DNA from: Asparagopsis taxiformis
Taxonomy: Eukaryota > Rhodophyta > Florideophyceae > Bonnemaisoniales > Bonnemaisoniaceae
Length of the DNA stretch: 64,000 nt
Assembly (NCBI GenBank): GCA_030407315.1
Contig: JALQPE010002839.1
Location: 1 to 64,000, forward strand
Reading direction: 5' to 3'
Positions 1 through 64,000 of this stretch are shown piece by piece. How positions within the stretch are numbered: position 1 is the stretch's first letter; the number at the start of each line of letters is the position of its first letter. The translations under genes and the position numbers were made by a program. Below the pieces are notes generated by a model. That model was given only the letters and a program-made list of their open reading frames with translations, was not told the DNA's origin and made no database searches.

Positions 1-3000
1 CTAGGTCCTTCGCCTTGACTTCTTCCCCGTCGAACCGCTTGCTGTAGTTCTTCGCAACTCGACGTTGAGCCATCCGCCTGGTGTCTCCGCCGGAGGTCCT
101 CACCTCGCAAATACCGCGGGTCGTTGATGACTGCGCCGAACAGAACGGAGCCGGAACAATCCAAATTGGATGCTCGATGTTTTCGTCGTCCTCCGCTGTT
201 GCATACAGCTTGATAGCATACATCAAGATGTTTCCTTCGTTATCGCCATGTGACCCTCTCCGTACGCGAACCTCATCGACTCCTTGCTCATATCAGAGTA
301 CACAACAGTTCCGTAGTATGCACATACTTCGTCACCAACATTAAATGTCTGTTCAGCGAAGAGCCCTCTTCCTGCATTTGGATGCTTAATCAGCGATGGT
401 CGAACGCTCAATTTTTTCGCAACACAATCGTGTGCCCGCATCACGCGAGGGTTTTCAGTTTGCAACCAGCGGCGCAGGGAAGGTGGCCAATAATGTACCG
501 GTTTCTCCATGTGCTCGCGCGACGCAATCGACTCTGGGCACAGCTGCCAGAGGTACTGCCGAATATATTTCGGGAACCTCTGGTACAGGGGAGGCCAGGT
601 GGGGGTTCGATGATCCTGCGTTCCCTCTGCGTACGCATCGTGACAGAGGGGGACGCCAAGAACTTCTCAGCACTCTGTTTCGCTTCTGTCGTGACCCTCA
701 TGTCAGTGTTGTTTGAAAGAATTACACGTGACATGACTGCACACAGCTTTGGAAGCGATCGTACCACACACAATTTGTCCATGTCACTGCCGACGAAAAC
801 ACGGTGCTCAGGCAAGCTCATAGCTGCTTTTCCCGTCGCGAAAGTGCCAGAGAATGGATCGACAACAATATCACCAGGCTGTGAATGCTGGCTGATCAAC
901 TCCATCATGAGAGCGACGCTCTTCTGCTCTGCACGAACTCTGACCGTAGCACCGGTGTGCTCCTTGTTCGCCACACCATCTCATTCGAATCGATGGCGGG
1001 CATATTGATGTGACGTTGCACCACGCCGGTACGTGCCGTCCATGTATCCGTGGTTCCTATAGGCCACCATCTCGCTTCCGGTCTTGAACGGAACACCTCG
1101 CTTCCAGAAGTGGATAGCGACCTCTGCCATGTTCATGCGTTGGTACCTCTTCCGCCCCGGCATTTGATAGAGGTGCCCAGGTAGTCGGACAAACACAGAG
1201 GTACCTCGTCAACGAAGAAAACTGAATTCCGAACGACGTCCTCCTCCTCCTCGTCCTCCTCCTCATCCGCACTTTCTTCGCCACTGTGCTGCGATGCTTC
1301 GGAGTCCGAATTCATGGACGTAACCTCTTCTTCATCCGACCCGTCATCACTGGCAGCAGTATCGGTTGGGGCTTCTGACTGCGGTCCTTTGTACGTTTCC
1401 AAGTAATGGAACCATTCGTAGAACTGCAAAACCGAGCAGAACACGATGCCGTGGCCACCGGGGCGCAACAGCTCGTCAAACACTTCGATGCTAGCCTGCA
1501 TATCTTCTGCAGTTAGCCTGTCGTACGAAGAGTTGGAATCGTTCCTCTTACGACGAACATTGTAGGCGGATCAGTCAGAATGAGCTGAACGTTGCCCGTG
1601 ATGGGCACGTGTTCTCGGCTCTCGTCGGCACTGACCAAATCTTCGAAAGGGACGTCGTACACCCGGCAATACTGACTCATTTTCGAAAGAAAGTCCTTTG
1701 CGAGAGCCTGCCCTTCACTTTCCTGCTCTTCTGTCGCATGGGGTGACGGTGACGGGGGACGGCCTTGGGCAGTAAGACTGGTCCTCCCAGGTCCAAGTTG
1801 AAGCCTGGTTGTGTGTCTTGTCGACGGAACCAAACCTCTCCCTCCTGTGTTGCGACGAGTGGGAGTGTCATCAACCGGCTTGGGGACCTTTTCTGCGTCC
1901 GCGGCTTGTGGTGCCGGGCGGAGGACAGCCATAACGGTTCGTCGAGGGTGTCAAAATACGCTGGCAGCTTGTCCGGATTTCCGCTTGAGAAGTATATTTC
2001 CAGTGCCCCCCAGCGGTCGGACTCCGGCCAGGTGTACAGGTCCGGTTGACGATAAGAAACTGCAACCGGTCGAAGAACTTCCTCACAAGGTCCCTAAATG
2101 CACTGTGCTGCGCACTGGTTCTTGTCTCTACTTTTCCACCATATCCATCAGGGAGATAGGGGAGCTTTGTTGTGGTAGAGATCTAGCTTCTGCTCCATCG
2201 GTGCGAATAGACCTTCATCGAGCACGTCAAACCAATGCTCACTGCTGTCGAAAATGATGTACGGCGCCATCAACTCTTCGAAGCTGGAAACTTTGCGGCG
2301 TAGGCCACATCGGTCCAAGCATGGTATAAACTTGAACCACGTAACAAGCTCGATTAGTGCTTTTCCGATGGGCTGGGACGCGTGCGGCTTCGTTCCCCTC
2401 TTCGGCGCATCTCCTATTCGGCGACGCGGCAGGTTCTTGTTGTGATTTCGGATGATAGACAACGCTTGGAAATACATCAATACCTCGAACGTTTCCGGTG
2501 GAGCAAGACGAAGGCGCTTGGTTCCCCGCGCTGCGGCGCCTGTAGTGGCGAAGGAAGCATGTTACATCCAATAAGGAAGGTCTGCGGCACGATCCCAGAA
2601 AGGATGCAGTGCTCAACCATTGCCCGATACGCTCATCCTGTCTTGAAAACTCGGCAATGGTAATGCCAGACGAACAATCTGCTTGGCTCGCTCAACGTTC
2701 ATCTCTGCCATGACGATTTCGGCAACATCCGCCTCGACTCCAGCATTCTTCGAACGACCGCTGAAGGACATGCTGAGTCGACCTTGCAGCGCCACAAATT
2801 GTTCTTCCGTGCCCTGCGCAACCCAAGCGCCAAGGTCCGCGTATGTGAAACCTCCCGGCTTGTCCGTCAAGTCTGCGAAACTTGAGTGGGCGAATAAATC
2901 CAGCAAGAGGCGGAGGAAGTCTTTGCCAGCGAGAGTAGTTTCGCGGGCGGCGCGACCTACGTTTCGACGTGTACCATGTCACTAGAATCCTCCCAAGGGC

Positions 3001-3076
3001 TAGCGGGTTTCGCGCAGAATTGCACGGTTGCGTCGTCAACGATCGGATTGCTGTTGCGCCTGCGCTTATTCGTCAT
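1..3076 (-). pseudogene. Decayed DNA methyltransferase-SET domain fusion, C-terminus beyond window
   Basis: Reading on the minus strand from an ATG at 3076 gives a single protein plan broken by many frameshifts and stops. In order there is an unassigned N-terminal region, then TDPP (motif IV, about 1562-1575), RPGGHGIVF, a very acidic linker (about 1200-1370), and VDPFSGT (motif I, about 843-863). A SET-like domain follows (about 1-450), with GRGLFAEQTFNVGDEVCAYYG and a VINDPR-like motif at about 115-129. Motif IV before motif I is the order of beta-class N4-cytosine/N6-adenine methyltransferases, enzymes that methylate exocyclic amino groups of DNA. SET domains methylate lysines. The DPPY codon run has lost one base, so DPP reads into another frame. 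At least five further frame changes occur. It could be a host gene or transposon cargo; nothing decides which. The domain calls are firm, the exact boundaries are not. Confidence 0.7.
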
Positions 3077-3380
3077 AATGGAATGAGTGAAAATTCGGTA
3101 CAGGATGGCGACCGCTCGGCGAGACAGTCAATTTGACGACGTATCTCGTGACGTTTGCACTCTTTCGTGAGGAACACTGGTTGATATCGAACGGAACAGA
3201 GTATACGGGTACACAGCACTGAAAGGTCTTGAAACCCGTAACCGGTGTAGGTAATAAGTTGTGACGGATACGTGGTAGAGAAAAAATTTTAAAAAGATTG
3301 TGATTCCCTGCCTTTGAGTGTTGTACTGCAAGGCCGCCAGTCACATAGGTTGACACAGGTGCCTCACGCTTACCAGGTGA
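3077..3380. other. Gene-free stretch upstream of the methyltransferase-SET relic
   Basis: I see no coding pattern here. It is probably the 5' flank of the minus-strand relic, ending where sequence resembling the AB-element hairpin end starts near 3380. Confidence 0.4.
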
Positions 3381-3423
3381 GCGACATCCGGACGGCCACT
3401 GGACGTGGGGATGTCCGACTCAG

Positions 3424-3590
3424 ATGCATTGCTGGCCAGCCCAGAAATTCTACAATTTCGGGCAGAAAAAATATTGCAAAAACATCGATTTCGGCGGTCG
3501 ATTGTGCCGTACGGCACACCCCCATCTCAAAACATGTTCACATGTGCATGTTTTTGAGAATAGCCCAAATTTTAATTCAAAGCAGGATGC
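3424..3590 (+). repeat. Hairpin module 1
   Basis: This is a copy of a roughly 170-200 bp module seen eleven times in the window. Hallmarks in order are a GCATTGCTGGCCAGCCCAG block, a 14-bp palindrome GTGCCGTACGGCAC (3504-3517), and an inverted repeat with arms TCAAAACATG / CATGTTTTTGA around TTCACATGTG. It marks the AB-element end away from the minisatellite. Its function is unknown; transposase binding or an RNA structure are both possible. Confidence 0.75.
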
Positions 3591-3599
3591 AGATATTCG

Positions 3600-4680
3600 T
3601 CTTCTACCATTGTCAGAACACATTCGTATAACCACATTTGGAGAACCTGAGCCCAGAGCTATCGGTTTTGGCGGGAGCTAAGCCATATCTCATATAATCA
3701 GTAACTACTTCCCGCCAGCTGAGTGGTGGAACCCCTGCTATTTCTACCAACGAGACATACGGGGTGTCAACTCGGCAATCGTATATGATTTGGGTGCTAA
3801 ATTTATTCAAGAGACGAATGGGCTTCGAAAAGGAGCCCAACTACGTCTACTTGTGATCCATGGGTATAGGACTATTCTATTCTTCTCCAGGCTTCCACCG
3901 TAGCCGCCTCCTCCGCCTCCGTTAATGGAAAGAATATCCGAACCGCACCTCAACATGTTCTTCATGTGATCCATGGGTACTGACATCTCACATGCTCTCC
4001 AGGCTTCCACCGTAGCCGCCTCCTCCGCCTCCGTTAATGGCAACAATATCCAAACTGGACCTCTACATGTTTTTCTTGTGATCCATGGGTACTGACATCT
4101 CACATGTTCTCCAGGCTTCCTCCAAAGCCGCCACCTCCACCTCCGTTAATGGAAAGAATACCCGAACCGCAGGCTTCCTCCATAGCCGCCTCCACCTCCG
4201 TTAATGGCAAAAACATCTCACCGGGCTGAAAACGGACGGACGACATTGGGTTCGTTCCGCTGCGTAGACGTTTAGAATCTTGTTAGAAAAAAGTAAACGA
4301 AAGAGAATGACATCTCATCTCTGTCGCAATATGTTCCATTTTCAAGTTCTCGGGTTCCCACCCATCAAGGCCTGGATCGAACCCTCTTCGATGGATAGGA
4401 CAATAGTGGAAGGCTTTTAAGCCTGTGACCAAGCGGCTATTGATTGGTTGGAGGAAGGAAATTACAGAGGAAATTTAGCTGAGTACGGTGCTCGCGATAG
4501 CTGTTAGGTTAAAGTCAAATATGTGTTTCGATTATTTTTCGTACGAAAATGTCTTGCAAAAGACGATGCTTTGTCGTTCTCCTGGAGGGAGTCCGTTGCA
4601 TTGCACTCAATTCGAGAGCATCGTCATGAAGGAGAGGATTCTTTCTGCTTGTTAGAATCGGTTTAGAGCACATAGCTAAT
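3600..4680. other. Non-coding stretch between hairpin modules
   Basis: It contains the 112-bp tandem repeat listed separately. The rest shows no gene. The short open frames here are glycine-rich translations of the repeat or random. Confidence 0.4.
3845..4215. repeat. Tandem repeat, about 112-bp unit, about 3.3 copies
   Basis: GATCCATGGGTA recurs at 3855, 3968 and 4080, a period of 112-113 bp. Each unit has the block CCGCCTCCTCCGCCTCCG followed by TTAATGG. The last partial unit is shortened near 4170-4205. Confidence 0.8.
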
Positions 4681-4845
4681 GCATTACTGGCCAGCCCAGA
4701 AATTGTAGAATTTCGGCAGCAAAAATATTGTAAAAAACCTTGATTTGGGCGGCCGATTGTGCCGTACGGCACACCCCCATTTCAAAAACATGTTCACATG
4801 TGCATGTTTTTGAGAATAGCCCAAATTTTAATTCAAATCAGGGTG
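4680..4845 (+). repeat. Hairpin module 2
   Basis: It has the same order as module 1: GCATTACTGGCCAGCCCAG, GTGCCGTACGGCAC, then the CAAAAACATG / CATGTTTTTG inverted repeat. It is followed by a spacer (4846-5030) that also occurs between the minus-strand modules at 62.5-62.7 kb. Confidence 0.75.
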
Positions 4846-5029
4846 TCTAATTTGGCCACAACGGCCCAGGAACGACCGCCGCCCCGAGCGGGGTCATCAC
4901 TGGCTTCTGTAAGCACCAACTGTAAGGCTAAATGGCGTCTGACGAAGGGTCAATTTCAGGCTCAATACGCCAGGGACAGGTCTTGGTCCTTGTTCCATCA
5001 TGGTCCCGCCCCGCTCTCTCACGACCAAC

Positions 5030-5228
5030 CTGAAATGGACGTCCGGTGGATGTCCAGCTCGATTGCATTGCTGGCCAGCCCAGAAATTCTAAAATTTCGG
5101 GCACAAAAAATATTGCAAAAAACATCGATTTGGGCGGTCGATTGTGCCGTACGGCACACCCCCATCTCAAAAACATGTTCACATGTGCATGTTTTTGAGA
5201 ATAGCCCAAATTTTAATTCAAATCAGGA
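5030..5228 (+). repeat. Hairpin module 3, next to gene B of copy 1
   Basis: It begins GAAATGGACGTCCGGTGGAT and contains the 14-bp palindrome and the perfect 12-bp-arm inverted repeat CTCAAAAACATG / CATGTTTTTGAG. From here on copies 1 and 2 are collinear to their right ends. Confidence 0.8.
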
Positions 5229-5460
5229 CGTCTTCCGGACATAGGGGTGCTCGCGGCCTAGCTCGACAGCTGTAATTGTACCTCATTAAATACTGTTGAT
5301 GACTGCCTACCGTATACAATCTGGGCTGTTGGCGTATTATCCGGTACTTGACCTGACCTGAACGTTCATCGCAGACCGTTGTGGTTACCGACACTATACA
5401 GCAATCTTTTTTGTATCTCGTGCAACTCAATCGTTCCATCGCTTCCGGGAAAGCTTCATT

Positions 5461-7735
5461 ATGCCGCCGCGTATGCGAAGAAAGCTCCAAAGCCTCCGGG
5501 CCTCCAGAAAACCCGGTCAGCAGCTGCTGTATCGAGTGCCCGACAATCCCGTGCGAAGAAGCGGTCTGGGCCTACCGGCAGCATTGAACCGCGGTCCGGT
5601 AGTCGCAAGACGGACCGGCGCAGAACTGGGGATCCGCAGCGAGAAAGTGAGGAAGGAGGAACGGCGCGGAGAGAGATGGGGCTTGACCGAGGCAAGCGTG
5701 CTCGCAGGGACAGTGACATCATGATGATGACATGATAGTGGCTCAAAACATGTTGGAATTGCGGCAGAGTGCTATGGCAAAGGTAGTTCCTCCCGGGTTG
5801 GCAGATGCGGAGGTGCTGCAGACGGAGTCCCAGCCGGGGGCTTCCGACACACTGGAGGCTGTGACCCCCTGCGCCAACTATGCCGAGTACATCAGCCCCA
5901 GCAGGTAATGCAGTCAGGGACCCGAGGATAGCGGCAAGGGATGTTGTTTCTGAGCAACGTTCACAGGATGCCAACTATCATCGGCGGTCAGGTGGTACTG
6001 AGGGGAGAGAGCAGCCGGAGTGCGGGCCTCGTCACAACAGAGTGTCATTGGTGCCAAATATGCGCGTAACGCCCCCGCGACGTCAGGCTATTGGCGATGG
6101 AGGACATCATATTCCCGATAGCGTGCGAGATGGGGGGACGGTGAGGGCAGAGAGGTTGCATCCGCCGGAATCCATCGATTTAATGGCGAGTCGCATCAAT
6201 GCGCAGAAGAAGAAGATCGCGGAGCTGGAAAAAAATGTTTAGCCAGGACATAGCAAACAAGGCGCTCACCACGGAGATTGTTGCGTTGGAGGCTAAGGTG
6301 AAGACTCTGCAGGCGGAAAATGCCAGCCTTACTGCAATTGCGAGAACAGGTAGAATCAGTGATCACGGTGGCGGTAAGTCGAAAATACAGAAAGCCATTC
6401 CTGTGAAATACCTTGGAGTTCTTAGGGCGGTTGAGGAAAACCTGACAAAGTGGTGCAAGAACGAGACTATGGAGCTGGACCCTATAGCGGAACAAACGCA
6501 GAGACGTTGGACTGGACGTACCATCGAGGTAGAGCCGGTAGAAGGGGCACTTTGGAGCGAAAACGGTGTAGGATATTGCTACCCCTCCGGGCTATATCAT
6601 CAAGAATCTGCAGTGGTATACACCTTCGTACAGGGACGAGAGTGATCTGCTGAATGACTTGGTGCGACACGTACTGCGTCAAAGTCCGTGGTGTGATGTG
6701 TTTTCCGATGAGGAGCAGCGTGTGTGCTGTCAAGAGGCTGTGGCGGGGAGCAAGGAATTGAAAGTGAAGGTGACGCAGAAACTGTCCGACGTGATGAGTG
6801 CACGGAAGCGTAATGCGAGGACAGATTGTTCGGTTCGCTGGGTACACGAAATTAATGTCTAGATGCACGATGCTGACGACGCGAGCTGAGATGGACGAGC
6901 GAGAGGAACAAAAGCGCGAAGCGTCTGAGAAGCTTTTGAAACGGGAAAGTAACGGTGATTTGGATATGGGGAGGTGGCGAACGGCACCGTTCTCAGAGCT
7001 GCGATACAGCAAAGGCATGGTTCCTGACAGCTTCGAAATGGAAGTGAATGGTGATGCATGGTTTAACAACCGAGTAGCTGTGAATGTGCTGGACATCTTC
7101 AGGGGTTATTCGATACGACCAGAACAAGTAATGGACATAGAGACGAGCATACTAACGCTGGCGCGCCTGGATGCTTGGCTAGTGACTACTGTGGAGTGTT
7201 TGGATGAACCGAAGGGGAAGGAGGTGCACGGCAGAAGGAGTTTACAAGGCGGTACAGTCAATATGTGGGGGTAGCTTTTCAGCAATTAGTTGGTATGGTG
7301 GTGTACTGCATGTCTTGTCTCCAAGGCTCGCAAGCAAGGGAAGAAACGGACGTTGTCGAGAGCGAACAGCGGACTAGTGCACAGTCACGGCATGTGTTTG
7401 CAAGCCGTACTGTGACGAGAGAGGCTGTTGAAGTGTGGCAAAGCGGAGAGGGGTCTGGAATTGTTCATGTCGTTGATGATGTAAACCGCTGCTCATCACT
7501 TGTTCTAGTGTCCGAGGATTGGATTCAATCGCATATTACGTCAAACCTCGGTGCTGTAATGGATTGTGTGATTGCGCAAGGACTAATTGGCGCAGAACTT
7601 TTCGTCGTTGACCCATATGCTGGACACCTGACTGCAAACCTGAATGTCGAAATCAATGCCCCACAGTATGGGGGCATGGAGCGGCGCCATGCAGCCACTG
7701 CTGATAACGGTTTTGGCGTAATGGAGGATGGTTGA
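5461..7735 (+). pseudogene. Gene B of AB copy 1, frameshifted
   Basis: This corresponds to the B protein that is best preserved in copy 3. It starts at MPPR, equivalent to 14294 in copy 2. The parts, in order, are a basic Ser/Arg/Lys-rich N-terminus, a coiled coil (INAQKKKIAELEK region, about 6185-6350), and a conserved C-terminal half with PWCDVFSDEEQRVCCQEA and MEVNGDAWFNNRVAVNVL. The single reading frame is broken by small indels near 5474, 5727, 5870, 6235, 6575, 6838 and 7222. It ends 77 bp before the stop of convergent gene A. I recognise no known domain. A DNA-binding or accessory transposition protein is an inference from the coiled coil, basic tail and genomic pairing. Confidence 0.75.
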
Positions 7736-7812
7736 AATTAGTGCAGTAAATGTGACGTTGACTAGAAGGTTTATCATGTAGTACATTATCAATAGAGTGC
7801 TGCGATTTAGAT

Positions 7813-10800
7813 TTATTCTTCTTCATTATCATCTGTGAATTGGTAATCAGTTTGGTGTAGAAGCGGTTGAGATAGAAACGGTGGTCCGACCAGTGCATTT
7901 GTTTCGTAAATGGCTTTGACTGGAAAGTTACTTCGTACGATGTGCACGGTGCCAGATATAGTAGATGCAGGAATGAGGTCAACCAAGGACCACCTGCACT
8001 GTGGGATGCAGTGTCATTGCTGTCAACGGATCCGTTGTCCGGGTCCCATGTGGACCACTTTAAACAAATGCACCCAAGTGATTTTTCCACAGCGGTTTTT
8101 GGGGCAAAGCAGGTCATATACTGAACGAAAGCGAGTTCTACAGGTTGAAACAGGTTAGTTGGAGACTGCAGGCGTACCAGTGCCAGGACGCGCCCTACCC
8201 ATATGGTTCTGTAGTCATCGGCAGTTCCGGAGATGACGACAAAGGAGTACTGCGATCTCTTTGCGGGGCCGAATGATGAAGTTGCAAAGACGCGCTGCTG
8301 CTTGTGCCTCGCACGTTTGTGGGGCGAAGCATGCCACTGTGCGGGTCAAAGTCGTCGGCATCTGGGACGTACCCTCCCATGACGTAGGCGGACTTTACAC
8401 GGTGACGGAAATGTCCATGTCATGTATTGGAGGGCCTTCTGCCGTGGCGCGCAGTCTAGCGAGGGTGAGGAACGCTTGTGCAGCTGTGTCACCGAGTTGC
8501 TGGAATAGCGTTATGGTGCCAGACGGGACGAGGAGTTGTGCAGCGGCAAAAGAGTGGCAGGATCGGGCTGTCCGTCGATATCTGCAACGAGGAGGGTTGC
8601 ATCGGGCAGCAGGAGGCAAAGTCGTGCAGTGCAACGGTGAATCCGTCGCGAACGAGTACTGCACCGTCTGTGGGCGATATCATGCGTGGTTTCCCAATGT
8701 GTTGGATGGGGTATGACCAGTTGGAGTGGCCAAGGAGAATTCCATGTGGCGAATAGTCTCTTCCATGGCTGTGGAGCGCCTTCGAGAGGTTTTCCTATAA
8801 CTCTGTTTGAACAGAAGATGCGAGTGTTCGTAGGGGCCTGCATCAATGTGTTCCAGGGCGCCATATCTCTGCAAGTCACCGGGAAGATGGTCTAGAAGAT
8901 GGAACTTGAAGTTTTGAGACCTGTGGTGTGGAATGGGCCGAGGGTGGAGAGCATTGATTGTTTGAAATAGGAAATGGAGTTCTGGAGGCTTTCTAGTTCG
9001 GCGGCAGTCCAGTGCTTGATGCGACCGCGTTCCATGACCCATGCGACGAGGTCAGAGTATTGCGTGCAGATGGAAGTGAGGGGGGCTGTATCTACTTCGT
9101 CACAGCATGTGTCAATGAATGCTGCGATGAAAGGGAACACCATGTCGACATGGTGATAGTCTTTGGCTGCGAGCATGCCGCGTATGCCGTCCTCCGTGAA
9201 GAGGCCGTTCAAATTGGTGCCCTTCTCACCCTTGGAGAAGTCGACATGAAGACCGGTGATGTAGTAGTCGCGTTCGATAGCGGACAGAATGCTGTTTGAG
9301 CCGGCGAGGATGGATTTTTTCACCTTCTTGAAGGTGCGAGGTGTCCCGGAATGGGAGGCAGTGGTGGTGAGGTCTGGGGAGCTGAGGCGGTGGACAATGC
9401 ACTGTTTGATGAGCTTTGAGATGCCGAGGTGGAGATTGTGCAGAGGCTCGAAGGAGAAAATGTTGTAGGGGTCTAGGGGACTGTTGGTGGGTAAAAGAGC
9501 GGTCGATTCGAGGACAGAGTGTTGTTCGAGGAGGGAGAGAGCTTCGAGCGGAGCAGTTGTATGCTCCTGAGCGCTCTCTTGGCGTGCAGAGCGTGTATCA
9601 TCGAGGGAGCGGGGCTGGTGTGGCGCGCTGGATTCAAGTTGAGTGGCGGGGATGTAGCAGCGGTGGCAGGGATGTGTGGTGGTAGTGCTGTTGCGAGTGC
9701 ATGAGAGCTCTTTGCCTCTGGAAAGTCGCAGCAATAATTGGCTAGGATGGGAAAGCATTGGCGGGCAGTTGCAGTGGAGTCTGTGCAGGGGACCGGAAGA
9801 GAACGCGGTGGATAGGGACGAAAACACTTTTTCGAGTGCTTTATGAGAATATCAATTTTGCGAGCGCGACTAGCAGAACTAGAGGTTGTCGGCATTTCAT
9901 CACCGAACAAGGCGTTGGACGAAGGGTTAACAATGTACGGAAGATACCCGACGATGGTGAGGCCGGTACGGATGCAGTGGCGACGGAGGGGGGCGGAGAA
10001 GTTGAGCAGTGTGACGTGTATGGGGTATGCGACGATTGCGGAGCTCTTGAGGCTTGTGCTGCTCTTGTCGGAGTACACTTGGAGGAGGCCGGCAAAGGAG
10101 GAAGCGGTGGGATCATTTTCCTCTGCCCATACGACCTGTGGATCTTCCGAGAGCTGCACGCGCTGTCTAGTAACCTGGTGCAGCGCGTTTTCGCGAATTC
10201 TGTGTGTAGGGGATGAGAAAATATTGCGGTGCCGTCTGGGGCGGTCTGTGGGGAGGGGTGGAAGAGAGTATTTTGGTCGTTAGCCAGTGCTAACTGCCTG
10301 CGGAGCATGTCGACTGGGTCGCGGAGGTACAGCTGTGCCGAGTACTTACCAGTTTTGTCTGGAATGATGTGGCTCTTGTAACCTTCGGTGCGGAATGTGT
10401 TTCGACCATGGAAGCGGTAACGTGGCGACATTCTTCTACGGTGCGAACGGCGCTGTTGAACTTTTCTAGGGAGAATGCGGGGTCTTGTAGGATGGTGATG
10501 ACTTCGCTCACGCGGCCAGCGCCGGCCTTGTACTCGAGGGTTGGAGACTGGCGGCGAGGGATTGGAGGTGTGCGGAGGAGGGGGGATTGCACGAGGAGGT
10601 CTGCGCGGGAGGGGTTGAGTTGGGTGCAGTGAAGCGTCACAGGGTGAGTCGCTGGAGGAAGCACGACCAGATTCTGGGTCTGGGGAGCTGGGTTGCGGGG
10701 AATCATGGTCGCCGTTTCGAGCAGGCTCATGGGTGACGGCAGGGACACGAGCGTTGTTGAAATGTTGGGGAGAGGGTTGAAACGGTAGCGACACGTTCGC

Positions 10801-10865
10801 TCATGCAGCGCGAGCGCATAAGCATCTACGCAGTAGTAGAAGCACCCTTCATACTTGCATTCCAT
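7813..10865 (-). pseudogene. Gene A transposase of AB copy 1, frameshifted
   Basis: This is a decayed copy of the 1013-aa protein described for copy 2. It starts at MECKYEGC (10865) and ends DNEEE. Several frameshifts and stops break it, for example near 8160, 8530, 8690, 8995, 9705, 10190 and 10560. The block DPYNIFSFEPLHNLHLGI, the KFHLLDHLPGDLQRYG block and the C-terminal VHIVRSNF block are still visible in separate frames. It is clearly inactive. Confidence 0.8.
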
Positions 10866-11312
10866 GTCGAGTTTTGACGCAAAGGGAGGATTGCGAGCTG
10901 AACAGGGGAGACTGTGCCGTCCAGATGCGACCAATTTTATTTTTGTGGTGCTTTCGAGACTTGGAATGTAACGTGTGTCGTAGTTTTGGGTAGTAGTTTT
11001 TGTGCTCACTCCAGCTGACATCCCAACGGTGGAATTTAACCGAGAGTTCAATCATTTCCAACTGTTACATCACATTGCGTGCTGGCAACGTGTGCATGGA
11101 AGGACGAACGACTGCCCTGGGAGATGAATTTTCAATTAATTCATTTGTAATAATAAACTTTTTTATTTCCAAACTTCGTGGAATCTGAATGTGCTTTACA
11201 GCGGATATGCCACAGATCATGTAAGGAAAGCAAATGGATTCTCATATATATGATTATATGTTTATATTCGTTGTTCTCGATCCGGATCTCTTTGTTCGGG
11301 GAATCAGAGACC
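10866..11312. promoter_or_regulatory. Divergent promoter region between gene A and the small-ORF/micro-exon transcript
   Basis: Gene A starts leftward at 10865 and the 41-codon ORF starts rightward at 11313. The 447 bp between them is AT-rich, with TTAATTCATTTG and ATATATATGATTATATG stretches, and is nearly identical in copies 2 and 3. Conservation and gene layout suggest a shared promoter. No exact TATA box or start site can be assigned. Confidence 0.4.
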
Positions 11313-11438
11313 ATGGCTTGGGCCATACTCAATCTCACTGCCGGCGATGATTTCGAGTATGCACAGCAAGACTTAAGCGGACGCAGAAAGCTGTCCGGTC
11401 GACGCCGCAGGCTCCACTCCGCCCTCATCACCGACTGA
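11313..11438 (+). CDS. Small conserved ORF of AB copy 1, 41 aa, unknown function
   Basis: It starts in good context (gagaccATGG) with MAWAILNLTAGDDFEYAQQ and ends in an Arg-rich tail (SGRRRRLHSALITD). Copy 2 (20189-20314) encodes the same peptide with one change, T to N. Copy 3 keeps the start but stops after DLSGR, and copy 4 keeps similar sequence with stops. It lies just upstream of the micro-exon array on the same strand. It may be a first exon whose donor I cannot place, or an upstream ORF. Its own TGA at 11436 argues against simple in-frame joining. Confidence 0.45.
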   Translation: MAWAILNLTAGDDFEYAQQDLSGRRKLSGRRRRLHSALITD

Positions 11439-11461
11439 TCTTCTTTGACCGACTTTGCTTT

Positions 11462-11499
11462 GTACGTGCGCGAATCTTGATCAAGATTCGCGCACGTAC
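11462..11499. repeat. 38-bp perfect palindrome
   Basis: GTACGTGCGCGAATCTTGA and its reverse complement meet with no spacer at 11480/11481. It is the core of the longer 126-bp palindrome kept in copy 3 (44813-44938). Copies 1 and 2 have lost most of the left arm. Confidence 0.9.
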
Positions 11500-11624
11500 C
11501 TTCGTTCCATCCTCTACCCTCGAGGGTATGCGTTGAGGGAAGCGTGGGTTTTGAGTCTGACTATTTCCGTTGATGCGATATTTTTCATGGGAAGCTGTTG
11601 ACTGATGGTGTGTATTGAGCGGAG

Positions 11625-12604
11625 GATGGAAGAGAGGTACGTGAAGTTTTGAAAGTATGCTGTGAGGGAAGGTTGATTTTGAGTCTGACTGTTGTGGTTG
11701 ATTCCGATGTTGTGTAGATGATGCAGGAATGTTGATGACGGAAGGTAAGTTTCATTGAGTGCCAAGATGTGCTTTGCGAAGATATGGACTGCTGACTATG
11801 ATTATTGTTAGTTGCAAGGTTTTTGGATCATGGTTTGTATTGTGTGTAGGATGGATGAGAGGTACATTTGCGAGTTCTCAGGGTATGTAGCGAGGGAAAC
11901 GTTGGTTTTCAATCTGACTGTTGCGATTGAATCCGATGTTGCGTAGGTGATGGAGGAATAGTGATGACGGAAGGTAAGTCACATTGGGCGCCCAGACCGG
12001 TTGTGCGAAGATGCGGAATGCTGACTACTTTTCTTGGCTACACGATTACGTGATTTATGGTTTTTATTGTGTGCAGGATGGAACAGGTAAAGTAAGTGTG
12101 CGAGTTTTGAAAGTAAGCAGCGAGGGAAGGTTGGTTTTGAGTCTGACTATTTCCGTTGATGCGATATTTTTCATTGGAAGCCTATTGAGTCATGGTGTGT
12201 ATTGTGTGGAGCGAAGGTAAGTGTGCGAGTTTTGAAAGTATGCTGTGATGGAAGGTTGGTTTTGAGTCTGACTGTTGTGGTTGATTCCGATGTTGTGTAG
12301 ATGATGCAGGAATGTTGATGACAGAAGGTAAGTTTTACTGAGCACCAAGACTTGTTTTGCGAAGATATGGACTGCTGACTTTGATTATTCATTGCAAGGT
12401 TTTTGGATCATGGTTTGTATTTTGTGTAGGATGGATGATTCAGTCATCCTCTCGGAGAGGTAAGTAAGGAGTTTCTAGGATATCTGTCGTGGTAAGCGTT
12501 GCTTTTGAGTCTGACTGTTGTGGTTGATTCTGATGTTGTGTATGTGATGCAGGAGTGGTGAAGCAGGAACGGCAGGACTGAAGGAGAGTGAAGAAGGGAT
12601 GTAG
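11625..12604 (+). CDS. Putative micro-exon gene of AB copy 1 (multi-exon, 5' exon not found)
   Basis: Exons are inferred at 11625-11636, 11727-11744, 11850-11861, 11956-11973, 12077-12091, 12310-12327, 12430-12459 and 12553-12604. Their lengths are 12, 18, 12, 18, 15, 18, 30 and then a terminal exon, so all internal ones are multiples of 3. Most acceptors end TGTGTAG, GTGCAG or GATGCAG (the first and fourth are weaker, ending GGAG). Most donors start GTAAGT or GTAC. Introns are about 90-105 nt (one is 218) with CTGAC branch-like sites. Every junction falls after AG, giving AG|G = Arg. Read this way the exons encode alternating MEE-R and NVDDG-R units and finish SGEAGTAGLKESEEGM then TAG (12602). 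The same structure recurs in copies 2-4. The protein would be short, charged and repetitive. Only RNA data can prove splicing; an alternative is a tandem intron-like repeat without coding function. Confidence 0.5.
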
Positions 12605-12905
12605 GAAGATGGGGAATGAAGCTGTGAGGTGTTTCTGGTATGTGTATATTTTGGGGCATACGATAGAAGTGAGAGTGCGTTTCAAGTGGTGTAAGATTTT
12701 GCTGACCATGTTCGTGTTTGATGTCTTGATGATTTAATGGGCTGGGGTGGTGTCGAGGAAAGCGGGGATGGTATTGGGAAGGAGCGTATTTTTTGTAATC
12801 TAGGTCGTGAGGGTTCTTGCAGTATGTGCGGATGGTGGTGCATGGCGTTCGGATGGTAGGGAGAACGCGATAGTGAGGGAGATGGGTGATCGACGATATG
12901 CTGAC

Positions 12906-13018
12906 AGGTATTTTGTATTCTGGCTGGATACGTATTTCCTATTCTAACCGGGTATTTATTTCCTATTCTAACCGGGTATTTATTTCCTATTCTGACCAGA
13001 TATGTATTCCCTATTCTA
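12906..13018. repeat. 24-bp tandem repeat, AB copy 1
   Basis: About 4-5 units resembling TATTCTAACCGGGTATTTAT plus four bases lie between the micro-exon array and the minisatellite. Counterparts are at 21179-21290, 43325-43455 and 51110-51240. Confidence 0.8.
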
Positions 13019-13142
13019 GAGAGACGTATTGTATACGAGCAGTTTCCTAAATGAGAGAATAAAATACGGTCCGATATGGGCCCTGAATTTACCATCCGCT
13101 GTAATTTCTTCCCTCCCGGTTTTCGCTGATATATTGTATACT

Positions 13143-13701
13143 GGATGTCGGGTCCTAGTATTCCGCCATATGTACTAGAGAAAGTGGATGTCGGGTCCTA
13201 GTATTCCGCCATATGTACTAGAGAAAGTGGATGTCGGGTCCTAGTATTCCGCCATATGTACTAGAGAAAGTGGATGTCGGGTCCTAGTATTCCGCCATAT
13301 GTACTAGAGAAAGTGGATGTCGGGTCCTAGTATTCCGCCATATGTACTAGAGAAAGTGGATGTCGGGTCCTAGTATTCCGCCAAACGTACTAGAGAAAGT
13401 GGATGTCGGGTCCTAGTATTCCGCCATATGTACTAGAGAAAGTGGATGTCGGGTCCTAGTATTCCGCCATATGTACTAGAGAAAGTGGATGTCGGGTCCT
13501 AGTATTCCGCCAAACGTACTAGAGAAAGTGGATGTCGGGTCCTAGTATTCCGCCATATGTACTAGAGAAAGTGGATGTCGGGTCCTAGTATTCCGCCATA
13601 TGTACTAGAGAAAGTGGATGTCGGGTCCTAGTATTCCGCCATATGTACTAGAGAAAGTGGATGTCGGGCCCTAGTATTCCGCCATATGTACTAGAGAAAG
13701 T
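13143..13701. repeat. 43-bp minisatellite, 13 units, AB copy 1
   Basis: Units begin GGATGTCGGGTCCTAGTATT and end TACTAGAGAAAGT. Thirteen exact-length units fill 13143-13701. Variation between units is minimal (CATATG versus CAAACG). Copies 2, 3 and 4 have 4, 3 and 3 units at the same place. Confidence 0.95.
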
Positions 13702-13833
13702 GGACGTCCGCATCCAAAAATTTTTTATTTTTTTTTGGACGCGGACGTTCATTTGTTCTAGTAAATCTCGGGGCCGACTAGGACCCGTACTAGAGAGACT
13801 GGACGTCCGCGTCCACTTCCGAAAACACAGACG
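13702..13833 (+). repeat. Conserved right terminus of AB element, copy 1
   Basis: It contains GGACGTCCGCATCC, an A/T run, GGACGCGGACGTTC, TACTAGAGAGACTGGACGTC, and ends CCGAAAACACAGACG. Equivalent termini are at 21586-21716, 42942-43072 (inverted), 50724-50854 (inverted) and, diverged, at 59878 onward (inverted). GGACGTCC and TCTAGTA motifs repeat inside it, as in subterminal transposase-binding regions. Confidence 0.85.
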
Positions 13834-13869
13834 TTATGCGTGCAGATGCAAAATACACGACCAAGTTGA

Positions 13870-14066
13870 AATGGACGCCCGGTGGATGTCCAGCTCAGTT
13901 GCATTGCTGTCCAGCCCAGAAATTCTACAATTCAGGGCAGAAAAAAATATTGCAAAAAACATCGATTTCAGCGGGTCGATTGTGCCGTACGGCACACCCC
14001 CATCTCAAAAACATGTTCACATGTGCATGTTTTTGAGAATAGCCCAAATTTTAATTCAAATCAGGA
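13870..14066 (+). repeat. Hairpin module at the left end of AB copy 2
   Basis: It has GTGCCGTACGGCAC and the CTCAAAAACATG / CATGTTTTTGAG inverted repeat, and is otherwise like module 3. Only one module is present here, against three in copy 1. Confidence 0.8.
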
Positions 14067-14293
14067 CGTCTTCCGGACATAGGGGTGCTCGCGGCCTAGC
14101 TCGACAGCTGTAATTGTACCTCATTAAATACTCTTGATGACTGCCTACCGTATACAATCTGGACTGTTGGCGTATTCTCCGGTACTTGACCTGAACGTTC
14201 ATCGCAGACCGTTGTGGGTACCGACACTATACAGAAATCTTTTTTGTATCTCGTGCAATCCGATTGTACCATCGCTTCGGGGAAAGCTTCATT

Positions 14294-16621
14294 ATGCCGC
14301 CGCGTATTGCGAAGAAAGCTCCAAAGCCTCCGGGCCTCCAGAAAACCCGGTCAGCAGCTGCTGTATCGAGTGCCCGACAATCCCGTGCGAAGAAGCGGTC
14401 TGGGTCTACCGGCAGCATTGAACCGCGGTCCGGTAGTCGCAAGACGGACCGGCGCAGAACTGGGGATCCGCAGTGCGAAAGTGAGGAAGGAGGAACGGCG
14501 CGGAGAGAGATGGTGCTTGACCGAGCCAAGCGTGCTCTCAGGGACAGTGAACATCATGATGATGACATGATAGTGGCTCAAAACATGTTGGAATTGCGGC
14601 AGATTGCTATGGCAAAGGTAGTTCCTCCCGGGTTGGCAGATGCGGAGGTGCTGCAGACGGAGTCCCAGCCGGGGGTTCCCGAGACACTGGAGGCTGTGAC
14701 CCCCACTACGCCAACTATGCCGAGTACATCAGCCCCAGCAGGTAATGCAGTCAGGGACCCGAGGATAGCGGCAAGGGATGTTGTTTCTGAGCAACGTTCA
14801 CAGGATGCCAACTATCATCGGCGGTCAGGTGGTACTGAGGGGAGAGAGCAGCCGGAGTGCGGGCCTCGTCACAACAGACCGTCATTGGTGCCAAATATGC
14901 GCGTAACGCCCCCGCGACGTCAGGCTATTGCCGATGGAGGACATCATAATCCCGATAGCGTGGGAGATGGGGGGACGGTGAGGGCAGAGAGGTTGCATCC
15001 GCCGGAATCCATCGATTTAATGGCGAGTCGCATCAATGCGCAGAAGAAGAAGATCGCGGAGCTGGAAAAAAAGTGTTTAGCCAGGACATAGCAAACAAGG
15101 CGCTCACCACGGAGATAGTTGCGTTGGAGGCTAAGGTGAAGACTCTGCAGGCGGAAAATGCCAGCCTTACTGCAATTGCGAGAACAGGTAGAATCAGTGA
15201 TCACGGTGGCGGTAAGTCGAAAATACAGAAAGCCATTCCTGTGAAATACCTTGGAGTTCTTAGGGCGGTTGAGGAAAACCTGACAAAGTGGTGCAAGAAC
15301 GAGACTATGGAGCTGGACCCTATAGCGGAACAAACGCAGAGACATTGGACTGGACGTACCATCGAGGTAGAGCCAGTAGAAGGGACACTTTGGAGCGAAA
15401 ACGGTGTAGGATATATTGCTACCCCTCCGGGCTATCATCAAGAATATGCAGTGGTATACACCTTCGTACAGGGACGAGAGTGATCTGCTGAATGACTTGG
15501 TGCGACACGTACTGCGTCAAAGTCCGTGGTGCGATGTGTTTTCCGATGAGGAGCAGCGTGGAACGCTTCTCCTCATCGGAAAACACATCACACCAGCACA
15601 CAGTGTGTGCTGTCAAGAGGCTGTGGCGGGGAGCAAGGCATTGAAAGTGAAGGTGACGCAGAAACTGTCAGACGTGATGAGTGCACGGAAGCGTAATGCG
15701 AGGGACAGATTGTTCGGTTCGCTGGGGTACACGAAATTAATGTCTAGATGCACGATGCTGACGACGCGAGCTGAGATGGACGAGCGAGCGGATCAAAAGC
15801 GCGAAGCGTCTGAGAAGCTTTTGAAACGGGAAAGCAACGGTGATTTGGATATGGGGAGGTGGCGAACGGCACCGTTCTCAGAGCTGCGATACAGCAAAGG
15901 CATGGTTCCTGACAGCTTCGAAATGGAAGTGAATGGTGATGCATGGTTTAACAACCGAGTAGCTGTGAATGTACTGGACATCTTCAGGGGGTATTCGATA
16001 CGACCAGAACAAGTAATGGACATAGAGACGAGCATACTAACGCTGGCGCGCCTGGATGCTTGGCTAGTGACTACTGTGGAGTGTTTGGATGAACCGAAGG
16101 GGAAAGGAGGTGCACGGCAGAAGTAGTTTACAAGGAGGTACAGTCAATATGTGGGGGTAGCTTTTCAGCAATTTGTTGGTATGGTGGTGTACTGCATGTC
16201 TTGTCTCCAAGGCTCGCAAGCAAGGGAAGAAACGGACGTTGTCGAGAGCGAACAGCGAACTAGTGCACAGTCACGGCATGTGTTTGCAAGCCGTACTGTA
16301 ACGAGAGAGGCTGTTGAAGTGTGGCAAAGCGGAGAGGGGTCTGGAATTGTTCATGTCGTTGATGATGTAAACCGCTGCTCATCACTTGTTCTAGTGTCCG
16401 AGGATTGGATTCAATCGCATATTACGTCAAACCTCGGTGTTGTAATGGATTGTGTGATTGCGCAAGGACTAATTGGCGCAGAACTTTTCGTCGTTGACCC
16501 ATATGCTGGACACCTGAGTGCAAACCTGAATGTCGAAATCAATGCCCCACAGTATGGGGGCATGGAGCGGCGCCATGCAGCCACTGCTGATAACGGTTTT
16601 GGCGTAATGGAGGATGGTTGA
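14294..16621 (+). pseudogene. Gene B of AB copy 2, frameshifted, with complete N-terminus
   Basis: This copy shows the full start (MPPRIAKKAPKPPG, basic and Ser-rich), which copy 3 lacks. Together they suggest an ancestral protein of about 761 aa. Order: about 72 basic residues, an acidic HHDDD patch, a Pro/Arg-rich linker, a coiled coil (about 15025-15190), and a conserved C-terminal region. Lesions are a frameshift near 15073, a 2-bp loss near 15432, a local inverted duplication at 15559-15605 and a TAG at about 16124. The function is unknown. An accessory transposon protein is the simplest inference, since it travels with gene A in all three long copies. Confidence 0.75.
15533..15589. repeat. 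Local inverted duplication inside gene B of copy 2
   Basis: GATGTGTTTTCCGATGAGGAG (15533-15553) is repeated as its exact reverse complement at 15569-15589. Copies 1 and 3 lack the second arm and run directly into GTGTGTGCTGTC. It looks like a template-switch mutation and it disrupts the B frame. Confidence 0.9.
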
Positions 16622-16698
16622 AATTAGTGCAGTAAATGTGACGTTGACTAGAAGGCTTATCATGTAGTACATTATCAATAGAGTGCTGCGATTTAGAT

Positions 16699-19600
16699 TT
16701 ATTCTTCTTCATTATCATCTGTGAACTGGTAATCAGTGTTGGTGTAGAAGCGGTTGAGATAGAAACGGTGGTCCGACCAGTGCATTTGTTTCGTAAATGG
16801 CTTGACTGGAAAGTTACTTCGTACGATGTGCACGGTGCCAGATATAGTAGATGCAGGAATGAGGTCAAACCAAGGACTACCTGCACTGTGGGATGCAGTG
16901 TCATTGCTGTCAACGGATCCGTTGTCCGGGTCCCATGTGGACCACTTTAAACAAATGCACCCAAGTGATTTTTCCACAGCGGTTTTTGGGGCAAAGCAGG
17001 TCATATACTGAACGAAAGCGAGTTCTACAGGTTGAAACAGGTTTGGAGACTGCAGGCGTACCAGTGCCAGGACGCGCCCTACCCATATGGTTCTGTAGTC
17101 ATCGGCAGTTCCGGAGATGACGACAAAGGAGTACTGCGATCTCTTTGCGGGGCCGAATGATGAAGTTGCAAAGACGCGCTGCTGCTTGTGCCTCGGCACG
17201 TTTGTGGGGCGAAGCATGCCACTGTGCGGGTCAAAGTCGTCGGCATCTGGGACGTACCCTCCCATGACGTAGGCGGACTTTACCACGGTGACGGAAATGT
17301 CCATGTCATGTATTGGAGGGCCTTCTGCCGTGGCGCGCAGTCTAGCGAGGGTGAGGAACGCTTGTGCAGCTGTGTCACCGAGTTGCTGGAATAGCGTTAT
17401 GGTGCCAGACGGGAACGAGGAGTTGTGCAGAGGCAAAAGAGTGGCAGGATCGGGCTGTCCGTCGATATCTGCAACGAGGAGGGTTGCATCGGGCAGCAGG
17501 GAGGCAAAGTCGTGCAGTGCAACGGTGAATCCGTCGCGAACGAGTACTGCACCGTCTGTGGGCGATATCATGCGTGGGTTTCCCAATGTGTTGGATGGGG
17601 TGTGACCAGTTGGAGTGGCCAAGGAGAATTCCATGTGGCGAATAGTCTCTTCCATGGCTGTGGAGCGCCTTCGAGAGGTTTTCCTATAACTCTGTTTGAA
17701 CAGAAGATGCTAGTGTTCGTAGGGGCCTGCATCAATGTGTTCCAGGGCGCCATATCTCTGCAAGTCACCGGGAAGATGGTCAAGAAGATGGAACTTGAAA
17801 GTTTTGAGACCTGTGGTGTGGAATGGGCCGAGGGTGGAGAGCATTGATTGTTTGAAATAGGAAATGGAGTTCTGGAGGCTTTCAAGTTCGGCGGCAGTCC
17901 AGTGCTTGATGCGACCGCGTTCCATGACCCATGCGACGAGGTCAGAGTATTGCGTGCAGATGGAAGTGAGGGGGGCTGTCTCTACTTCGTCACAGCATGT
18001 GTCAATGAATGCTGCGATGAAAGGGAACACCATGTCGACATGGTGATAGTCTTTGGCTGCGAGCATGCCGCGTATGCCGTCCTCCGTGAAGAGGCCGTTC
18101 AAATTGGTGCCCTTCTCACCCTTGGAGAAGTCGACATGAAGACCGGTGATGTAGTAGTCGCGTTCGATAGCGGACAGAATGCTGTTTGAGCCGGCGAGGA
18201 TGGATTTTTTCACCTTCTTGAAGGTGCGAGGTGTCCCGGAACGGGAGGCAGTGGTGGTGGTGAGGTCTGGGGAGCTGAGGCGGTGGACAATGCACTGTTT
18301 GATGAGCTTTGAGATGCCGAGGTGGAGATTGTGCAGAGGCTCGAAGGAGAAAATGTTGTAGGGGTCTAGGGGACTGTTGGTGGGTAAAAGAGCGGTCGAT
18401 TCGAGGACAGAGTGTTGTTCGAGGAGGGAGAGAGCTTCGAGCGGGGCAGTTGTATGCTCCTGAGCGCTCTCTTGGCGTGCAGAGCGTGTATCATCAAGGG
18501 AGCGGGGCTGGTGTGGCGCGCTGGATTCAAGTTGAGTGGCGGGGATGTAGCAGCTGTGGCAGGGATGTGTGGTGGTAGTGCTGTTGCGAGTGCATGACAG
18601 CTCTTTGGCCTCTGGAAAGTCGCAGCAATAATTGGCTAGGATGGGAAAGCATTGGCGGGCAGTTGCAGTGGAGTCTGTGCAGGGGAACCCGGAAGAGAAC
18701 GCGGTGGATAGGGACGAAAACACTTTTTCGAGTGCTTTATGAAGAATATCAATTTTGCGAGCGCGACTAGCAGAACTAGAGGTTGTCGGCATTTCATCAC
18801 CGAACAAGGCGTTGGACGAAGGGTTAACAATGTACGGAAGATACCCGACGATGGTGAGGCCGGTACGGATGCAGTGGCGACGGAGGGGGGCGGAGAAGTT
18901 GAGCAGTGTGACGTGTATGGGGTATGCGACGATTGCGGAGCTCTTGAGGCTTGTGCTGCTCTTGTCGGAGTACACTTGGAGGAGGCCGGCAAAGGAGGAA
19001 GCGGTGGGATCAGTTTCTTCTGCCCATACGACCTGTGGATCTTCCGAGAGCTGCACGCGCTGTCTAGTAACCTGGTGCAGCGTTTTCGCGAATTCTGTGT
19101 GTAGGGGATGAGAAAATATTGCGGTGCCGTCTGGGGCGGTCTGTGGGGAGGGGTGGAAGAGAGTATTTTGGTCGTTAGCCAGTGCTAACTGCCTGCGGAG
19201 CATGTCGACTGGGTCGCGGAGGTACAGCTGTGCCGAGTACTTACCAGTTTTGTCTGGAATGATGTGGCTCTTGTAACCTTCGGTGCGGAAATGTGTTTCG
19301 ACCATGGAAGCGGTAACGTGGCGACATTCTTCTACGGTGCGAACGGCGCTGTTGAACTTTTCTAGGGAGAATGCGGGGTCTTGTAGGATGGTGATGACTT
19401 CGCTCACGCGGCCAGCGCCGGCCTTGTACTCGAGGGTTGTGAGACTGGCGGCGAGGGATTGCACGAGGAGGTCTGCGCGGGAGGGGGTTGAGGTTGGTGG
19501 CAGTGGAGCGTCACAGGGTGAGTCGCTGGAGGAAGCACGACCAGATTCTGGGTCTGGGGAGCTGGGTTGCGGGGAATCATGGTCGCCGTTTCGAGCAGGC

Positions 19601-19740
19601 TCATGGGTGACGGCAGGGACACGAGCGTTGTTGAAATGTTGGGGAGAGGGGTTGAAACGGTAGCGACACGTTCGCTCATGCAGCGCGAGCGCATAGGCAT
19701 CTACGCAGTAGTAGAAGCACCCTTCATACTTGCATTCCAT
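16699..19740 (-). pseudogene. Gene A of AB copy 2: CMC/Plavaka/KDZ-like transposase, 1013 aa with one stop
   Basis: One frame runs 1014 codons from MECKYEGC (19740) to DNEEE, broken only by TAG at 17710-17712 where copy 3 has TCG (Ser). Domains by residue: a Cys/His cluster at 1-25 (C3, C8, C12, H21, C25), likely a zinc finger; a Pro/Ser-rich linker; FEPLHNLHLGISK at about 465; a helical region at about 560-640; KFHLLDHLPGDLQRYG at about 645, then GPYEH..LLFKQSYR; and a C-terminal WFDLIPAS..SGTVHIVR at about 960. The D/E-PLHN-LG block, K-H-L-H...G...E-H..FK..YR and terminal IP...VH..R pattern resemble transposases of CMC (CACTA), Plavaka and KDZ elements. It probably cuts and joins element ends. 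An E stands where related proteins often have D. Confidence 0.75.
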
Positions 19741-20188
19741 GTCGAGTTTTGACGCAAAAGGGAGGATTGCGAGCTGAACAGGGGAGACTGTGCCGTCCAG
19801 ATGCGACCAATTTTATTTTTGTGGTGCTTTCGAGACTTGGAATGTAACGTGTTCGTAGTTTTGTGGGTAGTAGTTTTGTGCTCACTCCAGCTGACATCCC
19901 AACGGTGGAATTTAACCGAGAGTTCAATCATTTCCAACTGTTACATCACATTGCGTGCTGGCAACGTGTGCATGGAAGGACGAACGACCACCCTGGGAGA
20001 TGAATTTTCAATTAATTCATTTGTAATAATAAACTTTTTTATTTCCGAACTTCGTGGAATCTGAATGTGCTTTACAGCGGATATGCCACGGATCATGTAA
20101 GGAAAGCAAATGGATTCTCATATATATGATTATATGTTTATATTCGTTGTTCTCGATCCGGATCTCATTGTTCGGGGATTCAGAGACC

Positions 20189-20314
20189 ATGGCTTGGGCC
20201 ATACTCAATCTCAATGCCGGCGATGATTTCGAGTATGCACAGCAAGACTTAAGCGGACGCAGAAAGCTGTCCGGTCGACGCCGCAGGCTCCACTCCGCCC
20301 TCATCACCGACTGA
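20189..20314 (+). CDS. Small conserved ORF of AB copy 2, 41 aa
   Basis: It is identical to the ORF at 11313-11438 except for NLNAG in place of NLTAG. It lies between the divergent promoter region and the micro-exons. The function is unknown; the Arg-rich tail could bind nucleic acid. Confidence 0.4.
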   Translation: MAWAILNLNAGDDFEYAQQDLSGRRKLSGRRRRLHSALITD

Positions 20315-20337
20315 TCTTCTTTGACCGACTTTGCTTT

Positions 20338-20375
20338 GTACGTGCGCGAATCTTGATCAAGATTCGCGCACGTAC
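20338..20375. repeat. 38-bp perfect palindrome, AB copy 2
   Basis: It is the same sequence as 11462-11499. Confidence 0.9.
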
Positions 20376-20501
20376 CTTCGTTCCATCCTCTACCCTCGAG
20401 GGTATGCATTGAGGGAAGCGTGGGTTTTGAGTCTGACTATTTCCGTTGATGCGATATTTTTCATTGGAAGCCTGTTGACTCATGGTGTGTATTGAGCGGA
20501 G

Positions 20502-20875
20502 GATGGAAGAGAGATACGTGAAGTTTTGAAAGTATGCTGCGAGGGAAGGTTGGTTCTGAGTCTGACTGTTGTGCTTGATTCCGATGTTGTGTAGATGATG
20601 CAGGAATGGTTATGACGGAGGGTAAGTTTCATTGAGCGCCAGGATTTGTTTTGCGAAGATATGGACTGCTGACTTTGATTATTCATTGCAAGGTTTTTGC
20701 ATCATGGTTTGTATTGTGTGTAGGATGGAAGAGAGGTAAGTAAGGGAGTTTCTAGGATATCTGGCGTGGTAAGCGTTGCTTTTGAATCTGACTGTTGGGG
20801 TTGATGTTGTGTATGTGATGCAGGAGTGGTGAAGCAGGAACGGCAGGACTCAAGGAGAGTGAAGAAGGGATCTAG
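20502..20875 (+). CDS. Micro-exon gene of AB copy 2, shortened array
   Basis: Exons are at 20502-20513, 20604-20621, 20724-20735 and 20824-20875, with introns of 90, 102 and 88 nt. The frame is kept across all junctions and ends SGEAGTAGLKESEEGI then TAG (20873). The first donor reads AT instead of GT, so this copy is probably impaired. It has three internal units against seven in copy 1, showing unit loss or gain. Confidence 0.4.
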
Positions 20876-21413
20876 GAAGATGGGGAATGAAGCTGTGAGG
20901 TGTTTCTGGTATGTGTATATTTTGGGGCATACGATAGAAGTGAGAGTGGGTTTCAAGTCGTGTAAGCTTTTGCTGACCATGTTCTTGTTTGATTTCTTGA
21001 TGATTTAATGGGCTGGGGTGGTGTCGAGGAAAGCGGGGATGGTATTCGGAAGGAGCGGATTTTTTGTAATCTAGGTCGTGAGGGTTCTTGAAGTATGTGC
21101 GGATGGTGGTGCATGGCGTTCGGATGGTAGGGAGAACGCGATAGTGAGGGAGATGGGTGATCGACGATATGCTGACAGGTATTTTGTATTCTGGCTGGAT
21201 ACGTATTTCATATTCTGGCTGGATACATATTCCGTATTTTGACTGGATACATATTCCGTATTCTGGCTGGATACGTATTTCCTATTCTAGAGAGACGTAT
21301 TGTATACCAGCAGTTTCCTAAATGACAGAATAACATACGGTCCGATATGGGCCCTGAATTTACCATCCGCTGTAATTTCTTCCCTCCCGGTTTTCGCTGA
21401 TATATTGTATACT

Positions 21414-21585
21414 GGATGTCGGGTCCTAGGATCCCGCTGTATGTACTAGAGAAAGTGGATGTCGGGTCCTAGTATTCCGCCGAACGTACTAGAGAAAGTG
21501 GATGTCGGGCCCTAGTATTCTGCCGAACGTACTAGAGAAAGTGGATGTCGGGCCCTAGTATTCTGCCAAACGTACTAGAGAAAGT
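21414..21585. repeat. 43-bp minisatellite, 4 units, AB copy 2
   Basis: It has the same unit as 13143-13701, with more divergence between units. Confidence 0.95.
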
Positions 21586-21716
21586 GGACGTCCGCATCCA
21601 AAAAATTTTTATTTTTTTTGGACGCGAACGTTCATTTGTTCTAGTAAATCTCGGGGCCGACTAGGACCCGTACTAGAGAGACTGGACGTCCGCGTCCACT
21701 TCCGAAAACACAGACG

Positions 21717-22410
21717 TACGAGCGTCTTCCAGAATCTGCTGGTTGCGGCGACCATAGTCCTCGTAAGGATTCGCTGAAGCGTCACGACCAGAAGAGGTAC
21801 GAACCGCAGGGGCGGAGGGACGAGCCAGTGATTGCCGGGAACTTGGCGAAGGCCTAACATTCGACTGCCTCGATGGCTTAGGCGTAGCGCCTCCTTCGGC
21901 AACGACTTAAATGACCTCTTCGGCAGCTGCCGGCATAGCTCCTTTTGGAGACGGCCCGGTGGCCTTAACAAGTTCGCCTTCATGCGACGGCGGATGGGCC
22001 GATGACGGCGTAGCAGCGACCACGGGTGTGGATGGCTTCGGGGAAGCAGGGGATTCGGTCGGACCGATGTTGCCCCCTTGTGAACTTGCCCTAACGGGAG
22101 GAACCGACTTCTCGGAACGCGATGGAGTCCCTACGACTTTGCCAGAAAGCGACGCTGTCTCAGCTGGAGCCTTAGCGGCAGTCGAACGAGTTCGAGTCTG
22201 CGATGGAGCCGCGGTGGCTATCTGAGCGCTTGTCGCAGGAGTCGAAGAGGACTTAGCCGGCGTAGGCACGCCCCCAGTTCGGGAAGAGGAAGCCTGGTGG
22301 CGAGTGGTTAGGCGACGAACGCTAGGGCGTGTGGCCGGACGGTTGGGCGAACCCATTTCTTCCCTTTCCTCTTCTGAGGACTCAAATTGGATCGGAGCGC
22401 GAGGGGTCAT
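21717..22410 (-). pseudogene. LTR-retrotransposon gag, 5' part, cut by AB copy 2
   Basis: One minus-strand frame starts MTPRAPIQFESSEEEREE (22410) and runs to the element junction at 21717. A single in-frame TAA (21907-21909) follows AAAEEVI. The protein is Pro/Ser/Thr-rich and disordered, which fits a gag N-terminus. It sits downstream of an LTR and a primer-binding-like site on the same strand. The rest of gag and all of pol are absent from the adjoining sequence. No zinc knuckle or capsid domain is in the surviving part, so the call rests on position. Confidence 0.5.
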
Positions 22411-22887
22411 CTTAAAAGACAGTAGAGGCGATGGAAGATTTTGAGAAAACCCTGAGCGGGATACGTGAACGGCCTATAGGCTTAAATCTCCAAAAGGGAG
22501 CTGCGGAATTCAACCCTGAAGGGGGATCGCAAGGCGATTGGCCGGGATGACGAATTCAAAGCCTCGAATTGGCACCGCTCACGCGATCACGCGGATAATT
22601 ATCTTGCAGATGGATGCAAAAACCCTTTCAGGGATGACGGAAGGGACGCGGATGCCCGAACGCAGTTGGACACCGAAGGGGTGAATACACTGTTCCGCGT
22701 AAGATCGATAAGAAACCTGCAACAGGTGTTGATTCCAATGGGAAACGGTCGGTGAACTTCCGGAAGAGTCGGGTGGACTAAACGAAATTATCGAACACAC
22801 GCTGGGCGCGGGAAAAATCTGAAGGCAGAAAATGTAACGGCTATCGCCCAAAAATTGTTATTTTTCTAACTTTGTCGGGACGACAAA

Positions 22888-22904
22888 CCTCTCAGGAGGG
22901 GCCA
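22888..22904 (-). other. Primer-binding-site-like sequence
   Basis: Directly after the minus-strand LTR comes TGGCCCCTCCTGAGAGG. It begins TGG as expected for pairing with a tRNA 3' CCA end. Confidence 0.5.
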
Positions 22905-23590
22905 TGTCATACCGCCTGGCGGTCCTCTCAATCAGAGCCGTGTCGCTTCCCTATTGGGTACCCACTTAAGGGATGTGCCAATCACAAGGCACCAGCCAGC
23001 TGGGCGTGTTTCCATTAATTGGGACTAGCGCAAGGCTGTAAATACCCTACTCGGGCCTATCGGCCCCGGCTAAGACCCCACAAGGGACAAATTTCTAACA
23101 TAAGCTGATCAGGTGTACATTACAATGTAAGCCTAACTGGCAATAACCTCGCGGATAGGCGAGTGCCGTTAACTGGGCTCTGGTTGGTCAATAACTGGAT
23201 ATTTATTCCTAACCACTAATCCTAGCTTACAGTAGACTTAGTATAAATACTCCACTGGAATAGCCAGTAGGCACGGTTTCTAGAGAAACGTAAACTCAAG
23301 TGGAATTACGACCCACTGGAACAGTGTTCGCATACCTATTGTTCAACCCCTCTCCGGGAAAACCTTAGGGTTAGCCAACAGCTCGACGGATTATGTCACT
23401 TTGCTCCATTAATACGCATTTCGCGTGAGCGCTATAATCGCATAACGCCCTCCGGGTAGCGATACCTTCTCCCATACGAGATTACCTGCTGGGTACGTTA
23501 TAAGGTTCATCTGCTCTACCATCTCCTCTACCGAGGCTCGGGACACCTGTCGGGTGGTTTGCCGCTCCTGCGGATTTTCTACCTGCTACA
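22905..23590 (-). repeat. LTR (686 bp), 5' LTR of the cut retrotransposon
   Basis: On the minus strand it starts TGTAGCAGG and ends TATGACA (TG...CA). The whole 686 bp matches the solo LTR at 40139-40824, which has exactly the same length. A TATA-like TATAAAT lies near 23240. The partner LTR is missing, so this element is truncated. Confidence 0.85.
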
Positions 23591-26500
23591 CACCTGATTG
23601 AGGGACACGCGCACCACCGGTGACGCGTGGTAGGGGCAATGCTGATACAGCGTCCCGACATTGAGAAGCTGAATCCACGAAAAAGGACACCGGAAGAGTG
23701 CCAAGCACCATTGCCAAGGGAGAAGCACACTAAATCAGTAGGCAAAACGCACCCTGGGGGTAGATTGGACACTGAGCATCCGGTTGGCTTTTACAATCAA
23801 AGGACTTGGCGGTTCGCTCTAGTTGAATAATATATTGCATGGCGCTTGTAGCCCTAAATTCCCTTTTTGTTGGTGCCCAATGGGTAGGCTAAATACTGAT
23901 ACAGTAGGGTGGTCGAAAAACCCTAAGTGACGGGTGCGCCAGCGGCGTTGGCACACTGTAAATACAGTGTACACTATTATTTTTAGTGTACAATTCAGTG
24001 TATCACTGGTGGCACGTGCCACGTGTTCAGTGATTGCACTTCTGTTGGAATAAATAGTCCAAAATAGTTTGGAAATAAAGGAATTGGATAAAGTGCCCAA
24101 AATTGGAGGTGAAACACCGTACTGTAAGCGCTTCGCCAAGTGGCATTGCACCACACACAAAAGTGACAAAATAGAAAACAGCGAGAGGCTCGGAATAAAA
24201 ATCTGCAAGAGCCTACTAAGCGAGCACTAGTGAATGAGACATGTAATGGGAAAATGAGTGCTGCATAGCTCAAAAAACGTTTCAAGCTGTATTTTTTTGC
24301 GAGGCGTTCAGAGAAGATATTGAGTTCTGTGCCACACTTAAAATACTAAATCATAGAAAATAGTCTTTTTATGCTTCAAATGCATCTCGATATTAGGCTG
24401 ATGTGGGCTCCAAATCATTTTTAATCAGTAACAGTATAAATACATCATATCTTCACAGATTAAAAGAAGGTCAATATGGATAGTCCTAACCGATTGGCAT
24501 GCTACTGGTATGATTCAAGAAAGGTAAGAGATAAATTATCGAAACGAAAGTCTGCTGGTAAACCATTGATGATTTTGTGGCTTTTCCATACCGTTATTTG
24601 TCTAATTTTTACATACTACATGGATATATAGACGCTTATCGCTATATCCATCCTCTGCGTGAAACCCTTCTTCCCTTCCCGAAATAAGTTATTCTAGTTC
24701 AGGATGGAGCAGGTGTGCACAGGTGTAATGAGACGAAGCGAGTATAGCATAAATTACATTTTTGCAATCAAGTGGCAAGAAAAAAGCCCTGACCTCAAAA
24801 TTAATACGAACGTGTGGGGAAATTATACCCTGTTTGCAAGCGTTTGTGCGGACTTAAGGAACTTTCCGACGCAGTACTGGATGCATTGAATTCAATTAAT
24901 TTTCTAGCTACCCAAAGGCTGTATGAATCGATTCTGGAATGTCATTTCAGTCTGGTATACAACAACGAAGTTCCGACAAAGTAATGATTATAATCAAACC
25001 ATTCAATGACAATAGCTACAGGCATGAAATTTCGCGCCGATATGAATATTTCATGTCCTTATTGACACGCACAGTCGAACTGAAACGTTTCGGAATGAAA
25101 CCTTTTCATTAATTGAATGCATTGGTACTGTCAAAAGTAGTGCAATTATGTGTAATGCGTGGTACGACTTAAGCTTTTGGGGGGAGGCCGTGGTATCTGG
25201 CTATGTGTACCATTTCAATTTGGTACAAAGTAAAATGTGGTCTGTTCCAGGAATTTCAGCGCTGTAGTCCAAATGAAGTCATCCGTTCGGATAATTTTTC
25301 TGAAATTGGGCAACTATTAACTACATTTGAAATTGATAGTACAGGCTACACCGCAGAAAAATTTCATGTCTTTCATTACTAAAGACTAGTGGGGAATGAC
25401 GAGCATCTTTAAAGTACCTCCCGAGGGGTACTCTGCTAATAGATGAAATAAATGTAAATGTAGTCAACTTCAGGAAAAGCGGTTTCCAGATGCACATTAA
25501 CCTATCGTTGGGGTGAGACAAAGGCAATTGAGGCGCCTGACGTTTTCTAGCTCGTAGATGTGGTTGCAACAGATATTTGGAAACAATGTGGATGATAATG
25601 GATCCACCATTCCATTCAGAAGTGAGGATGTGAATCACTGGCGAGTCGAGAAACGAAGTGGTGCATTTTACTATGTGTAGTATTTGCGGATGTTTGGGGA
25701 CGTACCGTGGAGCGGGATCGGAAGAGCGACCGATGGTAATCAGGTAAGCTCAAGATTCTCATGTGGAAGAATGGCGGCGGCAGAGGGAAAGTTTTGTGGT
25801 TTTTCATTCATCGTCGGACCGATGAAAGGGTTCATTAGTTTGATAGGCAGAATCTTTTGGTTGAACTGGACATATTGGATGAGTTGATGTGGTTAGTCTA
25901 GACCGATGGACAAGCTGCTGTGATTGGCATTCATAGCAGTCAGCCCTACCGGCAACAGAATCAACTGCCGCCCATATAGAGGGCAATTGCATCTAGAGTA
26001 GGACAGGCTGTCGCCAGACTGTCCCTTACCAATTCTGCATGAATTGTCACGATTGCTGACGTCCGCTTGCGGTTTTTCGATTTGAACTGTACTTGTTTGA
26101 GGTTTTCTTCTCTTCTAGGTTTATTGACCGGAGCTAGGATGATATGATTGGCTCGACTCAACTTTACACAAGAACCTCTCATGTGGTGGCTGTTACAGAG
26201 TGGCGATTCCATGTACAGATTAGCTTTGAGTATACCATATGTCGAACGGGTATTGGACAGGCGATAGATACAAGTTATTTTGTGTGGTTGAGTGACGTCG
26301 TAACTGTTACGAGCTTTTGTGACGGTGTTGAGTGACCTGAGTTCATACGGCACAAAAATATTTTTTTCTCAGTTAAAATAAGTGCTGCTGGGCGAGCAAG
26401 CAAGGCGCGCTATCGTGCTGGTATTCCACAGATGACAGTTGCAGTGGATGGTAGCTCGGTGTCCACTGACCAGGATCGTGCGAGCGAGACCCAGGGTGGA

Positions 26501-27502
26501 CGGTTAGGAGCCGAGCAAAAAACATCACGCAAGAGTAACAGCGCTCGCTTGGCTGAAGAAAAAGGCAGTGGGTTGTTTTATAACGGTTTTAAAATAGAAT
26601 GTAGCGGTTGGTGAGTTTTTGGCTGACAGTTAACCTTTTGGGAGAAAAATTGGGACTGCATTCATACTGCAGTATTTTCGAGAACCACAGATCTGTGTGG
26701 AGGCTCATATGTTGATGACTTACAATCAGACGTTTGATAACTGCGTCCTTTGGGGCCATTGTGGATGGGCCATTATCATTTGCCTCCCGCAAGTTGGAGA
26801 TATATATTATCCGAGCCGATGCAGCCAGCCTGCGGCTACGAAGACCTTTTAGCCCCCGCGCGCCTGGCACTGCTCTCTGTGCCTCTGTTTTTTTCCAGAA
26901 AACAGACCCTCGCTTGCACACGTGAGCACATGTCATGGCACTCATGAGCCCAACGCGACCAAATCTGCAGCGTTACTGTTTCCTGCACTGTACACTACGC
27001 AGAGGTTGTTGCGTTGTTCCAGGTTCCATCAATGGCCCGGACCGACATTCATATTTCCAGATGTCGCACAAACACAACACGCTGCCTGCCTGTCCCGTCG
27101 CCGTTGCACGACCTGTGAAATTGAAAACATACAGCCAAACGTTGCGCACCAGCTAACGGGCTCAAACGGCCTGTACCTCGCCCGCTGTTAATTCTCACCG
27201 CCGTCGTCCAGCTGGCCAAGTGGCCATGGAACTTGTCCTCCCGCCATGCTACAGTACGTACTCGACGACCACATCACTTGACCACATCTTAATGACATGT
27301 CCGTCTGTCTAGCTTTTTCCCGGCCAACCACATTTCGACCTTCTCACCACATCTTGAAACGTTTACGTGACCTAACGATGCAGGAGTTTGAGCATAGTTC
27401 ACCAGTAGTAATCGAAAATCCTACCAGCTCTAGTCACAACCCCATCGTTAGAATGTTAGCTGCTAATACAAGGCGTTGAAGTTCCCACTCAACTCTAACT
27501 TC
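23591..27502. other. Gene-poor interval
   Basis: No coding pattern stands out on either strand. Visible items are an inverted-repeat cluster near 23955-24030 (GTGTACACTA, GGCACGTGCC) and one copy (26002-26023) of a 22-bp sequence that recurs at 31160-31181. A short ATG segment at 24476 followed by a GTAAGA donor-like site does not join to a convincing frame. Confidence 0.4.
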
Positions 27503-29419
27503 TCACCGATACATATTTTCCCTTTCATCCGCACCACTCACACTGTTGCTGCCTCGCCCCAATCCAACCCCACTGCCACTAGTCACTCCCCGAAGTCCTT
27601 CCATACCAACTGCCGCAGAATATCTGCGGTTCGAGTTGCCCATCGCGTTACTTCCCAACGTCATATTCACACCACCGCCACGCTCATTCCCTCCAGCGAT
27701 ACGGCGTGTCCCTGTCCCTGCTCGCCCTTCTTTTGCAGCCTCTTTCTCCGCAATTCTCTCATCAATTAGTTCAGTAAGTTGCAAAAAATCGGTAGGGATA
27801 TTCTCCCCAGCTTTCCGCATCGCATTTACGACGCGACACCTGCTTATCACATGATACATTTTCTGCTTCCGCCTGGCACCATTCTCCCATTTGTATCCAA
27901 TTGCGGCTTCAAATCGCTCAGCTCCAAGACACTCATACGTCTTCCCAATAGTCCGCCGTTTCTCCAACAGCTTACGGTCAGAAACACGGCGCCCATCCCC
28001 CTTCGTTATGTTCTTAAGTGCAACCCCATCTTCCGTCCCTTTGCCTGTAGTATACATCTCAACCACTGCTTCCCAATCGTTCGAGGTGGACTCTTCTCCA
28101 CCTCTCCCGCGCAGTGCTGGCGCAGAGCTACTCCTTTCAAACCCATCCCCCCTACCACTTCCTGTTCCACCCGGATTGTCGCCTTGAGACGGAGAACTGC
28201 TCGTCGCATTCGGCGCAATTCGGTCCAAATCATACCCTTTCACATTCCCTCGGTGAATACCACGTTCCTTGTCATCGCTTGCACTTTCACCATTACTATC
28301 ACTGCCTCCACTTGGTCCAGCTGCTCGAACAATCCCAACGGCGCTCATAGCCCCAATTCCAGCGGCAGATCCTACCTGCCCCCGTCCAATATCTTGTGTC
28401 GCCATGGGAATGCTCATGTTTCGTGATAGTCTAGTTCGTTTAGTCGGCCGTCCAGATGATATTTTCCTCTGCTCAGATTGCATTGAAGAGATAGTGCCCA
28501 ACCCTGGTGGAGGACCCTGAAGAGGTGCTAGGGCAATGGGCGGACTCCCTTCAACTGCCGATCTGATTCGAGGAAACAACGGGCTTTGACTGCGCATCCC
28601 AGGGGGATCTGAGGCTACACTGTGGGGTTTTCCATACCGTGAAGTGGTGAGAAATGAACCCTGGTGTCGTGATAGTCCAGTACCTGGGATGCCCAGCGTC
28701 TTCGAAGAGCCCGGAATATGAGCCAGGTGTCCACTTCGATCACCTAGCGCAGAAAAGTGTGAGGATGAGGGAAACGGCATACTATGTCGTTTTCTATCCT
28801 CTTGTCCGTGGCGCTCCGCACCAGCGTAAACAGCATAAGTGTGCGAAGCACCACGGGGAGTTCCTATGTGATCTCGCATTGGCGGTGGTATCGGCGGCAC
28901 ATCGACGCGAGGTACTTGTTGCGGATGAGCAGGTCCGGGGTCGCCAATGGAACTTTGCACCATTTGAATGGTGTTCGGTTGGCCATCCCCCGAGGCCTGC
29001 TGGACCGTACAATTACCGTTGAAGTTGTAGTAGTCTGCCAGAGGTAATCGGAAATGAATTGTGAATGGGGTAGACAACACACATGTTGAGGGACAAGAAA
29101 ACTGGTTAGTAGAGCTGTTATTGATTTGTTGTGCGATTGTGCCGATGGGAATGTCAAGGCTAGACTTACGATAGTGGCCGATGTAGGTAGAAACGCCAGG
29201 CATGTGCACATGAGATGCTCGATGCGGTAAGTCGTGCATAGGTGGGATATGTTCGTAACCACCCCTAGCTCCATCGTGATATGGTATGGATCTATTCGGA
29301 CTGAGTGGTTCATGAGGGTCAGGAGCCATAGCGTGGCGAGGTGGTGATGTTCTTGCGTTTGGAGGAACACCACGGCCCACAGGGCTCTCAAATGAGCTTC
29401 GCATAGGAGGTCGATTCAT
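27503..29419 (-). CDS. Hypothetical protein, up to 638 aa, probably spliced (593 aa)
   Basis: One uninterrupted frame runs from MNRPPMRSSFESPVGRG to ADERENMYR. The N-terminal 400 residues are Pro/Ser/Gly-rich and disordered. Residues about 455-560 are charged and structured-looking (LLEKRRTIGKTYECLGAERF, AIGYKWENGARRKQKMYHV), and a Gly/Asn-rich tail follows. I recognise no family. A likely intron lies at 29035-29169: donor CGTAAGT, a perfect TACTAAC about 65 nt before the 3' end, and acceptor CTGGCAG. It is 135 nt long and has no stop, so both spliced and unspliced forms stay in frame. The intact length amid decayed sequence suggests selection. A transcription or chromatin role is speculation only. 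Confidence 0.6.
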   Translation of the reverse strand: MNRPPMRSSFESPVGRGVPPNARTSPPRHAMAPDPHEPLSPNRSIPYHDGARGGYEHIPPMHDLPHRASHVHMPGVSTYIGHYRKSSLDIPIGTIAQQINNSSTNQFSCPSTCVLSTPFTIHFRLPLADYYNFNGNCTVQQASGDGQPNTIQMVQSSIGDPGPAHPQQVPRVDVPPIPPPMRDHIGTPRGASHTYAVYAGAERHGQEDRKRHSMPFPSSSHFSALGDRSGHLAHIPGSSKTLGIPGTGLSRHQGSFLTTSRYGKPHSVASDPPGMRSQSPLFPRIRSAVEGSPPIALAPLQGPPPGLGTISSMQSEQRKISSGRPTKRTRLSRNMSIPMATQDIGRGQVGSAAGIGAMSAVGIVRAAGPSGGSDSNGESASDDKERGIHRGNVKGYDLDRIAPNATSSSPSQGDNPGGTGSGRGDGFERSSSAPALRGRGGEESTSNDWEAVVEMYTTGKGTEDGVALKNITKGDGRRVSDRKLLEKRRTIGKTYECLGAERFEAAIGYKWENGARRKQKMYHVISRCRVVNAMRKAGENIPTDFLQLTELIDERIAEKEAAKEGRAGTGTRRIAGGNERGGGVNMTLGSNAMGNSNRRYSAAVGMEGLRGVTSGSGVGLGRGSNSVSGADERENMYR

Positions 29420-31950
29420 GACGTTGAGGCGTACACGCTCGACACGAACGAGTCGGAATTTGGAAAATTCGGTCGAATTGGAACGTCTATGTCACGGGAG
29501 CAGGGTCGGGGGCACAAGGGCAGTTGGCTGCCAAGCCAGTAGCGAAGATCTGAAAGGATGGAGTGATATGGATGAGACAAAGCTTGTTACAATAAGAAGG
29601 TGTGGTAGATGGTTTGCATCTTCAACGAGAATGGCGGGCTTAAGCGAGTACGAAAACACGAATCCGGTTTGAACACGTAGTGATCATTCGACTAGGCGGG
29701 CGGCGACGGCGCTCGAGGTCGCAAGGCGGAAATGTAACACAGCGCAGCACAGTGGCGCAATGAGTCGTAAAGTCGAAGGTGGGGGACGAGGGGGGGGGGC
29801 GGAACGGTGTGACGCAGAGTCGGCGGTGTGAGGCGGACAAAGGCAGACGTGCAGACGAATAAATTCACTTAGCAGCGCGGAATACAGCCTGGCCGTAGGG
29901 GCTCACGCGTAGACATGGGCATGCGTGTGTGTCGCTGGTGTCGTAAAAATGCAGCCCAGGAGCGAGGCGACAGCAATCGGGGCCCTATACAGAAAATTTA
30001 TGATATGGCAAAATCGAACTCCACCCAAGACGCTGCGGCCTGAGCCTACAAGCACCTGGCAGCTAGGTTCCTTTTTTCTCCACAATTGTACAAGTAAAAT
30101 TTGGTCGAATAATTTTCGCACTCGATTCTTTGTCTGGGAACAACGCCGAATCGTCGGCGCCATGCGAGACATTCTGCGAATTAATAAGCGTGTGATAAAA
30201 TCTTATCGTCCCCCCGCGCTTGTGGATGGATAATTTTTCTTACAGTTAAACGTTGCAGTCGCGACAGCACCAACATTTTGTTCGCAATGGCTGAATAGCT
30301 CACTGCTCAGCACCCCCGCGCCTGGCTTGTCCTATTCCACAGATCCAGTACAAAATTTATAATGTCCTTCTGGAATCAGCGTAAAAAATGACTCCCCAAA
30401 CTTAATGACCGCTGTGCCATGAATTAATCAATCCATCTCGTGCAGCATGATATGGGCCACGTTTTTCGAGAACATGAGTTGGACCTGGTCATCCAGTCAC
30501 ACGCCTCAATCAACACCGTTTCCGTCGCTACAAGTATTTCCGTGCGTACATGGTTACTCGAAACATACAGTACTGAATAGTACTGTACGTGCACTGCACT
30601 ATGAAAAGCTGGCTGTCATTCTTATCATATGCGACGTCACGGAATCGTATTCTCTTCAAGCTGGGCTCCAAGCCATTGACATCATACCACAGATCGTTTA
30701 TTACCCATCTACTCATACTCCCCGCCCATGGCACCTCCAAATGTCAGCTAACTAAAGACACAAGCACGTTACATCCTCTTGCCATCCAAAACAGTGCCCT
30801 ACTTGGCCCCTAATCACGTTCAAAGAGCCATTACAGCATGCCCTATATCATGCAAGCTATCAGAACAATGTCTGGCTCCACCTCTAATGACTGCAACGAG
30901 CTGACCGCAACGCTCTGATGATATATATCAAACATCACACTACATCCCATATTCGGAAAATCTGGAGAAATAGAGTGAGTCCCCTCCCGCAACGCTCAGA
31001 GGACGAACCAAGCTAACTCCCAGCTTGCGACATAGTGTTGCGGCTGCCGGTAATCGTTTTGAAGCTAGTGTTTTGGAGTCATAAGCTTTGAAACCATGAT
31101 AAAATATCTTCCAGAAACGAAGTGTCACGTCGTGATGAAGCTATCATGAAGCAACATAAGACAGGCTGTCGCCAGACTGTCTCCTGCACACCCACACAGA
31201 GAAAACTTACGGCGTCCGACGATCATATTAGCCTTTATAATACAATTTCACTGGCACAGACTAGAACATCAGCCTAGGCGAGAACGCACCGCCAATGAAA
31301 TTACCGGCTTGAGGTCTCCTACACGAGGTTATGCGCCCATCGACCACTGCACCAACCTCAATCCTACCCACCCACCCGAATTCAATAACAGCAACACAGA
31401 TCGCATTCCCACGATCACATCCCCACCCCGACAAAAAAAGTGCACTGCACTGCGCTCACGTCAACACACAGAACCTCAGACAAATTGTTCTAAATACACT
31501 CCCCTGTGAGCACTTCCACCAAGCCGTCCTAGGATAAAATGGTCATCCCAACACAAACGTCTCACAGATCTCTAAGGATACCTATCCCTCTTCCCCAGCC
31601 CCTATCTACCCCTCAATCATCCAGCAACCCCCAAAAAAAATTATACATACCCTTACTGACCATCGACACACACATCCCGTAGTATCACGCGGTGTTAAGT
31701 CGTTCTTGTTGTATAGTGAACGTCAGAACAAGGAATACTGCAAGCCTGTATCATCCTTACGGTGCAGGCTGGCCATATAAGCTCTCTAGTATTGCTGTAA
31801 TTAGACTTTTAGAGAGAATTTGAAACTTTTAGCCTTTTCGCGCGGCACCGAACTATTTCGGAATTTTACTGAATAAAGGTGTGGAATATCGGCGCGGAGC
31901 GAGAGGGCAGCGTTAGCTGTGGCGGCACTGCACTGGTGAACTTCAAGGTT
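29420..31950. other. Gene-poor interval upstream of the 638-aa gene
   Basis: The first few hundred bases probably hold the promoter of the minus-strand gene. The rest has no supported gene. The second copy of the 22-bp GACAGGCTGTC... repeat is at 31160-31181. Confidence 0.4.
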
Positions 31951-32114
31951 CTAGTGTCTATCGGACAAGCAAATTTCCTCATATGAGGCCCAGAAAATTG
32001 ACCAAAAATTACGAAAAAACAGCCTTTGTTCATTCGGTTCGACTTCCAAAATTTTTTTTGCAACTTTTCTGCGTTTAATGATGTTCAGGAAGCCATAAAG
32101 ATAGAAGAACCGAT

Positions 32115-32485
32115 TATTGATGTTTGATCGTGCAACATTGCATTCAAAATGTTATACAGTGTACCACTTACAGTTTTAGTGGACAAAAGGGTTCACTACT
32201 CAACTCCACCAAATTGTTTGTACACCTTCCCGGAATGAAACTGTCTGAATATCCGCCAAACAATTGTTTTCTCTGCCTGACCGACTGTCCTTACACTTCG
32301 TGCCTCTCTATATAATACTGCTAGTCATCCTAAGACTATCGAAAGTCTCCCTTAAGGATAGACGACATCTCTTCTCGTAAACCATCTTGATCACCATTGT
32401 TCTATGCTCTCAAACTCATCGTCTCCTTCCGTTTATGCCTCAACCGCTTACAAGATCAAACATACCTGCACCAACGACCTTCTAT
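32115..32485 (+). repeat. 5' LTR of the copia element
   Basis: 371 bp, starting TATTGATGTTTGATCG and ending CCTTCTAT. A TATA box (CTCTATATAATACTG, about 32305-32319) likely drives transcription. The gag ATG is only 5 bp downstream of the LTR. Confidence 0.9.
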
Positions 32486-32489
32486 AGTT

Positions 32490-33398
32490 ATGGGCTCCAC
32501 CTCCACTGCTTCCGATACACCATCGCGCCCACGTTTTTCTTGGGACATCAAGACAGTTCCATGGACAGATGGGAATGGAAATCAAGAAGGCTATGCAAAC
32601 GCAGTTACATTATGGACTGCTTTCCACAATAAGCTTCCCGAAAATAACGGGAACAAGATTCCCGAAGAATTAAGGGGAATTATGCTACAGTCACAGCTAT
32701 ATGGCTGTGCACGCGATCTTGTAAAAAAGATTGATGTAACAGTGATACAATCTGTAGCTGGGGTTGATGCGATTGTATCTACAGTATACAAGCGCGACCC
32801 ACTTGCTGTCGTTAGTGGTGTTTACGAGGATTACACGAAGCTATTGAATACTAAGAGAGGATCAACTGAATATTTTTCCAATTTTGAATCACGCTTTGAA
32901 GCGCAAGTGTCAAGCTTCAATTCAAAGTCAATTATATGCAAGTTGCCTGATGCATTAGTAGCCTTTATGCTATTAGCAAACTCAAACGTTGATAATAATC
33001 AGCGCATATCAGTTCTAGCTGCATCTGCTCCTCGCGAGTCTGAATTCACAAGCAAGTCATCTACTGATGAATATCTAAAATCTATTTCGTACGAATCAAT
33101 TGCAACAGTCATACGTCAATGTGAAAAGAATTCTGCTTCTACACCAAAGGAAGCAATTAACAATTTCAGCTCCAATTATACGCCTCCATTCAGAGGCAAG
33201 AAAAAGTTAAGCCCAAAGAAACTAGCTGAATTGAAGGCTCGCTCTCGTTGTCGCAAGTGTCATAAGATTGGACACTGGGACAGTGACCATAACCCTGATG
33301 GGACAATTAATGCGGTTTCTATACCCACGCAATCATCATCCTCAAAAATGCCATTGAAAAGACAGTCACTTTCAGCATGGCTACCTTCAAGTCAATAG
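32490..33398 (+). CDS. copia gag polyprotein
   Basis: 302 aa from MGSTSTASDTPSRPRFSW. This start is chosen because it is the first ATG outside the LTR; the open frame extends upstream into the LTR. It carries the gag-type helical region and, at about residue 255, a zinc knuckle variant CRKCHKIGHWDSDH (CX2CX4HX4H, last Cys replaced by His). It forms the particle that packages element RNA. The last 22 nt overlap pol, which lies in the -1 frame, so pol is made by -1 frameshifting or re-initiation. Confidence 0.85.
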   Translation: MGSTSTASDTPSRPRFSWDIKTVPWTDGNGNQEGYANAVTLWTAFHNKLPENNGNKIPEELRGIMLQSQLYGCARDLVKKIDVTVIQSVAGVDAIVSTVYKRDPLAVVSGVYEDYTKLLNTKRGSTEYFSNFESRFEAQVSSFNSKSIICKLPDALVAFMLLANSNVDNNQRISVLAASAPRESEFTSKSSTDEYLKSISYESIATVIRQCEKNSASTPKEAINNFSSNYTPPFRGKKKLSPKKLAELKARSRCRKCHKIGHWDSDHNPDGTINAVSIPTQSSSSKMPLKRQSLSAWLPSSQ

Positions 33399-36300
33399 AG
33401 GAGTTCTCTATATATTACTATGGTCCTCTGTTGGATGATGGTGCTCCGTACAGTGGCATGGATATTGAAGAGTTCAAAATAATTCAGCCAATTATCTGTC
33501 CTGAGTGGAATGGGAAATTTGATGCATTACCGGAGTGTGTTTCAGACCGTCCATACTGGCAGTATGGAACTGGCACTCATTCAAGTCAGGCCCGCAAAAT
33601 AATTGGATCAGTGTTCCTCACAGCCATCGCAGATGAGGGATACCAAATCAATATCAAGCACTTGATTATCGAAGGCTCCTCACAATGGGTTGTTGGGAGA
33701 AACATAACAAAATATTGTGATATCCTACATATGAATAGGGACAAACTGAAGTTGCCTCCACTACAAACATCAATAGATGATGTTTCAATTAACCCCACCA
33801 TCTCCCTTATCACCAATGATCTACATTGTCATATTCCGCATGAGGTATTTCATTACCGAAATACTTCTCTGTCACCTCCACAGAGATCTTCTCTGTTTTG
33901 TGCAACAGCATCTTTTGGTACTGCTGACAACATTCGACCATGGAAACTCACCAAGTCTGTTGTGGACAAAGTACAGAGACACGTTTGTGGACACTCTACA
34001 TATTCGGACATTAAGGTCTTACTGCAGCGCAATGGTCTTTGGAGTCATGAAGTCAATAAGTACTTGATTCAAACTCTCAAAGACTGTCCATCCTGCAAGC
34101 TAACGTCGGAACCTAAACTTCCAAGAAAGGTTTCACTGAGCAGCTTGACTCGTTCATTCAATCAAGATGTTTGCATTGATCATTTTTATTTAGGTGACCA
34201 AATTGTATTTCACACAATGGACTCCACAACTAGATACTCTGCTGGTGTTGTAGTACCTAACACAACAATGAGAGAGGCCATTACAGCATTTGAGACATAT
34301 TGGATTACCCCTTTCTGGACCCCTTCCACAATTATCTTTGATCCTGCGTTTGACAATGAAATTTTCAACAAGTACCTGAACATGAACGGTATAAATGCAA
34401 GATCATTGCCCCCAAGGCGTCATAACAAAAATGTACTTGAGTCTAAACATGGGGTTATTCGCGAAATTTTTCTGAGATTGAAAAATGAGAATAGCAATGC
34501 TGCATATACCACTGACTTTTTGCTTGTTCAGCAGTCATTTCGCATTTCAAATGACCTCTATGGAAACGATGAGCTCTCGGCTCACGAACTTGCTAAGGGG
34601 TATACTAGGCCGGTTATTGCAGGTACATACCCTGTTGTGGTACTTGAAGAACTTATTGATGCTCAAAAAACTTTGGCATCCAAACGAAAACTCACTCTGA
34701 TTTTGCGCTCAAAAGCTACAGTCGATACTCCAGTGAAACCTGGTGATGTAGTCCAAGTTTTTATCAAGCTACAGCATGATAAGCGCGGAAAATGGTCTGG
34801 TCCGAAAACGGTATTGCATTATGACCCATCGTCACGTTGTGTTACTGTGCCTGGATCCAATGGTCGCAAAATTAGAGCTGCTGTCGAAGATGTTCGTTTT
34901 GACATTTCAAACAATACCATTTCACGTCAGATTCAAGAGGCAATTGACTGTCTGGATCGTGAAGTCGATGCATCACTACACTCTTTCTCAGATAGTACCA
35001 TCGATGAACCCTCTGCACAGATGAAAGACCTTGAATCTCAGAGCACTCAAAAGCGCATAGATGATGACGACTTTAGTCTTGCTCATGAAAACAATCATAA
35101 CACAAACCCAACTCAAGATGTAATGCCATCATTTGGAGATTCAATAGAAGTCTATTGGCCTTTAGACATGGAATATTACCGTGGCACAATATCCAAAATC
35201 ACCTCAGATGGTTCACAGCATCAGATCGAATACGAAGACGGGGATCAAGAGTTACTCAACCTCACTAATGAGAAGTGGAGAATGGCTGCAACACTTCAAC
35301 CTCACGATATCAAACTTACACCTGGTTCTCAACTCTCGAGCAAAGAGAAAGAAGACACTGAAGAATACTACAAAATGTTTGGAGAAAAAGAGTTTACGCT
35401 TAATCAAGCACAAGGGCTCCCCTCATATGTCACACACAACTCCTACATGAAGGAAGAAAACAGTTTTACGAACACTGTACGTCAAGTTGCAATACATAAG
35501 ATACCGCAGGGTGCAAATATAATCACTAGCCATGTTATCTACAAAGTGAAAACAGCTGATGATGGCACACGATACGTGAAGGCCCGAATAGCCCCTCATG
35601 GCAACAAGGACAGTGAAAAGGAACGACTTAAAACAGATTCGGCAACGTGTCCACCTGTTGGAATAAGAATGCTGCTATCCCTTGCTTCATACCATAACTG
35701 GCCAATTGGAAAAATAGACTTCTCTACTGCATTCTTACAGACTGGGAAGGCACTGAGAGATGTGTATGTAATTCCTCCGCGTGAATGTGAGAACAAATCT
35801 CGATTTTACTGGCTCCTACTTACTGCAATATATGGACTCGTCAATGCCAACGCAAAGTGGCAAGAGAACAGCGACAAATTTCTCTTCAGTATAGGATTTT
35901 CTCAGCTTGCATACGTTCCACAGCTCTTCTATCGAAAGAAAGAGTCAAGGTTATTGACAATTGCAGTCAAAGTTGTGGACGATATTTTGTTTGCTGCAGA
36001 GCTTCCAACTATTCAAGATACTATCCGCGCATCTCCAAGAATTACAAACTCGGTACTATTGTTTACGGTCCCGGAACTTTCAGTTTCTTTGGTCTCACTA
36101 TCACTCAAGAATCCGATTTTTCAATCATTATACATGGAGATCAGAAACTATCGAATCTACATGCCTACCCCATTGACCGAATAAGGCGCAAACAAATCGA
36201 GTCACCGTTGAATGATGTTGAGTTATCCTCTTTCAAATCTGTGAATAGCTCAATTGGCTGGCTTGGAATAGCCTCATCACCATTCTGTGCATTTGTCTCC

Positions 36301-36966
36301 AGCCATCTACAGCAAAGAGCTCCTAATGCCACAGTACATGAGTTGATCTCACAGATCAATTCACTCAAGTGGCTTAAGAAGCTTGGTTGTCGTATAAGCT
36401 ACAAAAGACCTTCTAGTTCAGATAACCATGACATCTCCATTGTTTCATTCGCTGATGCCAGCCGCGCTGCAGAGCATGGCCAGCTTGGACATGTCACTGG
36501 ACTACTATTCGGCCGACTTGAAAATGGATCGACTTTTCACACACTATCTTGGCAATCTCAAAAGTCTAAGCGCCCCGTCAAGTCAATTGGTTCAGCAGAG
36601 ATTCTTGCTACTGGTGCTGCCATTGATGAAGGAAAAATGCTATGCAAAGCATACAATGCTCTACTACAGGCTGAAGTTGGTCTACAGATTATTGTAGACT
36701 CGAAAGACCTTTTCGACACCATCTCTACGTGTCGGATGGCCACTGATCGCTCCATCAGAGCGGATGTTGCGTGGATTCGTTTTGAATTTGAGACTAAGGA
36801 GATTTCAAAGATGATATGGGTACCGGGAAAATCAAACCTGGCCGACCCGCTCACGAAAAGAAACAGCAGTATTTCTGTCCCCCTACAGCTTCTTATGTAT
36901 TCTGGAGAAATACCAACAGAGTTTGTAGATACCAAACTTCGATGCTCCAATCAATTCACTGGGTGA
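33377..36966 (+). pseudogene. copia pol polyprotein, single frameshift
   Basis: Frame one (33377-36184) starts MATFKSIEEFSIYYYGPLLD. It encodes the aspartic protease (DDGA), an integrase with a His/Cys finger (H..H..CPSC, about 33980-34100) and DDE residues (MDSTTRYS, FDPAFDNE, LESKHGVIRE), then reverse transcriptase (KIDFSTAFLQ, KVVDDILFA in place of the usual YVDD). Around 36028 one base appears lost: the continuation (ISKNYKLGTIVYGPG) is in another frame up to 36966. That part holds RNase H (SFADAS, SAEILA, DSKDLFD) and the connection LADPLTKR. All catalytic blocks are visible, so this is otherwise a functional-looking pol. A sequencing error at 36028 would make it intact. Confidence 0.9.
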
Positions 36967-36992
36967 CCACTACTTATCTGAAAGGGTAGGAG

Positions 36993-37363
36993 TATTGATG
37001 TTTGATCGTGCAACATTGCATTCAAAATGTTATACAGTGTACCACTTACAGTTTTAGTGGACAAAAGGGTTCACTACTCAACTCCACCAAATTGTTTGTA
37101 CACCTTCCCGGAATGAAACTGTCTGAATACCCGCCAAACAATTGTTTTCTCTGCCTGACCGACTGTCCTTACACTTCGTGCCTCTCTATATAATACTGCT
37201 AGTCATCCTAAGACTATCGAAAGTCTCCCTTAAGGATAGACGACATCTCTTCTCGTAAACCATCTTGATCACCATTGTTCTATGCTCTCAAACTCATCGT
37301 CTCCTTCCGTTTATGCCTCAACCGCTTACAAGATCAAACATACCTGCACCAACGACCTTCCAT
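36993..37363 (+). repeat. 3' LTR of the copia element
   Basis: 371 bp, preceded by a purine-rich tract GAAAGGGTAGGAG (polypurine tract). It differs from the 5' LTR by about two bases, one of them AATATCC versus AATACCC. Confidence 0.9.
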
Positions 37364-37729
37364 ACCGATGATGTGATCTAGCGGCTGCAAAGTTTGACTT
37401 TCTCAAAGTGTTCAGCCCTGCCAAACCATGAAACTAGCTGAGGCGTCTTTCCGACAAAAAAGTTTTCCATCTCAGAAGAAATTCATATTACTATTAGGTT
37501 GGTAAAAAGTGGCCTCATATGAGGCCACTTGTCCGATAGACACTAGAGACAATCTAACTACCACTACAAGCTATACCAATTTTCCTTTCGGTGCTGCGTT
37601 CGCGCCACCGCTTCTACCTAGGAGCCAACATTGGTCTCTCGACCTAGAATACTTGAATCTAACGCTAGTTTTTATCTCATTTTTGTCACTACAGGAGGCT
37701 ACTACGCCAACCGAACGGCTCTTCAGTCA

Positions 37730-38519
37730 AATCGTGCGATGGATTCGCCGCGTCGGACAACCACAACACCATCGAGATTCGGCTCGATGTGCGAAACTCA
37801 CACGAAAGTTTTACCGCGCATCCACCGCGAAAATGGTCCTGGAGTTACCCACGCTCCTTTAGAGGTACAAACTCTAACAGACTGTCCCATACGGACTGGA
37901 ATAGACCTATCAAGCTAAGTGTTTGTCCATGTCGAGTTCAATGCCATTCTATCCACCACCTACCGCTAGCAGCGGGCAGCACCACTCTGGAATTTCAAGG
38001 ACGCTTTCGAGACATATTTAGGACAACCAACAGTGTTCGATAAAATCCTGAAACGATACTACCGAGCCAGCGACAGCTTTCACTGACAGCGCGACACAAG
38101 AAGCAGAAACAAGTCCTCTCTCTGACCTCCGTCGACCACTATCACCGCCAAAATTACCCGCACCTTCAGTAACAGAAACAAATGCAATCAACCCGGAGGA
38201 AATCAATACGATAATGGAAAAAACAACAAATTGGAAAAATATACAAGAGACTGCCGCGGATGTTTCAGCAAAGCTGCAACATGTGCAATAATGCTTATCA
38301 GCAGAGGTCAAGACTGAGTTAAACAGTGCAATGGAAAGGTATAGGTGTAAAATAACCACTGTCAAACCCGTCAACGGCATTTCTGATGACGTGACCATGT
38401 TGAGCCACGAACTGAATTTGGTGCAAAAAAATTATCATCCCTAGAGGACAGAAAGGCAGAGATAAACGAGCTCAAACAGATAGTTGATGGTATAGATAGC
38501 ATTTTGAGGGTACTGTAAG
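37730..38519 (+). pseudogene. Degenerate coding remnant with coiled-coil C-terminus
   Basis: Fragments in shifting frames look like one protein: SPRRTTTTPSRFGSMCETH near 37740, SPLSDLRRPLSPPKLPAP near 38110, and a helical end (LEDRKAEINELKQIVDGID) near 38440 that terminates IDSILRVL then TAA (38517-38519). A stop near 38289 and frame changes near 38050 and 38425 break it. I recognise no family. It may be an old gag-like or accessory transposon gene. Confidence 0.35.
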
Positions 38520-39098
38520 ACTTACTTTTCGCCGAGAAGCGATAGAATTATCCGGAAACGGAGTAGCACAAGCGACAACGAGGAAAGCCTCGATCCAGCG
38601 AGTAAGCTGTAGAAATGATCTCCAATCGGGGTGATCAGCCGGATTCCGAAAGAGGAAAATGATTGATACTCGAAAATCGAGTCCTGCAACGGCCTTTGAC
38701 TAAGAAGTCGGTAGAGTGGGTCTTCCACGAGATTCCTCCGACCAGGAGTATTTCGGTCTGCCGTCTCCAACCTACTTAAAAGTTAGCTGGGCTCGCGAAT
38801 CCTCCGAACGGAGTATCTCCTTGTGTGAGTCGGACTGGATGTGGTGCGCGACTACCAGCACCGGATCTGGTCTTAGTAACTCGCGGTAGGAGTCTCCTGC
38901 ACAGCCGTGACTCGGCGTTACATCGCGTCGCGGTGTGTTGTGCGGTTCACGCGCGACGGAACACGATTGGGAATCGTAGATCTACTCTCGCGAGAGAGGT
39001 TGCACGCTGAAGAGCGGTTGTAAGGCGCTTTCCAGACGAATAGGATGTAGTCCACAATAGTGCTGACTTTATTGTAACCGCTTGCGGTGAGTCACCGT
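38520..39098. other. Non-coding stretch before the hAT element
   Basis: No coding signal. It begins just after the coiled-coil relic with GTAAGACTTAC and ends GGTGAGTCACC, both short palindromes. It has a regulatory or LTR-like texture, but no second copy or convincing target duplication is present. Confidence 0.3.
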
Positions 39099-39569
39099 AC
39101 TAAATATAGGCCTGTGAATGGTCCTACTGGACTCCAGTCCAGACTAGTCCACCTCCTTGTGGTTCCTAGATTCGTCTAAATGCATCTGAACCAGTCCGAT
39201 TCAATGGGAGTAAGGCGGGTCTGCAGTCTGAGAAACAGTGTGAAAACTGGACCGAGGTCCGATAACTTTTTTTCTGGTGAACCAGTCTGGTCCATATCCA
39301 TTAGAGCATAGAACTGGACCGGACTGGTTCAGCACCCATACGGACCCTGTAGTTCTAATTTGAACGTACCAAAGACATCCATACTCTCTCATTCCACATA
39401 TTGCCCTCTCCAAACAAACTGTTCATTCAATACTGTAGTTTTCCCGCATTGTACCATGCATAAGTCTGCGAATGATTCTAACAACAGAAGCCGCATTCTG
39501 GTAGAGGCGCCATCCCTGCAGTCTTAGGGTTCGACTAGAAGAGAAAGTCAAGATTCCGTAACCACGAAG

Positions 39570-41995
39570 AAACGGAAGTTGAGTTCGGTTTGAGAATACT
39601 TCACAGAGTCGGCAAATGGGGAAGAAATCCGACAAAAGTGCATCAAATGCTCCATATCATTTAGTATCAACAGTGGTGTGTTGACGCTGACCAGACATGT
39701 GCGTAAGCATGGTTTTCTACTAAATAACGGTCAGAAAACGTTCAACAGGGATGGTTCATTGGCCGAAAAATTAATTCTTCCACGAGCCGAACTGCAAGAG
39801 CGTGTTTGTACGCAACTATCTCTTTAGATTGTGAGCAGTTTACATCCATTCTCCGCAGTAGAGAACGTTGAATTTGTTAAGCTCTTGAAGATATTGAACG
39901 AAGATGTCGATGTACCTCACAGAACGATAATACAGAGGAGAATCGATGAGATGTACGAAAAAAGTTCATCCACATGAAGGCCGCCCTTCAGAACGTCCCC
40001 GGAAAATTTAGTTTGACCACTGATGCATGGTCATCTCGTGTATACAAAGGATACATGGTCATTACGGCACATTGGGTGGACAGTAACTGGTGTCTGAAAG
40101 GATGCCTGCTAGATTTTTTCCGCTTCCCTACTCCGCATTGTAGCAGGTAGAAAATCTGCTAGAGCGGCAAACCACCCGACAGGTGTCCCGAGCCTCGGTA
40201 GAGGAGATGGTAGAGCAGATGAACCTTATAACGTACCCAGCCGGTAATCTCGTATGAGAGAAGGTATCGCTACCCGGAGGGGGTTGTGAGATTATAGCGC
40301 TCACGCGAGGTGCGTATTAATGGAGCAAAGTGACGTAATCCGTCGAGCTGTTGGCTAACCCTAAGGTTTTCCCGGAGAGGGGTTGAACAATAGGTATGCG
40401 AACACTGTTCCAGTGGGTCGTAATTCCACTTGAGTTTACGTTTCTCTAGAAACCGTGCCTACTGGCTATTCCAGTGGCGCATTTATACTAAGTCTACTGT
40501 AAGCTAGGGTTAGTGGTTAGGAATAAATATCCAGTTATTGACCAACCAGAGCCCAGTTAACGACACTCGCCTACCCGCGAGGTTATTGCCAGTTAGGCTT
40601 ACATTGTAATGTACAGCTGGTTAGCTTAAGTTAGAAATTTGTCCCTTGTGGGGTCTTGGCGGGGGCCGATAGGCCCAAATAGGGTGTTTACAGCCTTGCG
40701 CTTGTCCTAATTACAGGAAACACGCTCAGTTGGCTGGTGCCTTGTGATTGGCACGTCCCTTAAGTGGGCACCCAATAGGGAAGCGACACGACTCTGGTTG
40801 AGAGGACCACCAGGCGGTATGACAAGCATACGGGTGACGCTACTGCTCAGATTCTGATTGAAGTCATTGAAAAATGGGACTTGCGTGATTCCGTAGGATC
40901 GGTAACAACTGACAACGCTAGTGATATTTGCACCGGTGTGCGTATATTGCATGCGAAACTCAACGATGGAAGAAGAAATTTTGTACTTCTGCAGGAATTT
41001 CATGTGCGTTGCATGGCACATGTTATCAACATTGCAGTTAAAGATGCTTTAACATTGATATGTGCAGAAGTAAGCTCTGTAAGGAAATTTTGAATTAATT
41101 GAGGGCTTCTGTCAAACGGCGTGATACGTTTGAGAACGTCGCAATTGCTCTTGGGGAACCGAATGAAACATTTCCTGGGATAGATGTTGATACAAGGTAG
41201 TCGTCGACTTTCAAAATGATGCAGAAAGCGTTTGAAGTGAAAAAGGTTTTGAATACTGCTGTCAGTAACATTTCAGAGCTTAGGGAGTGGTCAATTGCTG
41301 ACTCAGATTGGCTCAAATCGAGGAAAATATGTGACATTCTACAGACTGCAGCTACTCTGACCGAAAATCAGTCAGGTAAGAAATATGTCACGTTGAGTGT
41401 ATGCTCGGAGGGATTCAAGCTCCTTTTGAGAAATTGCAACGCTGCTATTAATGAGAATGTCACAGTTTTGAGACCAATCGCCGAAAAAATGAAGATGAAA
41501 CTTGAGAAATATGAGAGTTTGGTGTGTTCCGACATAGCCTGTCTGGCGAGAATACTTGATCCTCGTTTTCCCAACGACATTTTACGGGATATCGACATAC
41601 TACGGCGTTATGTACCAATATCTACTGGCTCCAGCAGTGCATCCGGAATTCAAGCGGATGGAAGTATTTATAAATCGCTCGATGACCAACTATGGGATGA
41701 TGACGATTTTTGTCTCGGCGGAACGTCTAGTGACGAAATTCATCGCTTTCTGCAGGTAACGAATGCAGGGGATCGGTCAATTGACCCACTAACCTGGTGG
41801 GGAAATAATCAGGGTAGATTTCCTTCTATTGCAACTGTTGCGCGAAATGTGTTAGCCATTCAGGCCTCTTTTGTACCGAGTGAGAGCACTTTTTCTCTAG
41901 CAGGTATGATAGTAGATAATAGCAGGTGCTCGATAAGCTACAGACCAATCAAGTCTTGCCTACTTCTGAGTTCCTGGAATCGATTTTTGGAGTAA
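39570..41995 (+). pseudogene. hAT transposase, decayed and interrupted
   Basis: A BED zinc finger begins near 39580 (VxEYF, then KCIKC...TRHVRKH at 39637-39714). Its conserved Trp is now TGA (39591-39593). Next come FSLTTDAWSSRVYKGYMVIT (about 40010), ITAHW, and after the LTR insertion GDATAQILIEVIEKWD and TTDNASD of the RNase-H-like core. The C-terminal dimerisation block (VARNVLAIQASFVPSESTFSLA) is near 41835-41900. Lesions include a TAG near 39826, a TGA near 39974, a TGA near 41091 and a TAG near 41200. The solo LTR splits FPTPH from TGDA exactly. Inactive. Confidence 0.85.
40139..40824 (+). repeat. Solo LTR (686 bp) inside the hAT transposase
   Basis: It starts TGTAGCAGG and ends GTATGACA. 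It matches the LTR at 22905-23590 in inverse orientation over its whole length. It is flanked by CGCAT (40134-40138) and AGCAT (40825-40829), a 5-bp duplication with one mismatch. No internal retroelement sequence remains, so it arose by LTR-LTR recombination. Confidence 0.9.
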
Positions 41996-42258
41996 AGGGT
42001 AGTTCAGTCCATGAGACTGCGGTCCTGCATGGTTCGGTCCACAATAGGGAGCCGTCAGTGAGGTCCTTTCCGAGGGTTTAATGTCCTGTCCAAATCCTTA
42101 GTGAACGTATGTATCAGGACCGCAGTCCCAATTCGTCAACGTGTCTGAGACTGCAGTCTGTTTTTGGCTATTCGTTGGACTGTTCAAGTTCAGTCCACTA
42201 TTCGTATTCTAACCAGATTTCGGACCAAACTGGGACCATGCACAGGCCTAACTAAATA

Positions 42259-42941
42259 CATTAACGTCGGATCTCGGTTGGCCAGGACCGATGGTCCCGG
42301 CCAACCAGTTGGGTGGACCTTGTGGTCCCTACAAATTCCCCACTACACTGACACTTTTCGTGTACTTCTACTACAGTAAACTAATATTGACACTATCGCT
42401 AACAGTGTCACTACTAGTGTAGAATGACGAGTACACGCGCCGGCGTATACGTGTTAGAAGGCTCGCGTCCCTGCTGTCGCCCCGCGCTACTACACGTGCC
42501 TGTGGATTCAAGTTACGATTGGCGCCAACCCTTTGTGATCCCTCGCTCGCTGCGCCCGTTCCCTTAGTTTCCCGACCTTTGAGCCACGTCCCGTGCGCAC
42601 TGGCGACCCTTCAGCGAACTACCCCAGTTCGTTAGCTGTTTTCATTCCAAATTAATTTGCATTCGCCCTGTAGTATACGTGGCAATTCCGAAACTGCAAT
42701 TATTTGCGACTTTCCGCGGGATTCGAATTTCGGCGGACACGAATGGCGACAGCAATTCACGAGCATTGCTGGCGCATGCGCGCGCGCATTCGGCACACGT
42801 GTGCAGCGAACGAACTGGCACGCGGCCAACGGACCAACGGGTCCACACGCGCGACCCACAAGGTCCTTGCCCATTCGGGGTCGTTACGAACAGTGTTTAC
42901 ACTGTAATGCGATGCCATCGTGGCTAAATAGGTATTGGCAT
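42259..42941. other. Gene-free stretch between hAT and AB copy 3
   Basis: No coding signal. A local inverted-repeat cluster GACACTATCGC / AGTGTC / ACTAGTGTAG is at about 42385-42425. The rest looks unique. Confidence 0.4.
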
Positions 42942-43072
42942 CGTCTGCGTTTTCGGAAGTGGACGCGGACGTCCAGTCTCTCTAGTACGGGTCCTAGTCG
43001 GCGGCGAGATTTACTAGAACAAATGAACGTCCGCGTCCAAAAAAAATAAAAATTTTTTGGATGCGGACGTCC

Positions 43073-43201
43073 ACTTTCTCTAGTACGTTCGGCGGAATAC
43101 TAGGACCCGACATCCACTTTCTCTAGTACATACAGCGGGATCCTAGGGCCCGAAATCCACTTTCTCTAGTACATACAGCGGGATCCTAGGACCAGACATC
43201 C
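43073..43201. repeat. 43-bp minisatellite, 3 units, AB copy 3
   Basis: Inverted units of the same 43-bp repeat as 13143-13701. Confidence 0.9.
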
Positions 43202-43763
43202 AGTATACAATATATCAGCGAAAACTGGGAGGGAAGAAATTACAGCGGATGGTAAATTCAGGGCCCATATCGGACCGTATTTTATTCTCTCATTTACGAA
43301 ACTGCTGATATACAATACGTCTCTCTAGAATAGGAAATACATATCTGGTCAGAATAGGAAATAAATACCCGGTTAGAATAGGAAATACGTATCCAGTCAA
43401 AATACGAAATATGTATCCAGCCAGAATATGAAATACATATCCAGCCAGAATACAAAATACCTGTCAGCATATCGTCGATCACCCATCTCCCTCACTATCG
43501 CGTTCTCCCTACCATCCGAACGCCATGCACCACCATTCGCACATACTTCAAGAACCCTCACGACCTAGATTACAAAAGATCCGCTCCTTCCCAATACCAT
43601 CCCCGCTTTCCTCGAAACCACCCCAGCCCATTAAATCATCAAGAAATCAAACACGAACATGGTCAACAAAATCTTATAGGACTTGAAACCCACTCTCACT
43701 TCTATCGTATGCCCGAAAATATACACATACCAGAAACACCTCACAGCTTCATTCCCCATCTTC

Positions 43764-44746
43764 CTAGATCCCTTCTTCACACTCCTTGAGTCCTGCCGTT
43801 CTTGCTTCACTACTCCTGCATCACATACACAACATCAGAATCAACCACAACAGTCAAATTCAAAAGCAACGCTTACCACGCCAGATATCCTAGAAACTCC
43901 CTTACTTACCTCTCATCCATCCTACACACAATACAAACTATGATCCAAAAACCTTGCAATGAATAATAAAAGTCAGCAGTCAATATCTTCGCAAAACAAG
44001 TCTTGGTGCTCAGTGAAACTTACCTTCCGTCATCACCATTCCTGCATCATCTACACAACATCGGAATCAAGCACAACAGTCAGACTCAAAACCAACCTTC
44101 CCTCGAAGCATACTTTCAGAACTCGCACACTTACCTTCGCTCCACACAATACACACCATGACTCAATAGGCTTCTAATGAATGAATATTGGATCAACAGC
44201 AACAGTCAGACTCAAAACCAACCTTCCCTCGCTGCTTACTTTCAAAACTCGCACACTTACCTTACCTGTTCCATCCTGCACATAATAAAAACCATAAGTC
44301 ATGTAATCGTGTAGCCAAGAAAAGTAGTCAGCATTCCGCATCTTCGCACAACCGGACTGGGCGCCCAATGTGACTTGCCTTCCGTCATCACTATTCCTCC
44401 ATCACCTACACAACATCGGAATCAATCGCAACAGTCAGATTGAAAACCAACGTTTCCCTCGCTACATACCCTGAGAACTCGCAAATGTACCTCTCATCCA
44501 TCCTACACACAATACAAACCATGATCCAAAAACTTTGCAATGAATAATCATAGTCAGCAGTCCATATCTTCGCAAAGCACATCTTGGCACTCAATGAAAC
44601 TTACCCTCCGTCATCAACATTCCTGCATCATCTACACAACATCGGAATCAACCACAACAGTCAGACTCAAAACCAACCTTCCCTCGCAGCATACTTTCAA
44701 AACTTCACATACCTCTCTTCCATCCTCCGCTCAATACACACCATGA
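43764..44746 (-). CDS. Micro-exon gene of AB copy 3
   Basis: On the minus strand, exons include 44713-44724 (GATGGAAGAGAG), an 18-nt exon near 44605-44622, GATGGATGAGAG near 44495, an 18-nt exon near 44386 with a GC donor, GATGGAACAG near 44265, an 18-nt exon at 44024-44041, a 12-nt exon at 43910-43921 and the terminal exon at 43764-43815 ending KECEEGI then TAG. Order, lengths, phase and splice motifs match copy 1. One unit near 44130 has lost its acceptor, as in copy 1. Confidence 0.45.
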
Positions 44747-44812
44747 GTCAACATGCTTCCAAGGAAAAATATCGCATAAACGGAAATAGTCAGACTCAAA
44801 CTCCACGCTTCC

Positions 44813-44938
44813 CTTTGACCGCCTTTGCTTTGTTTAGTGTAGAGGATGGAACGAAGGTACGTGCGCGAATCTTGATCAAGATTCGCGCACGTAACTTCAT
44901 TCCATCCTCTACACTAAACAAAGCAAAGGCGGTCAAAG
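44813..44938. repeat. 126-bp near-perfect palindrome in AB copy 3
   Basis: The centre is at 44875/44876 and the arms of 63 bp differ at about two positions. Each arm contains GTGTAG, GATGGAA(C/T)GAAG and (G/T)TACGTG, a micro-exon-like unit with acceptor and donor, so the unit is mirrored on both strands. Copies 1 and 2 retain only the 38-bp core and one arm. Confidence 0.9.
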
Positions 44939-44993
44939 AATCTCAGTCGGTGATGAGGGCGGAGTGGAGCCTGCGGCATCGACCGGACAGCTT

Positions 44994-45068
44994 TCAGCGT
45001 CCGCTTAAGTCTTGCTGTGCATACTCGAAATCATCGCCGGCAGTGAGATTGAGTATGGCCCAAGCCAT
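44994..45068 (-). pseudogene. Small ORF of AB copy 3, truncated
   Basis: It starts MAWAILNLTAGDDFEYAQQ like copies 1 and 2 but stops after DLSGR, because CGCAGA became CGCTGA. The start and first 24 codons are unchanged. Confidence 0.45.
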
Positions 45069-45516
45069 GGTCTCTGATTCCCCGAACAATGAGATCCGGA
45101 TCGAGAACAACGAATATAAACATATAATCATATATATGAGAATCCATTTGCTTTCCTTACATGATCCGTGGCATATCCGCTGTAAAGCACATTCAGATTC
45201 CACGAAGTTCGGAAATAAAAAAGTTTATTATTACAAATGAATTAATTGAAAATTCATCTCCCAGGGTGGTCGTTCGTCCTTCCATGCACACGTTGCCAGC
45301 ACGCAATGTGATGTAACAGTTGGAAATGATTGAACTCTCGGTTAAATTCCACCGTTGGGATGTCAGCTGGAGTGAGCACAAAACTACTACCCACAAAACT
45401 ACGAACACGTTACATTCCAAGTCTCGAAAGCACCACAAAAATAAAATTGGTCGCATCTGGACGGCACAGTCTCCCCTGTTCAGCTCGCAATCCTCCCTTT
45501 TGCGTCAAAACTCGAC

Positions 45517-48500
45517 ATGGAATGCAAGTATGAAGGGTGCTTCTACTACTGCGTAGATGCTTATGCGCTCGCGCTGCATGAGCGAACGTGTCGCTACCGT
45601 TTCAACCCCTCTCCCCAACATTTCAACAACGCTCGTGTCCCTGCCGTCACCCATGAGCCTGCTCGAAACGGCGACCATGATTCCCCGCAACCCAGCTCCC
45701 CAGACCCAGAATCTGGTCGTGCTTCCTCCAGCGACTCACCCTGTGACGCTCCACTGCCACCAACCTCAACCCCCTCCCGCGCAGACCTCCTCGTGCAATC
45801 CCTCGCCGCCAGTCTCACAACCCTCGAGTACAAGGCCGGCGCTGGCCGCGTGAGCGAAGTCATCACCATCCTACAAGACCCCGCATTCTCCCTAGAAAAG
45901 TTCAACAGCGCCGTTCGCACCGTAGAAGAATGTCGCCACGTTACCGCTTCCATGGTCGAAACACATTTCCGCACCGAAGGTTACAAGAGCCACATCATTC
46001 CAGACAAAACTGGTAAGTACTCGGCACAGCTGTACCTCCGCGACCCAGTCGACATGCTCCGCAGGCAGTTAGCACTGGCTAACGACCAAAATACTCTCTT
46101 CCACCCCTCCCCACAGACCGCCCAGACGGCACCGCAATATTTTCTCATCCCCTACACACAGAATTCGCGAAAACGCTGCACCAGGTTACTAGACAGCGCG
46201 TGCAGCTCTCGGAAGATCCACAGGTCGTATGGGCAGAAGAAAATGATCCCACCGCTTCCTCCTTTGCCGGCCTCCTCCAAGTGTACTCCGACAAGAGCAG
46301 CACAAGCCTCAAGAGCTCCGCAATCGTCGCATACCCCATACACGTCACACTGCTCAACTTCTCCGCCCCCCTCCGTCGCCACTGCATCCGTACCGGCCTC
46401 ACCATCGTCGGGTATCTTCCGTACATTGTTAACCCTTCGTCCAACGCCTTGTTCGGTGATGAAATGCCGACAACCTCTAGTTCTGCTAGTCGTGCTCGCA
46501 AAATTGATATTCTTCATAAAGCACTCGAAAAAGTGTTTTCGTCCCTATCCACCGCGTTCTCTTCCGGGTTTCCCTGCACAGACTCCACTGCAACTGCCCG
46601 CCAATGCTTTCCCATCCTAGCCAATTATTGCTGCGACTTTCCAGAGGCCAAAGAGCTGTCATGCACTCGCAACAGCACTACCACCACACATCCCTGCCAC
46701 AGCTGCTACATCCCCGCCACTCAACTTGAATCCAGCGCGCCACACCAGCCCCGCTCCCTCGATGATACACGCTCTGCACGCCAAGAGAGCGCTCAGGAGC
46801 ATACAACTGCTCCGCTCGAAGCTCTCTCCCTCCTCGAACAACACTCTGTCCTCGAATCGACCGCTCTTTTACCCACCAACAGTCCCCTAGACCCCTACAA
46901 CATTTTCTCCTTCGAGCCTCTGCACAATCTCCACCTCGGCATCTCAAAGCTCATCAAACAGTGCATTGTCCACCGCCTCAGCTCCCCAGACCTCACCACC
47001 ACCACTGCCTCCCATTCCGGGACACCTCGCACCTTCAAGAAGGTGAAAAAATCCATCCTCGCCGGCTCAAACAGCATTCTGTCCGCTATCGAACGCGACT
47101 ACTACATCACCGGTCTTCATGTCGACTTCTCCAAGGGTGAGAAGGGCACCAATTTGAACGGCCTCTTCACGGAGGACGGCATACGCGGCATGCTCGCAGC
47201 CAAAGACTATCACCATGTCGACATGGTGTTCCCTTTCATCGCAGCATTCATTGACACATGCTGTGACGAAGTAGAGACAGCCCCCCTCACTTCCATCTGC
47301 ACGCAATACTCTGACCTCGTCGCATGGGTCATGAAACGCGGTCGCATCAAGCACTGGACTGCCGCCGAACTAGAAAGCCTCCAGAACTCCATTTCCTATT
47401 TCAAACAATCAATGCTCTCCACCCTCGGCCCATTCCACACCACAGGTCTCAAAACTTTCAAGTTCCATCTTCTAGACCATCTTCCCGGTGACTTGCAGAG
47501 ATATGGTGCCCTGGAACACATTGATGCAGGCCCCTACGAACACTCGCATCTTCTGTTCAAACAGAGTTATAGGAAAACCTCTCGAAGGCGCTCCACAGCC
47601 ATGGAAGAGACTATTCGCCACATGGAATTCTCCTTGGCCACTCCAACTGGTCATACCCCATCGAACACATTGGGAAACGCACGCATGATATCGCCCACAG
47701 ACGGTGCAGTACTCGTTCGCGACGGATTCACCGTTGTACTGCACGACTTTGCCTCCCTGCTGCCCGATGCAACCCTCCTCGTTGCAGATATCGACGGACA
47801 GCCCGATCCTGCCACTCTTTTGCCTCTGCACAACTCCTCGTTCCCGTCTGGCACCATAACGCTATTCCAGCAACTCGGTGACACAGCTGCACAAGCGTTC
47901 CTCACCCTCGCTAGACTGCGCGCCACGGCAGAAGGCCCTCCAATACATGACATGGACATTTCCGTCACCGCGGTAAAGTCCGCCTACGTCATGGGAGGGT
48001 ACGTCCCAGATGCCGATGACTTTGACCCGCACAGTGGCATGCTTCGCCCCACAAACGTGTCGAGGCACAAGCAGCAGCGCGTCTTTGCAACTTCATCATT
48101 CGGCCCCGCAAAGAGATCGCAGTACTCCTTTGTCGTCATCTCCGGAACTGCCGATGACTACAGAACCATATGGGTAGGGCGCGTCCTGGCACTGGTACGC
48201 CTGCAGTCTCCAAACCTGTTTCAACCTGTAGAACTCGCTTTCGTTCAGTATATGACCTGCTTTGCCCCAAAAACCGCTGTGGAAAAATCACTTGGGTGCA
48301 TTTGTTTAAAGTGGTCCACATGGGACCCGGACAACGGATCCGTTGACAGCAATGACACTGCATCCCACAGTGCAGGTGGTCCTTGGTTTGACCTCATTCC
48401 TGCATCTACTATATCTGGCACCGTGCACATCGTACGAAGTAACTTTCCAGTCAAGCCATTTACGAAACAAATGCACTGGTCGGACCACCGTTTCTATCTC

Positions 48501-48557
48501 AACCGCTTCTACACCAACACTGATTACCAGTTCACAGATGATAATGAAGAAGAATAA
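45517..48557 (+). pseudogene. Gene A transposase of AB copy 3, one 1-bp deletion
   Basis: It is 3041 nt against 3042 nt in copy 2. The sole lesion is loss of one C from a CCCC run at about 46119-46123, shifting the frame after HPSPQTA. It is open from MECKYEGC to the deletion, and from there to DNEEE in the second frame. The residue that is TAG in copy 2 is TCG here. All blocks listed for copy 2 are present. The break is different from copy 2's, so the shared ancestor was intact. If the missing C is a sequencing error this copy would encode a full transposase. Confidence 0.8.
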
Positions 48558-48634
48558 ATCTAAATCGTAGCACTCTATTGATAATGTACTACATGATAAG
48601 CCTTCTAGTCAACGTCACATTTACTGCACTAATT

Positions 48635-50723
48635 TCAACCATCCTCCATTACGCCAAAACTGTTATCAGCAGTTGCTGCATGGCGCCGCTCCATGCCCCC
48701 ATACTGTGGGGCATTGATTTCTACATTCAGGTTTGCACTCAGGTGTCCAGCATATGGGTCAACGACGAAAAGTTCTGCGCCAATTAGTCCTTGCGCAATC
48801 ACACAATCCATTACAGCACCGAGGTTTGACGTAATATGCGATTGAATCCAATCCTCGGACACTAGAACAAGTGATGAGCAGCGGTTTACATCATCAACGA
48901 CATGAACAATTCCAGACCCCTCTCCGCTTTGCCACACTTCAACAGCCTCTGTCGTCACAGTACGGCTTGCAAACACATGCCGTGACTGTGCACTAGTCCG
49001 CTGTTCGCTCTCGACGACGTCCGTTTGTTCCCTTGCTTGCGAGCCTTGGAGACAAGACATGCAGTACACCACCATACCAACTAATTGCTGAAAAGCTACC
49101 CCCACATATTGACTGTACCGCCTTGTAAACTCCTTCTGCCGTGCACCTCCTTTCCCCTTCGGTTCATCCAAACACTCCACAGTAGTCACTAGCCAAGCAT
49201 CCAGGCGCGCCAGCGTTAGTATGCTCGTCTCTATGTCCATTACTTGTTCTGGTCGTATCGAATAACCCCTGAAGATGTCCAGCACATTCACAGCTACTCG
49301 GTTGTTAAACCATGCATCACCATTCACTTCCATTTCGAAGCTGTCAGGAACCATGCCTTTGCTGTATCGCAGCTCTGAGAACGGTGCCGTTCGCCACCTC
49401 CCCATATCCAAATCACCGTTGCTTTCCCGTTTCAAAAGCTTCTCAGACGCTTCGCGCTTTTGATCCTCTCGCTCGTCCATCTCAGCTCGCGTCGTCAGCA
49501 TCGTGCATCTAGACATTAATTTCGTGTACCCCAGCGAACCGAACAATCTGTCCCTCGCATTACGCTTCCGTGCACTCATCACGTCGGACAGTTTCTGCGT
49601 CACCTTCACTTTCAATTCCTTGCTCCCCGCCACAGCCTCTTGACAGCACACACGCTGCTCCTCATCGGAAAACACATCACACCACGGACTTTGACGCAGT
49701 ACGTGTCGCACCAAGTCATTCAGCAGATCACTCTCGTCTCTGTACGAAGGTGTATACCACTGCAGATTCTTGATGATGTAGCCCGGAGGGGTAGCAATAT
49801 ATCCTACACCGTTTTCGCTCCAAAGTGTCCCTTCTACCGGCTCTATCTCGATGGTACGTCCAGTCCAACGTCTCTGCGTTTGTTCCGCTATAGGGTCCAG
49901 CTCCATAGTCTCGTTCTTGCACCACTTTGTCAGGTTTTCCTCAACCGCCCTAAGAACTCCAAGGTATTTCACAGGAATGGCTTTCTGTATTTTCGACTTA
50001 CCGCCACCGTGATCACTGATTCTACCTGTTCTCGCAATTGCAGTAAGGCTGGCATTTTCCGCCTGCAGAGTTTTCACCTTAGCCTCCAACGCAACTATCT
50101 CCGTGGTGAGCGCCTTGTTTGCTATGTCCTGGCTAAACACTTTTTTTTCCAGCTCCGCGATCTTCTTCTTCTGCGCATTGATGCGACTCGCCATTAAATC
50201 GATGGATTCCGGCGGATGCAACCTCTCTGCCCTCACCGTCCCCCCATCTCCCACGCTATCGGGATTATGATGTCCTCCATCGGCAATAGCCTGACGTCGC
50301 GGGGGCGTTACGCGCATATTTGGCACCAATGACAGTCTGTTGTGACGAGGCCCGCACTCCGGCTGCTCTCTCCCCTCAGTACCACCTGACCGCCGATGAT
50401 AGTTGGCATCCTGTGAACGTTGCTCAGAAACAACATCCCTTGCCGCTATCCTCGGGTCCCTGACTGCATTACCTGCTGGGGCTGATGTACTCGGCATAGT
50501 TGGCGCAGTGGGGGTCACAGCCTCCAGTGTCTCGGGAACCCCCGGCTGGGACTCCGTCTGCAGCACCTCCGCATCTGCCAACCCGGGAGGAACTACCTTT
50601 GCCATAGCACTCTGCCGCAATTCCAACATGTTTTGAGCCACTATCATGTCATCATCATGATGTTCACTGTCCCTGCGAGCACGCTTGCCTCGGTCAAGCC
50701 CCATCTCTCTCCGCGCCGTTCCT
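48635..50723 (-). CDS. Gene B of AB copy 3, 5'-truncated long open frame
   Basis: The longest intact B: open from the junction at 50723, with the first internal Met at 50704 giving 689 aa, ending FGVMEDG. About 66-72 N-terminal residues are lost to the copy 4 terminus. Residues, numbered from that Met: acidic patch HHDDDM at about 16; a Pro/Arg-rich region to 160; a coiled coil at about 175-225 (LEKKVFSQDIANKALTTEI); KYLGVLRAVEENLTKWC at about 245; PWCDVFSDEEQRVCCQEA at about 345; MEVNGDAWFNNRVAVNVL at about 455; a C-terminal hydrophobic domain. No recognised family. It is convergent with gene A with 77 bp between stops, so it is expressed from the opposite end of the element. Function unknown; likely a transposition accessory or regulatory protein. 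Confidence 0.65.
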
Positions 50724-50854
50724 CGTCTGTGTTTTCGGAAGTGGACGCGGACGTCCAGTCTCTCTAGTACGGGTCCTAGTCGGCCCCGAGATTTACTAGA
50801 ACAAATGAACGTCCGCGTCCAAAAAAAATAAAAATTTTTTGGATGCGGACGTCC

Positions 50855-50983
50855 ACTTTCTCTAGTACGTTCGGCGGAATACTAGGACCCAACATCCACT
50901 TTCTCTAGTACATACAGCGGGATCCTAGGGCCCGAAATCCACTTTCTCTAGTACATACAGCGGGATCCTAGGACCAGACATCC
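50855..50983. repeat. 43-bp minisatellite, 3 units, AB copy 4
   Basis: It is the same arrangement as 43073-43201. The flanking 700 bp are almost identical to copy 3. Confidence 0.9.
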
Positions 50984-51544
50984 AGTATACAATATATCAG
51001 CGAAAACTGGGAGGGAAGAAATTACAGCGGATGGTAAATTCAGGGCCCATATCGGACCGTATTTTATTCTCTCATTTACGAAACTGCTGATATACAATAC
51101 GTCTCTCTAGAATAGGAAATACATATCTGGTCAGAATAGGAAATAAATACCCGGTTAGAATAGGAAATACGTATCCAGTCAAAATACGAAATATGTATCC
51201 AGCCAGAATATGAAATATATATCCAGCCAGAATACAAAATACCTGTCAGCATATCGTCGATCACCCATCTCCCTCACTATCGCGTTCTCCCTACCATCCG
51301 AACGCCATGCACCACCATTCGCACATACTTCAAGAACCCTCACGACCTAGATTACAAAAGATCCGCTCCTTCCCAATACCATCCCCGCTTTCCTCGAAAC
51401 CACCCCAGCCCATTAAATCATCAAGAAATCAAACACGAACATGGTCAACAAAATCTTATAGGACTTGAAACCACTCTCACTTCTATCGTATGCCCGAAAA
51501 TATACACATACCAGAAACACCTCACAGCTTCATTCCCCATCTTC

Positions 51545-52992
51545 CTAGATCCCTTCTTCACACTCCTTGAGTCCTGCCGTTCTTGCTTCACTACTCCTGC
51601 ATCACATACACAACATCAGAATCAACCACAACAGTCAAATTCAAAAGCAACGCTTACCACGCCAGATATCCTAGAAACTCCCTTGCTTACCTCTCATCCA
51701 TCCTACACACAATACAAACCATGATCCAAAAACCTTGCAATGAATAATCAAAGTCAGAAGTCCATATCTTCGCAAAACAAGTCTTGGTGCTCAATGAAAC
51801 TTACCTTCCGTCATCACCATTGCTGCATCACCTACACAAAATCGAAATCTACAACAACAGTCGGACTCAAAACCCACATGTCCCTCTCAGCATACTCTCA
51901 AAACTTGCGCACTTTCCTTCGCTTGACACAATACACATCATGACTGGATAAGCTTCCAATGAATCAATATCACATCAACTGCAATAGTCAGATTCGAAAC
52001 AATCACTTCCCTCGATGCATACCCTCAGAACTCACTTACCCTCGTTTCATTCTACACACAATACAGACCAAAAGTCGCAAATCGCACAACCAACAAATGA
52101 AGTCAGCATTCCGCATCTTCGCACCACCGGACTGGGCGCTCAATGCAACTTACCTTCCGTCATCACCATTCCTACATCACCTACAAAAAATCGAAATCAA
52201 CAACAACAGTCGGACTGAAAACCCATGCTTCCCTCGCTGCATACCCTCAGAACTCACTTACCCTCGATGTATCCTGCACGCAATAGAAACCATAAGTCAA
52301 AAATTGTACAAAAAAATGTAGTCAGCATTCCATATCTTCGCACAACTTAACTAGGCGCTCAATGTAACTTACCTTCCGTCATCACCATTCCAGAATCACC
52401 CACACAAAATCATCATCAACCACAACAGTCAGACTCAAAACCCACATTCCACTCACTGAACCCCTTAAATGCTCGCCTACCTCCCTTCCACCCTTCAGCG
52501 AATATGCACCATGACTCACTAAGCTCCCAATAAATAAATATTGCATGAAAGACGAAAGTCAAATTCAAAACAAACACTTCCCTCGCTTCATACCCTCAGG
52601 ACGCACTTAACCTCTTCATCTCCTTGCATCATGCACACAATACAACCAATAAGTCACAAATCGTGCAACGAACAAATGTAGTCAGCATTCCATTTCATCG
52701 CGAAACCCGTCTTTAAGCTCAATGAAACTTACCTTACTTCATCACTATTCCTGCACCACCTATACAACATCAAAATGAACCAGAACAGTCAGACTAAAAA
52801 CCCATGCATCCCTTATTGCACACCCGCGAGACTCACTTACTTACCTGCCTCCCATCGTTCACAACATGCAAACCATGACTCACGAAGCTTCTAATGAATC
52901 AATATCGCATCAACGACAACAGTACGACTCAAAACACACGCTTCCCTCGCTGCATACTCTCCAAACTGGCATACTCACAGTCGTTCTATCCT
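51545..52992 (-). pseudogene. Micro-exon array of AB copy 4, expanded and diverged
   Basis: At least ten minus-strand units alternate 12-nt and 18-nt exon-like blocks, each bounded by an AG acceptor and mostly a GTAAGT donor. Examples are GAATGGTGATGACGGAAG near 52163 and 52381, AATGAAACGAGG near 52038, and the terminal block ending in TAG near 51545. The 18-nt unit is more conserved than the 12-nt unit. Some acceptors and donors are lost, so this copy is probably not expressed as one product. Confidence 0.4.
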
Positions 52993-54094
52993 CTACACCA
53001 AACAAAGGAAACACGGCCAAAGAACCTCAGTCAGTGACGGCGGAGAAGTGGAACCTGCGGCGTCGACTGGACAGCTTTCAACGTCAGCTTAAGTCCTGCT
53101 GTGCATACTCCATATCATCGCCGGTATTGAGATTAATAATGGCCCAAGACATGGTCTCTGAACTCCCGAATGATGAGATCCGGATCGAGAACATCGAAAT
53201 GGTATAATCATATATATGACAATCCATTTGCTTCCCTTAAATGATCCCTGTAATATCCACTATAAAGCACAAACTTATTCCATGAAGTTCGCAATTAATA
53301 TAATTTTATTATTTTAAATGAATTAATTGAAAATCCATCTCCTACGGCGGTCATTCGTTCTTCCATGCACACGTTGCCAGCAAAATGTGTGACCTAGCAG
53401 TAGGTGATGATTGATCGCTCAGGTACATTCCACCATTGGACTGCCAGAAGTGAGCACAAAACTGATACCCAGAGAACCACGAGAACATTACAAACGAGGT
53501 CTCGAACGCACATTTACAATACAATATAAATACTATACAACAAACTCTACTCGCTATCTCAGACGACGCGGCTCACAAGTGGCGTAGTCCCAATTTTCCG
53601 TAACGCCTTTCCTGATGCGTAAAAGTAAAAAAACGTCAAAACGTAAATCAGAAATGAGTGCGAGAGTTTCCTGCACGGGAGATGATGGGCCACCAAGTTG
53701 ACTTTTTCGAAATTTTAGAATTTCTGGGCTGGCCAGCAGTGCAATCGAGCTGGACATCCACCGGACGTCCATTTCAGGTTGGTCGTGTGCTGCTCACATC
53801 TACGCATTACAGCAACCACGCAGGCGGGCCCACTGCTCATACGAAGTGCACGTAGTATGTGCAGCATGATGGGTGAGTAGTGTTTGTCGTGAGAAAGTGG
53901 GGTGGGGGCATGCCGAAACAAGGACCAAAACTTCGCCCTGGCGTATTGAGCCTGAGCCTGGAATTGACCCTTCGTGAGATGTGGCTTTGCTTACAGTTGG
54001 TGCTTACAGAAGCCAGCGATGGCCCCGCTCGGGGCGTCGGCTGGCTTCTTCTGGGGCCGTTGTGGCCAAATTAGAACCAAGCCTATGTCCGGCG

Positions 54095-54300
54095 GACGTC
54101 CTGAATTGCTTTATTTTTGGGCTATTCTCAAAAAACATGCACATGTGAACATGTTTTTGAGATGGGGGTGTGCCGTACGGCACTTTCGACCGCCCAAATC
54201 GATATAATTTTGCAATTTTTTTTCTGACTGAAATTTTAGAATTTCAGGGCTGACCAGCAATGCAACCGAGCCGAACTTCCACTGGACGTCCATTTCAAGT
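54095..54300 (-). repeat. Hairpin module, minus orientation
   Basis: It has GTGCCGTACGGCAC near 54170 and the 12-bp-arm hairpin near 54130-54163, with the TTTCTGACTG variant block. It is preceded at 53700-53785 by a partial module lacking the hairpins. Confidence 0.75.
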
Positions 54301-55010
54301 TAGGCGAGTGCTGCACATTTGCTCGCATCGCAGCAACTAAGCAAGTGTTGAGAGCACCGAGATGCCATGCAGACAAGAGGGAATCGGCTGCAAACGGCTT
54401 CCCTGGTCGGCAGCTGGATGTCTGGATGTCAATGGCTGCAAGCATGGAAATCTTGCTACCGCACGGCGCATACACACTGCAGCAGCACATCACTGACGCA
54501 TGCGAAAGTTGGGTGCTGCAGCGTGTGGTTGTTTGTGTGTTGGTGTGTTTGTGTGTGTACGACGAACCTTGTGGTATCCCTAGGCGCGCACTGGTACAAA
54601 ACGTTTGGACTGTCCCATCGGTCGTACTTTGACGCATTTACATGCATCGGAGAACGACCAAGGAGGTAGAGCAGCAATCGCTGTTGGCTGAGCGTCCAAA
54701 TTGGAGGGCTTGGGGCAATGGTTCTATAGCAGTCATTTATAGGACGCCCACCGTTGATGACTGAGATCCACGGTGGGTTTAGTATTCATGGTGTTGTCCT
54801 GCATTGGCGGACGTCGAAGACGAGTACTTCCAGTGAGCGTCCAAGCTGAATAGCTCAGCAGAGGATTATGATGTGGATGTGAAGGCAGGGATGAGGCCAG
54901 CAGGAACGTTTCTGCAAGATGGGCGTGAGTGGGTAAGTGAGCGGGGAGGGGCCGCTCGGGGCGCTTGGTAGCTTCTGGGGCCGTTGTGGCCAAATTAGAA
55001 CCAAGCCTAT
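54300..55010. other. Spacer between hairpin modules
   Basis: No gene. It shares with 55215-55905 a GGTCGGCAGC / ATGGCTGCA / CATACACACTGCAGC-type pattern, indicating a roughly 900-bp higher-order tandem unit. Confidence 0.4.
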
Positions 55011-55215
55011 GTCCGGCGGACGTCCTGAATTGCTTTATGTTTTGGGCTATTCTCAAAAACATGCACAAGTGAACATGTTTTTGAGATGGGGGTGTGCCGT
55101 ACGGCACTCTCGACCCCCAAATCGATACTTTTTTGCAATTTTTCCTCTACCCGAAATTTCAATATCTCTGGGCTGGGCAGCAATGAAATTGAGCCGGACG
55201 TCCATTTCAGGTTAG
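55010..55215 (-). repeat. Hairpin module, minus orientation
   Basis: It has GTGCCGTACGGCAC near 55094 and the hairpin with AACATG arms near 55055-55085. It is about 920 bp from the module at 54095. Confidence 0.75.
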
Positions 55216-55904
55216 TCGTATATTGGGCACCTGCACACATTGCAACAATGAAGCAGGCTATTATGGCACGGAGGTACCGTACCGACAACAGGCCATCGGA
55301 TGCGAGAGGCTATCCTGGTCGGCAGCCGGATGGCAATGGCTGCACCCATTGTCATCATGCTATTGCACGGAGCGCACACACTGCAGCACGGTACTGACGT
55401 TCGCGTCAGTGGCGTGGCGTGCGAGCCGTACGTGTTTGTATGTGTGTGTCTGTCAGCTGCTGCACATTGAAGTACTTCCCAGGTGTACCACTGGTCAACA
55501 ACGTTTTGAACTGTCACCTCAGTCATACTCCGACGCATGTACATGCAACGGAGAACGAATGAGATAGCAGAGCAGCAACCAATGCTGGCTGGATGTCCAA
55601 ATCGTCGGTGGACTCGAGGGCAATAGTAGCAGACATTCATCGAAGTCCACCACTGATGGGTGAGCTCCGCGATAGGTGTAGTTGTCGTGGTATTGTTCTA
55701 CAATTGTGGAAGTCGAAGACGACGAGCACATCCACTGGACGTCCAGGTTGACCAGCTGAGCGGAGGAGTATGATGTGGAGGTGAAGGCATTGGTGAGGCT
55801 GACTGGAACGGTTAAAAAGTATGGGCGTGAGCGGGGGAGGGAGGAACTCAGGGCCGCTCGGGGCACTGGATGGCTTCTGGGGCCGTTGTGGCCAAATTAG
55901 GCGA

Positions 55905-56070
55905 CCTGAATTGCTTTATTTTTTGGGCTATTCTCAAAAACATGCACAAGTGAACATGTTTTTGAGATGGGGGTGTGCCGTACGGCACAATCGACCGCCG
56001 AAATCGATGTTTTTTTGTAATTTTTTCTGCCAGAAATTTTAGAATTTCTGAGATGGTAACTAATGCAATC
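55905..56070 (-). repeat. Hairpin module, minus orientation, outermost of copy 4
   Basis: It has GTGCCGTACGGCAC near 55976 and the hairpin near 55935-55965. It decays after AGAATTTCTGAG, where the element probably ends. Confidence 0.7.
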
Positions 56071-57001
56071 GAGTCAGTCAGGGTGAGAAGATGACGTTTC
56101 ACGGCGAGATGCTGTGAGGAATAAGTTGTTTCGGAAGGCGGACGTTGAGATTGTACCCATGCATCGTTCGCATTTCCTCAAGGTTGGTGGAAGGGAGAAG
56201 GGTACGCTATGATGCGCCGTTCTGTTAAAAGGCAAATTTGGAGCAGTTCTAGAAAATCAAGGGCTCCAAACCGTTTAGAAAAACACGAAGTAGGACGTTT
56301 AGGAAGATTTCTCCAATGCCGCACAGACCAAAAGAGAATGCAATGCAGGCAGGTGACAAGTGAATGGTTCAATTCTTTATTCTCGATCGATAGAGAAGAC
56401 TATGCTCGGCATGTGGCGGCTTTAAAACAAATGGTCTATGCGAGGGTGTAAAAGTTGGCAGGATTGTAAGCTTGTAATGCTCAATTTTATTTAAATGATG
56501 TGTAAGCGACAGAGGTTCTCCAGGCTCAGTTTAGTCACTTGTTGATCGCCACTGACCAGCAGTGTAGCCGGCGATAAATTGCATGTGTTTCTTTCAAGCA
56601 TGTGAGACTTGAGAATTCAACGCTTGAATTGTGTGATTTGCATGGTTGGTGCAAAGAGATCAGTCCATCGACGGCACAGCGAAAACGAGTCCTGGATTGT
56701 CAGAAATGGCGGTATGGTCAATTGTAAAATGCTAAGTACATGTTCCTAGCATCAGTAATCGCGTGGATAACGCACCTGAGGTCGGCATCTACTGTTAGTT
56801 TTGATCCTGCCAAGCTAAGTCAACGAAGGTGCTTCAACATGTGCATATTCAAGTCTGTTCTCGGACGTACAGCAGGGAAACATTGTTCTGTCTTGCAATT
56901 TTATTCTCAGCCCTGCTAATCACAAGCCGCCCCTCATAAATTTTCTAGCTTTGTTGGCGGCAAATTCTCTTCCGGCGTCAACAAGGTACGAGGCGATCAA
57001 A
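56071..57001. other. Gene-free stretch
   Basis: No supported gene. A plus-strand frame at about 56209-56451 is basic and short, without recognisable motifs or conservation evidence. Confidence 0.35.
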
Positions 57002-57799
57002 ATGTCTTCACAATCTCCCGTGAAGTTTGGCAGTCTCTCTGAAGCATCCATTGCGCGAGAATTCCTCAATTGGCTTGAACCCGTTCCTAGTTCTGTCTGC
57101 GAAGTCGTCGCATAAAGAGATATAGAAAAAGCTCTTTGTTTCGCAAAGGCTAGAATCATCCCGCGTACATGTACATACAGGCAGCTTCTTGAGGAGCCTA
57201 TTGATGCTGTTCACATCCTGCTTCCGACCAGTCTAACCACAGATTGAGCTATTCGGTGAGCAAAGGCGGGAAAGCACATCATTGTGGACAAGCCTCTCAA
57301 TTGCGCCAAGGACGTCCAGTCCATCATTGATGCTTGCCGCGATTCTGGCGTGTTTTTTCTGGATGGGACGCAAGTCCTGCACTCGTTACGCGCTGGGATC
57401 ATCCGAGACGTCATCAAGTCTCACGAGCTGGGAGATGTACTTCAGTTGAATACGACATTTCCCCTCCGAATTCCAGATTTCAAGAATGACATCAGATCCA
57501 ATCCACACCTGGAACCACAGGGCAGTAAGGGAGATCTCTGATGGTACACTTCACGAGCCGCCGTTAATTATCTGGTTGTGGAGTCGCCTCGAAGAAATTA
57601 TCAGTGACATGCAAGGAGACGATGGATTCGGAATTGGCGGGAGTTCTCAATGCTGCACATGCATTTTGAATTTGGTGACTACGAAGAGAACAAAATTATG
57701 ATGTCTTTTGATGTCGATTTCAGAGGTCCGCTCCGCCAGTACACAGAGATTGTTTCTCAGCGATTTGTTGACATGGGTGGTTGGTTAATGGGAAAATAG
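57002..57799 (+). pseudogene. Gfo/Idh/MocA-family oxidoreductase pseudogene
   Basis: One frame from ATG 57002 to TAG 57797 reads as an NAD(P)-dependent sugar or dihydrodiol dehydrogenase. It shows SIAREFLNW (degraded Rossmann start), RDIEKALCFAKA, IDAVHILLPTSL, then the family hallmark AKAGKHIIVDKPLNC (57260-57304), ACRDSGVFFLDG and WYTSRAAVNYL. Five in-frame stops interrupt it (57113, 57245, 57257, 57539, 57605) but there is no frameshift and no intron. It covers about 265 of a usual 330-350 residues. The stop that should read Trp before AIR is TGA. It could be a retrocopy or an old dead gene. The family call is secure; the substrate is unknown. Confidence 0.8.
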
Positions 57800-58598
57800 G
57801 CAGTGGTGCTGACGAGGCAGGGATATGAAATGCGGTGTAGGATACTGGGTTAAACAGACGTGTGAGTACTGATGGTGCGTGACTTGCAGAAGAGAAGGGG
57901 AGTACGATAAGAGGGAAGACGCGTGGATGGAAGGGTGGAAGCGATTGAAGGATGTGGAAGGGGGAAACGGAATGTTGGTTAGTGGAGTGAAACGGTTGTG
58001 GAGAGGGAAAGCGAAAGAAATGGATGCCAAGAGCGCAGTTGTGGTCAGGTGCTGCAGATTCGGGTTTATGTTTGGGTTCATGTGCGCGTCTGGCACAGCG
58101 TGTAGTTCGTGTTCAGTACGCAGATTCGCAGATCTCGTCGCGACCAGTGAGTAGGTTGTGTATGAAACGATTCACCAATCGCTGATGTTTGATAAATTTT
58201 AAGTAGAGGACAGTTAGTCGTAAGAAATATCTCGCCGCAAAATCAGTTCAAATATCTCAATGCTTTTCACAACCCATATCAAGCGTGAGTTGAGCTGTAC
58301 TGCGCACCTAGCTGCCATGGGCCGCGATACGATTTCCATATGGGTGAAAATTGACCACGGTTGGTGTGTTCAAACAGAATTCCATGGATACCACAAATGG
58401 TAGGCACGGGTGGAACGGAAACACGTCTTTCCTCCGTCTAATCCCAGCCTCGACGTCCTCAGCTTCTGTCACTTGCTCCCGACCTGTTGCCACATTCGGG
58501 TTCCACGCCGACTCCACTGTCCCGCTTGCATCCCTCCGCGCTCGCTCCCCACTCGGCACCCCAGCCGCCAGCTTGAACCTCAAACGTTCCCTGGACAC
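57800..58598. other. No supported gene; possible 3' remnant of the DET1-like gene at its right edge
   Basis: Purine-rich on the plus strand at 57880-58030. Minus-strand frames between 58310 and 58600 are low-complexity. Nothing recognisable. Confidence 0.35.
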
Positions 58599-58642
58599 GC
58601 TCATGAACTTCACCGAACTTAAGTTCGGTGAAGTTCATGAGC
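58599..58642. repeat. 44-bp perfect spacer-less palindrome
   Basis: The left half ends CACCGAACTT and the right half begins AAGTTCGGTG, with the centre at 58620/58621. All 22 base pairs match. It lies at the end of the DET1-like relic. Confidence 0.95.
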
Positions 58643-60579
58643 CAATTGGCCCCCTTGAAACGTACATCTTGGTTCCGTCCAGTGCAGCTATTCGCTCCAT
58701 GAAGTAGGAGAAAATGCACCGGTCAAGATACAGCGATGCAATACGAGCCTGTGCAGCAACAGGAAGCGCCGCCAGCGCAGACTGCGTGCGTCGCACAGCA
58801 GATGCACCCTGACATCGATACGGATGCATCCTTATCGATCTCAGTGGAGACATGTCTCCACCCGTCCTAATCAAGTGCCACTCGAAACGCCAGCAGACTC
58901 GCAAGCACCACCCTATCCCCCACGAATACATCCCTATATCTTTCATACAATTCCTGTAGTTCATTTGAGCTATTTTCAAACAGTTGAACAATACGTCTGT
59001 TCACCATATCATATCCAACATAGAAGCAAGTGTTCAACCCAGCATCCAACGGCTAGCCTTAGCGTTCATACGTTCCTAGTTTGATAAAAATATGCCCCTC
59101 ATCTAACAGGTGTGCTTTCAGCACCACTAGCATTCTGTACCTTCTGACAACGCGATAAAACCGTTCCGTATTCCCTTCAGCTTTATACCGTCGATATATA
59201 TACACCATCAACTTTTACATAAGCCCCGTATAAAACCGCCTCGATAACTTACCATCATGGTTCCCCAGATCCTTCTGAAACGCACGCTCTGGTTGCAGCT
59301 GACCCTCTGGCGGAAAACCAGCTCTATCCCTAGCTCTCTCCACTTCAAACTCATCATCCAGTCTACAAACATCACCAAACCTCGCCTGCAGCACAATTCT
59401 ACCCGCCGTCTCATGCACCTTGAGCACATGAAGCACGTGTTGCCGAATCGACAGCACACAGATGACATCAGTGCGCATGTGAACGCCCGAATGGCCTGCA
59501 AGCTGGATATAATCATCTGCGAGAAAGAAATGGTCCTCCACAGGCCCCGTTTCCACTTCAGCGAGGTGCAGCGTGACGCGCTCAAGAGAGGGCATATTGG
59601 AAGCTCCCGGCGGGCTATCCACCGCCACCGGCCGTTCAGGAACCTGCGCGCCCTCCGCTTGCGCATGGAACGACGTGACGGTCATGTAGCGACGTGAGGG
59701 CGTGCACAGGCAGAATTCGCCCATAATGAGTTCGGCGCCTGTGGCAACGGGCAGCTGGGATTTTCGGGAGGAGAATCGGCCAAAGTCACCGGTGGAGTCC
59801 TTTGAGAAGTCGCAACGACGCGTGCGTACCGGCAACTGGATGGGAAGCTGGGTGAGAAGCTCTGGGTCCGGGACGCACGTCTGTGTTCTCGGAAATGGAC
59901 GCGGACGTCCACAACCTCTAGTACACCTAGTATTACTAGGCGGACGTCCATGTTCTCCAGTATTTTTGGATGTCCGCCTAGAACCGGACGTCCATGCGGT
60001 CTAGTACGTCTAGTATTACTAGGGCGACATTCATTGTTTCTAGTACCACGGATGTCCCCCTCGGGATGGACTTCCGCCATGTCTATGTCCACCTAGGACG
60101 GGCGCCGGTTCAGAAATTCAAAAATTTCGACCCCAGAAATTTCTGCCGCCGTGCTCGACATGGATGTCCGCATCCATCACGGCGACCACTCTATTTTTCC
60201 TTGTCGGTCGACTCCAATTTCGTCTTTAATTTTTTCATCCTCTCGCTCACACCCCCTTCCTGTTGGTGCTCACCTCCCCCGTACTGTACCTCAAACACCC
60301 CCAATACCACTCTAGCACGCATTTTCAGATACCTATCCCCGCTTCCACGGTGCACACCTCCATTCCATACCTACTTTTCTGCTCTACCGTACAGATTTCG
60401 TATAACCAGTCCTCATACTACCTCAGAATAGGGCAAAACACACCCCTATCTCCTCGACCATGCTCTCCCCCATCACCTTTGAAACGTATTGTTCTTCAGT
60501 ACCCTCTCTCCTCTACCCTCAACCCCTCTCCTTCGCCCTCTACACAAACTTCCCCTGCAGCTTACTCTTCCAAAACCTC

Positions 60580-61143
60580 TCACTCCCCATCCCGTACCCG
60601 ACCTGCTCCACCCCTCCCTCCCTCAGCTGCTCCATGCCCCCACGCCATCCGCATCTTCGATACCGTATACACCACCACCACCGGCCCACGCTCCCGCACT
60701 GCGGGGTGGCTCCCCCGCCGTATCCCCAGAAACCTCCCCGCTCTGAAACACATATCAACCCCCCACTTCGCACCCTTCCTCCCACTCCCCTCCCTCCCCA
60801 AATACAATAACCCCCTTCTTCTCCATCACATCCCCACTCACCACAGCCAGAACAGACGCCACCCCCTCCCCTTCTTTCTCCTCACTTTCCTAAAAACCCC
60901 TCCTCTCGGCGCCTTCAACCGCACCCTCCTACGGTCCCACCTAAACACCTCCTCCGCCCTCACTACCCCAACACCCCGCAGCGTCTCCCCAATCCCCATA
61001 ATATGCTTGTCGGCACTCCTCTCCGAATCACAATCCATTCTAAACCCGCACTCCGTACATTTCCACCTCCCCCTGTACCATCCAAGATTCCATCCCCCCA
61101 CAGAACACATCCTCATACCACAGAAGAATTTTCTTCCTCTCAT
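60580..61143 (-). pseudogene. Zinc-finger-like passenger frame in AB copy 5
   Basis: The minus strand encodes WKCTECGFRMDCDSERSADK, followed by a basic stretch (RWDRRRVRLKAPRGGVFRKV), then two in-frame TGA codons near 60838 and 60826, then more in-frame Gly-rich coding to about 60580. A CX2C...H layout resembles a zinc finger, but the region is strongly C-rich on the plus strand, so skewed composition may create apparent coding. No counterpart in the other AB copies. Identity unknown. Confidence 0.3.
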
Positions 61144-61499
61144 ACCTCATCCTTAAAACCTCCATCAGCTCCATGTAAATTTCGATGAAAATATTTTCTC
61201 TACTATGCAATCTCAAACATGTATGAGCCTATGCCTTTCCGCTTTGTCAACCCTGAATATTGGTACTCATGTATTCATAAAATAGGGCCACCCACATCCC
61301 TATCCCGTTCTGCAAGCTTTACAAAACCACTAGACGCATACTCCACAACTATACAACAAACACTACTCGCTATTTCAGACGACGCGGTACACAAGTAGCG
61401 TAGTGTCAACCTTCCGTGACGCCTTCCTGATGCGTACAAGTGGGAAACACGTCTAGACGTATATCAGAACTGAGTGCGGGAATTTTCGGCACAGGAGAT

Positions 61500-63449
61500 G
61501 CTGGGCCACCAAATTGATTTTTCGGAAATTTTAGAATTTCTGGGCTGGCCAGCAATGCAATCGAGCTGGACATCCACCGGACGTCCATTTCAGGTTGGTC
61601 GCGAGAGGGTGGGGCGGGACCATGATGAAACAAGGACCAAGACCTTTCCCTGACGTGTTGAGCCTGAAATCGACCCTTCGTGAGACGCGATTTTGGCTTA
61701 CAGTTGGTGCTAATAGAAGCCAGTGATAGCCCCGATCGGGGCGGCAGCCGGCTCCGGCTTACAGTTGGTGCTTACAGACGCCAGTGATAGCCCCCGATCG
61801 GGGCCGGCGGTCGGTTCCTGGGGCCGTTGTGGCCAAATTAGACACCCTGATTTGAATTAAAATTTGGGCTATTCTCAAAAAACATGCACATGTGAACATG
61901 TTTTTGAGATGGGGGTGTGCCGTACGGCACAATCGACCGCCCAAATCGTTGATTTTTGCAAGATTTTTTGTGCCCGAAATTTTAGAATTTCTGGGCTGGC
62001 CAGCAGTGCATCTGAGCTGGACATCCACCGGACGTCCATTTCAGGTTGGTCGTGTGCTGCCTACATCCACGCATTGCAGAAACTAAGCCAGCGGGTTCAC
62101 TACTAATACAAAGTACACGGAATATGAGTAACGTGATAGGTGAGTAGTGTTTGTGTTGAGGGAGTAAGGCGGGACCATTATGAAACACGGAAGAAGATGC
62201 GTACCTAGCATAACTTAGGCTTGAAGCCTGGAATCGACCCATCTTTCGGCGCCATTTAGCCTCACAGTTAGTGCTTACAGAAGCCAGTGATGACCCCGCT
62301 CGGGGCGGCGGTCGGTTCCTGGGGCCGTTGTGGCCAAATTAGACACCCTGATTTGAATTAAAATTTGGGCTATTCTCAAAAACATGCACATGTGAACATG
62401 TTTTTGAAATGGGGGTGTGCCGTACGGCACAAACGACCCGCTGAAATCGTTGATTTTTTACAATTTTTTTGTGCCCGAAATTTTAGAATTTCCGGGCTGG
62501 CCAGCAGTGCAATCGAGCTGGACATCCACCGGACGTGCATTTCAGGTTGGTCGTGAGAGAGCGGGGCGGGACCATGATGGAACAAGGACCAAGACCTGTC
62601 CCTGGCGTATTGAGCCTGAAATTGACCCTTCGTCAGACGCCATTTAGCCTTACAGTTGGTGCTTACAGAAGCCAGTGATAGCCCCGATCGGGGGCGGTGG
62701 CCGGTGCCTGGGGCCGTTGTGGCCAAATTAGACACCCTGATTTGAATTAAAATTTGGCTATTCTCAAAAACATGCACATGTGAACATGTTTTTGAGATGG
62801 GGGTGTGCCGTACGGCACAATCGACCCGCCCAAATCGTTGATTTTTGCAAGATTTTTTGTGCCCGAAATTGTAGAATTTCTGGCTGGCCAGCAGTGCATC
62901 TGAGATGGACATCCACCGGACGTCCATTTCAGGTTGGTCGTGTGCTGCCTACATCCACGCATTGCAGCAACTAAGCAGGCGAGTTCACTACTCATACAAA
63001 GTGCACGGAATACGAGTAACGTGATGGGTGAGTAGTGTTTGTCGTGGAGGAGTAAGGCAGGACCATGATGGAACAGGGGAAACGATGTCACCCTAGCATA
63101 ACTTAGGCTTGAAGCCTGGAATCGACCCATCGTTAGGCGCCATTTAGCCTTACAGTTAGTGCTTACAGAAGCCAGTGATGACCCCGCTCGGGGCGGCGGT
63201 TCCGGTGCCTGGGGCCGTTGTGGCCAAATTAGACACCCTGATTTGAATTAAAATTTGGGCTATTCTCAAAAACATGCACATGTGAACATGTTTTTGAGAT
63301 GGGGGTGTGCCGTACGGCACAATCGACCGCCCAAATCGATGTTTTTTGCAATATTTTTTTGTGCCCGAAATTGTAGAATTCTGGGCCGGCCAGGAATGCA
63401 TCTGAGTTGGACATCCACCGGACGTCCATTTCAGGTGATCGTGTATCGT
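61500..63449 (-). repeat. Tandem array of four hairpin modules plus one partial
   Basis: The anchor GTGGCCAAATTAGACACCCTG recurs at about 61829, 62331, 62720 and 63221, giving periods of about 502, 389 and 501 bp. Each unit has the 12-bp-arm CAAAAACATG hairpin, GTGCCGTACGGCAC (near 61918, 62418, 62806, 63308), a TTTTAGAATTTC or TTGTAGAATTTC block, and GACATCCACCGGACGT. Units alternate between two spacer types (GTGCTGCCTACATCC versus GAGAGAGCGGGGCGGG). A partial module is at 61525-61605. The array forms one end of copy 5. Confidence 0.85.
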
Positions 63450-63710
63450 GCACGTCCAGCCATTACCAGAAGCAAGTTGGCGATGAAGCACGTATAAACC
63501 CAATTGTTCTGCTATTTCTAGCATAGACCATCGAGTCTAGAGATGTGAGGGAATCGTCCTGGAATCATGCTCCAACCCACTAGGGAATGGACAATCTAGT
63601 TTGAAAGCATGGAACGGAAGTGCATTATAGTAGGTTCATAGATTGAAAGTGATAAAGGAGATGATTATATTCTCGATAATTGTTTGCTAAAGTAGTTGTT
63701 GTTAAGATAT

Positions 63711-64000
63711 CTAGCCGTCGGAAAACTGTTCTTCCTCTTCGTCCTCACTATGATAGTGAACTAGATATCCAGGTTGTCCCGGCAGAAGAGGCACTACCGG
63801 GGCCACACTCGTGGTGTGTGCATTACATCCTTGCGAGGTTCTGTCGTCTTCATCCGCATCATTCGGAGCTGCCCTGTCTTCGGCCTACCATCTTTCTTGA
63901 CCGGGATGGGAACAACTGTCTTGTGGCGAACATTGACAGGTGCCGGTTGACTTTGCCTTGCAGACGGCGCGGAGCGCGGAGCATTGGCGATGACTTCTTC
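63711..64000 (-). pseudogene. 3' end of an unidentified gene entering from the right
   Basis: From the window edge the minus strand reads EEVIANAPRSAPSARQSQPAP and VVPIPVKKDGRPKTGQ. After one frame change near 63870 it continues to an acidic end, HYHSEDEEEEQFSDG, then TAG (63711-63713). Both halves look like one disordered, proline- and acid-rich protein. The EEVI...SAPSARQS part faintly resembles the gag relic at 21717-22410, which would suit a retrotransposon. Not enough is visible to decide. Confidence 0.35.

Follow-up and report, generated by a model that had tools for sequence, protein, structure and literature searches.

Does a DNA transposon of the red alga Asparagopsis taxiformis carry a gene made almost entirely of micro-exons, or do tandem repeats within it resemble one? 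The question is raised by positions 11625-12604 of the window (the 64,000-nt stretch of contig JALQPE010002839.1 analysed here), where a sequence-only reading had described a transposon-borne gene built of 12-nt and 18-nt micro-exons. We divided it into whether the array belongs to a transposon, whether its blocks are spliced, and whether the joined blocks encode a protein.

The array and the transposon that carries it

Array copy 1 consists of eight blocks of, in order, 12, 18, 12, 18, 15, 18, 30 and 52 nt, in tandem units of ∼229 bp (Table 1). The blocks and signals originally described were borne out in this copy: AG lies directly 5′ of all eight blocks, and the seven internal blocks are followed by GTAAGT (five), GTACGT (one) or GTACAT (one). 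The introns, given as about 90–105 nt with CTGAC sites, do fall within 90–105 nt, with the single exception of one spacer of 218 nt. This spacer holds a 5-nt block, CGAAG, that was absent from the original list, such that the claim that all internal blocks are multiples of three is correct for the seven listed blocks but not for this one. The AG/G phase is likewise not universal, as the 15-nt block ends AAA/GTAAGT. Blocks are 75% purine and introns 52%. Across 46 arrays, the 5-nt AG/CGAAG/GTAAGT form is present in 24 (eight classes, 44/46 arrays covered), the A3-type block measures 15 nt in 29 and 14 nt in 2 (the other 15 gave no match to the pattern), the A4-type block measures 30 nt in 30 and 12 nt in 15 (no such block was detected in the remaining one), and the last-exon frame runs open to TAG in 44.

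The claim that the array is transposon-borne is supported, since a Plavaka transposase lies beside it and the last exon recurs at 1,483 genomic places; the carrier is a Plavaka-type DNA transposon. A genome search for other arrays, proposed with the sequence-only reading, covered 141.5 Mb in 3,156 contigs and returned, besides these last exons, 4,446 places with the 18-nt block and its donor (both with up to 3 mismatches) and 825 with the 30-bp core of the palindrome at the array head, against 0 for each control. PF18759, the Plavaka transposase domain, scores 87.4 bits in the window copy (cut-off 26.3), while at locus L040 the transposase is a single 1,013-aa frame with PF18759 over residues 149–478 (E 1.9e-24, 86.9 bits). 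The transposase reads leftward and the array rightward. A second gene of the element is present as an uninterrupted 689-aa frame at 48635-50704 (−) and as a broken copy at 14264-16126 (+), and has weak Pfam matches only, below cut-off. Because the L040 transposase and the 689-aa frame are both uninterrupted, any genuine introns would appear to be limited to the array.

The same right end, ...AAAAC(A/G)CAGACG, was found at 13833, 21716, 42942 and 50724, with one base differing at 42942. Past the ends at 13833 and 50724 the next element picks up at an internal point of its sequence, an arrangement suggestive of nested insertion. At 59878 a sequence resembles an inverted right end, continues differently and may be the terminus of a short related element, and within 53500-63450 the left-arm repeat of the element (13856-14083) recurs in several diverged copies of reverse orientation. 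In the available part of the published description, Plavaka termini are TGT..ACA or CATCA..TGATG (PMC12730594). The element shares PF18759 with these CACTA/EnSpm-related transposons, whereas its right end, ...CAGACG, which alone was compared, fits neither terminus, and the same part of that description mentions no micro-exon array (PMC12730594).

Outside the genome, seven database proteins are related to the transposase among the best 7,982 candidates, one at 99% and six at 29–41% identity. The 99%-identical protein (P0001) is a 1,013-aa transposase with 16 member sequences and source ena; no locus for the transposase relatives was found in genome_contigs or viral_contigs. When a 38%-identical relative (P0003) served as query, the best 46 of 2,271 candidates were all 39–40% identical, 35 of these 46 had the same 1,037-aa open frame, and no second transposase family was seen among them. 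A search of Rfam gave no match at gathering scores.

Table 1. Blocks of array copy 1 and associated features of the window
Feature	Positions	Strand	Remarks
Palindrome, 38 bp, array head	11462..11499	+	Contains, inverted, the first-block donor side seen in copies without the palindrome
Putative micro-exon A1, 12 nt	11625..11636	+	MEER; AG before, GTACGT after
Putative intron, 90 nt	11637..11726	+	GTACGT; CTGAC 38 nt from 3′ end
Putative micro-exon B1, 18 nt	11727..11744	+	NVDDGR
Putative intron, 105 nt	11745..11849	+	GTAAGT; CTGAC 54 nt from 3′ end
Putative micro-exon A2, 12 nt	11850..11861	+	MDER
Putative intron, 94 nt	11862..11955	+	GTACAT
Putative micro-exon B2, 18 nt	11956..11973	+	NSDDGR
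Putative intron, 103 nt	11974..12076	+	GTAAGT
Putative micro-exon A3, 15 nt	12077..12091	+	Internal second GT gives 10-nt alternative
Putative intron, 218 nt	12092..12309	+	Two CTGAC; length applies if the 5-nt block within is skipped
Degenerate block CGAAG, 5 nt	12212..12216	+	AG before, GTAAGT after; inclusion breaks frame
Putative micro-exon B3, 18 nt	12310..12327	+	NVDDRR
Putative intron, 102 nt	12328..12429	+	GTAAGT
Putative micro-exon A4, 30 nt	12430..12459	+	12-nt form plus 18 nt
Putative intron, 93 nt	12460..12552	+	GTAAGT
Putative last exon, 52 nt	12553..12604	+	SGEAGTAGLKESEEGM; stop TAG
43-bp tandem repeats	13142..13708	+	Near right end of element 1
Right end of element 1	13774..13833	+	...AAAACACAGACG
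Transposase C-terminal part, element 2	16699..17655	−	Separate reading frame in window copy
Transposase N-terminal part, element 2	17710..19740	−	Divergent from array; PF18759 E 1.3e-24
Array copy 2	20402..20875	+	Blocks 20502-20513 (donor GT lost), 20604-20621, 20724-20735; last exon 20824-20875
Array copy 3	43764..44760	−	
Array copy 4	51545..53020	−	Old diverged subfamily without palindrome

Splice signals and their conservation

In copy 1, CTGAC occurs eight times on the sense strand and never on the opposite strand (shuffle mean 0.62, maximum 4), and strong donors occur seven times and never, respectively (shuffle mean 0.56, maximum 3), counts in which the repeated units are not independent of one another. 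The same strand preference was seen in all six arrays tested, where both signals were confined to the sense strand, and their counts exceeded every shuffle in five (copies 1, 3 and 4, L016 and L069), the short copy 2 being the exception. A cruder pattern of AG, 9 to 30 nt and donor exceeded the shuffle maximum only in copy 1, L016 and L069 (copy 2, 3 versus 6; copy 3, 8 versus 10; copy 4, 9 versus 9).

These signals can be set beside those of the host. Three host actin genes contain four introns of 88–104 nt, with donors GTACAT, GTACCT, GTTCGT and GTATGT and with CTAAC or CTAAT 30–39 nt before the intron end. The array introns are alike in length, and GTACAT is common to both; in contrast, their branch motif is CTGAC, their donors are mostly GTAAGT, and the distance from branch to acceptor is 38–54 nt. 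Host-type donor, branch, acceptor and length are all found in the array introns, as judged against the four actin introns only.

Selective conservation was analyzed by pairwise comparison of 10 units (out of 18 representatives, from 185 occurrences, 103 of them distinct, a few of which may be one place present in two overlapping loci). The donor of the 18-nt block showed a difference of 0.000, the CTGAC sites 0.04 and 0.09, and the 18-nt block 0.115, versus 0.21 and 0.23 for the intron bodies. Values for the acceptors were 0.13 and 0.22, for the 12-nt blocks 0.25 and 0.35, and for the donor of the first 12-nt block 0.359, at least that of the introns, with the values for the 12-nt blocks and this donor partly due to misalignment with the 5-nt form. 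In 18-nt windows along the unit, conservation is highest over the later portion of the 18-nt block (B1) and its donor, and the block itself ranks 25th of 219 windows. The sequence-only reading had proposed comparing block and intron substitution rates; the 18-nt block is conserved by this comparison and the 12-nt block is not. The 10 units had been chosen by block and donor, and the search was repeated from an intron anchor. GTAAGT was in place at 189/239 anchors, and 49 anchors had no close 18-nt block; among 40 of these that were listed, 38 lie outside arrays and the two within arrays each have a one-base deletion in the block. Since most intron anchors keep GTAAGT and those without the block lie mostly outside arrays, the choice of units did not create the conservation pattern.

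Whole copies were also compared, by aligning 38/43 array sequences to copy 1 as reference, without L033, L039, L042 and L065 and without window copies 2–4; five old-subfamily arrays in this set (L013, L015, L016, L069 and L070) differ in unit number, and some of their units may be mispaired. Variants shared by at least two copies occur at 160/691 intron sites and at fewer donor sites (4/48, Fisher p 0.018), branch sites (3/40, p 0.018) and sites of 18-nt blocks (6/54, p 0.042), with p values that are guides only, the repeats and units being related by shared ancestry. The 12-nt-class blocks (15/69) are similar to introns, and acceptors (6/24) are no more conserved than introns. The last exon (3/54, counting two bases past the stop) is not more conserved than its 3′ flank (12/253), and its constancy is partly built in, because 30 loci were retrieved by exact match to 31 bases covering about half of it. 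Private variants (18-nt blocks 4/54, donors 8/48, introns 69/691) show no clear depletion in blocks or donors, and private one-base indels among them may be assembly errors.

Since the introns are host-like, and since diverged units show conservation of the 18-nt block, of its donor and of the branch site, we consider it likely that the array is spliced, and that it serves a red-algal Plavaka-type DNA transposon as a spliced transcription unit. Transcription would start in the AT-rich stretch between the array and the transposase gene and run away from the latter. Host spliceosomes would then remove the 90–105-nt introns, guided by strong donors and the CTGAC branch, and join the purine-rich 12–30-nt blocks, with the 5-nt block most likely skipped. 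With all other internal blocks having lengths divisible by three, whole units could be gained or lost without a frame shift, perhaps by unequal exchange.

The tandem organization, by itself, would also suit an array that acts at the DNA level, bound by the transposase or a host protein or persisting as a passive satellite, and that is never spliced, its splice-like motifs being protein-binding sites that were duplicated along with each unit. Subterminal repeats are common in transposons, and the variability of acceptors and 12-nt blocks, which is like that of introns, fits this explanation, as does the want of a supported first exon (see below). We nevertheless find it unlikely, as donor and branch motifs are confined to one strand, follow the order needed for splicing and go with the intron length and donors of the host, and as the element already has other repeat arrays, of 24-bp and 43-bp units, closer to its end. 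Processed copies of the array were sought with spliced-junction patterns: the A/B and A/last-exon junctions had 0 matches in the genome, the B/A pattern had 3, at 3 mismatches and to one sequence, and was rejected against a control of 2, and no intron-less array copy was found by these searches.

The joined frame

Joined, the eight copy-1 blocks form one open frame of 57 codons, reading MEERNVDDGRMDERNSDDGRMEQVKNVDDRRMDDSVILSERSGEAGTAGLKESEEGM up to its TAG, in agreement with the alternating MEER and N-x-DDGR units and stop-bearing C-terminus first described. This frame has 0 stops and the other two have 11 and 2. An open frame by itself is weak evidence, because some frame also stays open in 4% (copy 1) and 8.8% (old subfamily) of within-exon shuffles. 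The same frame is open in two subfamilies, with 57 and 54 residues, where the old-subfamily blocks were picked by hand and those with lost sites skipped.

Changes shared among copies in the 18-nt and last exons divide into 1 synonymous and 11 non-synonymous, against a chance pool of 45 to 165 (∼21% synonymous). Separately, the 18-nt blocks show 0 and 6 (changes with at least 3 occurrences; chance pool 11 to 43) and the last exon 1 and 5 (34 to 122). In ten hand-listed 12-nt blocks the ratio is 3 to 9 against one reference and 2 to 10 against another, with chance pools of 4 to 32 and 6 to 30. The synonymous excess expected of protein-coding exons is absent from the 18-nt and last exons, in a count of few events, and the peptide sequence appears to bear no clear sign of being kept. 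The joined peptide had no candidate in the protein database and matched no Pfam family.

A start for the frame was sought upstream. An ATG frame beginning ACCATGGCT (MAWAIL...) reaches ...CGC CGC AG/G in the right phase, and was not accepted as first exon: it has an in-frame TGA in 22/44 sequences, and its CAG is followed by GC rather than GT in 43/44. Old-subfamily arrays (copy 4, L016, L069 and L070, outside the 44) have GTT at that position. No supported first exon was found in these 44 sequences upstream of arrays; the first 12-nt block has its own ATG in copy 1 and ATA in the old subfamily. A 218-aa antisense frame over the array was also set aside, as it probably reflects A/C-rich antisense composition.

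Coding is therefore a weaker case than splicing, because there is no synonymous excess and no supported first exon, the 12-nt blocks are unconserved and one block breaks the frame. Of the micro-exon gene as proposed, the exon–intron architecture holds up, with its host-like introns and conserved 18-nt block, donor and branch, while a transposon-borne protein-coding micro-exon gene is not shown. Judged by sequence, the chances are about even that the RNA would be translated into a small charged repeat peptide of the MEER-NxDDGR type.

The reading of the array as spliced includes a tentative one in which the product is non-coding, either a regulatory or leader RNA or a carrier of introns that raise expression, and the in-frame block lengths come by descent from one unit. 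Splice signals conserved without a sign of amino-acid constraint would be expected of such an RNA, no supported start exon was found, and GA-rich blocks resemble splicing enhancers. It accounts less well for a frame that is open in two diverged subfamilies (one with hand-chosen blocks) and for a change from 12 to 30 nt that is a multiple of three. A bolder idea, possible but in our view doubtful, is that of a mobile micro-exon gene that amplifies itself: a cut-and-paste transposon would carry a gene with almost all of its coding part made of tandemly amplified 12/18-nt micro-exons (plus variants of 15 and 30 nt), and from more than 1,000 genomic copies would come a range of in-frame repeat peptides with different numbers of units.

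Copies, known systems and genomic setting

When 18-nt blocks are counted over the 1,450 bases upstream of the last exon, at which distance longer arrays are cut, 33 of the 46 arrays have three, six have four, six have one and one has two. Copies 2, 3 and 4 had been said to keep blocks and phase while unit number changes; the unit number does differ, but copy 2 has AT in place of GT at its first donor, and copy 4 has CTG, not CAG, before one 18-nt block, as well as other blocks without acceptor or donor. The first block is present as a full inverted duplication in copy 3, with its left arm shortened in copies 1 and 2, and as a single block at L010 (acceptor GTGTAG, donor GTACGT), where the palindrome is absent. 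At L040 an inverted duplication of the ATATATGATT stretch, in the AT-rich region upstream of the array, resembles the array-head palindrome, and the element seems to have undergone small inverted duplications repeatedly.

The sites lost from copies 2 and 4 could mean that the array is a relic, once a spliced and perhaps coding gene and now a passive passenger decaying by mutation and recombination of its units. The frame-breaking 5-nt block in 24/46 arrays, the stop in the upstream frame of 22/44 sequences and the missing synonymous excess in the 18-nt and last exons would follow from such decay. Decay is hard to square with the conservation, between diverged units, of the donor and branch site that flank the 18-nt block, or with the window copy of the abundant subfamily, which keeps eight blocks in frame, and we regard it as improbable.

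A multi-exon gene is found in a related transposon class, in maize En/Spm (CACTA), whose tnpA reportedly has many exons, of ordinary length and not tandem copies. Runs of very short exons also characterize the micro-exon genes (MEGs) of schistosomes, which, in the available part of the source, have exons of 3–81 bp, long introns of up to 5 kb and secreted products (PMC10526429). Eight consecutive putative exons of the array fit the short-exon definition of MEGs, and the 5-nt ninth breaks the frame. The array differs in its short introns of 90–105 nt (one of 218 nt), which do not fit the long-intron definition, in being made of tandem units inside a transposon, and in that no signal peptide is known. 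Among the best matches listed in a literature search, no paper was found on a transposon with a micro-exon gene, and among the matches listed none on Plavaka in red algae.

If the array is spliced, one transposon family would have seeded thousands of micro-exon/intron pairs (4,446 matches) in a red alga, a lineage usually described as intron-poor. Its arrays of varied unit number would form a natural series for testing the recognition of 12–18-nt exons, and would suggest a route by which micro-exon genes arise through tandem duplication. If it is not spliced, it would be a striking case of repeats that convincingly mimic spliced exons.

The published A. taxiformis assembly, in the available part of its description, has 142,472,235 bp in 3,308 contigs, with 33.48% DNA transposons, and PRJNA809757 is given there as the accession for the sequencing data of A. 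taxiformis L6 (PMC12115072). Other mobile sequences in the window include a Copia-type reverse transcriptase (RVT_2) at 32112-37289, between 300-nt direct repeats that are 99% alike, which is probably a young LTR retrotransposon, and a C-terminal fragment of a hAT transposase at 41216-41995. Elsewhere in the genome, and pointing to a red-algal host, all nine phycobiliprotein matches above 160 bits (two equal in score) fall on a single contig, C469, adjoining an atpB-like frame.
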